Of a stretch of DNA of 50,721 nucleotides, positions 1 to 50,721 are shown in pieces. The position numbers were made by a program, and so were the translations under genes. The number at the start of each line of letters is the position of its first letter. The stretch's first letter is position 1. Below the pieces are notes generated by a model. It worked only from the letters and a program-made list of their open reading frames with translations, searched no databases and was not told the DNA's origin. The stretch is from a virus. The DNA lies in the IMG/VR virus record IMGVR_UViG_3300000227_000005, positions 1 to 50,721 of that record. The stretch is one strand, 5' to 3'.

Positions 1-67
1 GCATAAGTTCGATGATCGCCTGAATTAAACTCGGTAGTGCTGCTAAAATCTGCAAAAAAGTAGTCAT
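1..67 (-). CDS. Small hydrophobic protein, 3' end outside window (holin-like?)
   Basis: An ATG at 67-65 is preceded by a strong ribosome-binding site (AGAGGAG, seven bases upstream). It opens a frame encoding MTTFLQILAALPSLIQAIIE and then L and M before the window ends. The visible 22 residues are almost entirely hydrophobic, as in a membrane segment. Its place at the end of the tail module is where phages often put holins and other lysis genes, so a holin-like role is possible. That is inference from position and hydrophobicity only, because most of the protein lies outside the window. Confidence 0.55.
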   Translation of the reverse strand, partial: MTTFLQILAALPSLIQAIIELM

Positions 68-68
68 G

Positions 69-314
69 TTATTCTCCTCTTATTCCATCGATTAATCGCC
101 ATTTAACCCAATACCACATTCTCACACCAGCGTACATAATTGCTGCATGGACAGGATGTCCCTTAGCTTTTACGCATTGATATAGTTGTCTATCAGCAAT
201 TAATCTCTTCGTTGCTGATCGCTGTATCCATCCGTCCGCACATAGGTAATCATGTGTTACACAACATGCTATCCAGTTTCCGTTTGGATAGCATGTACAA
301 CGATTATCGATCAT
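69..314 (-). CDS. Small phospholipase A2-like phage protein
   Basis: An 81-residue protein with a CCVTHDYLCADGW motif near residues 17-29. This resembles the Cys-Cys-x-x-His-Asp active-site helix of phospholipase A2. The downstream pattern (a conserved R/AD pair, then a Cys, then MYAGVRMWYW) is shared by small proteins encoded near tail and lysis genes in many tailed phages. Whether these hydrolyse lipid is unproven; a structural or lysis-related role is equally possible. The start overlaps the end of the preceding gene by 11 bases and has no obvious ribosome-binding site, which suggests translational coupling. Confidence 0.6.
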   Translation of the reverse strand: MIDNRCTCYPNGNWIACCVTHDYLCADGWIQRSATKRLIADRQLYQCVKAKGHPVHAAIMYAGVRMWYWVKWRLIDGIRGE

Positions 315-798
315 AAATATGACTCATTATCTCATCATATCTAGTTTGAGTGAGCAGATTTTTAGACACAAGCAGTTGCATTCCTTGAACAGTCCTTGAA
401 TCAGCAAGACTAATATATGATGCTGCTTGCTGCATTCGCTGAAACACCCTAAGCACTGGATCAGTCTGAGCGGCCACTTCTATTGCCACAAGTTCATCCA
501 GTGTATAAAGGCTTTGATATTCTAATTGTGTGAACTGTTTTGCTACTGGTCTTGGAATTTCGTATAATGTGTTAACAAAAGTTCTGTTGGTATGATCAAA
601 CGTATATTCTCCAGTAGGCGCATATTTTGAAGTATCATAGCTTGGAGTTGCATCAGTGTATTCAAAAACCCCAAGATCATTCAATTCATTTACTGATAAT
701 TCATCCAAATTTGTTCTTGTCATACCATTTGCAAGTCTTATTCGATTCGGCAATGACGGAAATATAATATAATTTGTGTCTATAAATTGAAGATACAT
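304..798 (-). CDS. Putative tail-fibre-associated protein
   Basis: A 164-residue protein with a good ribosome-binding site (TAGGAG) before the ATG. The N-terminal half contains a short beta-rich stretch (FPSLPNRIRLANGM) and a DELSVNELNDLGVFEY segment. The C-terminal 70 residues look alpha-helical. This layout resembles small fibre-assembly or tail-accessory proteins placed after fibre genes, but no diagnostic motif is present. It lies between a glycosyltransferase-like gene and the phospholipase-like gene at the end of the tail module. The function is a guess from position. Confidence 0.45.
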   Translation of the reverse strand: MYLQFIDTNYIIFPSLPNRIRLANGMTRTNLDELSVNELNDLGVFEYTDATPSYDTSKYAPTGEYTFDHTNRTFVNTLYEIPRPVAKQFTQLEYQSLYTLDELVAIEVAAQTDPVLRVFQRMQQAASYISLADSRTVQGMQLLVSKNLLTQTRYDEIMSHIYDR

Positions 799-821
799 TT
801 ATATTCTCCTATATGTTTTGA

Positions 822-1931
822 TTATTCAAAAACTTCACCTGTAACTCTATCAATATGTTTGCAACGTATTGAAGTATCACAGTAAAGTTTATACCCAGCG
901 TCTCTTGCCAGTTGACTGAAAAAGGAATCCTGAGTTAAATTTGACGTTGTAACAAACCAGGGAAACCTGATCTTCCGAAATATCTCAGTCTTGAACAGAG
1001 TACATCCCATTGGGATTGTATATACTTCATGGATTTCTCCATCCGGATTTAATGCTTCGCGTTTACCGTTAATCAGCACAATCGGTGTCCCTTCTTTTGT
1101 CGGAGTCTTCTTTGGATACCATGCACCCACCACGTCCAGATCATGATTTTTAAGCCTAATAAGCGCATCTGAATAGGGAAATGTGTCATCTTCAACAGTC
1201 AATACCCAATTGGCTCCATCACTTAACGCTGTCATAAAAGCATCATTGTAAGCGTCATCGACTTTTCGACCGTAAACGTTATAGTATTTTACAAAGATAT
1301 CACTTGGAATCTCTAATTTTTCCACACACGGAAGAGATTCTGCTTTTTGTTCTGTTGCTACTACAATCATCAATCTTGTTGGATGATTTTCCAGAAAACG
1401 TCTTTCAGTTTCTTGAATATGATCTAATTGTGGAATCGGAGAACGACCAATTTGACATAGGGCTTCCATCGTCCCCTTCCCGACACGACCCGTCGACTGA
1501 AGCTCATAATAGGCATCCATCGTAAGACGCTTGTTCCAGTATTCTTCCTGATTGAGATTTATCTCAGATCGTGTATATTTCTTTGGAAACGATTCCCAAA
1601 TTTGTTTCAGTATATCGAATTCTCGTACTGCACCAACCATTGCAACATCTTGTTCCTCAAGATCAATATGCTTGAGTTCAGCCTTCAGAAGGGATTTTTC
1701 ATCTCCTTTTTCTTCTAACTTCATGATGTCATGCTCAATAATTTTCCTATTAATAACAGCACGTCTGATATTGTTATATTTCATCTGAAGTTCAAGAACA
1801 CATTGAGCATATTGCATCTCTTTAGTTGCGTGTTGTCCGACAACAAATTTCTCAATCTGATAAGGCGTTCTTGGCTGTTGGATTTCAAAGAAAGCTTGTT
1901 TTAATTCATCTGTGATTTCGAAATTTATCAT
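822..1931 (-). CDS. Glycosyltransferase-like protein (GT-A fold) with coiled-coil N-terminus
   Basis: A 369-residue protein in two parts. Residues 1-180 are charged and helical, probably coiled coil. Residues 185-369 look like a GT-A nucleotide-sugar transferase: a Rossmann-like start (RLMIVVATEQ), then NWVLTVEDDTFP with an acidic EDD cluster at 247-249 standing in for the DxD metal site. Next come an MGCTLFKTEIF segment, PWF, a TQDSFFSQLARDAGYKL helix and a final CKHID. The last elements are typical of phage-encoded transferases of this class. It lies just downstream of the kelch-repeat gene, so a virion surface protein is one possible acceptor; this is inference. The ATG has an AGGA ribosome-binding site. 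Confidence 0.65.
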   Translation of the reverse strand: MINFEITDELKQAFFEIQQPRTPYQIEKFVVGQHATKEMQYAQCVLELQMKYNNIRRAVINRKIIEHDIMKLEEKGDEKSLLKAELKHIDLEEQDVAMVGAVREFDILKQIWESFPKKYTRSEINLNQEEYWNKRLTMDAYYELQSTGRVGKGTMEALCQIGRSPIPQLDHIQETERRFLENHPTRLMIVVATEQKAESLPCVEKLEIPSDIFVKYYNVYGRKVDDAYNDAFMTALSDGANWVLTVEDDTFPYSDALIRLKNHDLDVVGAWYPKKTPTKEGTPIVLINGKREALNPDGEIHEVYTIPMGCTLFKTEIFRKIRFPWFVTTSNLTQDSFFSQLARDAGYKLYCDTSIRCKHIDRVTGEVFE

Positions 1932-1945
1932 GTTATTCCTGAAGT

Positions 1946-2938
1946 TTAATAAGATGCTGTTATTATATAACCGGCAATATTTTTAGATGCTTGGTTATAA
2001 CCAGAAATTCCAGCAGCACCGTATCTTGCTTGACTCAAATTAGCAGAAGTTTGTGCTACAGTAGTATCAGTAGAGTAAGTAATTTTATCTGTTATAGCAA
2101 AAGAACTTCCATTATACCCACCCATTGCATAACCTTTAGTATCTGCTGATACACCAATAACATAGCTTCTTGCTTGACTCAAATTAGCAGAAGTTTGTGC
2201 TACAATAGTATCAGTAGAGTAAGTAATTTTATCTGCTGTAACAAAATAATTTCCATTATACCCACCCATTGCATAACCTTTAGTATCTGCTGATACACCA
2301 ATAATATAGCATCTTGCTTGACTCAAATTAGCAGAAGTTTGTGCTACAGTGGTATCAGTAGAGTAAGTAATTTTATCTGTTGTAACAAGATAACTTTCAC
2401 TCCACCCACCCATTGCATAACCTTTAGTGTCTGCTGATACACCAGCAGCACCGCATCTTATTTGACTCAAATTAGCAGAAGTTTGTGCTACAGTGGTATC
2501 AGTAGAGTAAGTAATTTTATCTGTTGTAACAAGAGAACTTCCATTCCACCCACCCATTGCATAACCTTTAGTATCTGCTGATACACCAATAACATAGCTT
2601 CTTGCTTGACTCAAATTAGCAGAAGTTTGTGCTACAGTAGTATCAGTAGAGTAAGTAATTTTATCTGTTGTAACAAGATAACTTCCATTATACCCGCCCA
2701 TTGCATAACCTTTAGTATCTGCTGATACATCAACAATATAGCTTCTTGCTTGACTCAAATTAGCAGAAGTTTGTGCTACAGTGGTATCAGTAGAGTAAGT
2801 AATTTTATCTGTTGTAACAAAATGATTTCCATTATACCCACCCATTGCATAACCTTTATTCACTCCATTATAACGAATAATTGTTCTCACAGCAGCATCA
2901 ATATGTGTATTTCTCGGAATGATTTTTAATAATCCCAT
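1946..2938 (-). CDS. Kelch-like repeat tail protein, likely beta-propeller
   Basis: A 330-residue protein built of six near-identical 48-residue repeats. Each contains a KGYAMGG turn, a TDKITYSTDTT strand and a QTSANLSQAR strand. The aromatic-x-x-Gly-Gly turn is the hallmark of kelch/galactose-oxidase blades, so the protein probably folds as a six- or seven-bladed propeller. In a phage tail module such a domain would most likely bind the host surface or a saccharide. The short N-terminus (residues 1-30) would attach to the tail. The ATG overlaps the stop of the upstream gene (TAATG) and has a GGAG site. Family assignment is fairly firm; the receptor role is inferred. Confidence 0.65.
   Translation of the reverse strand: MGLLKIIPRNTHIDAAVRTIIRYNGVNKGYAMGGYNGNHFVTTDKITYSTDTTVAQTSANLSQARSYIVDVSADTKGYAMGGYNGSYLVTTDKITYSTDTTVAQTSANLSQARSYVIGVSADTKGYAMGGWNGSSLVTTDKITYSTDTTVAQTSANLSQIRCGAAGVSADTKGYAMGGWSESYLVTTDKITYSTDTTVAQTSANLSQARCYIIGVSADTKGYAMGGYNGNYFVTADKITYSTDTIVAQTSANLSQARSYVIGVSADTKGYAMGGYNGSSFAITDKITYSTDTTVAQTSANLSQARYGAAGISGYNQASKNIAGYIITASY
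2029..2892 (-). repeat. Six tandem 144-bp repeats inside the kelch-like gene
   Basis: The marker TTGACTCAAATTAGCAG (plus-strand reading) starts at about 2030, 2174, 2318, 2462, 2606 and 2750, a spacing of exactly 144 bp or 48 codons. Units differ by only a few bases each, mainly at one variable blade loop (NGSS, NGNY, SESY and similar) and at the segment after SQAR. Such high DNA identity implies recent expansion or ongoing homogenisation and makes copy-number change by recombination likely. Confidence 0.95.
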
Positions 2939-3267
2939 TAGCTGATCTCCATTACACTTCCAGAAAGTTCAAGATCACCATTTGCTGAAGCAATTCCAAC
3001 AATAGTGTCACCAGCTTCAAGAACAAGTTTTCCTTCCATCACGCCAATAGAAGTATCCGCAACAACCGGAACAGTATAACAAAGTCTGGTTACTGCATCT
3101 GCGTTACTATCATCAGTCCAGTAAATAGTAGCATCAGCTGCATTTGTTCCATCAACATTCGCCACCTGAAGATGTATCACAATTGCTGTTGTAGCGGCAG
3201 GACAAGTGTATGCCAAAGCACCAGTTGTTGTCATTAATGCTCTGAAATTCTTAAATGTATTTGCCAT
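2938..3267 (-). CDS. Small virion structural protein (tail-tip/fibre cluster)
   Basis: A 109-residue, beta-rich protein. The pattern YTCPAATTAIVIHLQVANVDGT, then a YWTDDS segment, then GKLVLEAGDTI and a closing EIS, is one I recognise from small proteins found beside tail-fibre genes in many siphophages and prophages. Their exact role is unknown; a head- or tail-fibre or tip component is usual. It has a strong AGGAGG ribosome-binding site and lies 4 bases after the next upstream gene. Its stop overlaps the start of the kelch-like gene. Confidence 0.55.
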   Translation of the reverse strand: MANTFKNFRALMTTTGALAYTCPAATTAIVIHLQVANVDGTNAADATIYWTDDSNADAVTRLCYTVPVVADTSIGVMEGKLVLEAGDTIVGIASANGDLELSGSVMEIS

Positions 3268-3271
3268 TAAA

Positions 3272-3637
3272 TCATCCTCCTAATGCGATTATAAGCCCAA
3301 TATCAGTATCATCACCTTTGTATTTACACCATAACCCTGCAAAATCACTTGCGGACGGATTTTCAATAGCTGTTGTAGTGGACTTAATCGCAATATATTT
3401 TAATGCAGCATTAAACGTCAGAGTGAAATCAGTGCCATCATTTGCTGAAGCATAAGCAATATATACATAGGCATTATCCCCATCTGCTCCGGTTGCACCT
3501 TGGAGAGAATGTTCTACACCATCACTACCCTTGGTATAATATAGATGATCTGTTTTTGGGTACAGCGCTACAGTGCCGCTACTTGGAGTCGCCGGTGCGT
3601 CTCCTTCAACCATTATGATTTTACTGGCATTTGCCAT
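3272..3637 (-). CDS. Short tail-fibre-type protein with collagen-like GATGADGD segment
   Basis: A 121-residue protein. Residues 10-45 carry a beta-rich start (VALYPKTDHLYYTKGSDGVE) followed by a GATGADGD collagen-like turn. The C-terminal half (YVYIAYASANDGTDFTLTF, then IENPSASDFAGLWCKYKGDD) matches a domain commonly found at the end of phage tail-fibre proteins. It probably forms part of a trimeric fibre or tip. A GGGGGT ribosome-binding site lies seven bases before the ATG. It is packed tightly with its neighbours in the tail-fibre cluster. Confidence 0.6.
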   Translation of the reverse strand: MANASKIIMVEGDAPATPSSGTVALYPKTDHLYYTKGSDGVEHSLQGATGADGDNAYVYIAYASANDGTDFTLTFNAALKYIAIKSTTTAIENPSASDFAGLWCKYKGDDTDIGLIIALGG

Positions 3638-3868
3638 TTATACCCCCACAAATAATATGGTATCAGCACCAAGGATAAGTGTACCAGCATTAATAAATGT
3701 CCCAGAATTAATTGCATACTCCTGCCTTTCTCCAACAATAACAGTCTCACCCGTGTTTATTTTCCAATAGGGAAAAAATGCTGTGCCTGATATATCAGGC
3801 AATGAATCAGTTGCTTTCAATTCCTCAATCGATCCACCATAGTTGCATAAAGGTCTTTTCGTAGCCAT
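3638..3868 (-). CDS. Small tail-cluster protein
   Basis: A 76-residue protein with a helical-looking start and a beta-rich C-terminal half (GETVIVGERQEYAINSGTFI, then NAGTLILGAD). The latter resembles the repeating beta-strand edge found in phage fibre and spike proteins. Its role is unknown; it is probably a fibre accessory. The stop codon abuts the start of the next gene, which suggests coupled translation. Confidence 0.5.
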   Translation of the reverse strand: MATKRPLCNYGGSIEELKATDSLPDISGTAFFPYWKINTGETVIVGERQEYAINSGTFINAGTLILGADTILFVGV

Positions 3869-3870
3869 TC

Positions 3871-4464
3871 TTACACCAACACGATTGGAACTTGATATTG
3901 AAAATTGATTGCTGTTGTGCTTGTTGCAATACCAATTCGCTGAATGACATTGCCTGATCCACTTGGTGCAGTAGATGAAGCAGCACCAGGAGTAGTAGAT
4001 AGAAAGACAATTCCAGGTGTTTGTCCGGTTACCTGAGTATTTGTTCCCTCGAAATAGACCGTTGCATTATTCCCTAAAGATACTGCCGCAAGCACAAATC
4101 CATGTGCCTCTTTCCCCGCTGTTGTTGCGTCAGCCTTTCTACATTTTGCACCAGTCGAGTTATAAATATTTACAAAATCCCCTGCCGCTAAATCTTCACT
4201 GGCAACAATAATGGCTGTGTCAGCACCAATTCCAACCGGCATGAAAGTACTATCCAGTCTTCCAGCTCCATCCAAAGCAGGAATTTTCCCAGCATCCGCA
4301 GCTCCAGCACTGGTTGTTTTGCTATTTATGATAGTAGAGTCCAGTATGCCATTTGCATTTAGTGCTGGAATTTTGCCCTCGTCTGCAGCTCCAGCACTTG
4401 TCGCCACTGCCGATTCTTCAGTAATTACACCGCTTTGATTTTTTAAAAACTTGTGTGCAGCCAT
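3871..4464 (-). CDS. Tail-fibre/head-fibre-like structural protein
   Basis: A 197-residue protein. The N-terminal part contains two related segments (SAGAADEGKIPALNANGILDS at about 23-43 and SAGAADAGKIPALDGAGRLDS at about 52-72), a linker repeat typical of phage fibre proteins. The C-terminal part (from ASEDLAAGDFVNIYN, through AHGFVLAAV and VYFEGTNTQV, to the end) is a beta-rich domain widespread in fibre and decoration proteins. It has an AGGAG ribosome-binding site. Structural assignment is good; attachment point and receptor are unknown. Confidence 0.6.
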   Translation of the reverse strand: MAAHKFLKNQSGVITEESAVATSAGAADEGKIPALNANGILDSTIINSKTTSAGAADAGKIPALDGAGRLDSTFMPVGIGADTAIIVASEDLAAGDFVNIYNSTGAKCRKADATTAGKEAHGFVLAAVSLGNNATVYFEGTNTQVTGQTPGIVFLSTTPGAASSTAPSGSGNVIQRIGIATSTTAINFQYQVPIVLV

Positions 4465-4474
4465 GATTCTTCTC

Positions 4475-4945
4475 CTAATTTAAGAATATTGGTTCATGAA
4501 AATTGATAAACATCTTGGTTGATGAAATCGGAAATCCAATTATGAGACTGAACCCAACCGTCGGGGGAGTCTGCGTCATCAATCCATTCACCCCAAGCCA
4601 AATTGGTGTATTCAATATCCAATTCCATGATGGTTCACTGATTTCTCCATACGTCTGGATCGTGACATTTGCGTCTGTAACTGCTGCTCCTGTTGACATA
4701 CCAACAATTCTATTTGCATGGGATAAAATAGTGCTGTCTGCATATTCCACTTTTTCAAGATCGTTTAGAATTACGATCCTATGCCCGCCAATTATAATTG
4801 AAGCAGGATAATTAACTATTGAATTTCCTGCCGAACCCGGTGCCCCTTGTGGACCAGTAAGAATGCTTTCTATTATATTGACAGTTCCAACATCACTTTC
4901 AATAATAATTGTTGGTTCTGCTACAGTATAAAGAACATCAGCCAT
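4475..4945 (-). CDS. Tail-fibre-cluster protein with collagen-like GPQGAPGSAGN segment
   Basis: A 156-residue protein. Residues 31-41 form a short collagen-like GPQGAPGSAGN stretch. It is followed by a beta-rich domain with GGHRIVILND, VEYAD, a GMSTGAA turn and SEPSWNWILNTPIWLG. This C-terminal domain is recurrent in phage baseplate and fibre clusters, where it often ends fibre proteins. Biochemical function is unknown. A GAGGTG ribosome-binding site precedes the ATG. It is transcribed with the flanking small structural genes. Confidence 0.55.
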   Translation of the reverse strand: MADVLYTVAEPTIIIESDVGTVNIIESILTGPQGAPGSAGNSIVNYPASIIIGGHRIVILNDLEKVEYADSTILSHANRIVGMSTGAAVTDANVTIQTYGEISEPSWNWILNTPIWLGVNGLMTQTPPTVGFSLIIGFPISSTKMFINFHEPIFLN

Positions 4946-4948
4946 TTA

Positions 4949-5347
4949 TCACCTCGTCACGGCTGCAATAAGTTTTGCTGTTCCATACTGTTTTAGAACA
5001 CTTTCACCACTGGCTGAAATAAGAAATAAATCATAGACACCATCAATATTTGTGTGAGTTTCACAAATACCCATTGAATCTTCATTTTTAATATAAATTC
5101 GATATTTTCCATTGATAGCATTGTCTAAATAAATACCAGAAGCAGCATCAGCAGTCCATGTGGAAGTTTTTTCAATGAGGGAAATAACAGGGTTTGCAGA
5201 ATTTAGAAGAACACGAACCATCATTTTTGCAGTATAGTTTGTTAAATCTACAGGGGTCGGAGTTGATCCAGTTTTCCATTGGAATTCCTGATCGAATGTC
5301 CCACCCTCGTAAATAACTAAATTTATCTTTACAGCAGTACATCCCAT
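4949..5347 (-). CDS. Small tail/baseplate structural protein
   Basis: A 132-residue beta-rich protein. It starts with a strand and then EGGTFDQEFQWKTGS, VDLTNYTAKMMVR, a GIYLD turn, GVYDLFLISASGE, and ends in VTR. This order of motifs is typical of a small immunoglobulin-like protein family in siphophage tail clusters, related in layout to baseplate upper proteins. It has a good AGAGG ribosome-binding site. An 86-base gap with a terminator-like hairpin separates it from the larger gene upstream. Confidence 0.5.
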   Translation of the reverse strand: MGCTAVKINLVIYEGGTFDQEFQWKTGSTPTPVDLTNYTAKMMVRVLLNSANPVISLIEKTSTWTADAASGIYLDNAINGKYRIYIKNEDSMGICETHTNIDGVYDLFLISASGESVLKQYGTAKLIAAVTR

Positions 5348-5393
5348 ATATTCAACCTCTATTTAATCAGTTGAAATTATCTACAAATCTTTG

Positions 5394-5434
5394 AAAAACT
5401 CATAGCACAATTCTCTTTGTAAAGCAATGAGTTT
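5394..5434 (-). terminator. Terminator-like hairpin after the 757-residue tail gene
   Basis: On the minus strand, directly after the stop codon of the upstream gene, AAACTCAT (5434-5427) can pair with ATGAGTTT (5403-5396). The loop is 23 bases and five T residues follow. The stem is only 8 bp and AT-rich, so this is a weak or partial terminator at best. It sits in the only sizeable gap of this part of the operon. Confidence 0.35.
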
Positions 5435-7707
5435 TAACCAGCAGCAAGGACAGCACACATGATCCTTAGTTTTCCAATTGATTCTTCTGGAATTGTATAT
5501 GTTGTCCAATTAGTTGTATATGAACCATTTATATAAAGTCCTGGACCAATTTGTAGTTCTGTTACTGATGATGGAAATGTGGCAACACTCCAACCAATAG
5601 ATAGGTTTTCATATTCCATAAGTGCAGACCAATGTCCTGGACTTTCTTTCCAAAGATTTATTGCTCTGTCTATTTCATCATCATCTGTATCCAAACAATC
5701 AAAAATAGCAAGAACATCTTGATAATATAGGATATTATATTGGAATTGATTTAAAGATGTGTTTTCCTTTATATGTGCCATTTTTTTATTTGGGACACAC
5801 CAATTATAAAGATGTGCATGAGCAAAAACTGATAATTTTGGTGAAAATCCAAGAAAAGAAATTGGTTGGGAATAAGAACTATGGTATGGGAAAGGTCGAA
5901 CAATTGGAGTAGCTTCGCTTCTGGCTTGGTTAATATCAGTTACAAACTTTGTGTTAAGATCAGTATAATTAAAAATACTTAAATTAAAAAATTCATGAGG
6001 AATAGATGGAAAAACAACGTCTTCTAAAGTATCTGCATCCAAAAACAAATATAAAAGATTACCTCTGCTCCATGGTATCAATGAAATTGCAAAGATCATT
6101 TGATCATTCCAAGATATATATTCAATAAATTGATAACCTAAATATATTCCATCTTCAGTTAATATTTTCTCTGTAAGAATTTCATAAGTCGTAAAATCAT
6201 AAACTCGTATCATATTTCGATCACAAAGAGGTCCAGAAGATGTGTGTATAAAACAATAAATCTTTCCATTGTGAACAATGCATCTTCTAATACTAAGTAA
6301 ATAATGATAAGCTTCTGACCATAATGAATAAGTAACCACTCCATCAATTTCTTGACCAACTGAAAACAAAAATCCATAATCTACACTACGCTCTTCGCTT
6401 CGAAGTAATCTAGAACCATAAAAATCATCAGATTCATAAACACGAAACATTGATTTACGATATCCACAAAACTCAGCATAATCATCATCATCATATGAAA
6501 CATAGGCAGAAACAAAAACAAATCTTCCTGATGTCCCTACAACTTTTGAAAAAACAGACCATTGATCACAATCAGAAGGAACATATCTACCATTATAATA
6601 TGATTCAGTTATATCAGCTAAAACACCTTGTAGATGTAATCTCCGATGGAACATGTCCTGATCACTATGACCCCAAATTTTCTGAACGAACCACATTGAA
6701 CCAAAATCGGACATTATAGTTTTTATCGAACCGAAATCACCGGTCAAGTTGTCCTCTACATTATTTGGCCCATTTATATCCAACAAAGGAAGTCTGACAA
6801 TAAATTTACCATCAACGTCACTATACCCTCTCCAATTATCAATCTCAGTATCAAAAACAATACTATTTGTATTTGCACAAAATCCACTTAAATTTTCATG
6901 AAAACGAATTCTCGTATCTCTAGGGCTTTGAAAAGTTGAAACATCGATTGTTCTTATCAATGTTAAACCAGAAGAAGTTATGTCATAAAAATAAAGTTTT
7001 CTAAGATCTCTGTCATAAGAGATTATTCCAACTTTACTTGGATATAGTGTTTGCTCAAGATAAAATATATTTTTTTTTGTACTCGTTATTTGATCATAAT
7101 AACTTGTGTCTGATATATTCAATTCTAATTTTTGTAAAATATTTGTTGACACAACTCTAAATTGATTAATTGATTTTTTCCAAAAAGAAGCGGTGTAAAA
7201 TTCTGCGACAAAATTTTCGATTGGGATAGCAAAAGCATAATCATTCAAACAACGTGCAATTTTTGTCGTACCTGAATAAATATACTTTATATGGTAATCA
7301 TCCTCAACTATTGAAATATTCTCTGATCCAAAATCAATAATAAATCCATTTTCATTAGTTAATTGGACAACATCATTTGCAATGGTAATCTTTTGATTAC
7401 CATAAACAGTTCCAGATTCATCACAAGCTTGGATAATTAATTTTAATTTGTTACTAATTATTTCAGTAATCAACAAATGCTGACCATCTAAATAAACTTC
7501 AAAAGTATAATAAACGCCTAAAGAGTTCATATGAAATTTTACAAAATAGGAAATCTGATCGCCTTTCTTTTGGACATAGAAAGTAGCTGATTCCCCTTCA
7601 CGTACAATTTTTGTACTTTCCCGATCTGGATATTCAACTTTATTTTGGATGGGACTGCCACTTTTGGATAGTGGCATTACATAAAATGTTTTTTTCACAG
7701 AGGACAT
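5434..7707 (-). CDS. Large tail protein with C-terminal CAP/SCP-like segment
   Basis: A 757-residue protein of unknown family. The first 150 residues look like beta-sandwich domains (EGESATFYVQKKGDQISYFVKF). The middle is rich in aromatic beta-strands (SYDRDLRKLYFYDI, GRFVFVSAYVSYDDDDYAEF), which suggests a propeller-like body. Residues about 610-700 contain KKMAHIKEN, then YNILYYQD, then INLWKESPGHWSALM and LSIGWSVA. This order resembles the CAP (YkwD/SCP-like) domain, with His, 'W..SPGH' and an 'IG' strand, although the usual GEN glutamate is not obvious. The last 50 residues look like a tip domain. It is probably a fibre or baseplate component. Confidence 0.5.
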   Translation of the reverse strand: MSSVKKTFYVMPLSKSGSPIQNKVEYPDRESTKIVREGESATFYVQKKGDQISYFVKFHMNSLGVYYTFEVYLDGQHLLITEIISNKLKLIIQACDESGTVYGNQKITIANDVVQLTNENGFIIDFGSENISIVEDDYHIKYIYSGTTKIARCLNDYAFAIPIENFVAEFYTASFWKKSINQFRVVSTNILQKLELNISDTSYYDQITSTKKNIFYLEQTLYPSKVGIISYDRDLRKLYFYDITSSGLTLIRTIDVSTFQSPRDTRIRFHENLSGFCANTNSIVFDTEIDNWRGYSDVDGKFIVRLPLLDINGPNNVEDNLTGDFGSIKTIMSDFGSMWFVQKIWGHSDQDMFHRRLHLQGVLADITESYYNGRYVPSDCDQWSVFSKVVGTSGRFVFVSAYVSYDDDDYAEFCGYRKSMFRVYESDDFYGSRLLRSEERSVDYGFLFSVGQEIDGVVTYSLWSEAYHYLLSIRRCIVHNGKIYCFIHTSSGPLCDRNMIRVYDFTTYEILTEKILTEDGIYLGYQFIEYISWNDQMIFAISLIPWSRGNLLYLFLDADTLEDVVFPSIPHEFFNLSIFNYTDLNTKFVTDINQARSEATPIVRPFPYHSSYSQPISFLGFSPKLSVFAHAHLYNWCVPNKKMAHIKENTSLNQFQYNILYYQDVLAIFDCLDTDDDEIDRAINLWKESPGHWSALMEYENLSIGWSVATFPSSVTELQIGPGLYINGSYTTNWTTYTIPEESIGKLRIMCAVLAAG

Positions 7708-7709
7708 GA

Positions 7710-8114
7710 TTATACTACCATTAAATAAATTTTACCTTTGTAAAGCATTGTATCAGGAGATAAACCATCTATGACTTGAATTGGTTCAAACTGAACCGGT
7801 CCATTTGATTCTTCATTTACAAAGCGGACAGTTTTTGAAAATGTTTTAGAATTGGACAAAATGATTAAAGGATAGGTTGCACCAACTTGTTCAGCAAGTG
7901 CCATCAAACTGTCAACGGTTGATTTTGACTGAAAACCCTGTGATTCCGTAGAAGAAAGAATTATCATTCGTCCTTTTTCTGAAGCAGGAAATTCTTGGAC
8001 AATTAAACCACCTCCAAGAGTTCTTGCAGTTGAAACAAAAACTTTGGAATACAGATATTCATTTTCAAAAACCATGTCCCTGTCCAAAGTCACTGATCCA
8101 ATAATTGTTGTCAT
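7710..8114 (-). CDS. Small baseplate/tail protein
   Basis: A 134-residue beta-rich protein that begins MTTIIGSVTLDRDMVFENEY and contains RTLGGGLIVQEFPASEKGRMI, STVDSLMALAEQ and YPLIILSN. The 'GGG.iv.E.....G..i.L' pattern is typical of a small structural protein next to hub genes in siphophages, possibly a distal-tail or baseplate component. An AAGGAG ribosome-binding site supports the start. It lies between the hub cluster and the 757-residue tail gene. Confidence 0.5.
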   Translation of the reverse strand: MTTIIGSVTLDRDMVFENEYLYSKVFVSTARTLGGGLIVQEFPASEKGRMIILSSTESQGFQSKSTVDSLMALAEQVGATYPLIILSNSKTFSKTVRFVNEESNGPVQFEPIQVIDGLSPDTMLYKGKIYLMVV

Positions 8115-8131
8115 AGATTTTACTCCTTAAA

Positions 8132-8485
8132 TCAATTTCTATAAAGTTTTGGTGAACCGTCCGCAGCTTGTCCAATTCTTCGTTTCGAAAGAAACTGATA
8201 ATTTAATTTACCAGTACGATCTTCTGTTTCAATTAATAAAACCCAATCATTATTTTTTACATAAGCAAAATTACAATCAACATAAACTTCTGTATTGTTC
8301 TGAAGTTTAATTTTAACCTTCTTTTGATTCGAACTATCAACAACAATACCATCAATAAGATGTACTGTATTATGCGACATTGTATATCTTTTTATTTCAT
8401 CATAAAAAACAAGAAAAGCTGCAAGTGCGTTTGAATAGGTTCCGCCAGAAGTCAATTCTGAATTAGAGGAAGTTTTTTTTGCCAT
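8132..8485 (-). CDS. Tail-cluster protein of unknown function
   Basis: A 117-residue protein. I chose the ATG at 8485, giving MAKKTSSNSEL, over an upstream in-frame start. The longer version would run deep into the preceding gene and begin with a non-native-looking stretch. The centre (TVHLIDGIVVDSSNQKKVKIKL, then EVYVDCNFAYVKNNDWVLLIETED) is a small beta-barrel-like sequence of the kind seen in OB-fold hub or spike adaptors. The ribosome-binding site is weak (GGAA); translation is probably coupled to the preceding gene. Confidence 0.5.
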   Translation of the reverse strand: MAKKTSSNSELTSGGTYSNALAAFLVFYDEIKRYTMSHNTVHLIDGIVVDSSNQKKVKIKLQNNTEVYVDCNFAYVKNNDWVLLIETEDRTGKLNYQFLSKRRIGQAADGSPKLYRN

Positions 8486-8486
8486 T

Positions 8487-8813
8487 TTAAGGTTCCACAA
8501 ATTCAAATGTAGAGACATCCATCCAAAGACCATCAGTTGCAGAAATACTTAAATCAACTGAAGATACTTTTAATTGTTTTCCATTCAAATTTAAACGACT
8601 ATCTGAAATAGTTATCCAATCATTTGGATAGATTATCGTTTTTGGAAATGTTTTAAAAGTTCGTCTAATAGTTGTATAATAATTTCCTTGTGAAGGATCA
8701 TCCAAAAAACGTGTTCCTCTTGCGACAGCCATACTTTCAGTCGTAATTAGAGTATCTTGTATAATCGAAGCCTCAATATCTCCATTTCCACGAATCACTT
8801 TGACATTAATCAT
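8487..8813 (-). CDS. Tail-cluster protein following the hub gene
   Basis: A 108-residue protein starting MINVKVIRGNGD. The ATG at 8813 has a GGTGGA ribosome-binding site nine bases upstream and lies just after the stop of the hub-like gene. A longer in-frame version starting at 8882 would overlap that gene by 65 bases and is rejected. The sequence is mixed beta/alpha with no recognisable catalytic motif (TIIYPNDWITISDSRLNLNGKQLKVSSVDLS is beta-rich across residues about 60-90). By position it is a baseplate or hub accessory. Confidence 0.5.
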   Translation of the reverse strand: MINVKVIRGNGDIEASIIQDTLITTESMAVARGTRFLDDPSQGNYYTTIRRTFKTFPKTIIYPNDWITISDSRLNLNGKQLKVSSVDLSISATDGLWMDVSTFEFVEP

Positions 8814-8817
8814 TTGT

Positions 8818-11583
8818 TTATTCCACCGTAAATGTTTCGTTTGCCAATTCATCATCATCTGAATCTTGGTAACCAGGAGCAACTATCCTAATAGTATGAT
8901 CACCTGTTTGAAGATATGGGATAATCAAAACGCCATTAGTCGATGTTGTCCCCCTATAATTTCCATCAATATAAACTTTTGCTGATCCAACTGCAACTTC
9001 ACTTGTGTAATCAGCAATATTTAGTGTAACTCTACGGTATTCTCCACTAAACAAATCAACAATGTTTGTGGACAGAGATAAAAGCTCTCCACAAACTGTT
9101 TGGACATAAACTGTAAATTCACCTGAATATGTGGTCGGAACACTTACAGAACCATCATAATAATAGGATTTATACTGTGCAGTTGCAAACATATATTTAT
9201 CAAATGGTTCATCCAATGTTATTTCTTTTGAATATTGTTCACAAGTAAATCCATTTAATTTAGATGGATTAAATGTTGTTGGAGTCAAAGTTAAATCCTG
9301 AAACATTGGGAAAGACAAATTTGCTACACCATCTGTAAAAGTTAAAACCTCAGAAATATCTTCCCAATATCCAACTCCAGTAGCGCTAATACTCACTTCA
9401 TTGCCGGATGAACAAAACTTACTTTTAATAATAGAAGGATCACCGTTAAAAACAAAATGGAAAATTCTTTCTGTTGCGCTTGGGACACTACCAGCATTAT
9501 ACAAAGTTTCAACACCACTTGTTTCTTCCCAATCCCTATGGTAGGCCAAAGCTGCCGGAAAGCATGTTCTTTCTTTTGTTTTATCCTCATTTGAAACTGT
9601 TACAGATAACGTGTTTCCACACTTTGTAACCAAAAATACAACATAACCAGATTTGGCATTGGGAAAATCTTTTGTTCCATAGGCTGTAGTATAGGATACT
9701 TCCGCCACATGAGATTTGGTTTTTTCTGAAATCGTGGCTGTTTTGGAATTTTTTGTAAATTTAATTGTATAACCATCCAATGTCCTACAAGAACCATCCC
9801 AATAAGTATTAGACAAATTTGCTGTTCCATTTGTAAAAATTATCTTTTCTTTAATAGTTTTCGTTTGTCTATTAAAACTAACTGAAAAATATTGTCCAAT
9901 TTGATCATAGATTTTTGTAATTAAACTATAATCACCATGAACAACAAGGGTTGTTCCATTGAAAGAAGCATCAATATCTGAACAGTTTTGTTCTTCATCT
10001 TGTAAAGCATTTGTGGACACAGAAGCAGTTAAATAACCACAGTTAGTTTCAAAATATAAACTATATGATGAATATTTTTCAGTGTCCAATAAATAGATAT
10101 TTGGTATCGTATAAGTTTCAGAATAATAATTTGTCGTATATTGGATAAAGGCTCCAATATATTCTTTCGAACAACCTGAAAGTTTTAATTGATTTGTGCC
10201 ATACGTGACTGAAGGATTGAACGAAGCTGACCCTGGGAAACTACAAGAAAAACCAGTATTTATTGGTTTTGAAGAAGTTGCTTTACCTTTTTGGAAAACA
10301 ATAAACTCCGAAATTATTTCTGAACCACCTGAGGATGGAATTGAAACAGTTTGTCCTCCAACATCAAAAGCAGATTTAATTAAACTTTTGTTTCCATAAA
10401 TTTTAACTTTAAATTTTGTTTTATCTTCATCCAACAAACTGGATTCAACAACCATCGAAGAACAAACAATGCTGTCTTCATCAACATTTGCTGTTATTGT
10501 CAACAAACTCGATGCAGTTTTGTCCTCAAAATAAAATAAAACATAATTTTCATCATCATTGGACACAGAAACAGAAAAATCTTTATATTTAGTTGAATAA
10601 GTAACAGACTGAATTGCCAAAGGAATAGTGTCTGATCCTTTGACATCTGTTTTTCCTTCCTGATTAAATTTAGATGTGTTCCCAACACCCCAAATAAGAA
10701 CCACGTTCTCTGTCGTTGAAACAGTACCAGAAGAACCACCAGATACTGATGCACCAGACAGTGCCATTGCTACGGGTGCAAGATTTGAAACATGATGATA
10801 ATAAACCCTAACAGTACGGGGTTTGTTTATTTCCCATTGTTCCTCTTCTTCTGCCTCCAAAACTTCATAAGATAATTGATTCGAAACATCTGATTCAGCA
10901 CCTGTAATAGTAATTGCATTGTGTCCAAAACTATGTTGTGTTTCTTCATTCAAGGACACAATATGGTCAAAGTCATTAAAATCTGCAACTATAGTTGATC
11001 CACTGGTTTTATAGGTCTCTATTGAAAGATTCCCATCTGGTAATGGAACCAATTGAGCACCAATAACATCAGCAAGTGAAGATATAACCTCAATTGGGGA
11101 ACGCTCTGAAACAGAAAAAGATTTAGCCTTTATAAGATAATCTTCGACATTCCAGGTCACTGTTGGTTTATTTGCCGGACAATAAGTAGTTAAAATGTCC
11201 TGGATTATTGCAGTTACAGTTGCATTTTGTGTTTGCCATAAATGAGTAGTTTCTGATGTGTCTTTAATTATTTTTGAATAAGGCTTGTCCAACAAAGCTT
11301 GTTTTGATCTTCCCCAAACAGAAAAAACTGTTCCTTCTATATCAATTGGTACAGATCGTTCTTCACACAAAAATTCATAAATATTATTTCCAATCAAAAC
11401 TTTTAAGCATAGTTCGCCTTTATTTTTCTCTGGGTCAAACCAATCCCAAATTTCCAAAGAATTTAAAGACAAATCAAGGGTGAAGCAATAGCTTGAATCA
11501 GACATTGAAATCTTTGCTGAATCAAACCATTGTAAAATCGATTTTCCATCCTTAAGAATATTTATTTTAATCACATCAGACAT
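8818..11583 (-). CDS. Tail hub-like protein (gpD-like N-terminus) with long beta-rich extension and PEGA-like C-terminus
   Basis: A 921-residue protein. Residues 1-250 resemble the hub family of tail proteins (late control protein D/gp27-like): a beta-rich opening, then a VWGRSKQALLDKPYS segment at about 88-102. Next come an 'ATVTAIIQDILTTYCP' helix and an 'SERSPIEVISSLADVIGAQL' helix. The middle 600 residues are a long series of strand-rich, immunoglobulin-like segments. Residues about 865-915 (AKVYIDGNYRGTTSTNG, then IPYLQTGDHTIRIVAPGYQD) match a PEGA/carboxypeptidase-regulatory type domain. Such proteins form the tail tip below the tape measure. The middle may be a surface-exposed adhesion region. 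Confidence 0.6.
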   Translation of the reverse strand: MSDVIKINILKDGKSILQWFDSAKISMSDSSYCFTLDLSLNSLEIWDWFDPEKNKGELCLKVLIGNNIYEFLCEERSVPIDIEGTVFSVWGRSKQALLDKPYSKIIKDTSETTHLWQTQNATVTAIIQDILTTYCPANKPTVTWNVEDYLIKAKSFSVSERSPIEVISSLADVIGAQLVPLPDGNLSIETYKTSGSTIVADFNDFDHIVSLNEETQHSFGHNAITITGAESDVSNQLSYEVLEAEEEEQWEINKPRTVRVYYHHVSNLAPVAMALSGASVSGGSSGTVSTTENVVLIWGVGNTSKFNQEGKTDVKGSDTIPLAIQSVTYSTKYKDFSVSVSNDDENYVLFYFEDKTASSLLTITANVDEDSIVCSSMVVESSLLDEDKTKFKVKIYGNKSLIKSAFDVGGQTVSIPSSGGSEIISEFIVFQKGKATSSKPINTGFSCSFPGSASFNPSVTYGTNQLKLSGCSKEYIGAFIQYTTNYYSETYTIPNIYLLDTEKYSSYSLYFETNCGYLTASVSTNALQDEEQNCSDIDASFNGTTLVVHGDYSLITKIYDQIGQYFSVSFNRQTKTIKEKIIFTNGTANLSNTYWDGSCRTLDGYTIKFTKNSKTATISEKTKSHVAEVSYTTAYGTKDFPNAKSGYVVFLVTKCGNTLSVTVSNEDKTKERTCFPAALAYHRDWEETSGVETLYNAGSVPSATERIFHFVFNGDPSIIKSKFCSSGNEVSISATGVGYWEDISEVLTFTDGVANLSFPMFQDLTLTPTTFNPSKLNGFTCEQYSKEITLDEPFDKYMFATAQYKSYYYDGSVSVPTTYSGEFTVYVQTVCGELLSLSTNIVDLFSGEYRRVTLNIADYTSEVAVGSAKVYIDGNYRGTTSTNGVLIIPYLQTGDHTIRIVAPGYQDSDDDELANETFTVE

Positions 11584-11586
11584 CTT

Positions 11587-12054
11587 TTATGTTCCTAAAA
11601 ATGTTTCGTCAAAAACAAAATTAGGTAGCGATTCATTTTGTGAATCGATTTGATTTCTAATATTCAAATAATTGGACACATTGATATATCCAATTTGATT
11701 GACAAAGTTGGACACACTGTTTACAAAAACAGTGCCATTATTTATAAAAGTGATTTCACCAGTTCTTTTATTATAAAAGAAATTGGACATGACTAAATCA
11801 CCTGAAATATTAACATATTCCGGAAAATCATTTCTCACTAATAAACTGGATGTTACATTATATTGATTATTAAGACTATTTATTATTTGTAAATCTTGTC
11901 CAATTCGTATTGAATTTAAAAATAAAAAAGTAAATATTGGATAAAATCGTATCAAAAAATTAAGTTCTGATGTTTGTTCAAAATCAAATGGAAAAAGGTG
12001 GTCAAGAATTAAATCAAAAGAAGATTCTTGATAAAAATCAAAACTAAGAGTCAA
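11587..12054 (-). CDS. Unknown tail-cluster protein, TTG start
   Basis: A 155-residue protein rich in Phe, Asn and Ile with no recognisable motif. I placed the start at a TTG (12054) because a GGAGG ribosome-binding site ends seven bases before it; the in-frame TTG two codons upstream would touch that site. The protein starts with a beta-rich TLSFDF stretch and continues with a hydrophobic FYPIFTFLFLNS segment. It lies between the hub-like gene and a 445-bp non-coding, GC-elevated block. It is probably a tail component by position. Confidence 0.5.
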   Translation of the reverse strand: MTLSFDFYQESSFDLILDHLFPFDFEQTSELNFLIRFYPIFTFLFLNSIRIGQDLQIINSLNNQYNVTSSLLVRNDFPEYVNISGDLVMSNFFYNKRTGEITFINNGTVFVNSVSNFVNQIGYINVSNYLNIRNQIDSQNESLPNFVFDETFLGT

Positions 12055-12060
12055 TTGCAA

Positions 12061-12505
12061 ACCTCCAAGTAGCGTCAGCGTGAATAACTATAGCACTAAC
12101 GCCGGCTATTTAGAAAGGATATACAGTTTTATGACCTTGTCATGGACCAAGGTCGGTATCCTCCATCATAAAACTGCTTATTGAGACCCCATGGAAAATT
12201 TCTTCGAATGTGTCTGCCTCCACATCGAAAACACCTGTTCCACTGAAGTTCTTTGGTTATATCGGACATCCTGTGTAGGATCCATCAAAACTTTTCACCT
12301 GAACGTGGGCTGGAGTCAATCAGAGAAATATGCCCCCGGCTCCAAGGCATAACGATGGACTGTTTCCGCATCGTAAGCCACATCCATCAAATCGTACAGA
12401 TTGGTCACGTGACTTGCCATTATTTGCAACTATCATCTATCTTATCACAATGCAGCAATAATTTTATATAGCTATCAATCTCACTCATAGGATAAAATCC
12501 TATTT
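12061..12505 (-). other. GC-elevated intergenic block with strong hairpins: candidate structured RNA or decayed gene
   Basis: About 46% G+C over 12061-12420 (167 of 360 bases) against about 22% just downstream (11881-12000). Pairings: CAGTTTTATGA (12124-12134) with TCATAAAACTG (12166-12176), 11 bp, enclosing CCTTG/CAAGG. Also ACGATG/CATCGT around 12351-12374 and ATGCC/GGCAT around 12329-12350. No frame exceeds 50 codons on the minus strand. Three short ones exist: 34 residues ending GAYFSD; 35 residues at 12285 with an AGGTGA site; 46 residues at 12269-12129 with a CFRCGG motif. Their overlap in different frames fits a structured RNA or a broken gene. The last 60-80 bases (to 12505) are AT-rich and unremarkable. 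Confidence 0.4.
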
Positions 12506-12946
12506 TTAACTGATATAAAAAACCATATCACTAAAATTTACCGTCGTTCCATTAGCTATAGATATATCTTCTGAAGATTCAGCATATCCAACTATTACCT
12601 TATCAGCATGTGTATCATCATAAATAACAAAACCTCCAATCCCTGTCATATCCTCACCAGAAGCCGTTACCGACAAAAATTCACCTGACCAATACAATTT
12701 CATTCGATTGTTTGCTGTGTCATGAATAACTTCCCCAGAAGGCAAATTATATCCTCCTACAGTATATCCTCCAAAACCATCAGCAATTTCTTCACCACTA
12801 ATATGAGACCAAAACTTTTGTGTAGTTGTATCTTTCACATATTCACCTGACATAAAAGCCAGTTTGAATTGATCATTATTTCCATCAATTTTTTTCTTGG
12901 CACATTCTACATTAAACCCTGCAAATACTGTCTTTGTAAAACTCAC
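12506..12946 (-). CDS. Virion structural protein, GTG start
   Basis: A 146-residue protein. The start is a GTG at 12946 with TAGGAGG seven bases upstream. Motifs run MSFTKTVFAGFNVECAKK, FKLAFMSGEYVKDT, FWSHISGEEIADGFGGYTVGGYN, then VIYDDTHADKVIVGY. This pattern is a recurrent small virion protein family near tail genes in siphophages (a 'SgY..d..T..fWs......G.GYT.GG' signature). It may belong to the head or tail surface. Exact position in the particle is unknown. Confidence 0.55.
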   Translation of the reverse strand: MSFTKTVFAGFNVECAKKKIDGNNDQFKLAFMSGEYVKDTTTQKFWSHISGEEIADGFGGYTVGGYNLPSGEVIHDTANNRMKLYWSGEFLSVTASGEDMTGIGGFVIYDDTHADKVIVGYAESSEDISIANGTTVNFSDMVFYIS

Positions 12947-12961
12947 AATAAATCCTCCTAA

Positions 12962-13933
12962 TTAAACAGATTCACCTTCCCAAGTTAAGGCAATAACATT
13001 ATTGGACGCTGGTGGACATCCTGCTGGAACTATTTCTTTTATCCAAATTGCTTGTGCAGCATGTACAGTCGTAAACGTAACAGTGTCCCCTGTTGCCCAA
13101 GTTCCCCCCCATCCATCTTTATTAATTGAAAAATAAAAACTGGAACCATTTGCAGGGGCAAATGTGGATGAAATTGTTCCTGTGCCTACTGATCCTGTCA
13201 CTGCTCCTGCTACAAAAAAGGTTGTTGCTCCAGTAAATGTAATTGTCCAATCTTCTGAAATTGTTCCGATATTATACAAAGAAATTGGATAGGAACTATC
13301 ATTATAAGTGCCTGCTGAACTAGTTACTGTCCAATTTGATAAAATTGGAGCCAATCTGTCCAAAAGTTTTACAGTACTCACTACTGTATCTGTCGTTGAA
13401 AAATTACTATTCAATGTATCTGTTATAGTTACAACGGCATTGGAACCTATCCAAGAAACTCCAGAAATATCATGAAATTCAGAATGAGTAGTGTCACTTA
13501 ACCGTATTTGTGTATTTGCTTCTCCAGAAAAAATACCAGAGGCTTGCTTAAATTGAACAGTGATTGAAGATTCCCCACTTGCAACACTATTATATAATTT
13601 TCCTGCACCACACCAATTTATTTCAGAAGTAATAGTAGATTGAATATCAGTATCATCTCCAAATATAAATTCAAAAAAATCTTCTCCTGAATTTATTGAG
13701 GACAAAAAAAGTTTTACATTCTCCAAAACAATATTGGATGGATTTTCATTTTTTATGAAAAACTTCCTATATCGTGTTACACCAGAAGTTCGTTCAGCCG
13801 ATATTACATTTGGAAAAAGATTATTATTAACCCCAGAGGTTAATCGTGTTACACCAATTTTACCACCATTTGCTGTGGTATCATTGATATATAAAGACTT
13901 AAAGAATACGATATCTGTTGGTGAAATAGACAT
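12962..13933 (-). CDS. Virion structural protein downstream of tape measure
   Basis: A 323-residue, Ser/Thr-rich, beta-dominated protein. The opening 'SISPTDIVFFKSLYIND', then 'NGGKIG', 'SGVNNNLFPNVISAER' and 'GVTRYRKFFIKNENPSN', is a pattern I recognise from uncharacterised structural proteins that follow the tape measure in several phage lineages. The C-terminal half is a series of immunoglobulin-like strands ending in ALTWEGESV. It has a GGAGG ribosome-binding site. It probably contributes to the distal tail. Confidence 0.55.
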   Translation of the reverse strand: MSISPTDIVFFKSLYINDTTANGGKIGVTRLTSGVNNNLFPNVISAERTSGVTRYRKFFIKNENPSNIVLENVKLFLSSINSGEDFFEFIFGDDTDIQSTITSEINWCGAGKLYNSVASGESSITVQFKQASGIFSGEANTQIRLSDTTHSEFHDISGVSWIGSNAVVTITDTLNSNFSTTDTVVSTVKLLDRLAPILSNWTVTSSAGTYNDSSYPISLYNIGTISEDWTITFTGATTFFVAGAVTGSVGTGTISSTFAPANGSSFYFSINKDGWGGTWATGDTVTFTTVHAAQAIWIKEIVPAGCPPASNNVIALTWEGESV

Positions 13934-13948
13934 TTATAATGTCCTCCT

Positions 13949-16900
13949 TTAAACTGTAACCAATTTAGATCGTCGCAAATTTCGAATCAAACCTTCAATT
14001 TGGTTGGATTCTCCATAAAGTTTTGTAGATGATCCTCCAACCTTAAATTCAATTACATGAAGTGTTGGTTGGCTAGACAACAAATTCTGTCCAACACTTC
14101 CGCCACTTTGAAACTTTGAAGTGATGTTTTTTATAAAATCAGGAACGACCATACCATTCAATTTGGACAAGAGATTCAAACCATATTTCTTTACTGCTTC
14201 TTTCCTTAAAACAAACTCCCCTGGTTCAAGCCATGCAGGAATCATGTCACCTCCACCATAGCCACTCAAAGCACCGTTGAACCCTCCTTTTGCAAAACGC
14301 CTGGCCATTCCTCCTATAAAACCACCTGTATGTGCTTCTATGCCTTCTGAAGAGCTTCCAGAAGAGCTCTCCGTTCTATAAACCGTAGTGATGGTGTGTG
14401 TCACCGAAGTATCATGTAATTGGTTTTGATAATCAATAGCAGAAATCAGTGCATCCAGCCCTGTAACAATAATTGTATAGATAATCGATTTATCCACCAA
14501 TTCAGACACTTTTTGGAGAATGTCATCAAGAAGAGTTGTAAACTCTTTGGCTATACCATTGTCTGTTCCATTCACATTCATATTCAAATTTACTGAAGTC
14601 TCAGATTGCTTTTGGATCTTGTCCAAAAGCTCCATAATTTCTGCTGATCCTTCTGAAAAACTCTTTGTTCCTGACTCAGCTAATTTCATCGAAACTTGAA
14701 TTGAAAGTTCTGCTTTTCTTTCGGAAACAGTTTTTTGCAAAGCCTCAGCTTTTGCTTTGACCTCATCCAAAGCTTCTGTGGCTTTCTTTCCAGAATCTTT
14801 TTCAAGAATCGATATATCCATTTGATTGGACTTACTTATTTCGTAAAATGTGTTCAAGTCCTCCATTGCTTTTTTGGCTTCACCTATAGAATTGACATAT
14901 TTTGTAATGTCAATCTCCAGCGAATGAGCTTGTTTAATTAAGTTGTCCAAGTTTGTTACTTGTGCACTTACTTCATCCAAACTCTTTTTTGCTTCATCAT
15001 TTTTCAACTTCATCTCAGTTTTGGACATCTCTGCAATTGATTTTTCAACTTCATCAATATTACTTTTTAATTGATCTATAAGTTGCCTGGAATCTTGCAA
15101 TTGTTTATTTACCTCATCTTCCTGAGCCTTACCCATTTCTTTTTGTTTTTGATAAATCTCAGCCATAAGGGATATCTGTTCTTTTGTTGTATCCGTTACA
15201 CTTTTAATAACATTTCCAGCAGAATCTGTAATTTCTCCATGAAGTCCCTTTACCAGATTCTTTGCTGCATCTAAATAGGACATGTCTTCTGTTAATTGTG
15301 CCTGATTCATCAATTTATGGATGCGTTTAATTGTTTCAGAATATTTCTGATAATTAGTCATATCCTGAATTTGTAAATCAAACAAATCAGCTTTATATTG
15401 ATCATCAAGATTTTTGAGTGTTTTTTGAATTGATGCTTTCTTTGCAAACAAAGAATTGTAATGTCCTACTTCTGCCTGATATAAAGATTCAAGGCTTTTT
15501 TTCTGTTCCTCAAAAGCCCTTTTTTGCGCCCTAACTTCATTAAACAAAATTGCAAGTCGTTCTTTGGACATCTTTTTTACTGTTTCAGTATTTGCATTTT
15601 CTGTTGTTGTAAGTTCAGACTGAATTTGTCTGTTTATTTCAGAAAACATATTGTGAAGTTTATTAAATTCATCAAATTGTTTCTTGGTCAACGCAACTAT
15701 CGACTCACCAACTGTCGCATAAACTTGATAAAATTTGTCACCAAACTGTTTATAGGCAAGACCTTCATCATCAAGATATTGTTTATTCTTATTAGTTTGC
15801 TTAAGGAAAATAAAATTGATTTTATCGGATGTTGCCTCTTGTAAACGAATTTCTTTTTGAGACAATTCATCATATCCAATATAAATTTTATCCAGTTCTT
15901 TTTTGTAAAGAACACCTCGTGCTTGAAGAGATCGTTCGGTTTCCTGTGTTTCTTTATAAATAATAGTTTTTAATTTTTCAAATGCTTCTTCTCCAAAAGA
16001 AGTAATAGCATCCAGATATTTTATTCTCTCAGAATATTTGGTTTTCAATGCTTGAATTGCCTCGGACGCTTCCACATGGCTTAATTTAATTAATTTTTGA
16101 GTAGCAGCATTGGTTATTGTTACCATTTCATCAACATAGGTTTTTCTTACACTTCCTTTTTGTTGTTCAGCTTTCAAAGCATTCTTTTGATTTATATCGA
16201 TCAATGCTGTTTCAGTTGCAAACCGATCTGAAAGTAGCTTTGTCTCTTTATCATAAGCTGTTTTTATTGCCTCAGCTTCTTTATTATATTTTGACGAAAT
16301 AACTTCGATATATCCATCATAAGCCTCTTCAAATTTCTTCAGATACATCTCAATCAGTTGATTTTCCTGTTCCAAAATTTTTTGTTTATATTCCAATTCT
16401 TTGTTTCTATAAGTATTTATTTTTTCTTCATCTCGTGCATACAAAACTTCTTCTGCTTCCAATTGTTTGGACACAATAGAAAGTTCTTCCTGTAAATATT
16501 TCAAACGAGTAAGTTTCTTATCTTCTTCTGATTTGGACATCAAACTACTAATGCTGTTGTTCTGTTTTTCCAAAACAGAAAGAATAGAATTGGACCGAGT
16601 TATATAATTATTTAATTCATTGATTCTTGCTCTTTCCTTTATTTTTTCAATCTCCCTTTCTCCATATTCTATAGCGCTTTTTATTCCTTCCATCTGTTTT
16701 TGTGTATTTACAGCATTTTGTTTTTGTAACTGTTCAAGTTCCAACAAATAATCTTTATTTATTGAATAAATTGCAAAAATTTGTTTAGTCAATAACTCTT
16801 TTTCTCGTTCATATTTTTGCTTGAATGTTTCATTTTCCTTTTTTGAATAATCAGATATCATTTGCAAAGATTTAAGATAATATTTTATTCTAATTGCATG

Positions 16901-19900
16901 AGAAACTGCGACAAAATCTTCTTCTAACATTACTTTATCAGTAGAAAGTTTACGAAATGCTGCAAGTTCTTCATCCATTTGTCTCAAACTTTTTTGCATT
17001 TCAATTTTTTCAAAGATGGTTAATCCAGCCAAATCATCTTTAATTTTTGCTGTGACTTCTTTTCTGACTTGTTGAGATTCTCTACGAAATACAATTTCGT
17101 CCATCAATCCTTTTTTTATTTCAGTAAAAGCTTTTGATGTTATATTCATCATTTTCAATTGATTATCGATCATTTCTTCAGTTACATTTTTATTTATGAG
17201 AGCATATTGGATAAGAATCTCTTTAGTAGTTTTAACAGCCGCAGCAAATTGCTCCTGGGTTATAGCATTGTTTTCAGTGTTATTAATTAAAGTATGTAAC
17301 CAATTTGATGTTGTCTGAAGAATTTGGACAAAAAACCCAAATTCACCAAGAACATGATTTCTTAAAATAGTGCCCAAATTATTCAAAGATTCATTGAACT
17401 TTAATTCTTCAACCTTTTTCATTACGTCTTTTAATTGGGACAAAGACAGGGAAGCAATATCAAAATTATCAGACATAAGAACAGTATTATCAAAAACTTC
17501 ATTAAATATAGATGACGTATCTTTCGAAGCAACAGAAACTTTTACTATCTCTTTATACAAAGCCGGAAATTGCTCTTTTAGTTCTTTCAACAAATGGGAA
17601 TAACTTGAGGACGATTTAATAGATTCCTCTATATTTTGGATAAAGAATTGATATGCTTCTGTATTACCAAACTTCTCATAAAGTTTTCCAAGTGTTTTCG
17701 TTAAATCCGTGAAAGACATTTTGGACAATGAAGCTCTACCAGCAGTTTTCGCCAGTTCATTTGCAAAATCAGGATATTTTCCTGAAAGAGAACCCAATAA
17801 TTTATTGTGTTCTTCTTGTGTTAAATTTAGGTTAGAAAGACCCTCACTAAAAGCCTGCAAAGTAGTTGTTGTTGTGCCATATTGTTTAGACAGTTCAATT
17901 AACTGTTCAACTTGCTTCTTAGCATATATTGATAACATCCAAATTGTAGTAGCAACAGTGGTCAAAGCAGCAAGCAACGCTGTAATTGGATGTGGTGTAA
18001 TAAATGCTGTCATTAAATAATCACCGAATTGCTTTAGATATGTTCCTGTAAACATCACAAAACTCTTTATTTTCAATGCAACTACATTCAATTTATTGAT
18101 AAATACAGCACCAAGAGCTGTCTCTGAAATGAGTGTAAAAGCTTTGAAGTATAGGATTATCGATGCCAAACCAGCAATAAAATAGGACACAAAACTTGTC
18201 GTAAAGAAATTTACAGTCTTAGTCAATATTGTGAAAAATCCTGTTACAACAGAAATTGCCGATTTGAATGTATCTACAAGAAACAAATCCCCTAATGAAA
18301 CCGCAAACAGTTTAACCTGTGCAATCATATTTTTAAAACGTGCTTCCAAACCATCCATCTGAATTGCAGCCATTTTAGCCGATGCACCAGTTTCATCCAA
18401 GGAATCAATTATTTCCCTATATTTTCCAGAAGAATAAGCAGATGAAAGTGCAAGCGCCGCTTGTGCTCCACGCAATCCAAATAATTGGTAAGCAAGTGCA
18501 GCATCACCCACAGCTTTTTTGTTTCCGTACATATCTGTGCTTGATTTTACAAGAATCAAACTAAGGTTCTGCAAAGCTCTATCATATCCAACTATTGTTG
18601 GATTAAGATCAGACATAGAGATATTCATTGCTTGGAAAGTCTGCCGAAGTTGGATGTTCGGTGCAATGAGTTTGGATATTACGTTTCTAAGGCCTGTACC
18701 AATGGTACTGGCCTTCATACCAGAATCTGCAAGCACCATTGCAGATGCTGCAGTTTCTTTTAAGGATAAACCTGCTTGTGCAGCAGAAACGCCAATATAA
18801 TTAAAAATGGTGCGAAGTTTTTCAATATCCAATTTTGAACGGTTAATTGCTACAGCCATAATATCTGAAATTTCAGACACTTGAAATGCTTCTTTACCAA
18901 AAGAAACCATTGTAGATGTAAGCAGATCAACAACGGGTTCCATTTTTTCAAGGGTTCCCATTGCCAAATCCAATGTTGGTTGTAAAGCTTGGATAGATTG
19001 TTGGACAGTCAAACCAGCCTGACCCATGATTTTTACTCCGTCCGAAATTTCTTGGATAGAATAAATTGTATTGCCTGAAGCCTTTTTCATTTCTTCACCA
19101 AGGCGTAAAACCTCAGACCTTGTTGAACCAGTAATAGCTTGTAAATTAGAAAGAGACTGGTCATAGTTTGCCATTGCAAAAACACCTTCTCGCAATGCAA
19201 CCGTGACCGCATAAATAGCAGATGCGGCTACAAAATAGGAAACAAACTCCTTCATTTTGGTAATAATTTTGGATAACCACGTCTCTTGTTGTTGAAGAGA
19301 TTTTATATAGGCTTCATGTGCTTTTTCAAGTTCATTTAATTTTTGTCTGGCTTGTTCATACGTGAGATTTTGCGTTACAAAATCTGTCTGTATTTTCCTT
19401 ACTTGTGGTCGAAGCTCTTCATATTTTGTTTTTAATTTTTCAACAGCAGTTCCAAGACGAATCGATGCTTCGTTGGACAATCCTGCTCTCTCTGCATAGG
19501 CCAACATACTTTGGGATGAAAGATTTGTGGACTCACTAACTGATTTTGTTATTGTTTCCGAATTTCTTAAAGTATTGATTAAAATCTGATATTCTGAATT
19601 CAAGCCTGAAACAGTTTTATTATAAACTTCAATATCACCAGTTGTTTGAACATCAACAGCAGCCTTTGACTTTCCAATTTTAACATATTCACCCATTTGG
19701 AAAATAAGCTGTTCGGCTGTCCTGGCATACTTCAAATGTGCATCAGAAGAGGCTTCGACTGCACCTCTATTTTCAACTAAATTTTCAGTAGATTTCTTAA
19801 AAGTATCAGCATAAACCAATCCATAGCTGCCCAACTTTTGCAATGTTGAATTAAATCCTGATAATTCTTTGTTGAATTCATGTGCAGTTAGACTTCCTGA

Positions 19901-21205
19901 CATCAATTCAGATACAAACTTCATCAGTCCTTCTTTTGAAACATTATAGCCTGAGGCCAAGAATTTCAAAATATTGGACTCTTTTTGTAATTCTTTTGTA
20001 AGTTTTCCTTTTTCAGTATTTAATAAAATGGATGCTTCTTTAGTTTGATAAAGTTTATCCTTATGAAAAATTAAACCATTATTAATATCCAATAAATCAT
20101 TCAACATCTTTCTTTGTGTTTCACGTACTTGTCCAAGAGAATCAGAATATTGAATTATCGATTCTCCCATACTTCTTAACAAAATAGGTTGGTTTTTATA
20201 TTTATCTGCAAGTGTGACAAAAATATCTGAAAATTTGGCGTTTGCCTGTGTAACACGCTCAAGTTGATGAGTGTATTCATTCATTGTAGTGCCAACAGAC
20301 TTGGCATTTGGAGATAATGCCAAAAATCCGTTGGACACTTTAACAATTTCCCCATCCATCAAACTAAGAGCTTTTGCTTGTAATTTCGAGGAATTGGCTA
20401 ATTCAGACTGTGCTGCTTTATAGTTTATTGAAGAATCAGAAACCGTTAAAAGATGCTTATGGACATCCTTTAACGATGCAACATAACGTGATATTTCAGA
20501 CGTGTTGACACCAAGTGCTTGACCGCCTTTTACCAAAGCATCATAAAAGGACTTCCCTTTTTCAGACGTAGATAAAATCGCACGTCCAAGAACTGTTTGA
20601 CTTAATGCTACATCAGTAAGACCTGTATTTAATAATTCATTTGCAGCACGAAGATTTTTTTGTGCAGTTGTCGCTTTTTTTGTATTTTGAATCCAATTTT
20701 CAATGCTTTTACTAACAAGAGTTTGTTTATCATAAATCCACGTAAGACTGTTGCCTAATTCACCACTAGCAGAGGATATAGCTTGATACTCTTTTTCAAG
20801 TTTATTCAATTCAATTACAGAAGTTTTATAAGCTACAGTGCCTTTACCAAAAAGGGTTTGTAATTCAAATAAGGCTTGTTGATAAACAGAAGCAGACGTA
20901 GCGGCTTGGGAAAGGCTTTGTTGAGAAGAAGAAATAGCACTACTTGATTGGGCTGCTTTTTGTGCAGTCTGAGATAAGGCTGTGCCTATTATTGTCATCT
21001 GTTTTTGAAAAACAGATGCGGCATCTGTGGATGCTGTAAAATTTGAAACAAGTTGATTTAAAGCAGTGGTGAGTTTTCCAAAATCAGAAACAGTTTGAGA
21101 TGCGACTTTACCTATCGATGCTATTGTCTCTTTTAATTCGATAATACCTTTTAAAGCATCAGCAACATCAGCAGTAAATTTGGTTTCGAGAACATTGTCA
21201 GGCAT
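13949..21205 (-). CDS. Tail tape measure protein (TP901-type core)
   Basis: A 2,418-residue protein, the longest gene here. Residues about 660-900 carry the TP901-type tape measure core: NYDQSLSNLQAITGSTRSEV, then the GNTIYSIQEISDGVKIMGQAG helix, 'AAQAGLSLKETAASAMVLAD', and 'MKASTIGTGLRNVISKL'. A hydrophobic stretch lies near residue 1,000. Residues 1,200-2,250 are mainly charged coiled coil. The C-terminus has a Gly-rich 'GGFIGG...PAWLEPGEFVLRKEAV' segment typical of tape measures. At about 0.15 nm per residue it predicts a tail of roughly 360 nm. The ATG overlaps the upstream stop (TAATG) with a GGGAGGA site. Confidence 0.95.
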   Translation of the reverse strand: MPDNVLETKFTADVADALKGIIELKETIASIGKVASQTVSDFGKLTTALNQLVSNFTASTDAASVFQKQMTIIGTALSQTAQKAAQSSSAISSSQQSLSQAATSASVYQQALFELQTLFGKGTVAYKTSVIELNKLEKEYQAISSASGELGNSLTWIYDKQTLVSKSIENWIQNTKKATTAQKNLRAANELLNTGLTDVALSQTVLGRAILSTSEKGKSFYDALVKGGQALGVNTSEISRYVASLKDVHKHLLTVSDSSINYKAAQSELANSSKLQAKALSLMDGEIVKVSNGFLALSPNAKSVGTTMNEYTHQLERVTQANAKFSDIFVTLADKYKNQPILLRSMGESIIQYSDSLGQVRETQRKMLNDLLDINNGLIFHKDKLYQTKEASILLNTEKGKLTKELQKESNILKFLASGYNVSKEGLMKFVSELMSGSLTAHEFNKELSGFNSTLQKLGSYGLVYADTFKKSTENLVENRGAVEASSDAHLKYARTAEQLIFQMGEYVKIGKSKAAVDVQTTGDIEVYNKTVSGLNSEYQILINTLRNSETITKSVSESTNLSSQSMLAYAERAGLSNEASIRLGTAVEKLKTKYEELRPQVRKIQTDFVTQNLTYEQARQKLNELEKAHEAYIKSLQQQETWLSKIITKMKEFVSYFVAASAIYAVTVALREGVFAMANYDQSLSNLQAITGSTRSEVLRLGEEMKKASGNTIYSIQEISDGVKIMGQAGLTVQQSIQALQPTLDLAMGTLEKMEPVVDLLTSTMVSFGKEAFQVSEISDIMAVAINRSKLDIEKLRTIFNYIGVSAAQAGLSLKETAASAMVLADSGMKASTIGTGLRNVISKLIAPNIQLRQTFQAMNISMSDLNPTIVGYDRALQNLSLILVKSSTDMYGNKKAVGDAALAYQLFGLRGAQAALALSSAYSSGKYREIIDSLDETGASAKMAAIQMDGLEARFKNMIAQVKLFAVSLGDLFLVDTFKSAISVVTGFFTILTKTVNFFTTSFVSYFIAGLASIILYFKAFTLISETALGAVFINKLNVVALKIKSFVMFTGTYLKQFGDYLMTAFITPHPITALLAALTTVATTIWMLSIYAKKQVEQLIELSKQYGTTTTTLQAFSEGLSNLNLTQEEHNKLLGSLSGKYPDFANELAKTAGRASLSKMSFTDLTKTLGKLYEKFGNTEAYQFFIQNIEESIKSSSSYSHLLKELKEQFPALYKEIVKVSVASKDTSSIFNEVFDNTVLMSDNFDIASLSLSQLKDVMKKVEELKFNESLNNLGTILRNHVLGEFGFFVQILQTTSNWLHTLINNTENNAITQEQFAAAVKTTKEILIQYALINKNVTEEMIDNQLKMMNITSKAFTEIKKGLMDEIVFRRESQQVRKEVTAKIKDDLAGLTIFEKIEMQKSLRQMDEELAAFRKLSTDKVMLEEDFVAVSHAIRIKYYLKSLQMISDYSKKENETFKQKYEREKELLTKQIFAIYSINKDYLLELEQLQKQNAVNTQKQMEGIKSAIEYGEREIEKIKERARINELNNYITRSNSILSVLEKQNNSISSLMSKSEEDKKLTRLKYLQEELSIVSKQLEAEEVLYARDEEKINTYRNKELEYKQKILEQENQLIEMYLKKFEEAYDGYIEVISSKYNKEAEAIKTAYDKETKLLSDRFATETALIDINQKNALKAEQQKGSVRKTYVDEMVTITNAATQKLIKLSHVEASEAIQALKTKYSERIKYLDAITSFGEEAFEKLKTIIYKETQETERSLQARGVLYKKELDKIYIGYDELSQKEIRLQEATSDKINFIFLKQTNKNKQYLDDEGLAYKQFGDKFYQVYATVGESIVALTKKQFDEFNKLHNMFSEINRQIQSELTTTENANTETVKKMSKERLAILFNEVRAQKRAFEEQKKSLESLYQAEVGHYNSLFAKKASIQKTLKNLDDQYKADLFDLQIQDMTNYQKYSETIKRIHKLMNQAQLTEDMSYLDAAKNLVKGLHGEITDSAGNVIKSVTDTTKEQISLMAEIYQKQKEMGKAQEDEVNKQLQDSRQLIDQLKSNIDEVEKSIAEMSKTEMKLKNDEAKKSLDEVSAQVTNLDNLIKQAHSLEIDITKYVNSIGEAKKAMEDLNTFYEISKSNQMDISILEKDSGKKATEALDEVKAKAEALQKTVSERKAELSIQVSMKLAESGTKSFSEGSAEIMELLDKIQKQSETSVNLNMNVNGTDNGIAKEFTTLLDDILQKVSELVDKSIIYTIIVTGLDALISAIDYQNQLHDTSVTHTITTVYRTESSSGSSSEGIEAHTGGFIGGMARRFAKGGFNGALSGYGGGDMIPAWLEPGEFVLRKEAVKKYGLNLLSKLNGMVVPDFIKNITSKFQSGGSVGQNLLSSQPTLHVIEFKVGGSSTKLYGESNQIEGLIRNLRRSKLVTV

Positions 21206-21594
21206 TACTGTCCTCCCTTAAAAAAATTAATAGACGAATAGTGTTGCATCATCTTTTTGGTCAGACGTTCTCGTTCTTCAGTATCCATTTTCTCATAATC
21301 TTTTGGATCACGAAACAAGAAATTGGACTCCTGTTTTTTTGCAACTGTCGTCTGTTGGGAGGATATATTTGAATCTACTAATTCATCATCAATTTGAATT
21401 CCATGTATGGATGCTTGTATTTTGAGTTTAAGATTTTCACGTTTAATATGAGACTGATACAGAAAAATAAGTTGATCGAATGTCAACCCACCATCTCTAA
21501 AACTTTTGAAAACAAAATCATTTGGATGTATCTTGTACACTTCACAAACAACAGCAATGGCCTCCTGAAGGCTTATCCCGGAATCGGTTCTACT
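21205..21594 (-). CDS. Tail assembly chaperone, frameshift-encoded C-terminal part (gpT of gpGT)
   Basis: This frame stays open upstream of its only in-frame initiator (a GTG at 21540 without a close ribosome-binding site) as far as the A-run at 21599-21594. A -1 slip there fuses it to gpG and gives the junction EKK-SRTDSGISLQEAIAVV followed by CEVYKIHPNDFVFKSF. The visible part is about 129 residues, helical and charged, with no catalytic motif. A gpGT fusion directly upstream of the tape measure gene is the standard chaperone arrangement in long-tailed phages; it recruits tail-tube subunits to the tape measure. Synthesis from an independent start is less likely. Confidence 0.75.
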   Translation of the reverse strand, partial: SRTDSGISLQEAIAVVCEVYKIHPNDFVFKSFRDGGLTFDQLIFLYQSHIKRENLKLKIQASIHGIQIDDELVDSNISSQQTTVAKKQESNFLFRDPKDYEKMDTEERERLTKKMMQHYSSINFFKGGQ

Positions 21595-21962
21595 TTTTTC
21601 TCCGTTTTCTTCAAGAGGCCCGTCAAGTTTTTTGACAAAGGCTCAAAATTTACTTCAATCAAAAGTTTAACAAAATCAATAAATTGTTCATTTGTGATGG
21701 TATCCAAAAAAGTATCATTTGATTCTTTTTCATCCAAAACCATTTTCAAAATCATTTGGGATTTTTCTCGAATAAAAGAAACAGCAAAGGAAATGAGACC
21801 TACAGTGTTATTCAAAACGGATAGATCTTGTAGACTGACTAAAGCATTAGTAATAATATCACTAAGTTTCAATTGATCGGAAAGAGACATAGGATATACT
21901 GTCACTTCACGCAATTCCCGAATTCCAATTTCGATTGTTCTAATTTGTGGATTCAGTTTCAT
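21573..21962 (-). CDS. Tail assembly chaperone (gpG-like)
   Basis: A 129-residue protein starting at the ATG at 21962, with AGGAG nine bases upstream. A TTG one codon earlier is rejected. The sequence begins with a beta-strand start (IRTIEIGIRELREVTVYPMS) and continues with helices (LIEVNFEPLSKNLTGLLKKTE). This is typical of gpG-type chaperones, which open with a short beta segment and then turn helical. It lies between the tail tube and tape measure genes. Most ribosomes would stop at 21573 to make gpG; a fraction would slip at the A-run near the end to make gpGT. Confidence 0.7.
   Translation of the reverse strand: MKLNPQIRTIEIGIRELREVTVYPMSLSDQLKLSDIITNALVSLQDLSVLNNTVGLISFAVSFIREKSQMILKMVLDEKESNDTFLDTITNEQFIDFVKLLIEVNFEPLSKNLTGLLKKTEKKVEPIPG
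21593..21602 (-). promoter_or_regulatory. Programmed -1 frameshift site
   Basis: On the minus strand the zero-frame codons are GAG AAA AAA GTA, reading through six A residues (21599-21594). Slipping back one base after the second AAA gives AAA AGT AGA and enters the frame of the downstream chaperone part. The second Lys tRNA re-pairs perfectly; the first would pair with GAA, with a tolerable G-U at the first position. The site lies nine codons before the gpG stop at 21573, as in lambda-like G/GT genes. The phase differs by one base from the textbook heptamer. Confidence 0.75.
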
Positions 21963-21985
21963 CAAAATCTCTCCTTAAAAGAGTT

Positions 21986-22012
21986 GATGACGAGGGGTTG
22001 TCCCTCGTCATC
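21986..22012 (-). terminator. Hairpin terminator/attenuator after the tail tube gene
   Basis: GATGACGAGGG (21986-21996) pairs perfectly with CCCTCGTCATC (22002-22012) over 11 bp with a 5-base loop. On the minus strand the stem is followed by AACTCTTTTAAGG, a short T-run. Placed between the abundant tail tube gene and the tail chaperones, it fits a partial terminator that keeps tube expression above that of downstream genes. Confidence 0.7.
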
Positions 22013-22028
22013 ATTGGAACATCAAATA

Positions 22029-22610
22029 TTATCCCCAAATAATCGTACCAAGTGGTTTTGTGTTCCAAACAGCATTGCCTCCTGAAACTTCCGAGTCTGC
22101 ACGTTTCGATTCAAACGTGATGGGCACCTGTGCTTCAGATTCAGATTTGAAATCCATTTCAGTAGAAGCTGAAACCTGTGCTCGTGGGAAAATAATGGTC
22201 ATAGTGTGTATTCCATCAGGGAAGGTATAGACTGCTTCCATCCGAACAAAACTTGGACTTGTTCGGCCACCAAGAGCAATTTCCCCTGAATGTTCAGACA
22301 AAGACAAAGAAGTCGGATCGATACCATAAGCCAAAGACATGTTATAAGGTGTCAATTCTTTGAAGGCACACTCAAGAGCAGCCGATTCACGAATAGCTAC
22401 AACATAATCTTCGAGCAGAGGAAAACCAGATTCTAGTTTATACCAATCAGTTTTACCAGAAAACTTGGTGTTGGCCAATGCACCAATAGAATCGGACGAT
22501 GTCAGAACAGCTTCACCTGAAGCAATATAAGTTGCTGAAGCACCAACTCGAATTTGGGCAAGACCAAGGGCGATAGTAGAAGTATCCTTTGTTACAGGAC
22601 CAGTCCTCAT
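22029..22610 (-). CDS. Major tail tube protein
   Basis: A 193-residue protein immediately upstream of the gpG/gpGT chaperones and tape measure, the conserved place of the tail tube gene. The sequence is beta-rich. It contains an ALGLAQIRVGASATYIASG opening, a DWYKLESGFPLLEDYVVAIRESAALEC segment and a late VPITFESKRADSE strand, as in siphophage tube proteins of about 200 residues. The ATG has a GGAGGA ribosome-binding site nine bases away. A hairpin terminator follows, consistent with high expression. No sheath gene accompanies it, so the tail should be non-contractile. Confidence 0.8.
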   Translation of the reverse strand: MRTGPVTKDTSTIALGLAQIRVGASATYIASGEAVLTSSDSIGALANTKFSGKTDWYKLESGFPLLEDYVVAIRESAALECAFKELTPYNMSLAYGIDPTSLSLSEHSGEIALGGRTSPSFVRMEAVYTFPDGIHTMTIIFPRAQVSASTEMDFKSESEAQVPITFESKRADSEVSGGNAVWNTKPLGTIIWG

Positions 22611-22681
22611 AATAAATCCTCCATTTTTTAAAAGAAAGGGGCATGAATATTCTTAGGACACTTTTCCTATTGCGCTTATTT

Positions 22682-22710
22682 TCCTATAGCCCAAAACAAA
22701 ATAAAAATCA
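22682..22710 (-). promoter_or_regulatory. Candidate sigma70-type promoter for the tail tube gene
   Basis: On the minus strand TTGATT (22710-22705) is followed after 17 bases by TATAGG (22687-22682), within the 111-bp gap before the tail tube gene. The -35 box matches four of six consensus bases and the -10 box four of six. A separate promoter for the abundant tube protein makes sense, but in AT-rich DNA such matches also arise by chance. Confidence 0.4.
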
Positions 22711-22721
22711 ACATTAGTTTG

Positions 22722-22934
22722 TTATAATGGAAAAAAATTCAACACATTCCAATGACCACAACTTCTTCGTAAACATTTTATCTTCACGTTTCCATGAATA
22801 TACATATCAACTGGAACGAAATTCTGTCCGTCTGGACTTTTGCCAAAGACAAAATGCCAAAGCCCGTTGTCCATCCTTTCAATGAGACGTTTCCCACATT
22901 TTTCACAACAAACAAATTTTTTATTTTGGTTCAT
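22722..22934 (-). CDS. Small zinc-ribbon protein, Com-like
   Basis: A 70-residue protein with CCEKCGKRL near residues 9-17 and CLRRSCGHWN near residues 54-63. The two cysteine pairs (C-x2-C and C-x4-C) would form a zinc ribbon. Such small proteins resemble Com, the Mu-type translational regulator, and are common in phage genomes. Here it sits among tail-completion genes. Its start overlaps the upstream stop (TAATG). The regulatory role is a suggestion from family resemblance only. Confidence 0.55.
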   Translation of the reverse strand: MNQNKKFVCCEKCGKRLIERMDNGLWHFVFGKSPDGQNFVPVDMYIHGNVKIKCLRRSCGHWNVLNFFPL

Positions 22935-23383
22935 TAGTTTGTAACCATTTTAAAAGAAATTGTTATACGCATATATTTGGACTTGTCTTGATCCGCCAGC
23001 ATTACAGGACCTTCTAAACAATCATTCGTCAACAAATATCCAATAGGTACTGTTTGATTCGGTTTATCATATACAGGAATTCTTTTTCTTCCATCCAATT
23101 GTGTTGAATCGACAAAACTTCCAATTACTGTATCGGTTAAATCATTCAAATCATCCGATTCAAAATCTTCTCTGGACACACAAAAAACATCCATACTAAA
23201 ATTGGACACAGTGTCCCTGTCAATTGGGTTAAACATAATAAATAACCATCTTGTAATTGTGTCATCAGGAGTCAAAAAAGAATCAAACACCAGTTGAATA
23301 TGTTTCACATCATAAAGATTTTCAATAAGAAACTTTTTCATTGAAAAAACAAAGTTTGCTCTTTTAGCTGTTGGATCAAGCAT
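22934..23383 (-). CDS. Probable tail terminator / neck protein
   Basis: A 149-residue protein. I chose the ATG at 23383 (MLDPTAKRANF), which has AAGGGGA nine bases upstream; an earlier in-frame start lies deeper in the preceding gene. The sequence is mixed alpha/beta: YDVKHIQLVFDSF, TRWLFIMFNPID, FSMDVFCVSREDFES and a closing RITISFKM strand. This fits tail-terminator proteins that cap the tube at the neck, and its place (neck genes upstream, tube gene downstream) agrees. No single motif proves it. Confidence 0.5.
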   Translation of the reverse strand: MLDPTAKRANFVFSMKKFLIENLYDVKHIQLVFDSFLTPDDTITRWLFIMFNPIDRDTVSNFSMDVFCVSREDFESDDLNDLTDTVIGSFVDSTQLDGRKRIPVYDKPNQTVPIGYLLTNDCLEGPVMLADQDKSKYMRITISFKMVTN

Positions 23384-23573
23384 TTGCACGATCCCCTTCT
23401 TCAATAAAGGAGACAATTTCCTGCAATTTCACAAAGACAGCCTCCTTTTCAATATCCTCAGCTTTTAATTTGGACTTGATAGAATTATAAACAACTAAAA
23501 TATCTTTTAGTTCTCGTAATTCAAAACTAATATCCGCCATTATGGTGGTTGCATAAATTCTTTTAAGTTCCAT
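23376..23573 (-). CDS. Small helical neck-region protein
   Basis: A 65-residue protein, almost entirely helical and charged (ELRELKDILVVYNSIKSKLK, then AEDIEKEAVFVKLQEIVSFI). The ATG at 23573 overlaps the upstream stop. A second in-frame ATG at 23540 is an alternative start. The ribosome-binding site is weak (GGAA), so translation is probably coupled to its neighbour. No function can be assigned; position suggests a neck or tail-completion accessory. Confidence 0.45.
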   Translation of the reverse strand: MELKRIYATTIMADISFELRELKDILVVYNSIKSKLKAEDIEKEAVFVKLQEIVSFIEEGDRANA

Positions 23574-23575
23574 AT

Positions 23576-24136
23576 TCAATCATTCCATTTTTTTCTTATT
23601 CTTGCTTTTTCATTTGCAAGCATTTTTTTGAACCGATTCTCTTTAAAAGATTGAAGAGCAGGATGAAACAAAGGTCTTGGTGGTTGTGGTCCAAACTTAC
23701 CTGTCGCAGGACGACCAAACTCCATGAAATAACCATAATCAGCTACAGAAACCTTTTTTGATGGATAGTCTTTTCCCCCTGGCAAAGAAAATATGGATTT
23801 ATGTCGATATGGCATTACACCTTTGGCAATACTAACCGAGAATCCATTATCAGTTTTTGTAATCTCAAAATTACGATAAAGTGTTCCGTATTGTTTCCAA
23901 AAATCTAAAGGAAGTCCCCATGCCGCTTTCCATGCAACATAAATATTTGAAAGAGGATCATAGGACGCTGTAAATTCTTGACTGACAACTGCATGAACAA
24001 GGTAAGCACGAAAAGAGCCCGCTACCCTACGAAGGAAAATGTCTTTGATCTCTTTATCGAAGTAGTCCCACACCCTCGTTGTTTTGTAAACAAGGGCATC
24101 TACTTCCCTTTTGATAGACTGCATTTGGATAGACAT
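23576..24136 (-). CDS. Neck / tail-completion protein (HK97 gp10-like)
   Basis: A 186-residue protein with a helical N-terminus and a C-terminal segment ADYGYFMEFGRPATGKFGPQPPRPLFHPALQSFKENRF. The pattern 'YG.fmEFGr..t....PrPlfhPal' is characteristic of the HK97 gp10 family of neck/tail-completion proteins. Position between head and tail genes agrees. The ATG overlaps the upstream stop (TAATG), with GGAG about 11 bases before it. Confidence 0.7.
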   Translation of the reverse strand: MSIQMQSIKREVDALVYKTTRVWDYFDKEIKDIFLRRVAGSFRAYLVHAVVSQEFTASYDPLSNIYVAWKAAWGLPLDFWKQYGTLYRNFEITKTDNGFSVSIAKGVMPYRHKSIFSLPGGKDYPSKKVSVADYGYFMEFGRPATGKFGPQPPRPLFHPALQSFKENRFKKMLANEKARIRKKWND

Positions 24137-24528
24137 TAGTTATGTGCTCCAAAAACCCACCCATCAAGTCCATTTGTTATTTGATCTTTATGAAGTCCAA
24201 TCGGCATCCAGTGTCTATCGATTTTAACCTCTGAATGAAATAATCTTGGACACAATGTAAATTTATCAACAGCATCAATTTTGAAAAATGAAAAACACTT
24301 ATATTGGGTACTCTTTATATAAAAACTAATCGCATCAACCAATTCTTTTTGAAGAAATTCATCCTTCCTCAGAATCAAAAACCAATTTTTTCCTTTGTCA
24401 TAAGCATTAACTTCTTCTAAAGAATTCACAATAATTATTTTATTGGATATAGATTCTATGGATTTTTCTAAAGACTCCATATCCTCTTTGCCTGTAAAAG
24501 AATCAAAAACAAAAGTAATTATTTTCAT
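24136..24528 (-). CDS. Short glycosyltransferase-2-like protein, probably truncated
   Basis: A 130-residue protein. The ATG at 24528 is preceded by AAGGA and overlaps the upstream stop (ATGA). Residues about 45-65 (GKNWFLILRKDEFLQKELVDAI) and a late TLCPRLFHSE segment resemble the acceptor-side motifs of family 2 glycosyltransferases ('W.L.lD.DE' and 'pRlfr'). The nucleotide-binding half is short or missing. It lies directly after a large glycosyltransferase and may work with it, or be a remnant. Family assignment is moderate; activity is doubtful. Confidence 0.45.
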   Translation of the reverse strand: MKIITFVFDSFTGKEDMESLEKSIESISNKIIIVNSLEEVNAYDKGKNWFLILRKDEFLQKELVDAISFYIKSTQYKCFSFFKIDAVDKFTLCPRLFHSEVKIDRHWMPIGLHKDQITNGLDGWVFGAHN

Positions 24529-26537
24529 GATTGATTCCTTATTAAAGAACAAAAGGCTTCAAACACTCTGTCAGGATGTATTTTATTAATACAAGGTTCC
24601 TTGCATCCTCTAAAATACCCCCAACAATTGGTCATTCGTTCACAATATTTAAGTTTGTCTGCTTCAAGATTTATAATTTTATTTGGATTACCAACCGGAC
24701 CAGTTACACGAGCAGGACCAGGACCATAAATAACCACTACAGGCGTTCCTACAGCCCCGGCAAGGTGAGAAGGAAAAGAATCAATAACTATGGCAACCTT
24801 TGCCCGTTTCATCACATAGGCGGTCTGATTGAAGTTTAATTTCCCTCTCAAATCTAACGAAACACTTGGGCAAAACATATCATCATTTGAACCAATTTGA
24901 ACAGTTGGATAAGGAATTCTCTGAACAACTGAATCCATTTCTTTGTAAGTTCGATAAAATTTATCTTGACCAGATGAATGAATAACCACGAAATTCTTTG
25001 GTAATTCATATTCAGGTTTTTCTTCTTGGATAAAAAAATCACTTGGTTGGACACCCAACAAAAGATGATACATATCTGAAAGTTTTACATCAAGACTTCT
25101 AAATTCTCCCTTTAAAATACGTTCTCCATGTGGATTATAACAAAGTTCAAAATCCTGAAAAACTGATTCACTCCAATCAATCAATTCATCGATATAAGGA
25201 TTATTTTTTAATAGATCAAAATATTTAGATTGTGTCATATAAATCATCTTTTTATCAGGATGTCTTTCTCGAAGCGCCTTAAAACTTCGAGTTGTCATCA
25301 AAACATCCCCAGCAGAAGAATGTTGTGCAAAAACAAAAGCATCAGTTCTTTTTTTCTTTTTAATTATATTGGACAAAAAAGTAGTAATATTATCAGGTTG
25401 GTAAAATTCTTTGGTTTTATATGCAATGGTCTCTCGTTCTGTTCGAAATTGTTTTACGTTATCAACAGCCATCACCATAGATTCAACAATAGATGCTTCG
25501 CTGCATCCTTTTGTTTGTACCCAAGACTGTCCTTTTTTAGTCATTATCGGTAAAAACTTGGTTTGATCTGGTACAATATATTTTACGCCCGGCAGAGAAT
25601 TGTAGTCATTATGGGCAGTTGTTTTTGAAATAATAGTAGGTGTCCCACAAAGTAAAGATTGGATAACTGTCCAAGAAAGACCCTCTTGATATGAAATATT
25701 CAGATAAAAATCAAAGGAGGAATAAACCTTCGGCATCATATCAAAAGACAAAAAAGACTTTGGTTCACGAACAAAAAGCACACCGTCCGGAAAATCCAAA
25801 TCTTCAATATATTGCTTTAAATTATAAACACCTTCATCAAGATTAACATGAAAGTAAAGATGAACATTTTTACGAATATTGACTAACTGTCTAAAAGCAA
25901 GTAACAAAGTTTGTGGATCTTTACGAATCTGGTTTCTCGCTATAAATCCAAACAAAACAGCATCATCTTTAATTGTAGGAAAAATCCTATGTCTAATTTC
26001 AAGACGTTCTTTTTTAGACATAGGAACAAATTTATCAATATTAGTCATTGGAGGTCGGAAAAATGATAAATTCTTTAATTTGCCGTTTAAAATACTGTAT
26101 CCAAATTTTGAATATACAGCCACATGATCAAAAAAACCAAGATATGTAATCCAATCTTGTCTAATATTAGGCAAGTCATAAGGAACAATGCCTATCCAAC
26201 GAAAATGTTTTTTTCGTCGTAGATCATTGATCTCATCGAAAACAGCTGCATATCTCCAAAAATCAATTCCAACAAAAACAAGTGCTGATACATTGGAATT
26301 TGTTAAAACATTGATTAGTTTTTTTGTTCCCCAAACATCCTTCTCTGATCCAGAAGAAAGTATATTAAGGGGCAGAAATGTAGTTGGTGGGTTATAAGTA
26401 TGGACATCACATGGGCAAAAAACTGTGGGATCAAAAACAGTCTGGTCCAATTTTTCCAAAATGGATAACATCATTAAACTATTTCCGGTAAAACCGAAAG
26501 GGTGTTCTCCTACAAATAGGATTGCATTTTTTTCCAT
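24525..26537 (-). CDS. Fused glycosyltransferase: GT4-like N-half and GT9 heptosyltransferase-like C-half
   Basis: A 670-residue protein. The ATG at 26537 has GGGGGA five bases upstream; a second ATG four codons earlier is less well placed. Residues 1-380 look like a GT-B transferase of family 4: NAILFVGEHPFGFTGNS at the start and YQEGLSWTVIQSLLCGTPTI near residue 290. The second catalytic-type Glu of the usual E-x7-E is Gln here. Residues 390-670 resemble ADP-heptose-type GT9: FAQHSSAGDVLMTTRSFKAL, a VVIHSSGQDK turn and VIDSFPSHLAGAVGTPVVVIYG. Two transferases in one chain within the neck genes suggest glycosylation of virion protein or host surface sugar. Substrates cannot be read from sequence. 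Confidence 0.8.
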   Translation of the reverse strand: MEKNAILFVGEHPFGFTGNSLMMLSILEKLDQTVFDPTVFCPCDVHTYNPPTTFLPLNILSSGSEKDVWGTKKLINVLTNSNVSALVFVGIDFWRYAAVFDEINDLRRKKHFRWIGIVPYDLPNIRQDWITYLGFFDHVAVYSKFGYSILNGKLKNLSFFRPPMTNIDKFVPMSKKERLEIRHRIFPTIKDDAVLFGFIARNQIRKDPQTLLLAFRQLVNIRKNVHLYFHVNLDEGVYNLKQYIEDLDFPDGVLFVREPKSFLSFDMMPKVYSSFDFYLNISYQEGLSWTVIQSLLCGTPTIISKTTAHNDYNSLPGVKYIVPDQTKFLPIMTKKGQSWVQTKGCSEASIVESMVMAVDNVKQFRTERETIAYKTKEFYQPDNITTFLSNIIKKKKRTDAFVFAQHSSAGDVLMTTRSFKALRERHPDKKMIYMTQSKYFDLLKNNPYIDELIDWSESVFQDFELCYNPHGERILKGEFRSLDVKLSDMYHLLLGVQPSDFFIQEEKPEYELPKNFVVIHSSGQDKFYRTYKEMDSVVQRIPYPTVQIGSNDDMFCPSVSLDLRGKLNFNQTAYVMKRAKVAIVIDSFPSHLAGAVGTPVVVIYGPGPARVTGPVGNPNKIINLEADKLKYCERMTNCWGYFRGCKEPCINKIHPDRVFEAFCSLIRNQS

Positions 26538-26560
26538 AATTTCCCCCATTGAGGATTAGT

Positions 26561-27190
26561 TTATCTTGTATCATTATTAAGTATTGCTAAATCAACATCT
26601 TTAAAAACATTCTTAAAAACTTGTGAAACTTTGTAGGATTTTCCTGAATTAACTACATAACGATCACGTTCTTCAATGCCATAATTGGCAGACAAAAACA
26701 ATTGACTCTTGGTTGTTGATTTATCTCCTATTGGTGGTATAGGCAAATCCTCTGGACTTAAATCATTCTCAGTCAATAAAGCATAAACATTGGTGTATTT
26801 TTGGACAAAAGTTGGAGATTTTCGCATAGTTGTTCTGTCCCAAGATTCTCCTGACATTGTCTGCAATTCACCACTGACATTACATTTGTAAAAAGAACAG
26901 TTATACTTGATTATTTCATCTTCAAAAAATATTGGTATGCTGCTTGTGGTAAGATACGGTGTACCGTGGATTGAAATCACGGTTCCTGATTTAATTTTAG
27001 ATTGATAATTGATCTGTCCTTCAATAAAAAACTCACGAACAAATGGACGAGTGGCTTGAGAATTGGTTTTGTAAAAGATATTTTCAGAGCCAGAAAAAGA
27101 AAAAGAATCTTCGCCAGAATTATAAACTTGGATAGACACACTTGTGCCAAGTTCATCCAATGCTTCTTGTATATCTGGCCCAATGGTCAT
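26561..27190 (-). CDS. Neck-region protein of unknown function
   Basis: A 209-residue protein following the head-tail adaptor-like gene; the start overlaps its stop (ATGA) and has AAGG upstream. The first 20 residues (GPDIQEALDELGTSVSIQVY) look like a helix-then-strand entry seen in head-closure proteins. The middle (FFIEGQINYQSKIKSGTVISIHGTPYLTTS) is beta-rich. A head-closure or stopper role is plausible by position. No motif is decisive. Confidence 0.5.
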   Translation of the reverse strand: MTIGPDIQEALDELGTSVSIQVYNSGEDSFSFSGSENIFYKTNSQATRPFVREFFIEGQINYQSKIKSGTVISIHGTPYLTTSSIPIFFEDEIIKYNCSFYKCNVSGELQTMSGESWDRTTMRKSPTFVQKYTNVYALLTENDLSPEDLPIPPIGDKSTTKSQLFLSANYGIEERDRYVVNSGKSYKVSQVFKNVFKDVDLAILNNDTR

Positions 27191-27615
27191 ACAACTGCCT
27201 TATAGGTTATATCTTTACCAAGGTAATCATAAACAAAACCAGCATCAAATTTCATTCCACCACAAAGGTAAGCTGCAATCTTCGAATCTCCAAAAAGAGA
27301 AGGATTTTCTTCAATAGCTTTTTCAAACTGTTCATCCATCAATTTGATTAAGGACATATAATGATCAAATCGTTGATTTAGATTTATCTGTTCATACTTA
27401 AATTTATGAGCACTTTCCGATAGCAGATAGAAAAACAAATATCTTTTAGATCTGTTTTTCAACCACAAAATTTGAAAAGCATCATCAGTCGGAAGAGAAA
27501 ACCCTGTCTCTCTAATAGCATCATTGATAGAATTATTAAAATCATTATCAACAAGTTTAGAGGACAGGGATTTAACCTCTAATTTTAACAATGTCACAAG
27601 ATCGTCAAATGTCAT
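27187..27615 (-). CDS. Head-tail adaptor/connector-like protein
   Basis: A 142-residue, mainly helical protein (FDDLVTLLKLEVKSLSSKLV, then NSINDAIRETGFSLP, then YLFFYLLSESAHKFKYEQIN). The short helical bundle with an 'AIRE.gfslP' segment and its place two genes after the major capsid gene fit head-tail connector proteins of the gp6/gp15 type. The start overlaps the preceding stop and lacks a clear ribosome-binding site, which suggests coupled translation. Confidence 0.55.
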   Translation of the reverse strand: MTFDDLVTLLKLEVKSLSSKLVDNDFNNSINDAIRETGFSLPTDDAFQILWLKNRSKRYLFFYLLSESAHKFKYEQINLNQRFDHYMSLIKLMDEQFEKAIEENPSLFGDSKIAAYLCGGMKFDAGFVYDYLGKDITYKAVV

Positions 27616-27857
27616 TTACGTTTTTTGCCAATTCTTTTCTTGGATAATGACAAATCATCAGGCAAAACAGATGTGACAGAGGTTTTCTCTACTGAAGGTT
27701 CCTCTTCTGCAAAAATTCTGATGTGTTCTGAATTAAAGGCAATCTCGTCCAAAACGTCTTTCGAAAAAGGGGGATAAAGAACCTCCCCCTTGAGATAAAC
27801 CTTATCTTTGAATTTCAGTGTCACAAGGAATTCACATCGACTGATTGTCTTAGCCAT
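27612..27857 (-). CDS. Small protein after the major capsid gene
   Basis: An 81-residue protein with an AAAGGTGAT ribosome-binding site. The first half is beta-rich (CEFLVTLKFKDKVYLKGEVLYPP). The C-terminus is highly basic (LSKKRIGKKRK). Similar small proteins with a 'k.kGkvYkkGe....' strand lie between capsid and connector genes in many phages and have no known function. Confidence 0.5.
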   Translation of the reverse strand: MAKTISRCEFLVTLKFKDKVYLKGEVLYPPFSKDVLDEIAFNSEHIRIFAEEEPSVEKTSVTSVLPDDLSLSKKRIGKKRK

Positions 27858-27866
27858 AAATCACCT

Positions 27867-29114
27867 TTACTCAACCGTGAGGATATAAACAGCATCATTT
27901 TGATAAAGAACAGGCAGACCTTTATCTTGAACACGAATATAAATACCCTCAGGGTCCCAAATTTGATTAGAATCAGCCTTCAAACCATACTGACGATTCA
28001 AACCAAAGGGAGCTCTCTTAAACTCAGCGATTTTCTGTCCTTCCACATTCGATGCAAACATCACGAACTTGTTATCATCGATGAAGTTTTTCCGCATAAA
28101 AACATAATCCTCACCAGAACGATAATTGAATGTAGGAGCAGAAGCTACAACAATAGTATTAGTCTCATTTGTTACCGAACTAATAACTCTGTCCTCATAT
28201 GTTCCAGCAGAAACATCTACAAACCGAAGCGTACCACCGGCAACAAAATCCGAAGAATCTTCAACGGTAAAGGACACAGTAGAAGAGCCAGTAATTGCCG
28301 AAGTCAAATAAGACCGTGCTTCAAACTTCTCATCATAAACAAGAATGTTCGGAATGTTGAGCAAACTTGCAATAATGTTAGTATTGACACCAACAATCGG
28401 ATTCCTGACTCCGCTAAACAAAGAACCATCACCGAACATGTTTTTCTGAAGAGTTTGTCGAATGGTCGTGTCATTCGCAAGATACTTTAAAACAGTAGAT
28501 GAACAAATAGCGTAATCAACATTGCCGCCACAAGCATCCGAAATAACTTGCTTGCCATCCATAATATCACCAAGGATGTCTTTGTTAGTACCAGTACCCC
28601 ATTTGTAATTGGCGGCCAAAGTAACCTTATTGGCATTAGGAAGTCCATAATCAACATTGATTTTGGTTCCAGAAGCAGTGCTATACGAAAAAGAACCGTC
28701 AAAAAGCATCTTTGCGAACATCCACTCTTTTCGGCGCATGGCCCGATAAGTCAATCGGGCTGTTTCCTTAGCAAGAGTGATTTTTGATTCTTGATACTGC
28801 TCTACCGTACCAAGTTGACGAATGTTGTTCAAGAATTCTTCGTCAAAATACATTTTCTCTTTCCAAAAAGCTGCTTCTGCTGAATGAGTTGCAAATCCAA
28901 CAGGAGCAGTCTCAGGAGCAATTGAACCCGGTGGGACAAACGGAGTCATGCCACGGGTTCCTTCTTGGGACTCCCACTTAATAATATTGGACGGAGAATC
29001 TGTTTCAGGGAAAAGATTCATCAACTGAAGATTCGGAGGAGCGGTAAATTTGGACACAAGCCCCTGCAAAACCTCAAGCCTTAGTTCCGGAATATCACTT
29101 TGTCCTCTTGGCAT
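27867..29114 (-). CDS. Major capsid protein (HK97-fold, gpE-like)
   Basis: A 415-residue protein with an AAAGGTGGTGA ribosome-binding site. Features fitting the gpE-type capsid family are an early LMNLFPETDSPSNIIKWESQ, a GTRGMTPFVPPGS loop, the VGFATHSAEAAFWKEKMYFDEE segment, then EWMFAKMLFDG and a late RAPFGLNRQYGLKAD. Residues about 268-340 (AITGSSTVSFTVEDSSDFVAGGTLRF and following) look like an inserted small beta domain. The gene lies between a decoration-type gene upstream and connector genes downstream, the expected place. Confidence 0.85.
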   Translation of the reverse strand: MPRGQSDIPELRLEVLQGLVSKFTAPPNLQLMNLFPETDSPSNIIKWESQEGTRGMTPFVPPGSIAPETAPVGFATHSAEAAFWKEKMYFDEEFLNNIRQLGTVEQYQESKITLAKETARLTYRAMRRKEWMFAKMLFDGSFSYSTASGTKINVDYGLPNANKVTLAANYKWGTGTNKDILGDIMDGKQVISDACGGNVDYAICSSTVLKYLANDTTIRQTLQKNMFGDGSLFSGVRNPIVGVNTNIIASLLNIPNILVYDEKFEARSYLTSAITGSSTVSFTVEDSSDFVAGGTLRFVDVSAGTYEDRVISSVTNETNTIVVASAPTFNYRSGEDYVFMRKNFIDDNKFVMFASNVEGQKIAEFKRAPFGLNRQYGLKADSNQIWDPEGIYIRVQDKGLPVLYQNDAVYILTVE

Positions 29115-29132
29115 AGCTGTTCACCACCTTTC

Positions 29133-29789
29133 TTATTTCATGTAGGCATACTGACCAAGAACAGTAATGCCGAGTGTAGATGTAGATGTAGCGTCATTGT
29201 TTTCAAGGGAAGCTCTATAAAGGACACAATTCCCAAGAATCAACATACTGTTTGCCTTCCAAGCATTCACACTTACACCAGTATCTACTGATTTCTCCAG
29301 AATTCCTACTGCTATTGTAGCACCCTCTGTATAAATATGGGCGAATTGGTCAGTTGTAAAGATGGTAGTAAGATTATTTGTTACAGTAATCATGGCTCGA
29401 TTAGCAGACAGAGTAATGGCAGTAATGGCACCAAGGTTCTGAGAGGCATTTGCATTATCTACTACAACTACATCATCCCCTACTGCAAACTTATAACTGT
29501 CTTCAATCGAAATATAAATCGAAGTTTCTCCGCTCATAGTATCTGCAACAAGATATGCACGACCAGGAGCAAATTCATTTCCAGTAATTGCTGTTGGTTC
29601 ATAGGGGACAAAATAGCCCTGCCGAAGTGTGGAAGCTGAAGTGTTTTTTGCCAAAATAGTCCCAGCAGGAACAACCCCAAACCCTCCAGAAAGAGTTACA
29701 GGAATTTTCAAAGCCGCATCAGGATTAGAGTAATAAAGAACCCTATAATCCGGACTTTGGATTCCTCTATTTAAACGGGGAGAATCCAT
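29133..29789 (-). CDS. Capsid decoration-type protein
   Basis: A 218-residue protein. The ATG at 29789 sits after GGTGGTGA; upstream in-frame GTG codons overlap that site. The N-terminal half (VTLSGGFGVVPAGTILAKNTS, then GYFVPYEP) resembles lambda gpD-type head decoration proteins. It is interrupted by a beta domain at about 86-150 (GETSIYISIEDSYKFAVGDDV and following) similar in pattern to the domain inserted in the major capsid protein. Location between protease/scaffold and capsid genes matches gpD-like genes. Decoration is inferred from pattern and place. Confidence 0.6.
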   Translation of the reverse strand: MDSPRLNRGIQSPDYRVLYYSNPDAALKIPVTLSGGFGVVPAGTILAKNTSASTLRQGYFVPYEPTAITGNEFAPGRAYLVADTMSGETSIYISIEDSYKFAVGDDVVVVDNANASQNLGAITAITLSANRAMITVTNNLTTIFTTDQFAHIYTEGATIAVGILEKSVDTGVSVNAWKANSMLILGNCVLYRASLENNDATSTSTLGITVLGQYAYMK

Positions 29790-29807
29790 ATATGTCACCA
29801 CCTTTCA

Positions 29808-30917
29808 TTATTTAATTCCAATAAGAGATGCAAGTTCAATAACAGTCTGATCAATCGATGTTTTGTCACTGTTTTTAGAAAATCCAGAACCAATCACAGG
29901 GGACGCAGAAGGAATGAGTTTTTCCCAATCTGCGATTTCGGCATCAACTGCCTTGGCGAAATTTTCCACATCAAAAATTCCATCCTTAACAAAGTCTGAA
30001 GATACCACGTGTTTGGTAATTTTTTTGTGGATATTTTCACTGAGTGAGGATGCCGCAAGCTTTTGTGCCCAAATGGTTTCAGCTTTGAGGATAATTTCCC
30101 TTTCCGCACGAATCATGTCCTTCTTTTCGAGTTCAAGAACTTTCTTTTCACTCTCTTGAAGTTTGACTAAAAGTTCAGTGATATTCTTTTCCATTTCATC
30201 CTTTTTGGAAATTTCTTTGGACAATTCAGTTTTGACTTCCTCCTGAATTGCCTTTACCAAATCAGGATATTTATCCTTCAATTCTGCAATATCCATATTT
30301 ACATCGTCCTCCTTTCTTTTGTGTACTTCATTAAAACTCAATTCGATTTCTTCATTCGATTTATTTACCATTTCGGACACCGAGGATGATGTGTTTTCGT
30401 CCCATCCAAACACACAAACCGATGCCTCTTTATACAAGGATTTCCTAATAATGGTACCCGGCCCCTTAAACGAATACCCATTCACCATAGTTTCAACATC
30501 ATCATCGAGACGTTCAATTGATATTGGACTAATGGAAATACTTGATTGGAAAGGGAACCCTTGTTTTGATAGCGAAGAAAATTCATTTGCTGCAGGCGTA
30601 TCTACAATAAAAGCTGTCTCTGGATCAATTAAAACACCTTCATTTGAAATAATAGGTTTACCAGAAAAGCCAATTTTTCGTGAAGTATCGTGATTTTCAA
30701 GAATTGGAAACTTATCTCCTTGTGCTTCAATTCCAGTCAAATCAATAACCAAATCACCCCAATACCAATGATTCTTAATAACTGCTCCTGAATAGACTTT
30801 CATATTCAGTTTTAATTTTTTGGACGATTCTTCACTTTGCTGCTCTTCCAACAATGCGAAACATCCAATATCAGAAAAATATAAAGCATTACGTGAAATC
30901 TTCTTTTTTTTCAGCAT
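29808..30917 (-). CDS. Prohead protease fused to scaffold-like C-terminus
   Basis: A 369-residue protein with an AAGGAG ribosome-binding site. The N-terminal 180 residues look like a capsid maturation protease: PILENHDTSRKIGF with a His at residue 76, then FPFQSSISISPISIE with the candidate catalytic Ser at 125-126, then KEASVCVFGWDENT. Residues 205-320 are charged and helical (EEVKTELSKEISKKDEMEKN and following), a typical scaffold coiled coil. In such fusions the protease clips the scaffold during capsid maturation. The gene lies between portal and decoration/capsid genes, as expected. Confidence 0.75.
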   Translation of the reverse strand: MLKKKKISRNALYFSDIGCFALLEEQQSEESSKKLKLNMKVYSGAVIKNHWYWGDLVIDLTGIEAQGDKFPILENHDTSRKIGFSGKPIISNEGVLIDPETAFIVDTPAANEFSSLSKQGFPFQSSISISPISIERLDDDVETMVNGYSFKGPGTIIRKSLYKEASVCVFGWDENTSSSVSEMVNKSNEEIELSFNEVHKRKEDDVNMDIAELKDKYPDLVKAIQEEVKTELSKEISKKDEMEKNITELLVKLQESEKKVLELEKKDMIRAEREIILKAETIWAQKLAASSLSENIHKKITKHVVSSDFVKDGIFDVENFAKAVDAEIADWEKLIPSASPVIGSGFSKNSDKTSIDQTVIELASLIGIK

Positions 30918-30969
30918 AAAATGTTCTCCTTCCTATTGGATGCTCCTATAATTAAAAATTCAAATAATG

Positions 30970-32601
30970 TCAAGTAGTTTTATTTTTTGGTATAATTTTC
31001 TTTTTTACAATTGGTTTTTCTTGTTCTTGAATATTTTGTTCTTGAGTATTTTGTTCTTGAGTATTTTGTTCTTGAGATTTTTGTCCAATAGAAGCAGCTG
31101 CAAGATCAGCTTCAATAATCAATTCAGGATAACGTTCATCTTCCGTTGCTTTTCTAAGACGCATCCTTCCATATCCACCAATACCAATTCTTTTTGCCAA
31201 TTCAGAATTTGGAATTCCAAGAGAAGCAGACATATTTCCGTGCTTAACACCAAGCATGGCTTTTGCTCGTGCTTCCAAATCAATTGTTTCAGACATTGGA
31301 TAGGTAACACCAATCAAGAATTCTGGACGTTTTTTGACTTTTTTGAAAATAGGCTTCTTTTTTTCATCGAATCCAACCGCCTCTTTCACAGAAAAAGTTT
31401 CTGGAAATTTAGTCAATTTAGATCGAAGAAAAAAAATACTCCCCCAAAAATCAAATCGTAGGAAACGATCAAAGAAAGAAACTTCATCAGAAGTTCTATC
31501 AGACATCGGGCCTCGTGAAGCCTTAACCGAGGCAAAGGTTCCATTAGATGATCCAGTTAAAACATCTTCAGGCTCATTCAAACCCGAAGCAATCATTTGC
31601 ATAATATCGGTATCAGTATCAGTAATTGATGGTAAAGAGGGTGATTTAACATCAACAGTTATTCCCGGAGGAAGAACAAGAGTTCCTCCGGGTGTTTTTT
31701 TGGATAAAATTCCGGTTTTTAGTCTCTCTTCATCAGACAAAGCTGCCCATTGTTTATATGCTTTTACATCAGCAAAAGAGAATACCCAAACATAACTCCC
31801 TGCTGATTTTTTATGATCAATTTCAAATTTTTTAAGATTTTCGTAGTGATTCATCCATTCAAGTGTGGTTCTCAAAAAGGAAAAGTTTCGTTTTTGCAAA
31901 AATCCTCTATCCCAAGCAATAATAAAACGATAGTATCCATTAAATTGTTTAAATTTTCTATTTGTCGTCAGGCTATAGTCTTGACCAGTATTGCTCCAGT
32001 ATGAACTTTTTTTGGCAATTGAAAGTAGATCAGGGTATCGTGCGATATTGATGCTTGGTATTTGGACAAATTTGTTTTTCGTTAGTGGTTCATCAGAAGG
32101 CAACTCAATATTATAAAATAGTGGAAATGTGGATTTAGTTGGATGGAAGATGATCCCAGAGTCGTATGAACCACATCCTTTAATCATTGTAGGATCAATA
32201 AAATCGACTTCTATGAATCCATCTTGGTGGCAGGATAAACAGAGGAACAACTCGCCTTCAATATTGGAACGTCCAACAAATTTTGGCCAAAAATTATATA
32301 ATCGGTTTCTTGGATCATATTCGATTTCGTCTATTACGTCTTGAATTTCTTTAATATCAGATGTTGTTTCAAATCCAAATCCGGTTAGGCGTCCAACCAA
32401 TCCCCGAACTGATGTGTTCATTTGTGGGTTTCGGCAAAATTTCTTCCAGCACTCATCTTGTAGAATACGTCGTTTTTCTGAATCGTCAGTGTCAATAGTG
32501 TCAATAAAAGAAAAGCCGTCAGGATCAGTTCCCACATCATTCGTAGAATACTGCCAGGGCATTGAGAAATCTTCTTTGGATAAATGATCTTTGTTCTTCA
32601 T
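30970..32601 (-). CDS. Portal protein
   Basis: A 543-residue protein with a GAGGAA ribosome-binding site. The order fits phage portals: RRILQDECWKKFCRNPQMNT near the start, VGRLTGFGFETTSD, GRSNIEGELFLCL, then VDFIDPTMIKG, a GGTLVLPPGI wing and a GLNEPEDVLTGSSNGTFASVKASRG stem region. It follows the large terminase and precedes the protease/scaffold. The C-terminal 30 residues carry a four-fold QEQNT-like repeat and a lysine-rich end, encoded by near-identical short DNA repeats. Confidence 0.85.
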   Translation of the reverse strand: MKNKDHLSKEDFSMPWQYSTNDVGTDPDGFSFIDTIDTDDSEKRRILQDECWKKFCRNPQMNTSVRGLVGRLTGFGFETTSDIKEIQDVIDEIEYDPRNRLYNFWPKFVGRSNIEGELFLCLSCHQDGFIEVDFIDPTMIKGCGSYDSGIIFHPTKSTFPLFYNIELPSDEPLTKNKFVQIPSINIARYPDLLSIAKKSSYWSNTGQDYSLTTNRKFKQFNGYYRFIIAWDRGFLQKRNFSFLRTTLEWMNHYENLKKFEIDHKKSAGSYVWVFSFADVKAYKQWAALSDEERLKTGILSKKTPGGTLVLPPGITVDVKSPSLPSITDTDTDIMQMIASGLNEPEDVLTGSSNGTFASVKASRGPMSDRTSDEVSFFDRFLRFDFWGSIFFLRSKLTKFPETFSVKEAVGFDEKKKPIFKKVKKRPEFLIGVTYPMSETIDLEARAKAMLGVKHGNMSASLGIPNSELAKRIGIGGYGRMRLRKATEDERYPELIIEADLAAASIGQKSQEQNTQEQNTQEQNIQEQEKPIVKKKIIPKNKTT

Positions 32602-32610
32602 ATTTCCTCG

Positions 32611-32652
32611 TTATAAGAAATTTTTAAATTCATAAGAAGTATTTTCTTATAA
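32611..32652. repeat. Inverted repeat in the portal leader
   Basis: TTATAAGAAA (32611-32620) is an exact inverse of TTTCTTATAA (32643-32652), with 22 bases between. It lies just upstream of the portal ribosome-binding site. It could be an operator or an RNA hairpin in the leader; the stem is AT-only apart from one G-C pair per arm. Confidence 0.5.
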
Positions 32653-32700
32653 TTTTTGATAAAAATCAAGGCATTTCATTTAAAAAAGTATTAAAATGAG

Positions 32701-32810
32701 GGTATTTTGACAGGAATATAATAAATTTTGATTTATTCGTATCCAAAAAAGGTATTTTGACAGGAATATAATAAATTTTGATTTATTCGTATCCAAAAAA
32801 GGTATTTTGA
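32701..32810 (-). promoter_or_regulatory. Two exact 50-bp tandem repeats, each with a promoter-like sequence toward the portal operon
   Basis: The 50-bp unit at 32701-32750 is repeated exactly at 32751-32800, with ten bases of a third copy after it. On the minus strand each unit holds TTGGAT, 17 bases, then TATTAT, which is close to sigma70 consensus spacing. On the plus strand each unit also holds TTGACA directly followed by an AATATAAT-type stretch, so direction is ambiguous. If used leftward, these would be tandem promoters for the portal-capsid-tail operon. The -35 position coincides with the TTGGATA motif abundant elsewhere in this genome. Confidence 0.45.
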
Positions 32811-32934
32811 ATAAATTTTCTGATAATTTTGAATTTTACGTTATTATTTTAATTTTTTGGATACATATCTATATTCAAAAAATCAGAATTTTTCGCATTG
32901 GTGATTATTTAATATTTTCAGTAATTTATTGGAT

Positions 32935-33470
32935 AGTAAAAAAAGAAAATAGGGGGGGCGTTACTCGCCGTGGCAGTTGTTTTCTGTTGTATTCCTTTTT
33001 TTAGTAGGAGAATCAGAAAACAAGCACAGTAAAAATTATAACCTTCCTGTGTTACGAAAATTAAACTCCAAATCCATAACACAGAGGTAACTTATCTTTC
33101 GCTTTATCAGGCGTGAATTAAGTACGGCTCACCACACCGCCCGTGCCGAACACTAAAGTAGTCGGCTACTTCGACTGTAAAAGCATGAAGCAAGTACAGT
33201 CTATTACTGCCACGTATGAATAGCCTGTTTATCCCCGAAGGGAGTCAGCCCCCTTTAACATCCAAGACCACGAAAGCAAAAGTTTTATTTACCCTCCACC
33301 AATATATTTAAAACTTTTAAATAAAACGGTCGGAATATTAGATGGGTACAACCTCCGTTTTGGCACTACAGACTTTTAAAAAAGGGTTTTTACCAACATA
33401 TCAACTGCCTTAAACACCAAGCAGACGGTAGGGATGTTAGGCATGTTTAACCACCGTTTTGGTACAAACT
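32935..33470 (-). ncRNA. Candidate large structured RNA between terminase and portal
   Basis: About 45% G+C at 33061-33300 (108 of 240 bases) in otherwise very AT-rich DNA, with no gene. On the minus strand it shows several stems: AAGTAG-CCGA-CTACTT (33157-33172); GACTGTA/TACAGTC (about 33172-33203); CTGTGTTA/TAACACAG (about 33047-33085); and TCCC-TTCG-GGGA, a UUCG tetraloop stem (about 33233-33244). It carries two copies of a related roughly 45-base element (ACGGT/ACCGT-type stems near 33327-33367 and 33425-33467). A GC hairpin followed by C5 and a T-rich tail (down to about 32935) could be its terminator. It does not match tmRNA, RNase P or a tRNA to my eye. Confidence 0.45.
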
Positions 33471-33605
33471 TTTCAATTTTAGTTTTCAGTTTTAGTTTTC
33501 AGTTTTAGTTTTCAATTTTAATTTTCAATTTTAATTTTCAATTTTAGTTTTCAGTTTTAATTTTCAATTTTAGTTTTCAATTTTAATTTTCAATTTTAGT
33601 TTGTT
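33471..33605. repeat. 12-bp tandem repeat after the large terminase gene
   Basis: About ten copies of a 12-base unit, TTTTCAGTTTTA or TTTTCAATTTTA (plus-strand reading), lie directly before the candidate structured RNA. Copies alternate mainly at two positions. The rest of the gap to the terminase stop (33606-33699) is AT-rich with no recognisable element. Confidence 0.85.
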
Positions 33606-33699
33606 GTTTTTATTTTATTTTTTCTATTAAGAATTTTCTTGTTGAGATCAGCATTCTCATATTTCAAAACAAAAGTCAAGGGATTTCTTCAAAAAACCA

Positions 33700-36636
33700 T
33701 CAATAAGTTCCATAAAGTTTTTCTTTCTGATAATAATTCCCAAAATCTTTGTTTGAAAGGTTCCTACTTCGAAAATTATATGAGGTTAAGTTTCTTCCAC
33801 CATACAAACACCACATCAAAGAAAAGATAGTATCATCTTGGACACCATGAGAATCATTTTTCTCTGGACTTCCAAACCATTTCTTATTTTGATCATGATC
33901 GAACATCAAAAGTTCTTCAGTGAGAATATTATCAGTTTTTGTTCCTGGAACATATAATTTTGGACTCTTGAATCTGCCTTGGTGAATAGAAAGGAAAAGT
34001 TCTTTAAATGCTTCTCTTTGCTTGTCATAGGTTGGGAACACGTGTTCAAACATAATTCCCTTTTCTTCTCCCCAATTCAACATATCCCATGAACCATATC
34101 GTTCACTACACAGAACATCAATGCCATCAAGTAGCCAATGAACTTCTTCAAGATAATCTTTTGCAAGATCAAGAGAATTGTCTGGAACTGCGAAAACTCC
34201 AACAAGGAAATAAATATATCTTGGATTCAAAAGATCGATGCTTGAAACTAAATGAGGATTGGTTCGGCTATTCGGTAAGCCCTTGGCAACCACTGTGACG
34301 ACACTTCTCGCTCTTATATGCTTAGCAAAAGGATCTGCCATGTCTAAACCAGCCAGTATAGCAAAATCAGTCTGAAAATGGTTTGAGAGCGTCATCAATG
34401 CATCCAATCCTATTGGTTTCGGTTGTGAAAAGCTGTCACAAAGTTTGTAAAGTTTATCCATTGGCATCAAACGTGATTCCAAATTTTTAATCTTGTTTTG
34501 AAGTATTGTTAAATTTTTATTAAACTCATGCACCGAAGTAATCTTGTTTTGAAGATTATCAATGGCGATCATTGCGTTTTTTCGATCATTCAATATCGAT
34601 GTTACCACTTCATGATTTAATTCAGTGTTATCTGCTCCAAGAAATCCAATTTCATCAACTATTTCCTTTGTGAAAACTTTTTGACTACTGGCTTCCCACA
34701 AATTTTGGAAATAACGTTCAAACTCACCAAAGGGAAATTTAGAACGATAATCTTCTAACTGAGCCTGATCCATGTTCGGATTCCAATAATCTTCCTGCTG
34801 ACCTCTCAGGCTATATCTATAAGAAAAATATATTGTGGTGGTTTTTTGCATCAACCAACTAATATATAATTTATAAAGAATATGATCTTTTGAAGATACA
34901 GTAGAGTCAATAACACCAAGGGCATTTGGGATATTACGAATGGAACCATCAAGTTGAACAAAAAATTTGGGATTTTTCATATCAAAAATTTCAGAGAAAG
35001 TATATCCAGTAATATTAGACACAATACCAGAAAATGAAGATATAGAACGAATAATACTTTTTACATTTCCATTCCTGTCTGTGAGTCTGATTTCTTTCTC
35101 TTGAATATTTTTTTGACCACCTACCATATCCAACAAAGCAGGAGAATTCAAAATAATATCTCTCATAATATCAAAATGCACGAATTTAACCTGATCCTTG
35201 GAGTTTGCTCCAAGCATAATTTGTTGCCGTGGCCAATTAAAAAACTTCCAAAGTTGGATAAGACATGCTGCAAGAGAATTATGTGTAACTGTAAAATCAC
35301 CTCGAACATATCTACCGTTACCATCCAACATAAATCCGTAGTATTCTTGTTTTCCAACAGATTTAATTTCTTTAATGTTGGATAAGAGAATATCTTTGTT
35401 CATTCTTCTTGAAGAAACAACTTTAAGTCTTGTTGGAATAACAAAATAGTCCCCTGAGATTCCAATTCTATAATATTCTCCTTCAAAATTTAATTTTTTT
35501 ATTCTTCCAATAATTTTTGTTGCCTCTGCATAGAAACCAAGAGATCTTGCAAGAAATAGGATATCATCACAAAGAACTTTTCTTTTGGTTATGATACAAA
35601 AAAATTTTCTGTTTAAACAACTATCACTATCGATCAATCCAGCAAGCAACTTCATTCTGTTTTCTCTGGAATTGATTTTATATTCTTGTGGAATATGTTT
35701 GTTTTCAATAAGATTATATTCTCTTAAAAGGTTTAATAAATGATTTTGTTCTTGATGATCATTTTCAACAATAGAATAGAGTGTCTCCTTGGTTGTTTTT
35801 ATCTTTTTTTGAACAGATACAGTTTGTTTAATTTCTTTTGCATACCATTCTATATATTCAACAATTTCTTTATTCATGGTTGTGATAGAAGGATATGTAG
35901 AAACTCTATCACCAAGCCATAGTCCAAGAAAATAAGGATCGATTTTTAATTCTTGTTCCGGAAATTCTATTGGAATTCGAAAGAGCATGTGGTTATTTTT
36001 AAAATAATTGGACTGTTTTTGGAAATCATTAACAGAAATATCTATAATTTTGCCATATTCTTCATTTTTTTTAAAAATACTTGTCTTATGTCTAACATTT
36101 GTTTTTTTCTTTAGGGATAGAACATGGTCCCCTGTGACAAACAAAGATTCTCCTCTATTTGGCTTAATCTCAAATAATTCTTCCTTCCCATTTTTAAGAG
36201 ATAAAACTTTACGTGGTGTGTTATCATCCCCCATGAGAAGGTCTCCAATGGCAACATCTTCTACTTTTTTGACAGTACCATCATACATCAAAACTCTGCT
36301 GCCCTTCCGTTCACACTTAGATTCACCTCTTTGCCAGCAAAGAATAATCAATCTATGCTTAAATCTATTATCTTTCATCTGAAGAGCTTCACGAAGTGCT
36401 TCTTTTACATTTTGCCAAAAATCATTTGGACTTCTATTTGTTCTTGGATTCTTCTTTTTAGGAAGATTTCTCAATGGACACCAGGAAGCCACGTCTGATC
36501 CTTCCTGATAAATGGAAATATAAACAAAATCCTCACACCATTTTACAAACCCTTCCCATCCATTTCTATACTGAGCGATTGAGACTGGAGAAATATTCTT
36601 AATTGGATCAATTCTGCGCTTCAAGATTTTGGACAT
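33700..36636 (-). CDS. terL: Terminase large subunit, interrupted by an intein
   Basis: A 978-residue precursor. I chose the ATG at 36636 because AGAAGGTGG lies five to six bases upstream; a GTG three codons earlier overlaps that site. The ATP-binding loop reads WQRGESK then, after the intein, SLAACLIQLW. Splicing would restore RGESKSLAA, a Walker A motif. The C-terminal nuclease shows FAILAGLDMADPF, IDVLCSERYGSWD and SHGVQDDTIFSL, with the acidic residues expected of an RNase H-like packaging nuclease. The mature enzyme (about 632 residues) would cut and pump DNA into the prohead through the portal. The gene overlaps the small-terminase-like gene upstream by 29 bases. Confidence 0.9.
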   Translation of the reverse strand: MSKILKRRIDPIKNISPVSIAQYRNGWEGFVKWCEDFVYISIYQEGSDVASWCPLRNLPKKKNPRTNRSPNDFWQNVKEALREALQMKDNRFKHRLIILCWQRGESKCERKGSRVLMYDGTVKKVEDVAIGDLLMGDDNTPRKVLSLKNGKEELFEIKPNRGESLFVTGDHVLSLKKKTNVRHKTSIFKKNEEYGKIIDISVNDFQKQSNYFKNNHMLFRIPIEFPEQELKIDPYFLGLWLGDRVSTYPSITTMNKEIVEYIEWYAKEIKQTVSVQKKIKTTKETLYSIVENDHQEQNHLLNLLREYNLIENKHIPQEYKINSRENRMKLLAGLIDSDSCLNRKFFCIITKRKVLCDDILFLARSLGFYAEATKIIGRIKKLNFEGEYYRIGISGDYFVIPTRLKVVSSRRMNKDILLSNIKEIKSVGKQEYYGFMLDGNGRYVRGDFTVTHNSLAACLIQLWKFFNWPRQQIMLGANSKDQVKFVHFDIMRDIILNSPALLDMVGGQKNIQEKEIRLTDRNGNVKSIIRSISSFSGIVSNITGYTFSEIFDMKNPKFFVQLDGSIRNIPNALGVIDSTVSSKDHILYKLYISWLMQKTTTIYFSYRYSLRGQQEDYWNPNMDQAQLEDYRSKFPFGEFERYFQNLWEASSQKVFTKEIVDEIGFLGADNTELNHEVVTSILNDRKNAMIAIDNLQNKITSVHEFNKNLTILQNKIKNLESRLMPMDKLYKLCDSFSQPKPIGLDALMTLSNHFQTDFAILAGLDMADPFAKHIRARSVVTVVAKGLPNSRTNPHLVSSIDLLNPRYIYFLVGVFAVPDNSLDLAKDYLEEVHWLLDGIDVLCSERYGSWDMLNWGEEKGIMFEHVFPTYDKQREAFKELFLSIHQGRFKSPKLYVPGTKTDNILTEELLMFDHDQNKKWFGSPEKNDSHGVQDDTIFSLMWCLYGGRNLTSYNFRSRNLSNKDFGNYYQKEKLYGTY
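35278..36315 (-). other. Intein with LAGLIDADG homing endonuclease, inside terL Walker A
   Basis: A 346-residue insertion (precursor residues 108-453). It starts with Cys (CERKGSRVLMYDGTVKKVED, block A), has TGDHVLSL (block B), and ends FTVTHN directly before Ser, the classical C-terminal splice block with His-Asn followed by a Ser nucleophile. In the middle are two LAGLIDADG-type helices, FLGLWLGDRVS and LLAGLIDSDSCL. The acidic residues of both helices (GD and DSD) are present, so the endonuclease may be active. It lies between the Lys and Ser of the P-loop, where the gene is least able to tolerate imprecise loss. Confidence 0.92.
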
Positions 36637-37168
36637 TGGTCCCACCTTCTATAACTTCATAGTAAGATTTTCCATTGAAGAATCCAACTTGTTCCAATGG
36701 TCTCCTTTTAGCATTTGGAATAGAAACATCGAATCCAATTGTGTGCCAGGTTTTTTCGATTAATTGGATAGTGTTCCTAATTTCCTTGAACAAGGGAGTA
36801 ACTTTTGCAGTTCCGGTTACAGAAACTCCAACAACATCGATAGTGGAAAATTCCGCCATTTTCAATCTGCAAAGAATCTTGTATAATGGTATTAAGTGCA
36901 TACCAATTCTATAGGCAATATCCTCCGTCATTGGACTTGGATAATTTCGGATTATCATGTCCAGCACGGAGGACATATAGGCAAAAATCACTTCACATTT
37001 TTCTGGTTTCTCCCCACTCAAAAAATAATCGCAAATAGAACTGCATCCACAATGTTCTGGATCACAAGCATTTATAGCGTTCCAATAAATCATTTCTCTG
37101 ATGATAGTCTCACCAGATTTGGATATAGTACCAAGTTTTCTATGTCCAATAATTGCATTTCTTTTCAT
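36608..37168 (-). CDS. Putative terminase small subunit
   Basis: A 186-residue protein directly upstream of and overlapping terL. I chose the ATG at 37168, which follows AGAGGTG; an ATG eight codons earlier lacks a site. Residues about 35-55 hold a cysteine cluster (ACDPEHCGCSSICDYF), perhaps binding zinc. The C-terminal half (TGTAKVTPLFKEIRNTIQLIEKTWHTIGFDV) resembles the helical part of P27-type small terminases. Position is the main argument. The cysteine cluster is unusual for this class. Confidence 0.5.
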   Translation of the reverse strand: MKRNAIIGHRKLGTISKSGETIIREMIYWNAINACDPEHCGCSSICDYFLSGEKPEKCEVIFAYMSSVLDMIIRNYPSPMTEDIAYRIGMHLIPLYKILCRLKMAEFSTIDVVGVSVTGTAKVTPLFKEIRNTIQLIEKTWHTIGFDVSIPNAKRRPLEQVGFFNGKSYYEVIEGGTNVQNLEAQN

Positions 37169-37210
37169 AACACCTCTTTTTTGGATAAACATTTCAAATT
37201 GAAAAACGAA

Positions 37211-37396
37211 TTAAAGTTTCTTATAAAAAAATGTATCCAATTCATCGAGTAATTGGCTAAGTTCGTCATTACAAGGATAGTTCGTCCGATAAGTTTTGAT
37301 AATGTTCCTAAGACCATAATTCAAACCGTATTGAATTCTTTGCTTATTTACAGACTGAATTTTATTAAACTTCGTTTCCTTGTAATATTTTTTCAT
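37211..37396 (-). CDS. Small protein, first gene of the leftward operon
   Basis: A 61-residue basic protein starting MKKYYKETKF at the ATG at 37396, preceded by AAAGGAGGTGAT, a perfect ribosome-binding site. The sequence (NKQRIQYGLNYGLRNIIKTY and following) looks helical, with an acidic end (DELSQLLDELDTFF). A well-spaced promoter-like sequence lies directly before it, so it is probably the leader gene of the terminase operon. No function can be assigned; a small regulator is possible. Confidence 0.65.
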   Translation of the reverse strand: MKKYYKETKFNKIQSVNKQRIQYGLNYGLRNIIKTYRTNYPCNDELSQLLDELDTFFYKKL

Positions 37397-37418
37397 AAGA
37401 ATCACCTCCTTTGGGATT

Positions 37419-37447
37419 AAAATAATGTATTTACATATCCAAGTCAA
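37419..37447 (-). promoter_or_regulatory. Candidate leftward promoter of the terminase operon
   Basis: On the minus strand TTGACT (37447-37442), 17 bases, then TATTTT (37424-37419). The predicted RNA start is a few bases before the AAAGGAGGTGAT ribosome-binding site of the first leftward gene. The -35 box is the same (TTGACT) and the spacing the same as in the rightward promoter at 41465-41493, which supports both. A TTGGATA motif lies in the spacer. Confidence 0.6.
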
Positions 37448-37457
37448 TAAATATTGC

Positions 37458-37718
37458 CTATAATATCCAAAAAATGAATTTTAAGACAAAACGGATTCTT
37501 TCATGGAACAAAATCTGTTTTCCTATGAAATTAATCATATTTTCCTTGTAGTTATCCAATTTATGTGCATGTAATAAAATCAAGCACTTACAAATTCCGT
37601 AATTCAAATTGTCATTTTCTTTCTCATTTTTAGAGAAAAGAATAACTAACTGATTTATTTGAAAATAAAGAAATTCCTTCCGTATGTGAGAATTGAGATT
37701 CGGAAACCCCATTGTCAT
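37458..37718 (-). CDS. Doubtful small ORF, possibly a decayed relative of its neighbour
   Basis: An 86-codon frame with no ribosome-binding site. Part of it (NDNLNYGICKCLILLHAHKLDN) resembles the LNYGLRNIIKTY region of the downstream 61-residue protein in spacing and pattern, so it may be a related gene that has lost its start. Bases around 37640-37690 recur in degraded form near 38040-38090 (an AACTAACTGATTTA core, then CCGTAT), suggesting duplicated and decaying DNA. Confidence 0.25.
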   Translation of the reverse strand: MTMGFPNLNSHIRKEFLYFQINQLVILFSKNEKENDNLNYGICKCLILLHAHKLDNYKENMINFIGKQILFHERIRFVLKFIFWIL

Positions 37719-38673
37719 TTTTTACTGTATCCAACAAAGATAAAACTAAAAAATTTATCAAAAGCCCTTATTATTATCACATCCAACACATATTTTCCTC
37801 AAATAAAATAATAAATTATCCAAAAGTATTTCTTTTTGCAAAGAACTCAAGTAATTTCTGCAAACTCAATCATTATTCAAAATTAAATTCAAGAAATTCT
37901 CAAAATAATAAAAAATAATAATAAAATTTAATTTCAGAATAGAATTTTTCAATTATCCTGAACTAATAAAATCAATAACTTACAAAAACATAAATTAAAC
38001 CAAAAATAGGATTGTATTTTTCCAGACAAAATTTTCTAAAAAATTAACTAACTGATTTAATTGAAAATAAAAAAATCCCACCGTATATGAAAAGAAAAAG
38101 CAACGAAACAGATTGTTATTTTCTATTCCATATCCAATAAATTAAAACAAACCCAATTCATTAAATTTCCTTATAATTCCCACATCCAACTACATCTAAA
38201 TAAATTTCTAATATCCAAAATAAAACAAGAAAATCAGGAATAAATTTATCAAAATTCTCCCATAGTAGACCATATCCTTTTTTAGCACAAATTTTAAAGA
38301 ACAAAGGAATAAATTCCCCCATGTCCAATAAATTAATTAAAAAGAATTGTCTAACAACCTTTTCCAATTTAAAGAACCCTACAAAGAATAAGACCTAGCC
38401 ACAAGGCTCTCAGTAAGTCTGAACACCATTTTCTTGCAAGAAACTCAATCCTTAAAAACAAAAGAATTTCCTATATCCAAAATAAAATCAAATTTAATAA
38501 TAAATCTAATAAAAATTTGTATCCAACACTATCAAAAATATTATTAAAAAGAAAAATAAAGAGAAGTGTAGGGAAGAGTTATATAGAATATATTCCTCTG
38601 TACATATTCTTCTATTGTATATTTTTCCTTTTCTTTGCAATAGAAGAAAAAACTCTCCCCTATATAAAATTCT
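37719..38673. other. Non-coding AT-rich region with scattered TATCCAA boxes
   Basis: No convincing gene. Frames such as 38161-38367 (minus) lack ribosome-binding sites. Single TATCCAA-type boxes occur about every 50-120 bases, nearly always in the TATCCAA orientation on the plus strand: about 37728, 37818, 38148, 38214, 38472 and 38518, with variants ACATCCAAC and ATGTCCAAT. Around 38395-38450 is a slightly less AT-rich patch. The region lies between the leftward promoter and the repeat arrays. Confidence 0.6.
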
Positions 38674-39245
38674 GTATCATATTCAATAAAGTTTCTGTAT
38701 CCAACAAAGATTTTATATTTCTCCACATAAAAAATTATAGTTAAGTGCCTTGTATCATATCCAACAAAAACCTAAAGGATTACACAAAAAATTATAATAG
38801 ATTATTTTATATCATATCCAATAAAGTTTCTATGTTCGATAAAGTTTCTGTATCCAACAAAAAACTTAAAGGATCACACAAAAAATTATAATAGATTATT
38901 TTATATCATATCCAACAAAATTTCTGTATCCAACAAAAACTCAAAGAATCATATAAAAAATTGTGATAGATTGTTTTGTATCATATCCAACAAAGTTTCT
39001 ATGTTCGATAAAATTTCTATGTTTGATAAAGTTTTTGTATCCAATAAAAAAATCTTAAAAATCACATAAAAAATTGTGATAGATTGTTTTGTATCATATC
39101 CAACAAAGTTTCTATATTTGATAAAGTTTTTGTATTCGATAAAGTTTCTATATTCGATAAAATTTTTGTATTCAATAAAATTTCTATATTTAATAAAGTT
39201 TTTGTATCCAACAAAAAAACCTTAAAAATCACACAAAAAATTATG
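38674..39245. repeat. Modular tandem repeats with TATCATATCCAACAAA units
   Basis: Six related units of about 60-115 bp begin with TATCATATCCAA (or TATCATATTCAA) at 38674, 38753, 38810, 38904, 38979 and 39092. Each has a head box, a variable number (0-6) of 18-base steps of the type AAAGTTTCTATGTTCGAT, a second box GTATCCAACAAAAA, and a tail containing CACAAAAAATTATAATAGAT or a close variant. Most 18-base steps look like mutated boxes (TTCGATAAAG against TCCAACAAAG). The plus-strand frame 39084-39287 is only a reading of this repeat. Confidence 0.85.
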
Positions 39246-39373
39246 GTTAGGTGCCTTTTTCCAAGTCACTTTTTTGTCTATACTTAGAACATAGGGGGGG
39301 ATATCCGATCTACAGATAACTATGAATAATCATAATCATATTGTTATTGCTACTGCTACTGCTATTGTGATTG

Positions 39374-40108
39374 TATCCAACCGTTGGATACGGAATATAT
39401 TCCGTATCCAATAAGTATTAATCTTCATCTATTAATTATATATTACTACTGCTACTGCTACTGCTATTGTGATTGTATCCAACCGTTGGATACGGAATAT
39501 ATTCCGTATCCAATAGACATTGATTTTCATTTATTGATTATATATTGCTACTGCTATTGTGATTGTATCCAACAAGTATCGATCTTCATCCCATTGACCA
39601 TGTATTGCTATTGCTATTGTATCCAATAAATATCGATCTTCATCATTAATTATATATTACTATTATTGCTATTGTATCCAACCGATGGATACGGAATATA
39701 TTCCGTATCCAATAGACATTTGTATCCAACCGATGGATACGGAATATATTCCGTATCCAATAGACATTGATTTTCATTTATTGATTATATATTGCTACTG
39801 CTATTGTGATTGTATCCAACCGTTGGATACGGAATATATTCCGTATCCAATAAATATTGATCTTTACCATTGACTATGTATTATTACTGCTACTGCTATT
39901 ATTACTGATACTGCTATTACTATTATATCCAACCGATGGATACGGAATATATTCCGTATCCAATAAGTATTGATCTTCATCCCATTGACTATATATTGCT
40001 ATTGCTATTGTATCCAATAAGTATCGATCTTCATCATTAATTATATATTGTTACTGCTATTGCTATTGTATCCAACCGATGGATACGGAATATATTCCGT
40101 ATCCAATA
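39374..40108. repeat. Seven 40-bp palindromic modules, each with three TTGGATA-type boxes
   Basis: Exact or nearly exact copies start at 39374, 39476, 39675, 39723, 39813, 39926 and 40069. Each begins TATCCAACCGTTGGATA (or CGATGGATA), an 8-bp inverted repeat with one central base. It then overlaps a longer palindrome centred on CGGAATATATTCCG, flanked by GGATA and TATCC; in the CGTT version the arms are perfect over 28 bp. The intervals contain TTGCTACTGCTATTGTGATTG-like and TATTGATCTTCATC-like repeats and lone TATCCAA boxes (for example 39566 and 39619). The coding-like plus-strand frames reading MDTEYIPYPI are translations of the palindrome. Confidence 0.97.
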
Positions 40109-41464
40109 AGTATTGATCTTCATCATTGACTATTACTATTGTACATATACTTTTGGATATAATAAAAAGAAAAACTTGTAAAATCAATTACATAACAATC
40201 AGCAATTTTTTTGTATTGCTATGAAAAATTTATAATTTTTAATCCGTTGAAATCTTTTGGATAGAACATTTTGCAAGATGAAAAACAAAAAATCTTCACC
40301 CTTAAAATTATAATTTCACATCTTATCAATTTTGCTTTTAGTATATTAAAAGGTAAAATTAAATATGGATAAAAATATTTTTCCAAAACTTATACAATAT
40401 CTGTAAATTTAAATTCAATAATAACACCATATGATTTTTATAATCTTTGTTTCAACAAATATAAATTTTTTTACACTCGGTATTAATATTTCCAATTTAA
40501 AAAAAATAAAATTTCTTCCAAACAAAATATGTAATCAACAAAAAACATGATAGCGTAATTTTTAGATTATTTTAATAAATTATTTCATTTTGGCAAAACT
40601 AAAATATTAAATATAGCACAAATTTTTAGAGGTTTTACAATATTAAATCATTATCAATTCTTTTTAAAAACATATTTCCAAAAAATTGCAGACTATTTCA
40701 ATTAATTTTAATCATATTCCTGAAAACAGCTTTCAACCAATTTAATAAAATAGCAACCAATTTAATAAAATGACTTTCAATCAATTTAATAAAACAACTG
40801 TAAAATAGCTTTCAACCAATTTTCAATCAATTTAATAAAATAGCAACCAATTTAATAAAATAGCTTTCAATCAATTTTCAACCAATTTAGTAAAACAACT
40901 GTAAAATAGCTTTCAATCAATTTAATAAAACAGCTTTCAAATTATTTCAAACTCAATTTGCAATTAAAACATTTATCAACTTAGCAAATTTAGAAATCAA
41001 TTATTTTCTGGCTTTTTCTGAAATTTCAACAGTCTTAAACAACATTAATAAATCGATTTATTTCATTTAAATTTATAGCGCATTTTTTATTACATATTTG
41101 AAATTAAATAGGTTATTTTTAAAATTCTCCAAGAATTTCAAATATATAAGTCCCATTCCCTATTACAGTTTTAAGGTTATCATCATAAATCACCGATTTT
41201 ATTGGATTTCACTGATTATATGTCTTTATTTTCATAATCCAAAATTTTGTTTTTTTGTTCAATGTATGAATTTTATCAAATGATTTTAGAGACTTGTCTT
41301 TATTCCAAAATTTAAAGTTTTGGAAATTTTTTATTTTCCCCCATATCCAAAAAATAACAATTTTTATAAAATCTTGATTTTATGAGATAAACCATTGTTT
41401 TTATTAAATAAACCTCTATTCTACGATCTAAATGAGGTTGCTTCATTTTTCGTAAAAATTTTTC
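40109..41464. other. Non-coding AT-rich region with a degenerate repeat at 40727-40948
   Basis: Extremely AT-rich with no gene I can support. At 40727-40948 the phrase CAATTTAATAAAATAGC alternates with CTTTCAATCAA and TTTTCAACCAA variants (about ten copies), and AAAACAACTGTAAAATAGC occurs twice. A lone TATCCAA lies at 41344. The rest has runs of A and T only. It ends at the rightward promoter. Confidence 0.6.
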
Positions 41465-41493
41465 TTGACTTTCTCGTTTTGGCTTGATATATT
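41465..41493 (+). promoter_or_regulatory. Strong rightward promoter of the replication/accessory operon
   Basis: TTGACT (41465-41470), 17 bases, then TATATT (41488-41493), with a TG one base before the -10 box (extended -10). It heads about 110 bases of leader before the first plus-strand gene. The match and spacing are the best in the window. It shares TTGACT with the divergent leftward promoter. Confidence 0.75.
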
Positions 41494-41602
41494 ATAACCA
41501 AAACAAATTAATCTTGCCAGAGAAAGGAGAAAAGGGGTAGAAGCGGAAGGCATCGTGAAAGAAGTATATTTACATCACACTACATTATTTAAAGGAGGCA
41601 AT

Positions 41603-41842
41603 ATGCGAACGACTCGAAAAGCAGTATTAAATCTAATCGAAGCTCTTGATCCAGATCATCAAAGCTTAGGTTGGCCCGATCCCATCAAATGGGACGGGCG
41701 ACCACTAAAAGAAATGGCCGAGGACATGATTGTCTTGGCCGAAACAGAAATACGTGATTTTTTCTCGCCGCCGGAGTGGTGGACGGAAAGGCAACGTCGC
41801 CTCGTAGAGGCGCTTGTTGCCTTAACTGGGGAAAAATATTAG
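41603..41842 (+). CDS. Accessory protein of unknown function, GC-rich gene
   Basis: A 79-residue protein starting MRTTRKAVLNLIEALDPD at the ATG at 41603, with AAAGGAGG five bases upstream; an in-frame start 16 codons earlier lacks a site. It is helical and acidic, with a WPDPIKWDGRP loop and FFSPPEWWTERQRRLVEALV at the end. The gene is about 53% G+C over 41641-41820, far above its surroundings, so it was probably acquired recently from another genome. No family recognised. It is the first gene after the strong rightward promoter, a usual place for early host-takeover genes. Confidence 0.65.
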   Translation: MRTTRKAVLNLIEALDPDHQSLGWPDPIKWDGRPLKEMAEDMIVLAETEIRDFFSPPEWWTERQRRLVEALVALTGEKY

Positions 41843-41888
41843 ACTTTGCTCTATGAGGGCAAGGTCAACAAAACTTACAAACACCACT

Positions 41889-41927
41889 AGTATCCAATCT
41901 ATATATATAATATATAGATTGGATACT
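41889..41927. repeat. Perfect 18-bp inverted repeat with paired TTGGATA boxes
   Basis: AGTATCCAATCTATATAT (41889-41906) and ATATATAGATTGGATACT (41910-41927) are exact inverses separated by ATA. The outer parts are the TATCCAA/TTGGATA motif. No T-run follows, so it is more likely a protein-binding site than a terminator, although a hairpin in RNA is also possible. It lies between the first two rightward genes. Confidence 0.9.
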
Positions 41928-41998
41928 TAATATTCATTGAACGAAAATTTCATATGACATCCATCATTTATTCAAAAACAAACAAAAAGGAGGTAGCG

Positions 41999-42379
41999 AT
42001 GAAAAAAAAGATGTGGACCATCCATGAATATGCAGGGGACTTTACCCTTGGCCCCTGTACCAAGTCTGAAGCCATTGATCAGCTTATTGCTGAGCTTCGT
42101 ACTGGTGATGAAGAAGAGACAATTTTTTGGAACATTGCAATGACATCTGAGGATGGTGATGAGTTCGAAGAGTTTATCACCATCGATCCAGTGGAACCAC
42201 CCTGTGAAGGTGGAAGTCACGATTGGCAAGAAGATGATGTTGTTGGACATGGTGGAGGAGTGATTTGTACCGAAGTATGTACTAAGTGTGATATGCGTCG
42301 AATAACTGATACCTGGGCGCAGGCATCAGGTCGACAAGGGTTGACATCAATTAAATATGTAAGGGAGAAATTATGCTAA
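41999..42379 (+). CDS. Small zinc-binding-type accessory protein
   Basis: A 126-residue acidic protein. The ATG at 41999 has AAAAGGAGG six bases upstream; an in-frame ATG 15 codons earlier is rejected. The N-terminal half resembles a small alpha/beta domain (MWTIHEYAGDFTLGPCTKSE, then AIDQLIAELRTGDEEE). The C-terminal half has SHDW, then GGGVICTEVCTKCDMRR, DTWAQASGRQGLTSIKYV. This is a His/Cys pattern shared with small zinc-binding proteins of phages and mobile elements. Base composition is higher in G+C than most of the window, like its neighbour. The function is unknown. Confidence 0.65.
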   Translation: MKKKMWTIHEYAGDFTLGPCTKSEAIDQLIAELRTGDEEETIFWNIAMTSEDGDEFEEFITIDPVEPPCEGGSHDWQEDDVVGHGGGVICTEVCTKCDMRRITDTWAQASGRQGLTSIKYVREKLC

Positions 42380-42435
42380 AAACTATACTAACAATCATTT
42401 TCTTAGGATTTTTCATTCTGTCCAAAACACACTAG
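42373..42435 (+). CDS. 20-residue membrane peptide
   Basis: ATG at 42373, after AAGGGAG, encodes MLKTILTIIFLGFFILSKTH, a single hydrophobic segment with a basic N-terminus and a basic end, then stops. It overlaps the previous gene's stop by seven bases and is followed nine bases later by the next gene. Its good ribosome-binding site and clean membrane-peptide composition argue that it is real. It could be a small inner-membrane effector. Confidence 0.5.
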   Translation: MLKTILTIIFLGFFILSKTH

Positions 42436-42444
42436 GAGAGAAAA

Positions 42445-42690
42445 TTGCCAAAACAAGACGGCATTGTTCAATGCCGTCTACAACTTGAAAGAAAAGACAT
42501 GATATTAGGGATTTTACAAAATAATTCTTTTAGAATCTTTCATGGACAAGAACGAGAAGTGTTTTCTTGTCTAAAGAAAGAAGGACTTATTCCTGAAGTC
42601 GATATCGTATTATATAAATTGGACACACGGGACGGATGTTCATACCATCCTATCCAAATATGGAACAAAGGATGCTGGTGTCCAATATAA
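42445..42690 (+). CDS. Small protein with TTG start
   Basis: An 81-residue protein. The start is a TTG, with AGGAGAG at the right distance. No ATG lies near. Sequence: VQCRLQLERKDMILGILQNN, then REVFSCLKKEGLIPEVDIVL, ending NKGCWCPI. Four cysteines (residues about 10, 42, 65 and 77-79) might bind metal or form disulphides. No family recognised. It is part of the rightward accessory operon. Confidence 0.5.
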   Translation: MPKQDGIVQCRLQLERKDMILGILQNNSFRIFHGQEREVFSCLKKEGLIPEVDIVLYKLDTRDGCSYHPIQIWNKGCWCPI

Positions 42691-42768
42691 ATACACACCC
42701 ACTAGTATTCCAGTATCCAATATTAGTAAAAACTCAACTATAAAACCGTATTCTTGTCAACAGGAACC

Positions 42769-42832
42769 ATTTGAACGAAAACTCAAGAACCACATTTAGT
42801 ATTTGAACGAAAACTCAAGAACCACATTTAGT
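42769..42832. repeat. Direct 32-bp tandem duplication
   Basis: The 32 bases from 42769 (ATTTGAACGAAAACTCAAGA and following) are repeated exactly at 42801-42832. They lie in the 268-bp gap between two accessory genes. A weak promoter-like TTGACA occurs at about 42887, with a poor -10 (TAGGAA) 17 bases later. Confidence 0.85.
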
Positions 42833-42958
42833 ATTTTATTCCAAACTTTTGTTAACGAAGTTTGCAAAAAAATATGAATCTATTATTGACAGAACTAAAA
42901 TTTATTGATAGGAAATGAATCAGGTTTTTCAATCAATTTCTAATTGAAGGAGAATACA

Positions 42959-43555
42959 ATGAATCTTGATGAGATTTATAAAATTTATGATGTAATACAA
43001 ATCTTAAGTTTAGATCCAACAGAAAACCTCAAAAAAATCAAATCAATTCTACAACAAAATAATATTTGTACCGATTTTAACACATCCAATTTCTCAAATT
43101 TATATTTAGATTTTCTTTTTGAAAAAAAAATATATTCAGATTATCGTTTGTTTATCTTGGGACAAATTCCTTCCATTCAGAAACTTCTGTTCGATTTTTC
43201 ACAAAACAGAACCCATCCCTTAAACAAAAGAGAAGATAAGCTTTTTATTGAAACAGTGACCAATAAAAAATTTTTGTTGGATCATGTGGTTGACTACTTT
43301 TTTGGATACAAAACAAAAAAATGGAACAATAGAATGGAATACACTTATCCCGAAAATAAAACCAAAGAAACCTATCATTTTGTCAGAGAATGGGGAATCG
43401 ATTGTGTAATTTGTCTAATATTGGATAAAGTAAAAACAACTAAACTATCGGATAATGAATTTGATAATCTAATAATACAAAAATTGGATAACGGTTTTAT
43501 TTTGAAACTAAAAAAGAACGTATTCAAACAATTTAAAGAACTTTATCATAATTGA
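42959..43555 (+). CDS. Unknown protein of the rightward operon
   Basis: A 198-residue protein. The ATG at 42959 follows GAAGGAG; an earlier in-frame TTG is rejected. It looks mainly helical, with EIYKIYDVIQILSLDPTENL, then YSDYRLFILGQIPSIQKLLF, a WNNRMEYTYPE turn and EWGIDCVICLILDKV. No motif I recognise. Codon use matches the AT-rich phage background rather than the GC-rich genes before it. Several TTGGATA motifs fall within it. Confidence 0.55.
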   Translation: MNLDEIYKIYDVIQILSLDPTENLKKIKSILQQNNICTDFNTSNFSNLYLDFLFEKKIYSDYRLFILGQIPSIQKLLFDFSQNRTHPLNKREDKLFIETVTNKKFLLDHVVDYFFGYKTKKWNNRMEYTYPENKTKETYHFVREWGIDCVICLILDKVKTTKLSDNEFDNLIIQKLDNGFILKLKKNVFKQFKELYHN

Positions 43556-43572
43556 AAAGGGAGATACAAAAA

Positions 43573-43731
43573 TTGGATATAATAATAAGTGGATTTGAAT
43601 TTAAAGAACTTAAATTAGGGATGTTTCCAAAACTTAATCTTAAACAATTAAATCAGAGTGTTTTCAACAAAATTTGGAAATTGGAAATGCTTTATATTGA
43701 AAACGAAAAACAACTTTTGGATAAAAACTAA
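43573..43731 (+). CDS. 52-residue protein with TTG start
   Basis: AAAAGGGAG precedes TTG at 43573, opening a frame for MDIIISGFEFKELKLGMFPK and 32 more residues, ending ENEKQLLDKN. It continues the operon 17 bases after the previous gene. The last codons (TTG GAT AAA AAC TAA) form the first unit of the 22-bp iteron array that follows. No function recognised. Length and spacing make it plausible; the TTG start keeps confidence moderate. Confidence 0.45.
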   Translation: MDIIISGFEFKELKLGMFPKLNLKQLNQSVFNKIWKLEMLYIENEKQLLDKN

Positions 43732-43815
43732 ACCATTTTTGGATAAAAACTAAACCATTTTTGGATAAAAACTAAACCATTTTTGGATAAAAACTAAACC
43801 ATTTTTGGATAAAAT
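43715..43815. repeat. 22-bp iterons carrying TTGGATA
   Basis: TTTTGGATAAAAACTAAACC recurs with exact 22-bp spacing; the GGATA is at 43719, 43741, 43763, 43785 and 43807. Five direct repeats of about 22 bp next to replication genes resemble plasmid and phage origin iterons. The following 300 bases (43816-44121) hold only scattered TTGGATA/TATCCAA-type boxes (about 43859, 43908, 43949, 43995 and 44090) and tiny frames without clear starts. Confidence 0.85.
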
Positions 43816-44121
43816 GATTTTAAAACCAAAAATACTTAAAAGATTGATATTAAATTTATTTGGATAGAATGCAGAAAATATTGAGAAAGAATCCCTGTTT
43901 AAAACTAAAATTGGATGAAATTTTACATAATTTGGATTTAATAATTATCCAAAAAATTTAGACTTCGTAGTAGGATGTCTCTTAGATCAAGAATTGGATA
44001 CGGAGGGATAAAAACACAAAATAAAGTATTATGTAATTGAGCTTAATCCAAAAAATGTAACTAAATAACCAATATTTTTCCAACTTTATCCAAAAATAAT
44101 ATTATAGGGGGAATGAATGAA

Positions 44122-44562
44122 ATGGAATGTTACCTTTGTAAATTTTATACAAAAAAATTTTGTACAAAATTGGACAGATTCGTAAACAGAGAATCCAAAA
44201 AATGTAATGGATTTATCCTAAATACAACCATAATTTGTATTAATAATCAATATTTCTTAGATACAGAAGCTTGTATAGCAAGACAAAAAACTCATAAATG
44301 TAAATGTAAATGCAAAACAGGTACACTAATCAGGCAGTTTATTGAACAAGGTAAACACAAAGCCATAATAAAAAGGAGAAAATCATGTCGAGAAACACAG
44401 CAGCAGCCGAAAACCTCAGCAATGCCTATAACATCCTTTATGGAAACGCCTTCATTGAATTTTCAGAAATCAAATATGACTACCAAGCCTTCAATCAAGA
44501 AAAAGCAGTTCTCGAACGAGACAAATTCGAAAAAGGTCTTACCAAAGAGGCAAAGGAAGTGA
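44122..44562 (+). CDS. Cys-rich small protein overlapping the next gene
   Basis: A 146-residue frame. The ATG at 44122 has GGGGG ten bases upstream and gives MECYLCKFYTKKFCTKLDRF, then KKCNGF. The C-x2-C-x7-C-x12-C pattern suggests a zinc or iron-sulphur site in the first 35 residues. Further Cys and Lys follow (HKCKCKCKTGTL). From 44385 the frame overlaps the next gene, which has the better start site, and its C-terminus there (RRKSCRETQQQPK and following) looks like an out-of-phase reading. Perhaps only the first 90 residues matter. Function unknown. Confidence 0.4.
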   Translation: MECYLCKFYTKKFCTKLDRFVNRESKKCNGFILNTTIICINNQYFLDTEACIARQKTHKCKCKCKTGTLIRQFIEQGKHKAIIKRRKSCRETQQQPKTSAMPITSFMETPSLNFQKSNMTTKPSIKKKQFSNETNSKKVLPKRQRK

Positions 44563-44732
44563 TTGATATTATTATAAATTGTCCGAATGAATTATTGGAA
44601 AATGTTGACAAAGGGGGATTATCTTGGAATAAATTTGTTAAGTTTCTTTACACCAAAGGTTGGACAGACTATCGTCTTAGAAAAATAAACAAGGAAATCA
44701 AAAGCTTTCTTAATTGGAGGAATAATGAATAA
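44385..44732 (+). CDS. Unknown helical protein before the SF2 helicase
   Basis: A 115-residue protein. The ATG has AAAAAGGAG seven bases upstream. The sequence is mainly helical: SRNTAAAENLSNAYNILYGN, YDYQAFNQEKAVLERDKFEK, then WTDYRLRKINKEIKSFLNWR. Its stop overlaps the start region of the helicase gene by eight bases, so the two are translationally coupled and may act together. No known family recognised. Confidence 0.6.
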   Translation: MSRNTAAAENLSNAYNILYGNAFIEFSEIKYDYQAFNQEKAVLERDKFEKGLTKEAKEVIDIIINCPNELLENVDKGGLSWNKFVKFLYTKGWTDYRLRKINKEIKSFLNWRNNE

Positions 44733-46140
44733 ATTAATTAGGGTTGAAAAATTGGATGCTATTATGTCCAAAATAAGTATAGATGATTGGAAGGCAATCG
44801 AACCCTGTCTTTCTTACAAATCTTTTTATTACAGACAAACAAGATTTCATAAGGAACGCGTTGATTACATTAAGAAATGTCTCATTTATCAAAAAGGAAG
44901 GTTTGTCTATTTTTATTCCGGGTATTTGCCAAGAATAAAAAATTATTTGGAATCGAGACACAAAGAATTACAGATATATGAAGAAGAACCCATTGATTTT
45001 TCCTTCAATTCCAAAAAAGCGGTAAACTTATTCAAAAGACATGGTATCCAATTAAGGGATTATCAAATTGAATTGATTGAAACCGGTCTGTCCAATCGAA
45101 ATGGAATTATAAAAGCAGTTACAGGAACAGGAAAATCTTATATCATTCTAGGCATGATTGAAAGCATATTGGATACAAATAACTTTCTTATTTTATGCCA
45201 TAATTCTTCTGTAGTTACACAGCTTTATAATCAGGTGAAAACATTCTTTAGAAAAAAAACATGTTTAAAATTCACAGGAGACACATCAGTTGAATTAAAA
45301 CAAAAAGATTTCGATCAAAATATCATAATTGCAACTATCCAATCCTTCGTAAAAGTTCCACCGGAGTTTTACATTGATTATTTCTTTGCTGTTTTTGTTG
45401 ACGAGGCGCATAGAGTTAGTTCAATTGATGGTCAATATGGTTTTGTTTTATCCAAAATGCTTGCACCCATTAGAATTGGATTCACTTCCACACCGCCGGA
45501 ACAAGATGAAGCAAAATTTGCCTATGAGGGCTTGTTAGGGCCAATCATAGGGGAATTGCCCATGGAAGAAGCCATTGATAAGGGTATTATTGCAAAACCT
45601 GTTATAAAGCTTATCAAGGCCAAATTCCCACCCCATCTAAAAGAGCTCAGAGACTATTACAAAGTATATTATGAAGGTATTGTATCCAACGAAAGCAGAA
45701 ATCATCAGATTTTGGACATAGTGCAAAAAATAATCGATTCTAATCAAACTGTTTTAGTCTTTATAAATAAAATAGAGCATGGGGAAAATTTAGCAAAGAT
45801 TGCTTTTGAAAGACATATTGATCTAGTGTTTATTCAAGGTTCTTCATCCAACGATATTAGGGAAAGGGTAAAAAGGGAATTAAATGCAGGAGTTATAAAA
45901 GCTGTTATTTGCACAACTGTTTGGAAAGAAGGCGTTGATATCCCTAATCTGCAAAATATCATAAATGCAGGAGGAGGAAAGTCTGAAATAACAGTTTTAC
46001 AGTCAATTGGACGTGGTCTAAGAAAAACTTTGGAAAAAGAAACCGTAACGATTTATGATTTTTTTGATTTAGGTCATTATTATCTTGTTCTTCATTCAGG
46101 TGAACGCATAAGTATTTATTTCGAACAGGAATGGCTATGA
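44725..46140 (+). CDS. SF2 DNA/RNA helicase (DEAH-type, UvsW-like)
   Basis: A 471-residue protein with a GGAGGA ribosome-binding site. Helicase motifs appear in order: Q-like region (LRDYQIELIE at about 110-119), motif I AVTGTGKSYI (131-140), motif II VDEAHR (225-230), motif III GFTSTP (252-257), and motif VI QSIGRGLRK near residue 425. The layout (short N-terminal domain, two RecA-like lobes) resembles the T4 UvsW class, which remodels stalled forks and D-loops in phage replication. It is encoded just before the primase, overlapping it by four bases (ATGA). Confidence 0.85.
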   Translation: MNKLIRVEKLDAIMSKISIDDWKAIEPCLSYKSFYYRQTRFHKERVDYIKKCLIYQKGRFVYFYSGYLPRIKNYLESRHKELQIYEEEPIDFSFNSKKAVNLFKRHGIQLRDYQIELIETGLSNRNGIIKAVTGTGKSYIILGMIESILDTNNFLILCHNSSVVTQLYNQVKTFFRKKTCLKFTGDTSVELKQKDFDQNIIIATIQSFVKVPPEFYIDYFFAVFVDEAHRVSSIDGQYGFVLSKMLAPIRIGFTSTPPEQDEAKFAYEGLLGPIIGELPMEEAIDKGIIAKPVIKLIKAKFPPHLKELRDYYKVYYEGIVSNESRNHQILDIVQKIIDSNQTVLVFINKIEHGENLAKIAFERHIDLVFIQGSSSNDIRERVKRELNAGVIKAVICTTVWKEGVDIPNLQNIINAGGGKSEITVLQSIGRGLRKTLEKETVTIYDFFDLGHYYLVLHSGERISIYFEQEWL

Positions 46141-47021
46141 TAAATCTTAGCTCAATCGATATTATCGAATATTTGGATACAGTAGGAATTCAATACACAA
46201 TGCACGGGAAAAATGTTTCACAAAATTGGATAGGTATTCAATGCCCCTTTTGTGACGATAAATCGAATCACCTTGGCATTAACATTAAAAGCAAAGCTTT
46301 TTCCTGTTTTAAATGTGGCACCAAAGGAAATATAATTAAATTAGTGCAAGAACTTGAACATATAAATTGGATACAGGCATTAAATAATTTACAACAGTTC
46401 TCAAAAACAGTTATCCAATTCAACGAAAAGATTACTGCTGTATCCAATTCCTTTCCAAAGATGAATAAACTTGGTAAAGTTCATAAGGAATACTTATCCA
46501 ACAGGGGACTTGATCCTGATTTTATGGAAAAAAAATACGCTCTAAAATCAGGAGCAAATTTCACAAAATATCAAACAAGGTTAATTATTCCTTTTTTTGA
46601 AAAAAAGAGAATGATCTCATTTACAAGCAGAGACGTGTCCAATTCTATTGAACCAAAATATTTACATCCATCAAGAGATGAGGTTATCTTGGTTCCAAAA
46701 GACTTAATATTCAATATTGATTCGGTAAAGAATTCTTGTATTGTAACAGAAGGTTGTTTTGATGTATTTAAAATTGGAGACGGAGCAGTTGCTTTATCTG
46801 GAACGAAATACACACAAAGGCAAGTTTCTTTGCTCTCCAATATTGAACGAGTTTTTATTTTGTTTGACCCTGAACCTATGGCACAAAAACAAGCAGGTAG
46901 ATTATGTAAAGAATTATCATTTCTGACACACTCAGAGGTTATTTTACTTGATATTGATCGTGATCCGGGAGATATGACGGCTTCGGAAGTAAAAGAGCTT
47001 AGAAAGGAACTTGGGTTATGA
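46137..47021 (+). CDS. DnaG-type primase (zinc finger plus Toprim)
   Basis: A 294-residue protein. I chose the ATG at 46137 (MINLSSIDIIEYLDTVG), six bases after AGGA; it overlaps the helicase stop as ATGA. Residues about 35-65 hold a CHC2-type zinc finger: CPFCDDKSNHLGI, then FSCFKCGTKGNIIKLV. The Toprim core follows: IVTEGCFDVFKI near residue 200 (Glu and Asp) and VFILFDPEPM near 240 (Asp). The protein is short for DnaG, as in phage primases lacking a helicase-binding C-domain. It would prime lagging-strand synthesis with the DnaB-type helicase encoded downstream. Confidence 0.85.
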   Translation: MINLSSIDIIEYLDTVGIQYTMHGKNVSQNWIGIQCPFCDDKSNHLGINIKSKAFSCFKCGTKGNIIKLVQELEHINWIQALNNLQQFSKTVIQFNEKITAVSNSFPKMNKLGKVHKEYLSNRGLDPDFMEKKYALKSGANFTKYQTRLIIPFFEKKRMISFTSRDVSNSIEPKYLHPSRDEVILVPKDLIFNIDSVKNSCIVTEGCFDVFKIGDGAVALSGTKYTQRQVSLLSNIERVFILFDPEPMAQKQAGRLCKELSFLTHSEVILLDIDRDPGDMTASEVKELRKELGL

Positions 47022-47176
47022 AATGGTTTCTATCAAAAACAGAAGGTAATTTCCTGAAAAACAAATATTGGATAGGTTTCCAAAATTTAAAGACTCACGT
47101 AAAATTTCAAAGAAAGAATTGGATAGATGGAGGGAAGCATGCGATTCAAAAAGCAAGCCATCAATTTAAAGTATAA
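47018..47176 (+). CDS. 52-residue basic protein overlapping primase and HTH genes
   Basis: ATG at 47018 overlaps the primase stop (ATGA) and encodes MKWFLSKTEGNFLKNKYWIG followed by 32 residues rich in Lys, His and aromatic residues, ending HQFKV. AAGGA lies about ten bases upstream. Its last 38 bases overlap the HTH gene in another frame. Small, basic and between replication genes, it might bind DNA or a replication protein. No family recognised. Confidence 0.45.
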   Translation: MKWFLSKTEGNFLKNKYWIGFQNLKTHVKFQRKNWIDGGKHAIQKASHQFKV

Positions 47177-47498
47177 CCCAGCTTTGGTAAAAAATAATTT
47201 ATTGCAGATTTTAATTAAGAATAAATTTGGAACCCAAGCAAAATTTGCAAAAAAATTAAAACTATCACAAACTATGGTGAGCAGACTTGTTCACGGTTAT
47301 GTTCCGAACGTAATGTTTGCTTTGAAATTATCCAAATTATTTCAAATCAAAATAGAGGAACTATTCAATGGCATATCTTATTCAACGAAAAGGGATTCTA
47401 AGAAGAAAGTTGAACAAGGGAATTCAAATAACCCTGGAAAAAGAAAAACACAAAAAGAAAATGAAAAGGCTGGAGGAACAAAAACAAAAATTGGATAA
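47139..47498 (+). CDS. Helix-turn-helix DNA-binding protein (Cro/CI type)
   Basis: A 119-residue basic protein. ATG at 47139 follows GGAGGGA. Residues about 28-70 form a Cro/CI-type helix-turn-helix: KNKFGTQAKFAKKLKLSQTM, VSRLVHGYVPNVMFALKLSK, LFQIKIEELF. The C-terminal 40 residues are very Lys-rich and overlap the next gene. It may be the regulator of this operon or the protein that recognises one of the box arrays; neither is shown. It lies between the primase and helicase genes. Confidence 0.7.
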   Translation: MRFKKQAINLKYNPALVKNNLLQILIKNKFGTQAKFAKKLKLSQTMVSRLVHGYVPNVMFALKLSKLFQIKIEELFNGISYSTKRDSKKKVEQGNSNNPGKRKTQKENEKAGGTKTKIG

Positions 47499-48162
47499 GA
47501 TCAAAAATAGTAAGATGTATCCAATTTTTGAATCTTTCTATGATGGAATTATAAAACCAGCACAAACAACAAAAGGGTTTTATTGGGAATTAAGATCGTT
47601 TGATTCAATGGTCCGTAAGCTCAGGATGGCATTAACAGGCAGATTATTTGATACAACAAACACACCGGAAGAATTTCAAAGCCTATTAGGCGAGAAATTC
47701 ACTATTGACGACATAATGAAAGCGATTGAAATACATAAACTTGCTTTGCAGAAACAATATTATCCAAAAAATAAAAAGATAATGAAAATTCATTTAGATT
47801 CCTTTATTCTAAATGAATTTTCAAAATCATACATGACAACAAGTTTTTTGTCGTATTGGACACTATTTGATCCAAAAATGGTGGTTGAACGAATCAATTC
47901 AAACAAAACACAATTATTGGATACATTGATATTGAAATATAAAGAAGATATACCTATCCAAAAACAGAATAAAATACTTAAAACCCTTGAATTGATAGAG
48001 GAAGACATACTAAGTCTCAAAACGAGTATTATATATCCAACAACACTTGAAAAATTCTTTGAAGATTATCTTAAAGAATTTGGATTATACCCTTCAGATA
48101 TTGCAACCTATGATTTCAGGAAAAGATTCGTACAAAACTATAGGGAAAGATTCACAATATGA
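47368..48162 (+). CDS. Unknown replication-module protein (helicase-loader position)
   Basis: A 264-residue protein. ATG has GAGGAA nine bases upstream. It starts inside the HTH gene (131-base overlap) in another frame. The first 50 residues are basic and coiled-coil-like (LEKEKHKKKMKRLEEQKQKL). The rest is helical (FYDGIIKPAQTTKGFYWELR, then MVRKLRMALTGRLF). It ends overlapping the DnaB-type gene by four bases (ATGA). Its place just before the replicative helicase is typical of helicase loaders, but no ATP-binding motif is present, so this remains a guess. Confidence 0.5.
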   Translation: MAYLIQRKGILRRKLNKGIQITLEKEKHKKKMKRLEEQKQKLDKIKNSKMYPIFESFYDGIIKPAQTTKGFYWELRSFDSMVRKLRMALTGRLFDTTNTPEEFQSLLGEKFTIDDIMKAIEIHKLALQKQYYPKNKKIMKIHLDSFILNEFSKSYMTTSFLSYWTLFDPKMVVERINSNKTQLLDTLILKYKEDIPIQKQNKILKTLELIEEDILSLKTSIIYPTTLEKFFEDYLKEFGLYPSDIATYDFRKRFVQNYRERFTI

Positions 48163-49661
48163 AAATAAACAGACTGAAATTGGATACGTCAGTTGAAAAA
48201 AGAATCCTTGCTGGTTTAATGGTTTCTAAAGATTTTTTGGATAAGGTCTATCCAATTTTGAATTTAAATTATTTTGAAACTCCACATATGAAATCTTTAG
48301 TACAACTTGCATCCAAATTTTATGAAACATATTCACAACCACCTTTAGATCATATCAAAGAAATGGTTCTTGGAGAATTTCATGATAATGAATCATTGGA
48401 ACCTATGTTAAAAATTATAGAAGATATTTTAGCTTTGTACAAAACAGGGAATTTTAACATCGATTACATGGTGGATCAAGCTATTGCGTTTTTTAAAAGA
48501 AAAGAATTGGAAATAATAATATCCAACACACAAATATTATTGGATAGGGGAGAAACAGAAAAAGCAGAAAGAGAAATATCGTCGTTCCATAAGATAATAA
48601 AGCCAACTTTTGAAGAATCCGATTTTATTTTTTCAGACTCAGCAATAATGTCGATCAATAATATTACGGATGATGATTGCTTGCTGAAAATGCCAAAGGA
48701 CTTTGGCAACTTTATAGGAGGATTAAATAGAGGGTGGCTTGTTGGTATCTCAGGGCCGTTTAAGAGAGGCAAAAGCTGGTTATTGAATGAGTTTGCTGCT
48801 ATTGCCTCTCTTTCCGGTTTGAGAGTGGCTTATTTCTCTTTAGAAATGGGGGCAGTCGACGTAAGAAAAAGAATTTACCAACGATTGACTGGAACATCCG
48901 ATAATTCTGGCATTATCCAATTTCCTTGTTTCGACTGCCAAAAGAATCAAAAAGGCTCATGTACAAAGGATATCAGAACAAATAAATATAGGTTCCCTGG
49001 AGCATTTAATACCAAATCCAAATATAAAGCTTGTTCAGCATGTAAAAACATTGTAGAAGAAAGGGGTGATTACGAATTATGTGTTTGGTTTGAAAATATT
49101 GAAGTCCCACAAATCTCCACCGCTATTGTCCACGAAGCAATAATCGCTTTGAAAAAAATTGGAAAAGCAAATATCTGGTTAAAAACAAAACCAAGATTTT
49201 CTGCTTCTGTTGGAGATATTGAAGCAGATTTAGATGGGTTGGAAATATCCAATAATTTTATTCCTGATGTTATTATAGTCGATTATGCCGACATTCTTCA
49301 AGCAGATGATAAATCTTTGACTGGTGTCCAAAAGGAAGATGAAGTCTGGATGACACTAGCAAGAATGGCTACAAAAAGAAATGCTCTTGTTATCACAGCA
49401 ACACAATTAAATAAAGATTCCTTGGCTGCCAAGCAGATTAGCGCATCACACACAGCGCGTTGGATAGGGAAATTGGGCCATGTTGACGCAATGTTTGCAC
49501 TGAACCAAACCCCTGAAGAAAAATTGATTGGTGTAATGCGTATATCTATTTTAGAGCATAGGCACAAGCATTTTATTGAAACTCAAAATTGTTATTTGCT
49601 GCAAAATTTATATGTAGGGCAGCCACATTTGGATTCATATATGGAGGAAATAAAACCATGA
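48159..49661 (+). CDS. Replicative DNA helicase (DnaB-type) with Cys-rich insertion
   Basis: A 500-residue protein. Residues 1-150 match the DnaB N-domain layout (VEKRILAGLMVSKDFLDKVY). The RecA-like core has Walker A GPFKRGKS (199-206), FSLEM (226-230), Walker B VIIVDYADIL (371-380), TATQLN (413-418) and EHRHK near 466 as the arginine-finger region. Between FSLEM and Walker B is an insertion with six cysteines at 257, 260, 268, 292, 295 and 308 (CFDCQKNQKGSC, then CSACKN), probably a zinc site, which is not usual in DnaB. It would unwind DNA at the fork with the neighbouring primase. Confidence 0.88.
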   Translation: MKINRLKLDTSVEKRILAGLMVSKDFLDKVYPILNLNYFETPHMKSLVQLASKFYETYSQPPLDHIKEMVLGEFHDNESLEPMLKIIEDILALYKTGNFNIDYMVDQAIAFFKRKELEIIISNTQILLDRGETEKAEREISSFHKIIKPTFEESDFIFSDSAIMSINNITDDDCLLKMPKDFGNFIGGLNRGWLVGISGPFKRGKSWLLNEFAAIASLSGLRVAYFSLEMGAVDVRKRIYQRLTGTSDNSGIIQFPCFDCQKNQKGSCTKDIRTNKYRFPGAFNTKSKYKACSACKNIVEERGDYELCVWFENIEVPQISTAIVHEAIIALKKIGKANIWLKTKPRFSASVGDIEADLDGLEISNNFIPDVIIVDYADILQADDKSLTGVQKEDEVWMTLARMATKRNALVITATQLNKDSLAAKQISASHTARWIGKLGHVDAMFALNQTPEEKLIGVMRISILEHRHKHFIETQNCYLLQNLYVGQPHLDSYMEEIKP

Positions 49662-50170
49662 GACAAATCAAGCCATTTATTTACTTTGGCGCAAAAAAAG
49701 TAACAGATATCGGAATAAATTGGAACTTTGCTGAAAGCTATGAACACGTCAAGAATGTTGTAGTAGATTATCCAATTTCAAAATTCAAAAAAAAAGGATT
49801 ATATATTTTTGGAAACGCAATATATCCACCAATTATTTCAAATAAAGTTCTTGGGTACATTCTTTGGTATAATAAGTCTAATTTTCTTGGAAAAGAATCT
49901 ATATCAGCTTTTAATGGGCTTAATTGTGAATTAGTTTTTGAAATATCCAAACAAGATCAGTTTCAAAATGCTGTTGATGATGCTCATGCTATTGTTCTTG
50001 AAGGATATGTCGATAAAGTGACACTGTTATTTAATTCAGCAAATGCATTCGATAAAAAAATGGTACGAAGCGCAGCAGTTGATGATTTTCAGCTTGTTAT
50101 AAAAAGTTCCCCTGGGAAAAATTATCAAAATTGTCCCACCGACTTTATCGGAAACTGTAGTATAATTTAA
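49658..50170 (+). CDS. Unknown protein after the DnaB-type helicase
   Basis: A 170-residue protein. The ATG at 49658 has GGAGG upstream and overlaps the helicase stop (ATGA); an earlier in-frame start lies inside the helicase gene. Mixed alpha/beta: PFIYFGAKKVTDIGINWNFA, then VVVDYPISKFKKKGLYIFG, GYILWYNKSNFL, and VDDAHAIVLEGYVDKVTLLF. I recognise no motif. Co-expression with helicase and primase suggests a replication accessory. Confidence 0.55.
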   Translation: MRQIKPFIYFGAKKVTDIGINWNFAESYEHVKNVVVDYPISKFKKKGLYIFGNAIYPPIISNKVLGYILWYNKSNFLGKESISAFNGLNCELVFEISKQDQFQNAVDDAHAIVLEGYVDKVTLLFNSANAFDKKMVRSAAVDDFQLVIKSSPGKNYQNCPTDFIGNCSII

Positions 50171-50219
50171 TTGAAGTCAACGAGTAGTAAAAACAAAATA
50201 ATTCAAGAAAGGGAACGAA

Positions 50220-50721
50220 ATGAAACCAATTAATGAAATAAGTTTAATAGAAATGCGGGGAGTAATCAGGGATTTGAATGTTGCTTTAACCAAGCAAGGT
50301 CAGCACAGAATCAAAATTACCGGTGAAATAAGTGATGTGTTGCAGGGGTTTACTGAGGCTGTTGAAAACTTTTCGGATCAAGAAAACCTGCCTGAGTCTG
50401 TTATTGATTTTTACAATGATTTATACGAAGACGAACAAGAATTGGATACAGAAAACGAACAAGAATTGGATACAGAAAACGAACAAGAATTGGATACAGA
50501 AAACGAACAAGAATTGGATACAGAAAACGAACAAGCTGTTGAAAACTTTTCGGATCAAGAAAACCTGCCTGAGTCTGTTATTGATTTTTACAATGATTTA
50601 TACGAAGACGAACAAGAATTGGATACAGAAAACGAACAAGAATTGGATACAGAAAACGAACAAGAATTGGATACAGAAAACGAACAAGAATTGGATACAG
50701 AAAACGAACAAGAATTGGATA
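50220..50721 (+). CDS. Acidic tandem-repeat protein, 3' end outside window
   Basis: ATG at 50220 follows AAAGGGA. The first 55 residues (KPINEISLIEMRGVIRDLNV, then TKQGQHRIKITGEISDVLQG) look like a normal small domain. Then comes a larger unit, AVENFSDQENLPESVIDFYN and DLYEDEQ, followed by four copies of the octapeptide ELDTENEQ. The whole unit then occurs again, with at least five octapeptides before the window ends. Each octapeptide is encoded by the same 24 bases, which contain TTGGATA (starts at 50442, 50466, 50490, 50514, then 50619, 50643, 50667, 50691 and 50715). The protein is strongly acidic and probably disordered. Confidence 0.7.
   Translation, partial: MKPINEISLIEMRGVIRDLNVALTKQGQHRIKITGEISDVLQGFTEAVENFSDQENLPESVIDFYNDLYEDEQELDTENEQELDTENEQELDTENEQELDTENEQAVENFSDQENLPESVIDFYNDLYEDEQELDTENEQELDTENEQELDTENEQELDTENEQELD

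Follow-up and report, generated by a model that had tools for sequence, protein, structure and literature searches.

The repeats described here, in an uncultured tailed phage, are best explained, with a probability of roughly 0.4, as a control hub between the late and early genes: a putative DNA-binding protein would assemble there on TRTCCAA boxes, meet weaker dispersed sites, and start replication and/or switch between early and late transcription. The observations behind this reading are an array of repeats, a genome-wide excess of one word, the conservation of that excess while positions turn over, and a dense region shared with relatives. In the window, i.e. the whole 50,721-base phage record that was analyzed, the genes up to 37,192 are oriented leftward and form the late set (major head protein, head maturation protease, 2,418-aa tape-measure-like protein, TerL and a TerS-like gene), and those from 41,555 onward are oriented rightward and form the early/replication set (UvsW-like helicase, primase, Cro/C1-type HTH and DnaB-like helicase). 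Relatives of about 91 kb suggest that the window represents about half a genome. The gap between the two sets has a GC content of 0.25, and the features in or near it are as follows:

36608–37192, minus strand: TerS-like gene, assigned by its position directly upstream of TerL, bordering the hub
37193–41554, no strand: the hub, nearly all non-coding, between the leftward late and rightward early genes
38690–39262, plus strand: box-rich repeats that end in CACAAAAAATTATGGTTAGGTGCC; contigs L010 (3005–3042) and L057 carry the related CACAAAAAATTTTGTGGTGAGGTGCC
39374–40106, plus strand: the array, ten units comprising seven triple-box modules and three single-box units
41889–41927, no strand: terminator-like inverted box pair with 18-bp arms, between two early ORFs

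The TerS-like gene is a conserved landmark, with 66–68% identity in the relatives. TerL (33700–36645) carries an intein-like insertion at about 35330–36315, which starts with CERKGSRVLMYDG, ends with VTHNS and is missing from the 652-aa TerL of the relatives. Further repeats comprise two non-coding AT-rich tandem arrays, at 40723–40941 (about 24 bp) and 33470–33602 (about 13 bp), and a 144-bp tandem repeat at 2024–2858 (5.8 copies, 92% matches) in a late gene, where it encodes KGYAMGGYNG... repeats.

Of all 7-mers in the window, TATCCAA is the most strongly over-represented, with 152 occurrences against 28.6 expected; for its extended form GTATCCAAY, 47 copies compare with an expectation of 0.95. 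Coding sequences hold 92 of the 152 words. When the genes were shuffled among synonymous codons, preserving proteins and codon usage and leaving region 50358–50721 out of the gene count, TATCCAA (73 observed, 18.8 expected) and TGTCCAA (50 observed, 10.6 expected) were the two highest-ranked of the 1,552 7-mers tested in the curated genes. Since the excess survives this shuffling, it is more than an effect of codon usage, and because both words rank at the top the box is better written as TRTCCAA (TTGGAYA on the other strand), which is asymmetric and not palindromic. Words in the genes of the window and of one relative, G3, favor the sense strand (84 sense vs 44 antisense, p 0.0003). The densest stretch of the window, 31 words in 2 kb, lies at 38–40 kb, and the hub as a whole contains 43 TATCCAA words, a density of 9.9 per kb, where its trinucleotide composition predicts 5.1 words. 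Local word arrays occur elsewhere: region 50358–50721 combines a 177-bp duplication with 24-bp repeats coding ELDTENEQ, each with TTGGATAC, which locally inflates the raw word counts, and 43708–43814 is a 22-bp tandem repeat (4.9 copies) with TTTTTGGATA.

The word is shared by a clade comprising the window and three syntenic phages, G1, G2 and G3 (helicase 71% identical), none of them known to be complete; G1 consists of two contigs of one dataset, G066 and G1a, which we take to belong to a single phage. TATCCAA also heads the 7-mer ranking in G2 (89 vs 19.1 expected) and in G3 (131 vs 32.0), and it is similarly in excess in the two G1 contigs (44 vs 13.7 and 101 vs 22.7). The form of the box differs, being TRTCCAA in the window and TATCCAM in the relatives. 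Within genes, measured against synonymous shuffles, it reaches 70 vs 19.2 in G3, 42 vs 13.9 in G066, 43 vs 9.3 in G2 and 27 vs 8.9 in G1a, and its codon-corrected rank is first in all of these except the last, where it is third. In aligned orthologous genes, 11 of 47 window words coincide with a word of G3, which carries 36 words of its own in the same genes; this coincidence lies above the background, in which 9.6% of 7-mers are identical, but is still a minority. Word positions thus mostly turn over between relatives, whereas abundance is maintained, and the abundance in these four phages is probably due to a putative reading protein. Distant relatives, with major head proteins 43–57% identical, show no TATCCAA excess. 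A distant relative (L011) carries GGGAGGTAGCTA 11 times between 1071 and 7605, in exact copies of one orientation spaced about 300–1,100 bp apart, which resemble a promoter- or ribosome-site-linked element. A seemingly similar word, CGAGTTC in contig G004, was set aside because it mostly forms a local cluster close to an end of that contig.

The dense region is likewise a property of the clade. In all four members the word-density peak adjoins the TerS-like gene in the same gap, reaching up to 35 words in the densest 2 kb of the relatives, where direct box arrays are accompanied by perfect palindromes of inverted boxes, e.g. TTGTTGGATAAATATTTATCCAACAA; a flanking element like CACAAAAAATTWTGGTKAGGTGCC is also common to the relatives. 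The 40-bp module is absent from the three relatives, which do keep the word, and an exact search of the viral contig collection for the module centre gave no match. With the gap cluster in all four phages and the module only here, the word-rich region is an old clade feature and the module a recent form, best read as a lineage-specific elaboration of the hub. The preliminary description of this DNA had named absence of the array from relatives retaining the motif as evidence against its proposal, and such absence holds for the module, though not for the word-rich region; its suggestion of an origin-like site, or a nucleation site for the reader of dispersed boxes, is compatible with the shared peak of direct and inverted boxes.

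The array of the window is made up of the following units, all on the plus strand:

39374–39411: module 1, T type, with perfect 17-bp and 28-bp palindromes
39476–39513: module 2, T type
39566–39572: single-box unit, no palindrome
39620–39626: single-box unit
39675–39712: module 3, A type, middle box ATGGATA
39723–39760: module 4, A type, 48 bp from module 3
39813–39850: module 5, T type
39926–39963: module 6, A type
40011–40017: single-box unit
40069–40106: module 7, A type

The 38-bp core TATCCAACCGWTGGATACGGAATATATTCCGTATCCAA has seven exact matches in the record, all in the array and starting at the first coordinates of the modules (reversed control, 0), which confirms the seven-copy array of palindromic modules of about 40 bp proposed initially. 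The cores are identical except at one T/A position (T in three, A in four). A 26-bp palindrome, TGGATACGGAATATATTCCGTATCCA, around AATATATT, is intact in all seven; the other palindrome first ascribed to every module, TATCCAACCGTTGGATA, is perfect only in those at 39374, 39476 and 39813, the middle box being ATGGATA, i.e. incomplete, in the remaining four. The seven modules are the only perfect loop-free palindromes of the window with arms of at least 11 bp, and in 30 dinucleotide shuffles the longest arm averaged 8.9 bp, with a maximum of 14. The three single-box units belong to the same repeat family, were overlooked initially, and are without the 31 bp that separate two direct GTATCCAA copies; they could have arisen by deletion between these direct repeats, or the modules by insertion into single-box units. 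Pairwise identity is 98.5% for the cores, 54% for the following 38 bp and 66% for the preceding 20 bp, and with the 48-bp tandem pair omitted it is 98.4% for the cores against 80–82% for the adjacent 17–25 bp, so that the original impression of preserved modules separated by drifting intervals is borne out. Over 101 bp, the units at 39473 and 39720 share 99% of their bases but not the T/A letter of the core, which makes exchange inside the cores likely. Box starts within a module lie 10 and 21 bp apart (31 bp in total), or about one, two and three helical turns; word spacings in the relatives cluster near 8, 15–16, 24–26 and 31–33 bp, and helical phasing is therefore not a clade feature.

From the boxes in both orientations, the conservation of the core amid divergence and the genome-wide word excess, we infer a DNA-binding protein with many sites, its identity and action being likewise proposed. 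Such a sequence-specific protein, most likely phage-encoded, would recognize asymmetric TRTCCAA, assemble on the dense direct and inverted boxes between the late and early operons, and also meet weaker single sites all over the genome. The hub would most likely initiate replication and/or switch early versus late transcription, and in the lineage of the window the boxes would have been packed into a 26–28-bp palindrome with one extra box and then amplified to seven copies. An origin or a transcription switch is the likely function given the position between the late and early operons and before the replication genes, with data compatible with either. The replication genes after the gap encode a helicase, a primase and a DnaB-like protein, and known initiator families gave no match among the proteins scanned. 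Towards the early genes, at the edge of the gap, the sign of the GC skew flips in both the window and G3; this is no proof of an origin because the coding strand switches at the same place. A second conserved direct-repeat array, with AACCACATTTAG in its unit and a period of about 28–32 bp, occurs at 42764–42838 in the window, at 8755–8900 in L010 and at 4191–4306 in L008, a short way upstream of a promoter-like TTGACA site preceding the replication operon.

Two early-region proteins come into consideration as readers:

44385–44732, plus strand: 115-aa protein, clade-conserved (58%), helical, low-confidence model
47127–47498, plus strand: Cro/C1-type HTH protein, the candidate named in the preliminary description

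The latter is a genuine HTH and the only classical DNA-binding protein recognized. Its orthologues in the relatives are 28–30% identical, with the recognition helix SQTMVSRL against YRHRIRQL, and the neighboring genes are 48–74% identical; since the helix differs between phages with an unchanged word, the HTH protein is a doubtful reader. The 115-aa protein is one of several candidates, and a host protein may also be the reader. Predicted structures were too poor for a fold search (pLDDT 60.5 for the 115-aa protein and 53.1 for the TerS-like protein).

In iteron-type origins of plasmids and phages, short boxes follow one another in tandem within an AT-rich gap by replication genes. The hub resembles them in its short direct-repeat array in AT-rich non-coding DNA beside replication genes, but differs in alternating box orientation, irregular spacing, the genome-wide word and the lack of an initiator gene recognized among the scanned proteins. 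It also differs from a DnaA-box origin, as it contains no TTWTNCACA sites and the window as a whole shows no excess of them (8 vs 12.2 expected). In cluster A mycobacteriophages (L5, TipsytheTRex), stoperators are 13-bp sites in more than 20 copies, located at promoters and in short intergenic spaces and bound by a known repressor (PMC9283540). As in that system, a short asymmetric site is repeated over a phage genome with orientation correlating with transcription; here, however, it measures 7 bp, has about 150 exact copies in 50.7 kb, lies mostly in genes rather than being confined to intergenic DNA, occurs on both strands without strict orientation, and has a putative reader. The 15-bp SPBRE, bound by MrpR in the Bacillus prophage SPbeta, likewise places one motif at many promoter or intergenic regions of a phage genome, whereas a dense array or an excess inside genes is not described in the portion of that report consulted (PMC10516654). 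HIP1 of cyanobacteria, the highly iterated palindrome GCGATCGC linked to methyltransferases, shares the large genome-wide excess but is a feature of cellular genomes (PMC4390886); the present word is non-palindromic, is found in phages and has a dense hub.

Several other readings were rejected. Although 81- and 62-aa ORFs are present in the array, several unit spacings break the frame. Predicted folding of both array strands is much more stable than that of shuffled sequences (z -8.3 and -9.4), but inverted repeats alone suffice for this, and an Rfam scan of 37.0–44.2 kb gave two sub-threshold miRNA matches, as palindromes would. TTGGATA is placed as a -35-like element on the minus strand at several boxes, yet total promoter-like matches equal those of shuffles, and box orientation differs in G3. 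A host word (uptake- or Chi-like) found no support: contigs sampled from the MAG bin with this phage show no enrichment (69 vs 57.6), although the bin may not be the host. The reversed-pattern control in genome searches was misleading, as relatives of the bin also exceed it. A contig labeled Chloroherpeton thalassium (DYLM01000100.1, SulCav sample) is 100% identical to window 43760–50491 (6.7 kb) and is probably the same phage binned into a bacterial genome, with an uncertain host assignment; the major head protein had no match in 296 genomes of the bin's phylum, and among 100 relatives of the bin, matches resembling spacers were only weak and chance-like.

Transcription control alone, with the boxes as operators or stoperator-like repressor sites and the array as the main operator cluster of a switch, is an unlikely but serious alternative. 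The hub sits between divergent operons, a Cro/C1-type HTH gene and an inverted box pair between early ORFs are present, words in genes favor the sense strand, and Cro/C1-type operators are generally similar in size to the 17-bp box pair. The majority of words nevertheless lie inside genes on both strands, the HTH recognition helix is unconserved despite the conserved word, and no integrase or lysogeny module was seen in the part of the window examined. Mycobacteriophage stoperators, which are asymmetric, dispersed and orientation-bound, speak for this alternative, although they lie in short intergenic gaps (PMC9283540). That the word is solely a genome-wide address (Chi-like, priming, packaging or DNA-organizing), the hub being merely free of coding constraint, appears rather improbable: the excess in coding sequences on both strands, the turnover of positions and the moderate strand bias agree with it, whereas that bias is weak for a polar guide, the sampled MAG bin, possibly not the host, is unenriched, and a seven-fold palindromic module looks over-elaborate for a by-product.

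A mutational or recombinational origin, in which palindromes with direct repeats duplicate, delete and convert and the array has no function, is quite improbable as a full account, since it accounts neither for a specific 7-mer being in excess inside the genes of four phages nor for the dense region lying at the same place in each. The likeness of the single-box units to deletions between direct GTATCCAA copies 31 bp apart, the likely exchange inside the cores and the many tandem repeats of the genome nonetheless speak for it, and core identity could reflect recombination and not selection, which counts against the control hub, as do the lack of helical phasing in the relatives, the absence of DnaA-box enrichment in the window and the word excess inside late genes that an origin alone leaves unexplained. 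A parS-like centromere of a phage-plasmid, also proposed initially, is hardly credible: clustered inverted boxes can resemble parS arrays, but ParA, ParB and ParM were not found among the proteins scanned, which represent part of the ORFs of a partial genome.

A broader formulation of the control hub, tentative and on balance doubtful, is that the phage clade carries a genome-wide asymmetric 7-bp self-address, under selection inside genes for abundance over position, with the hub of arrayed and palindromic copies as the nucleation point where a phage protein would organize or replicate the genome; we found no description of a self-address of this kind in phages. Should the word serve as a functional address, four related phages would be keeping its abundance in genes despite turnover, and what reads such words, and for what reason, could be tested directly on a small genome. 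For fishing out the reading protein, the array would then be the obvious bait.
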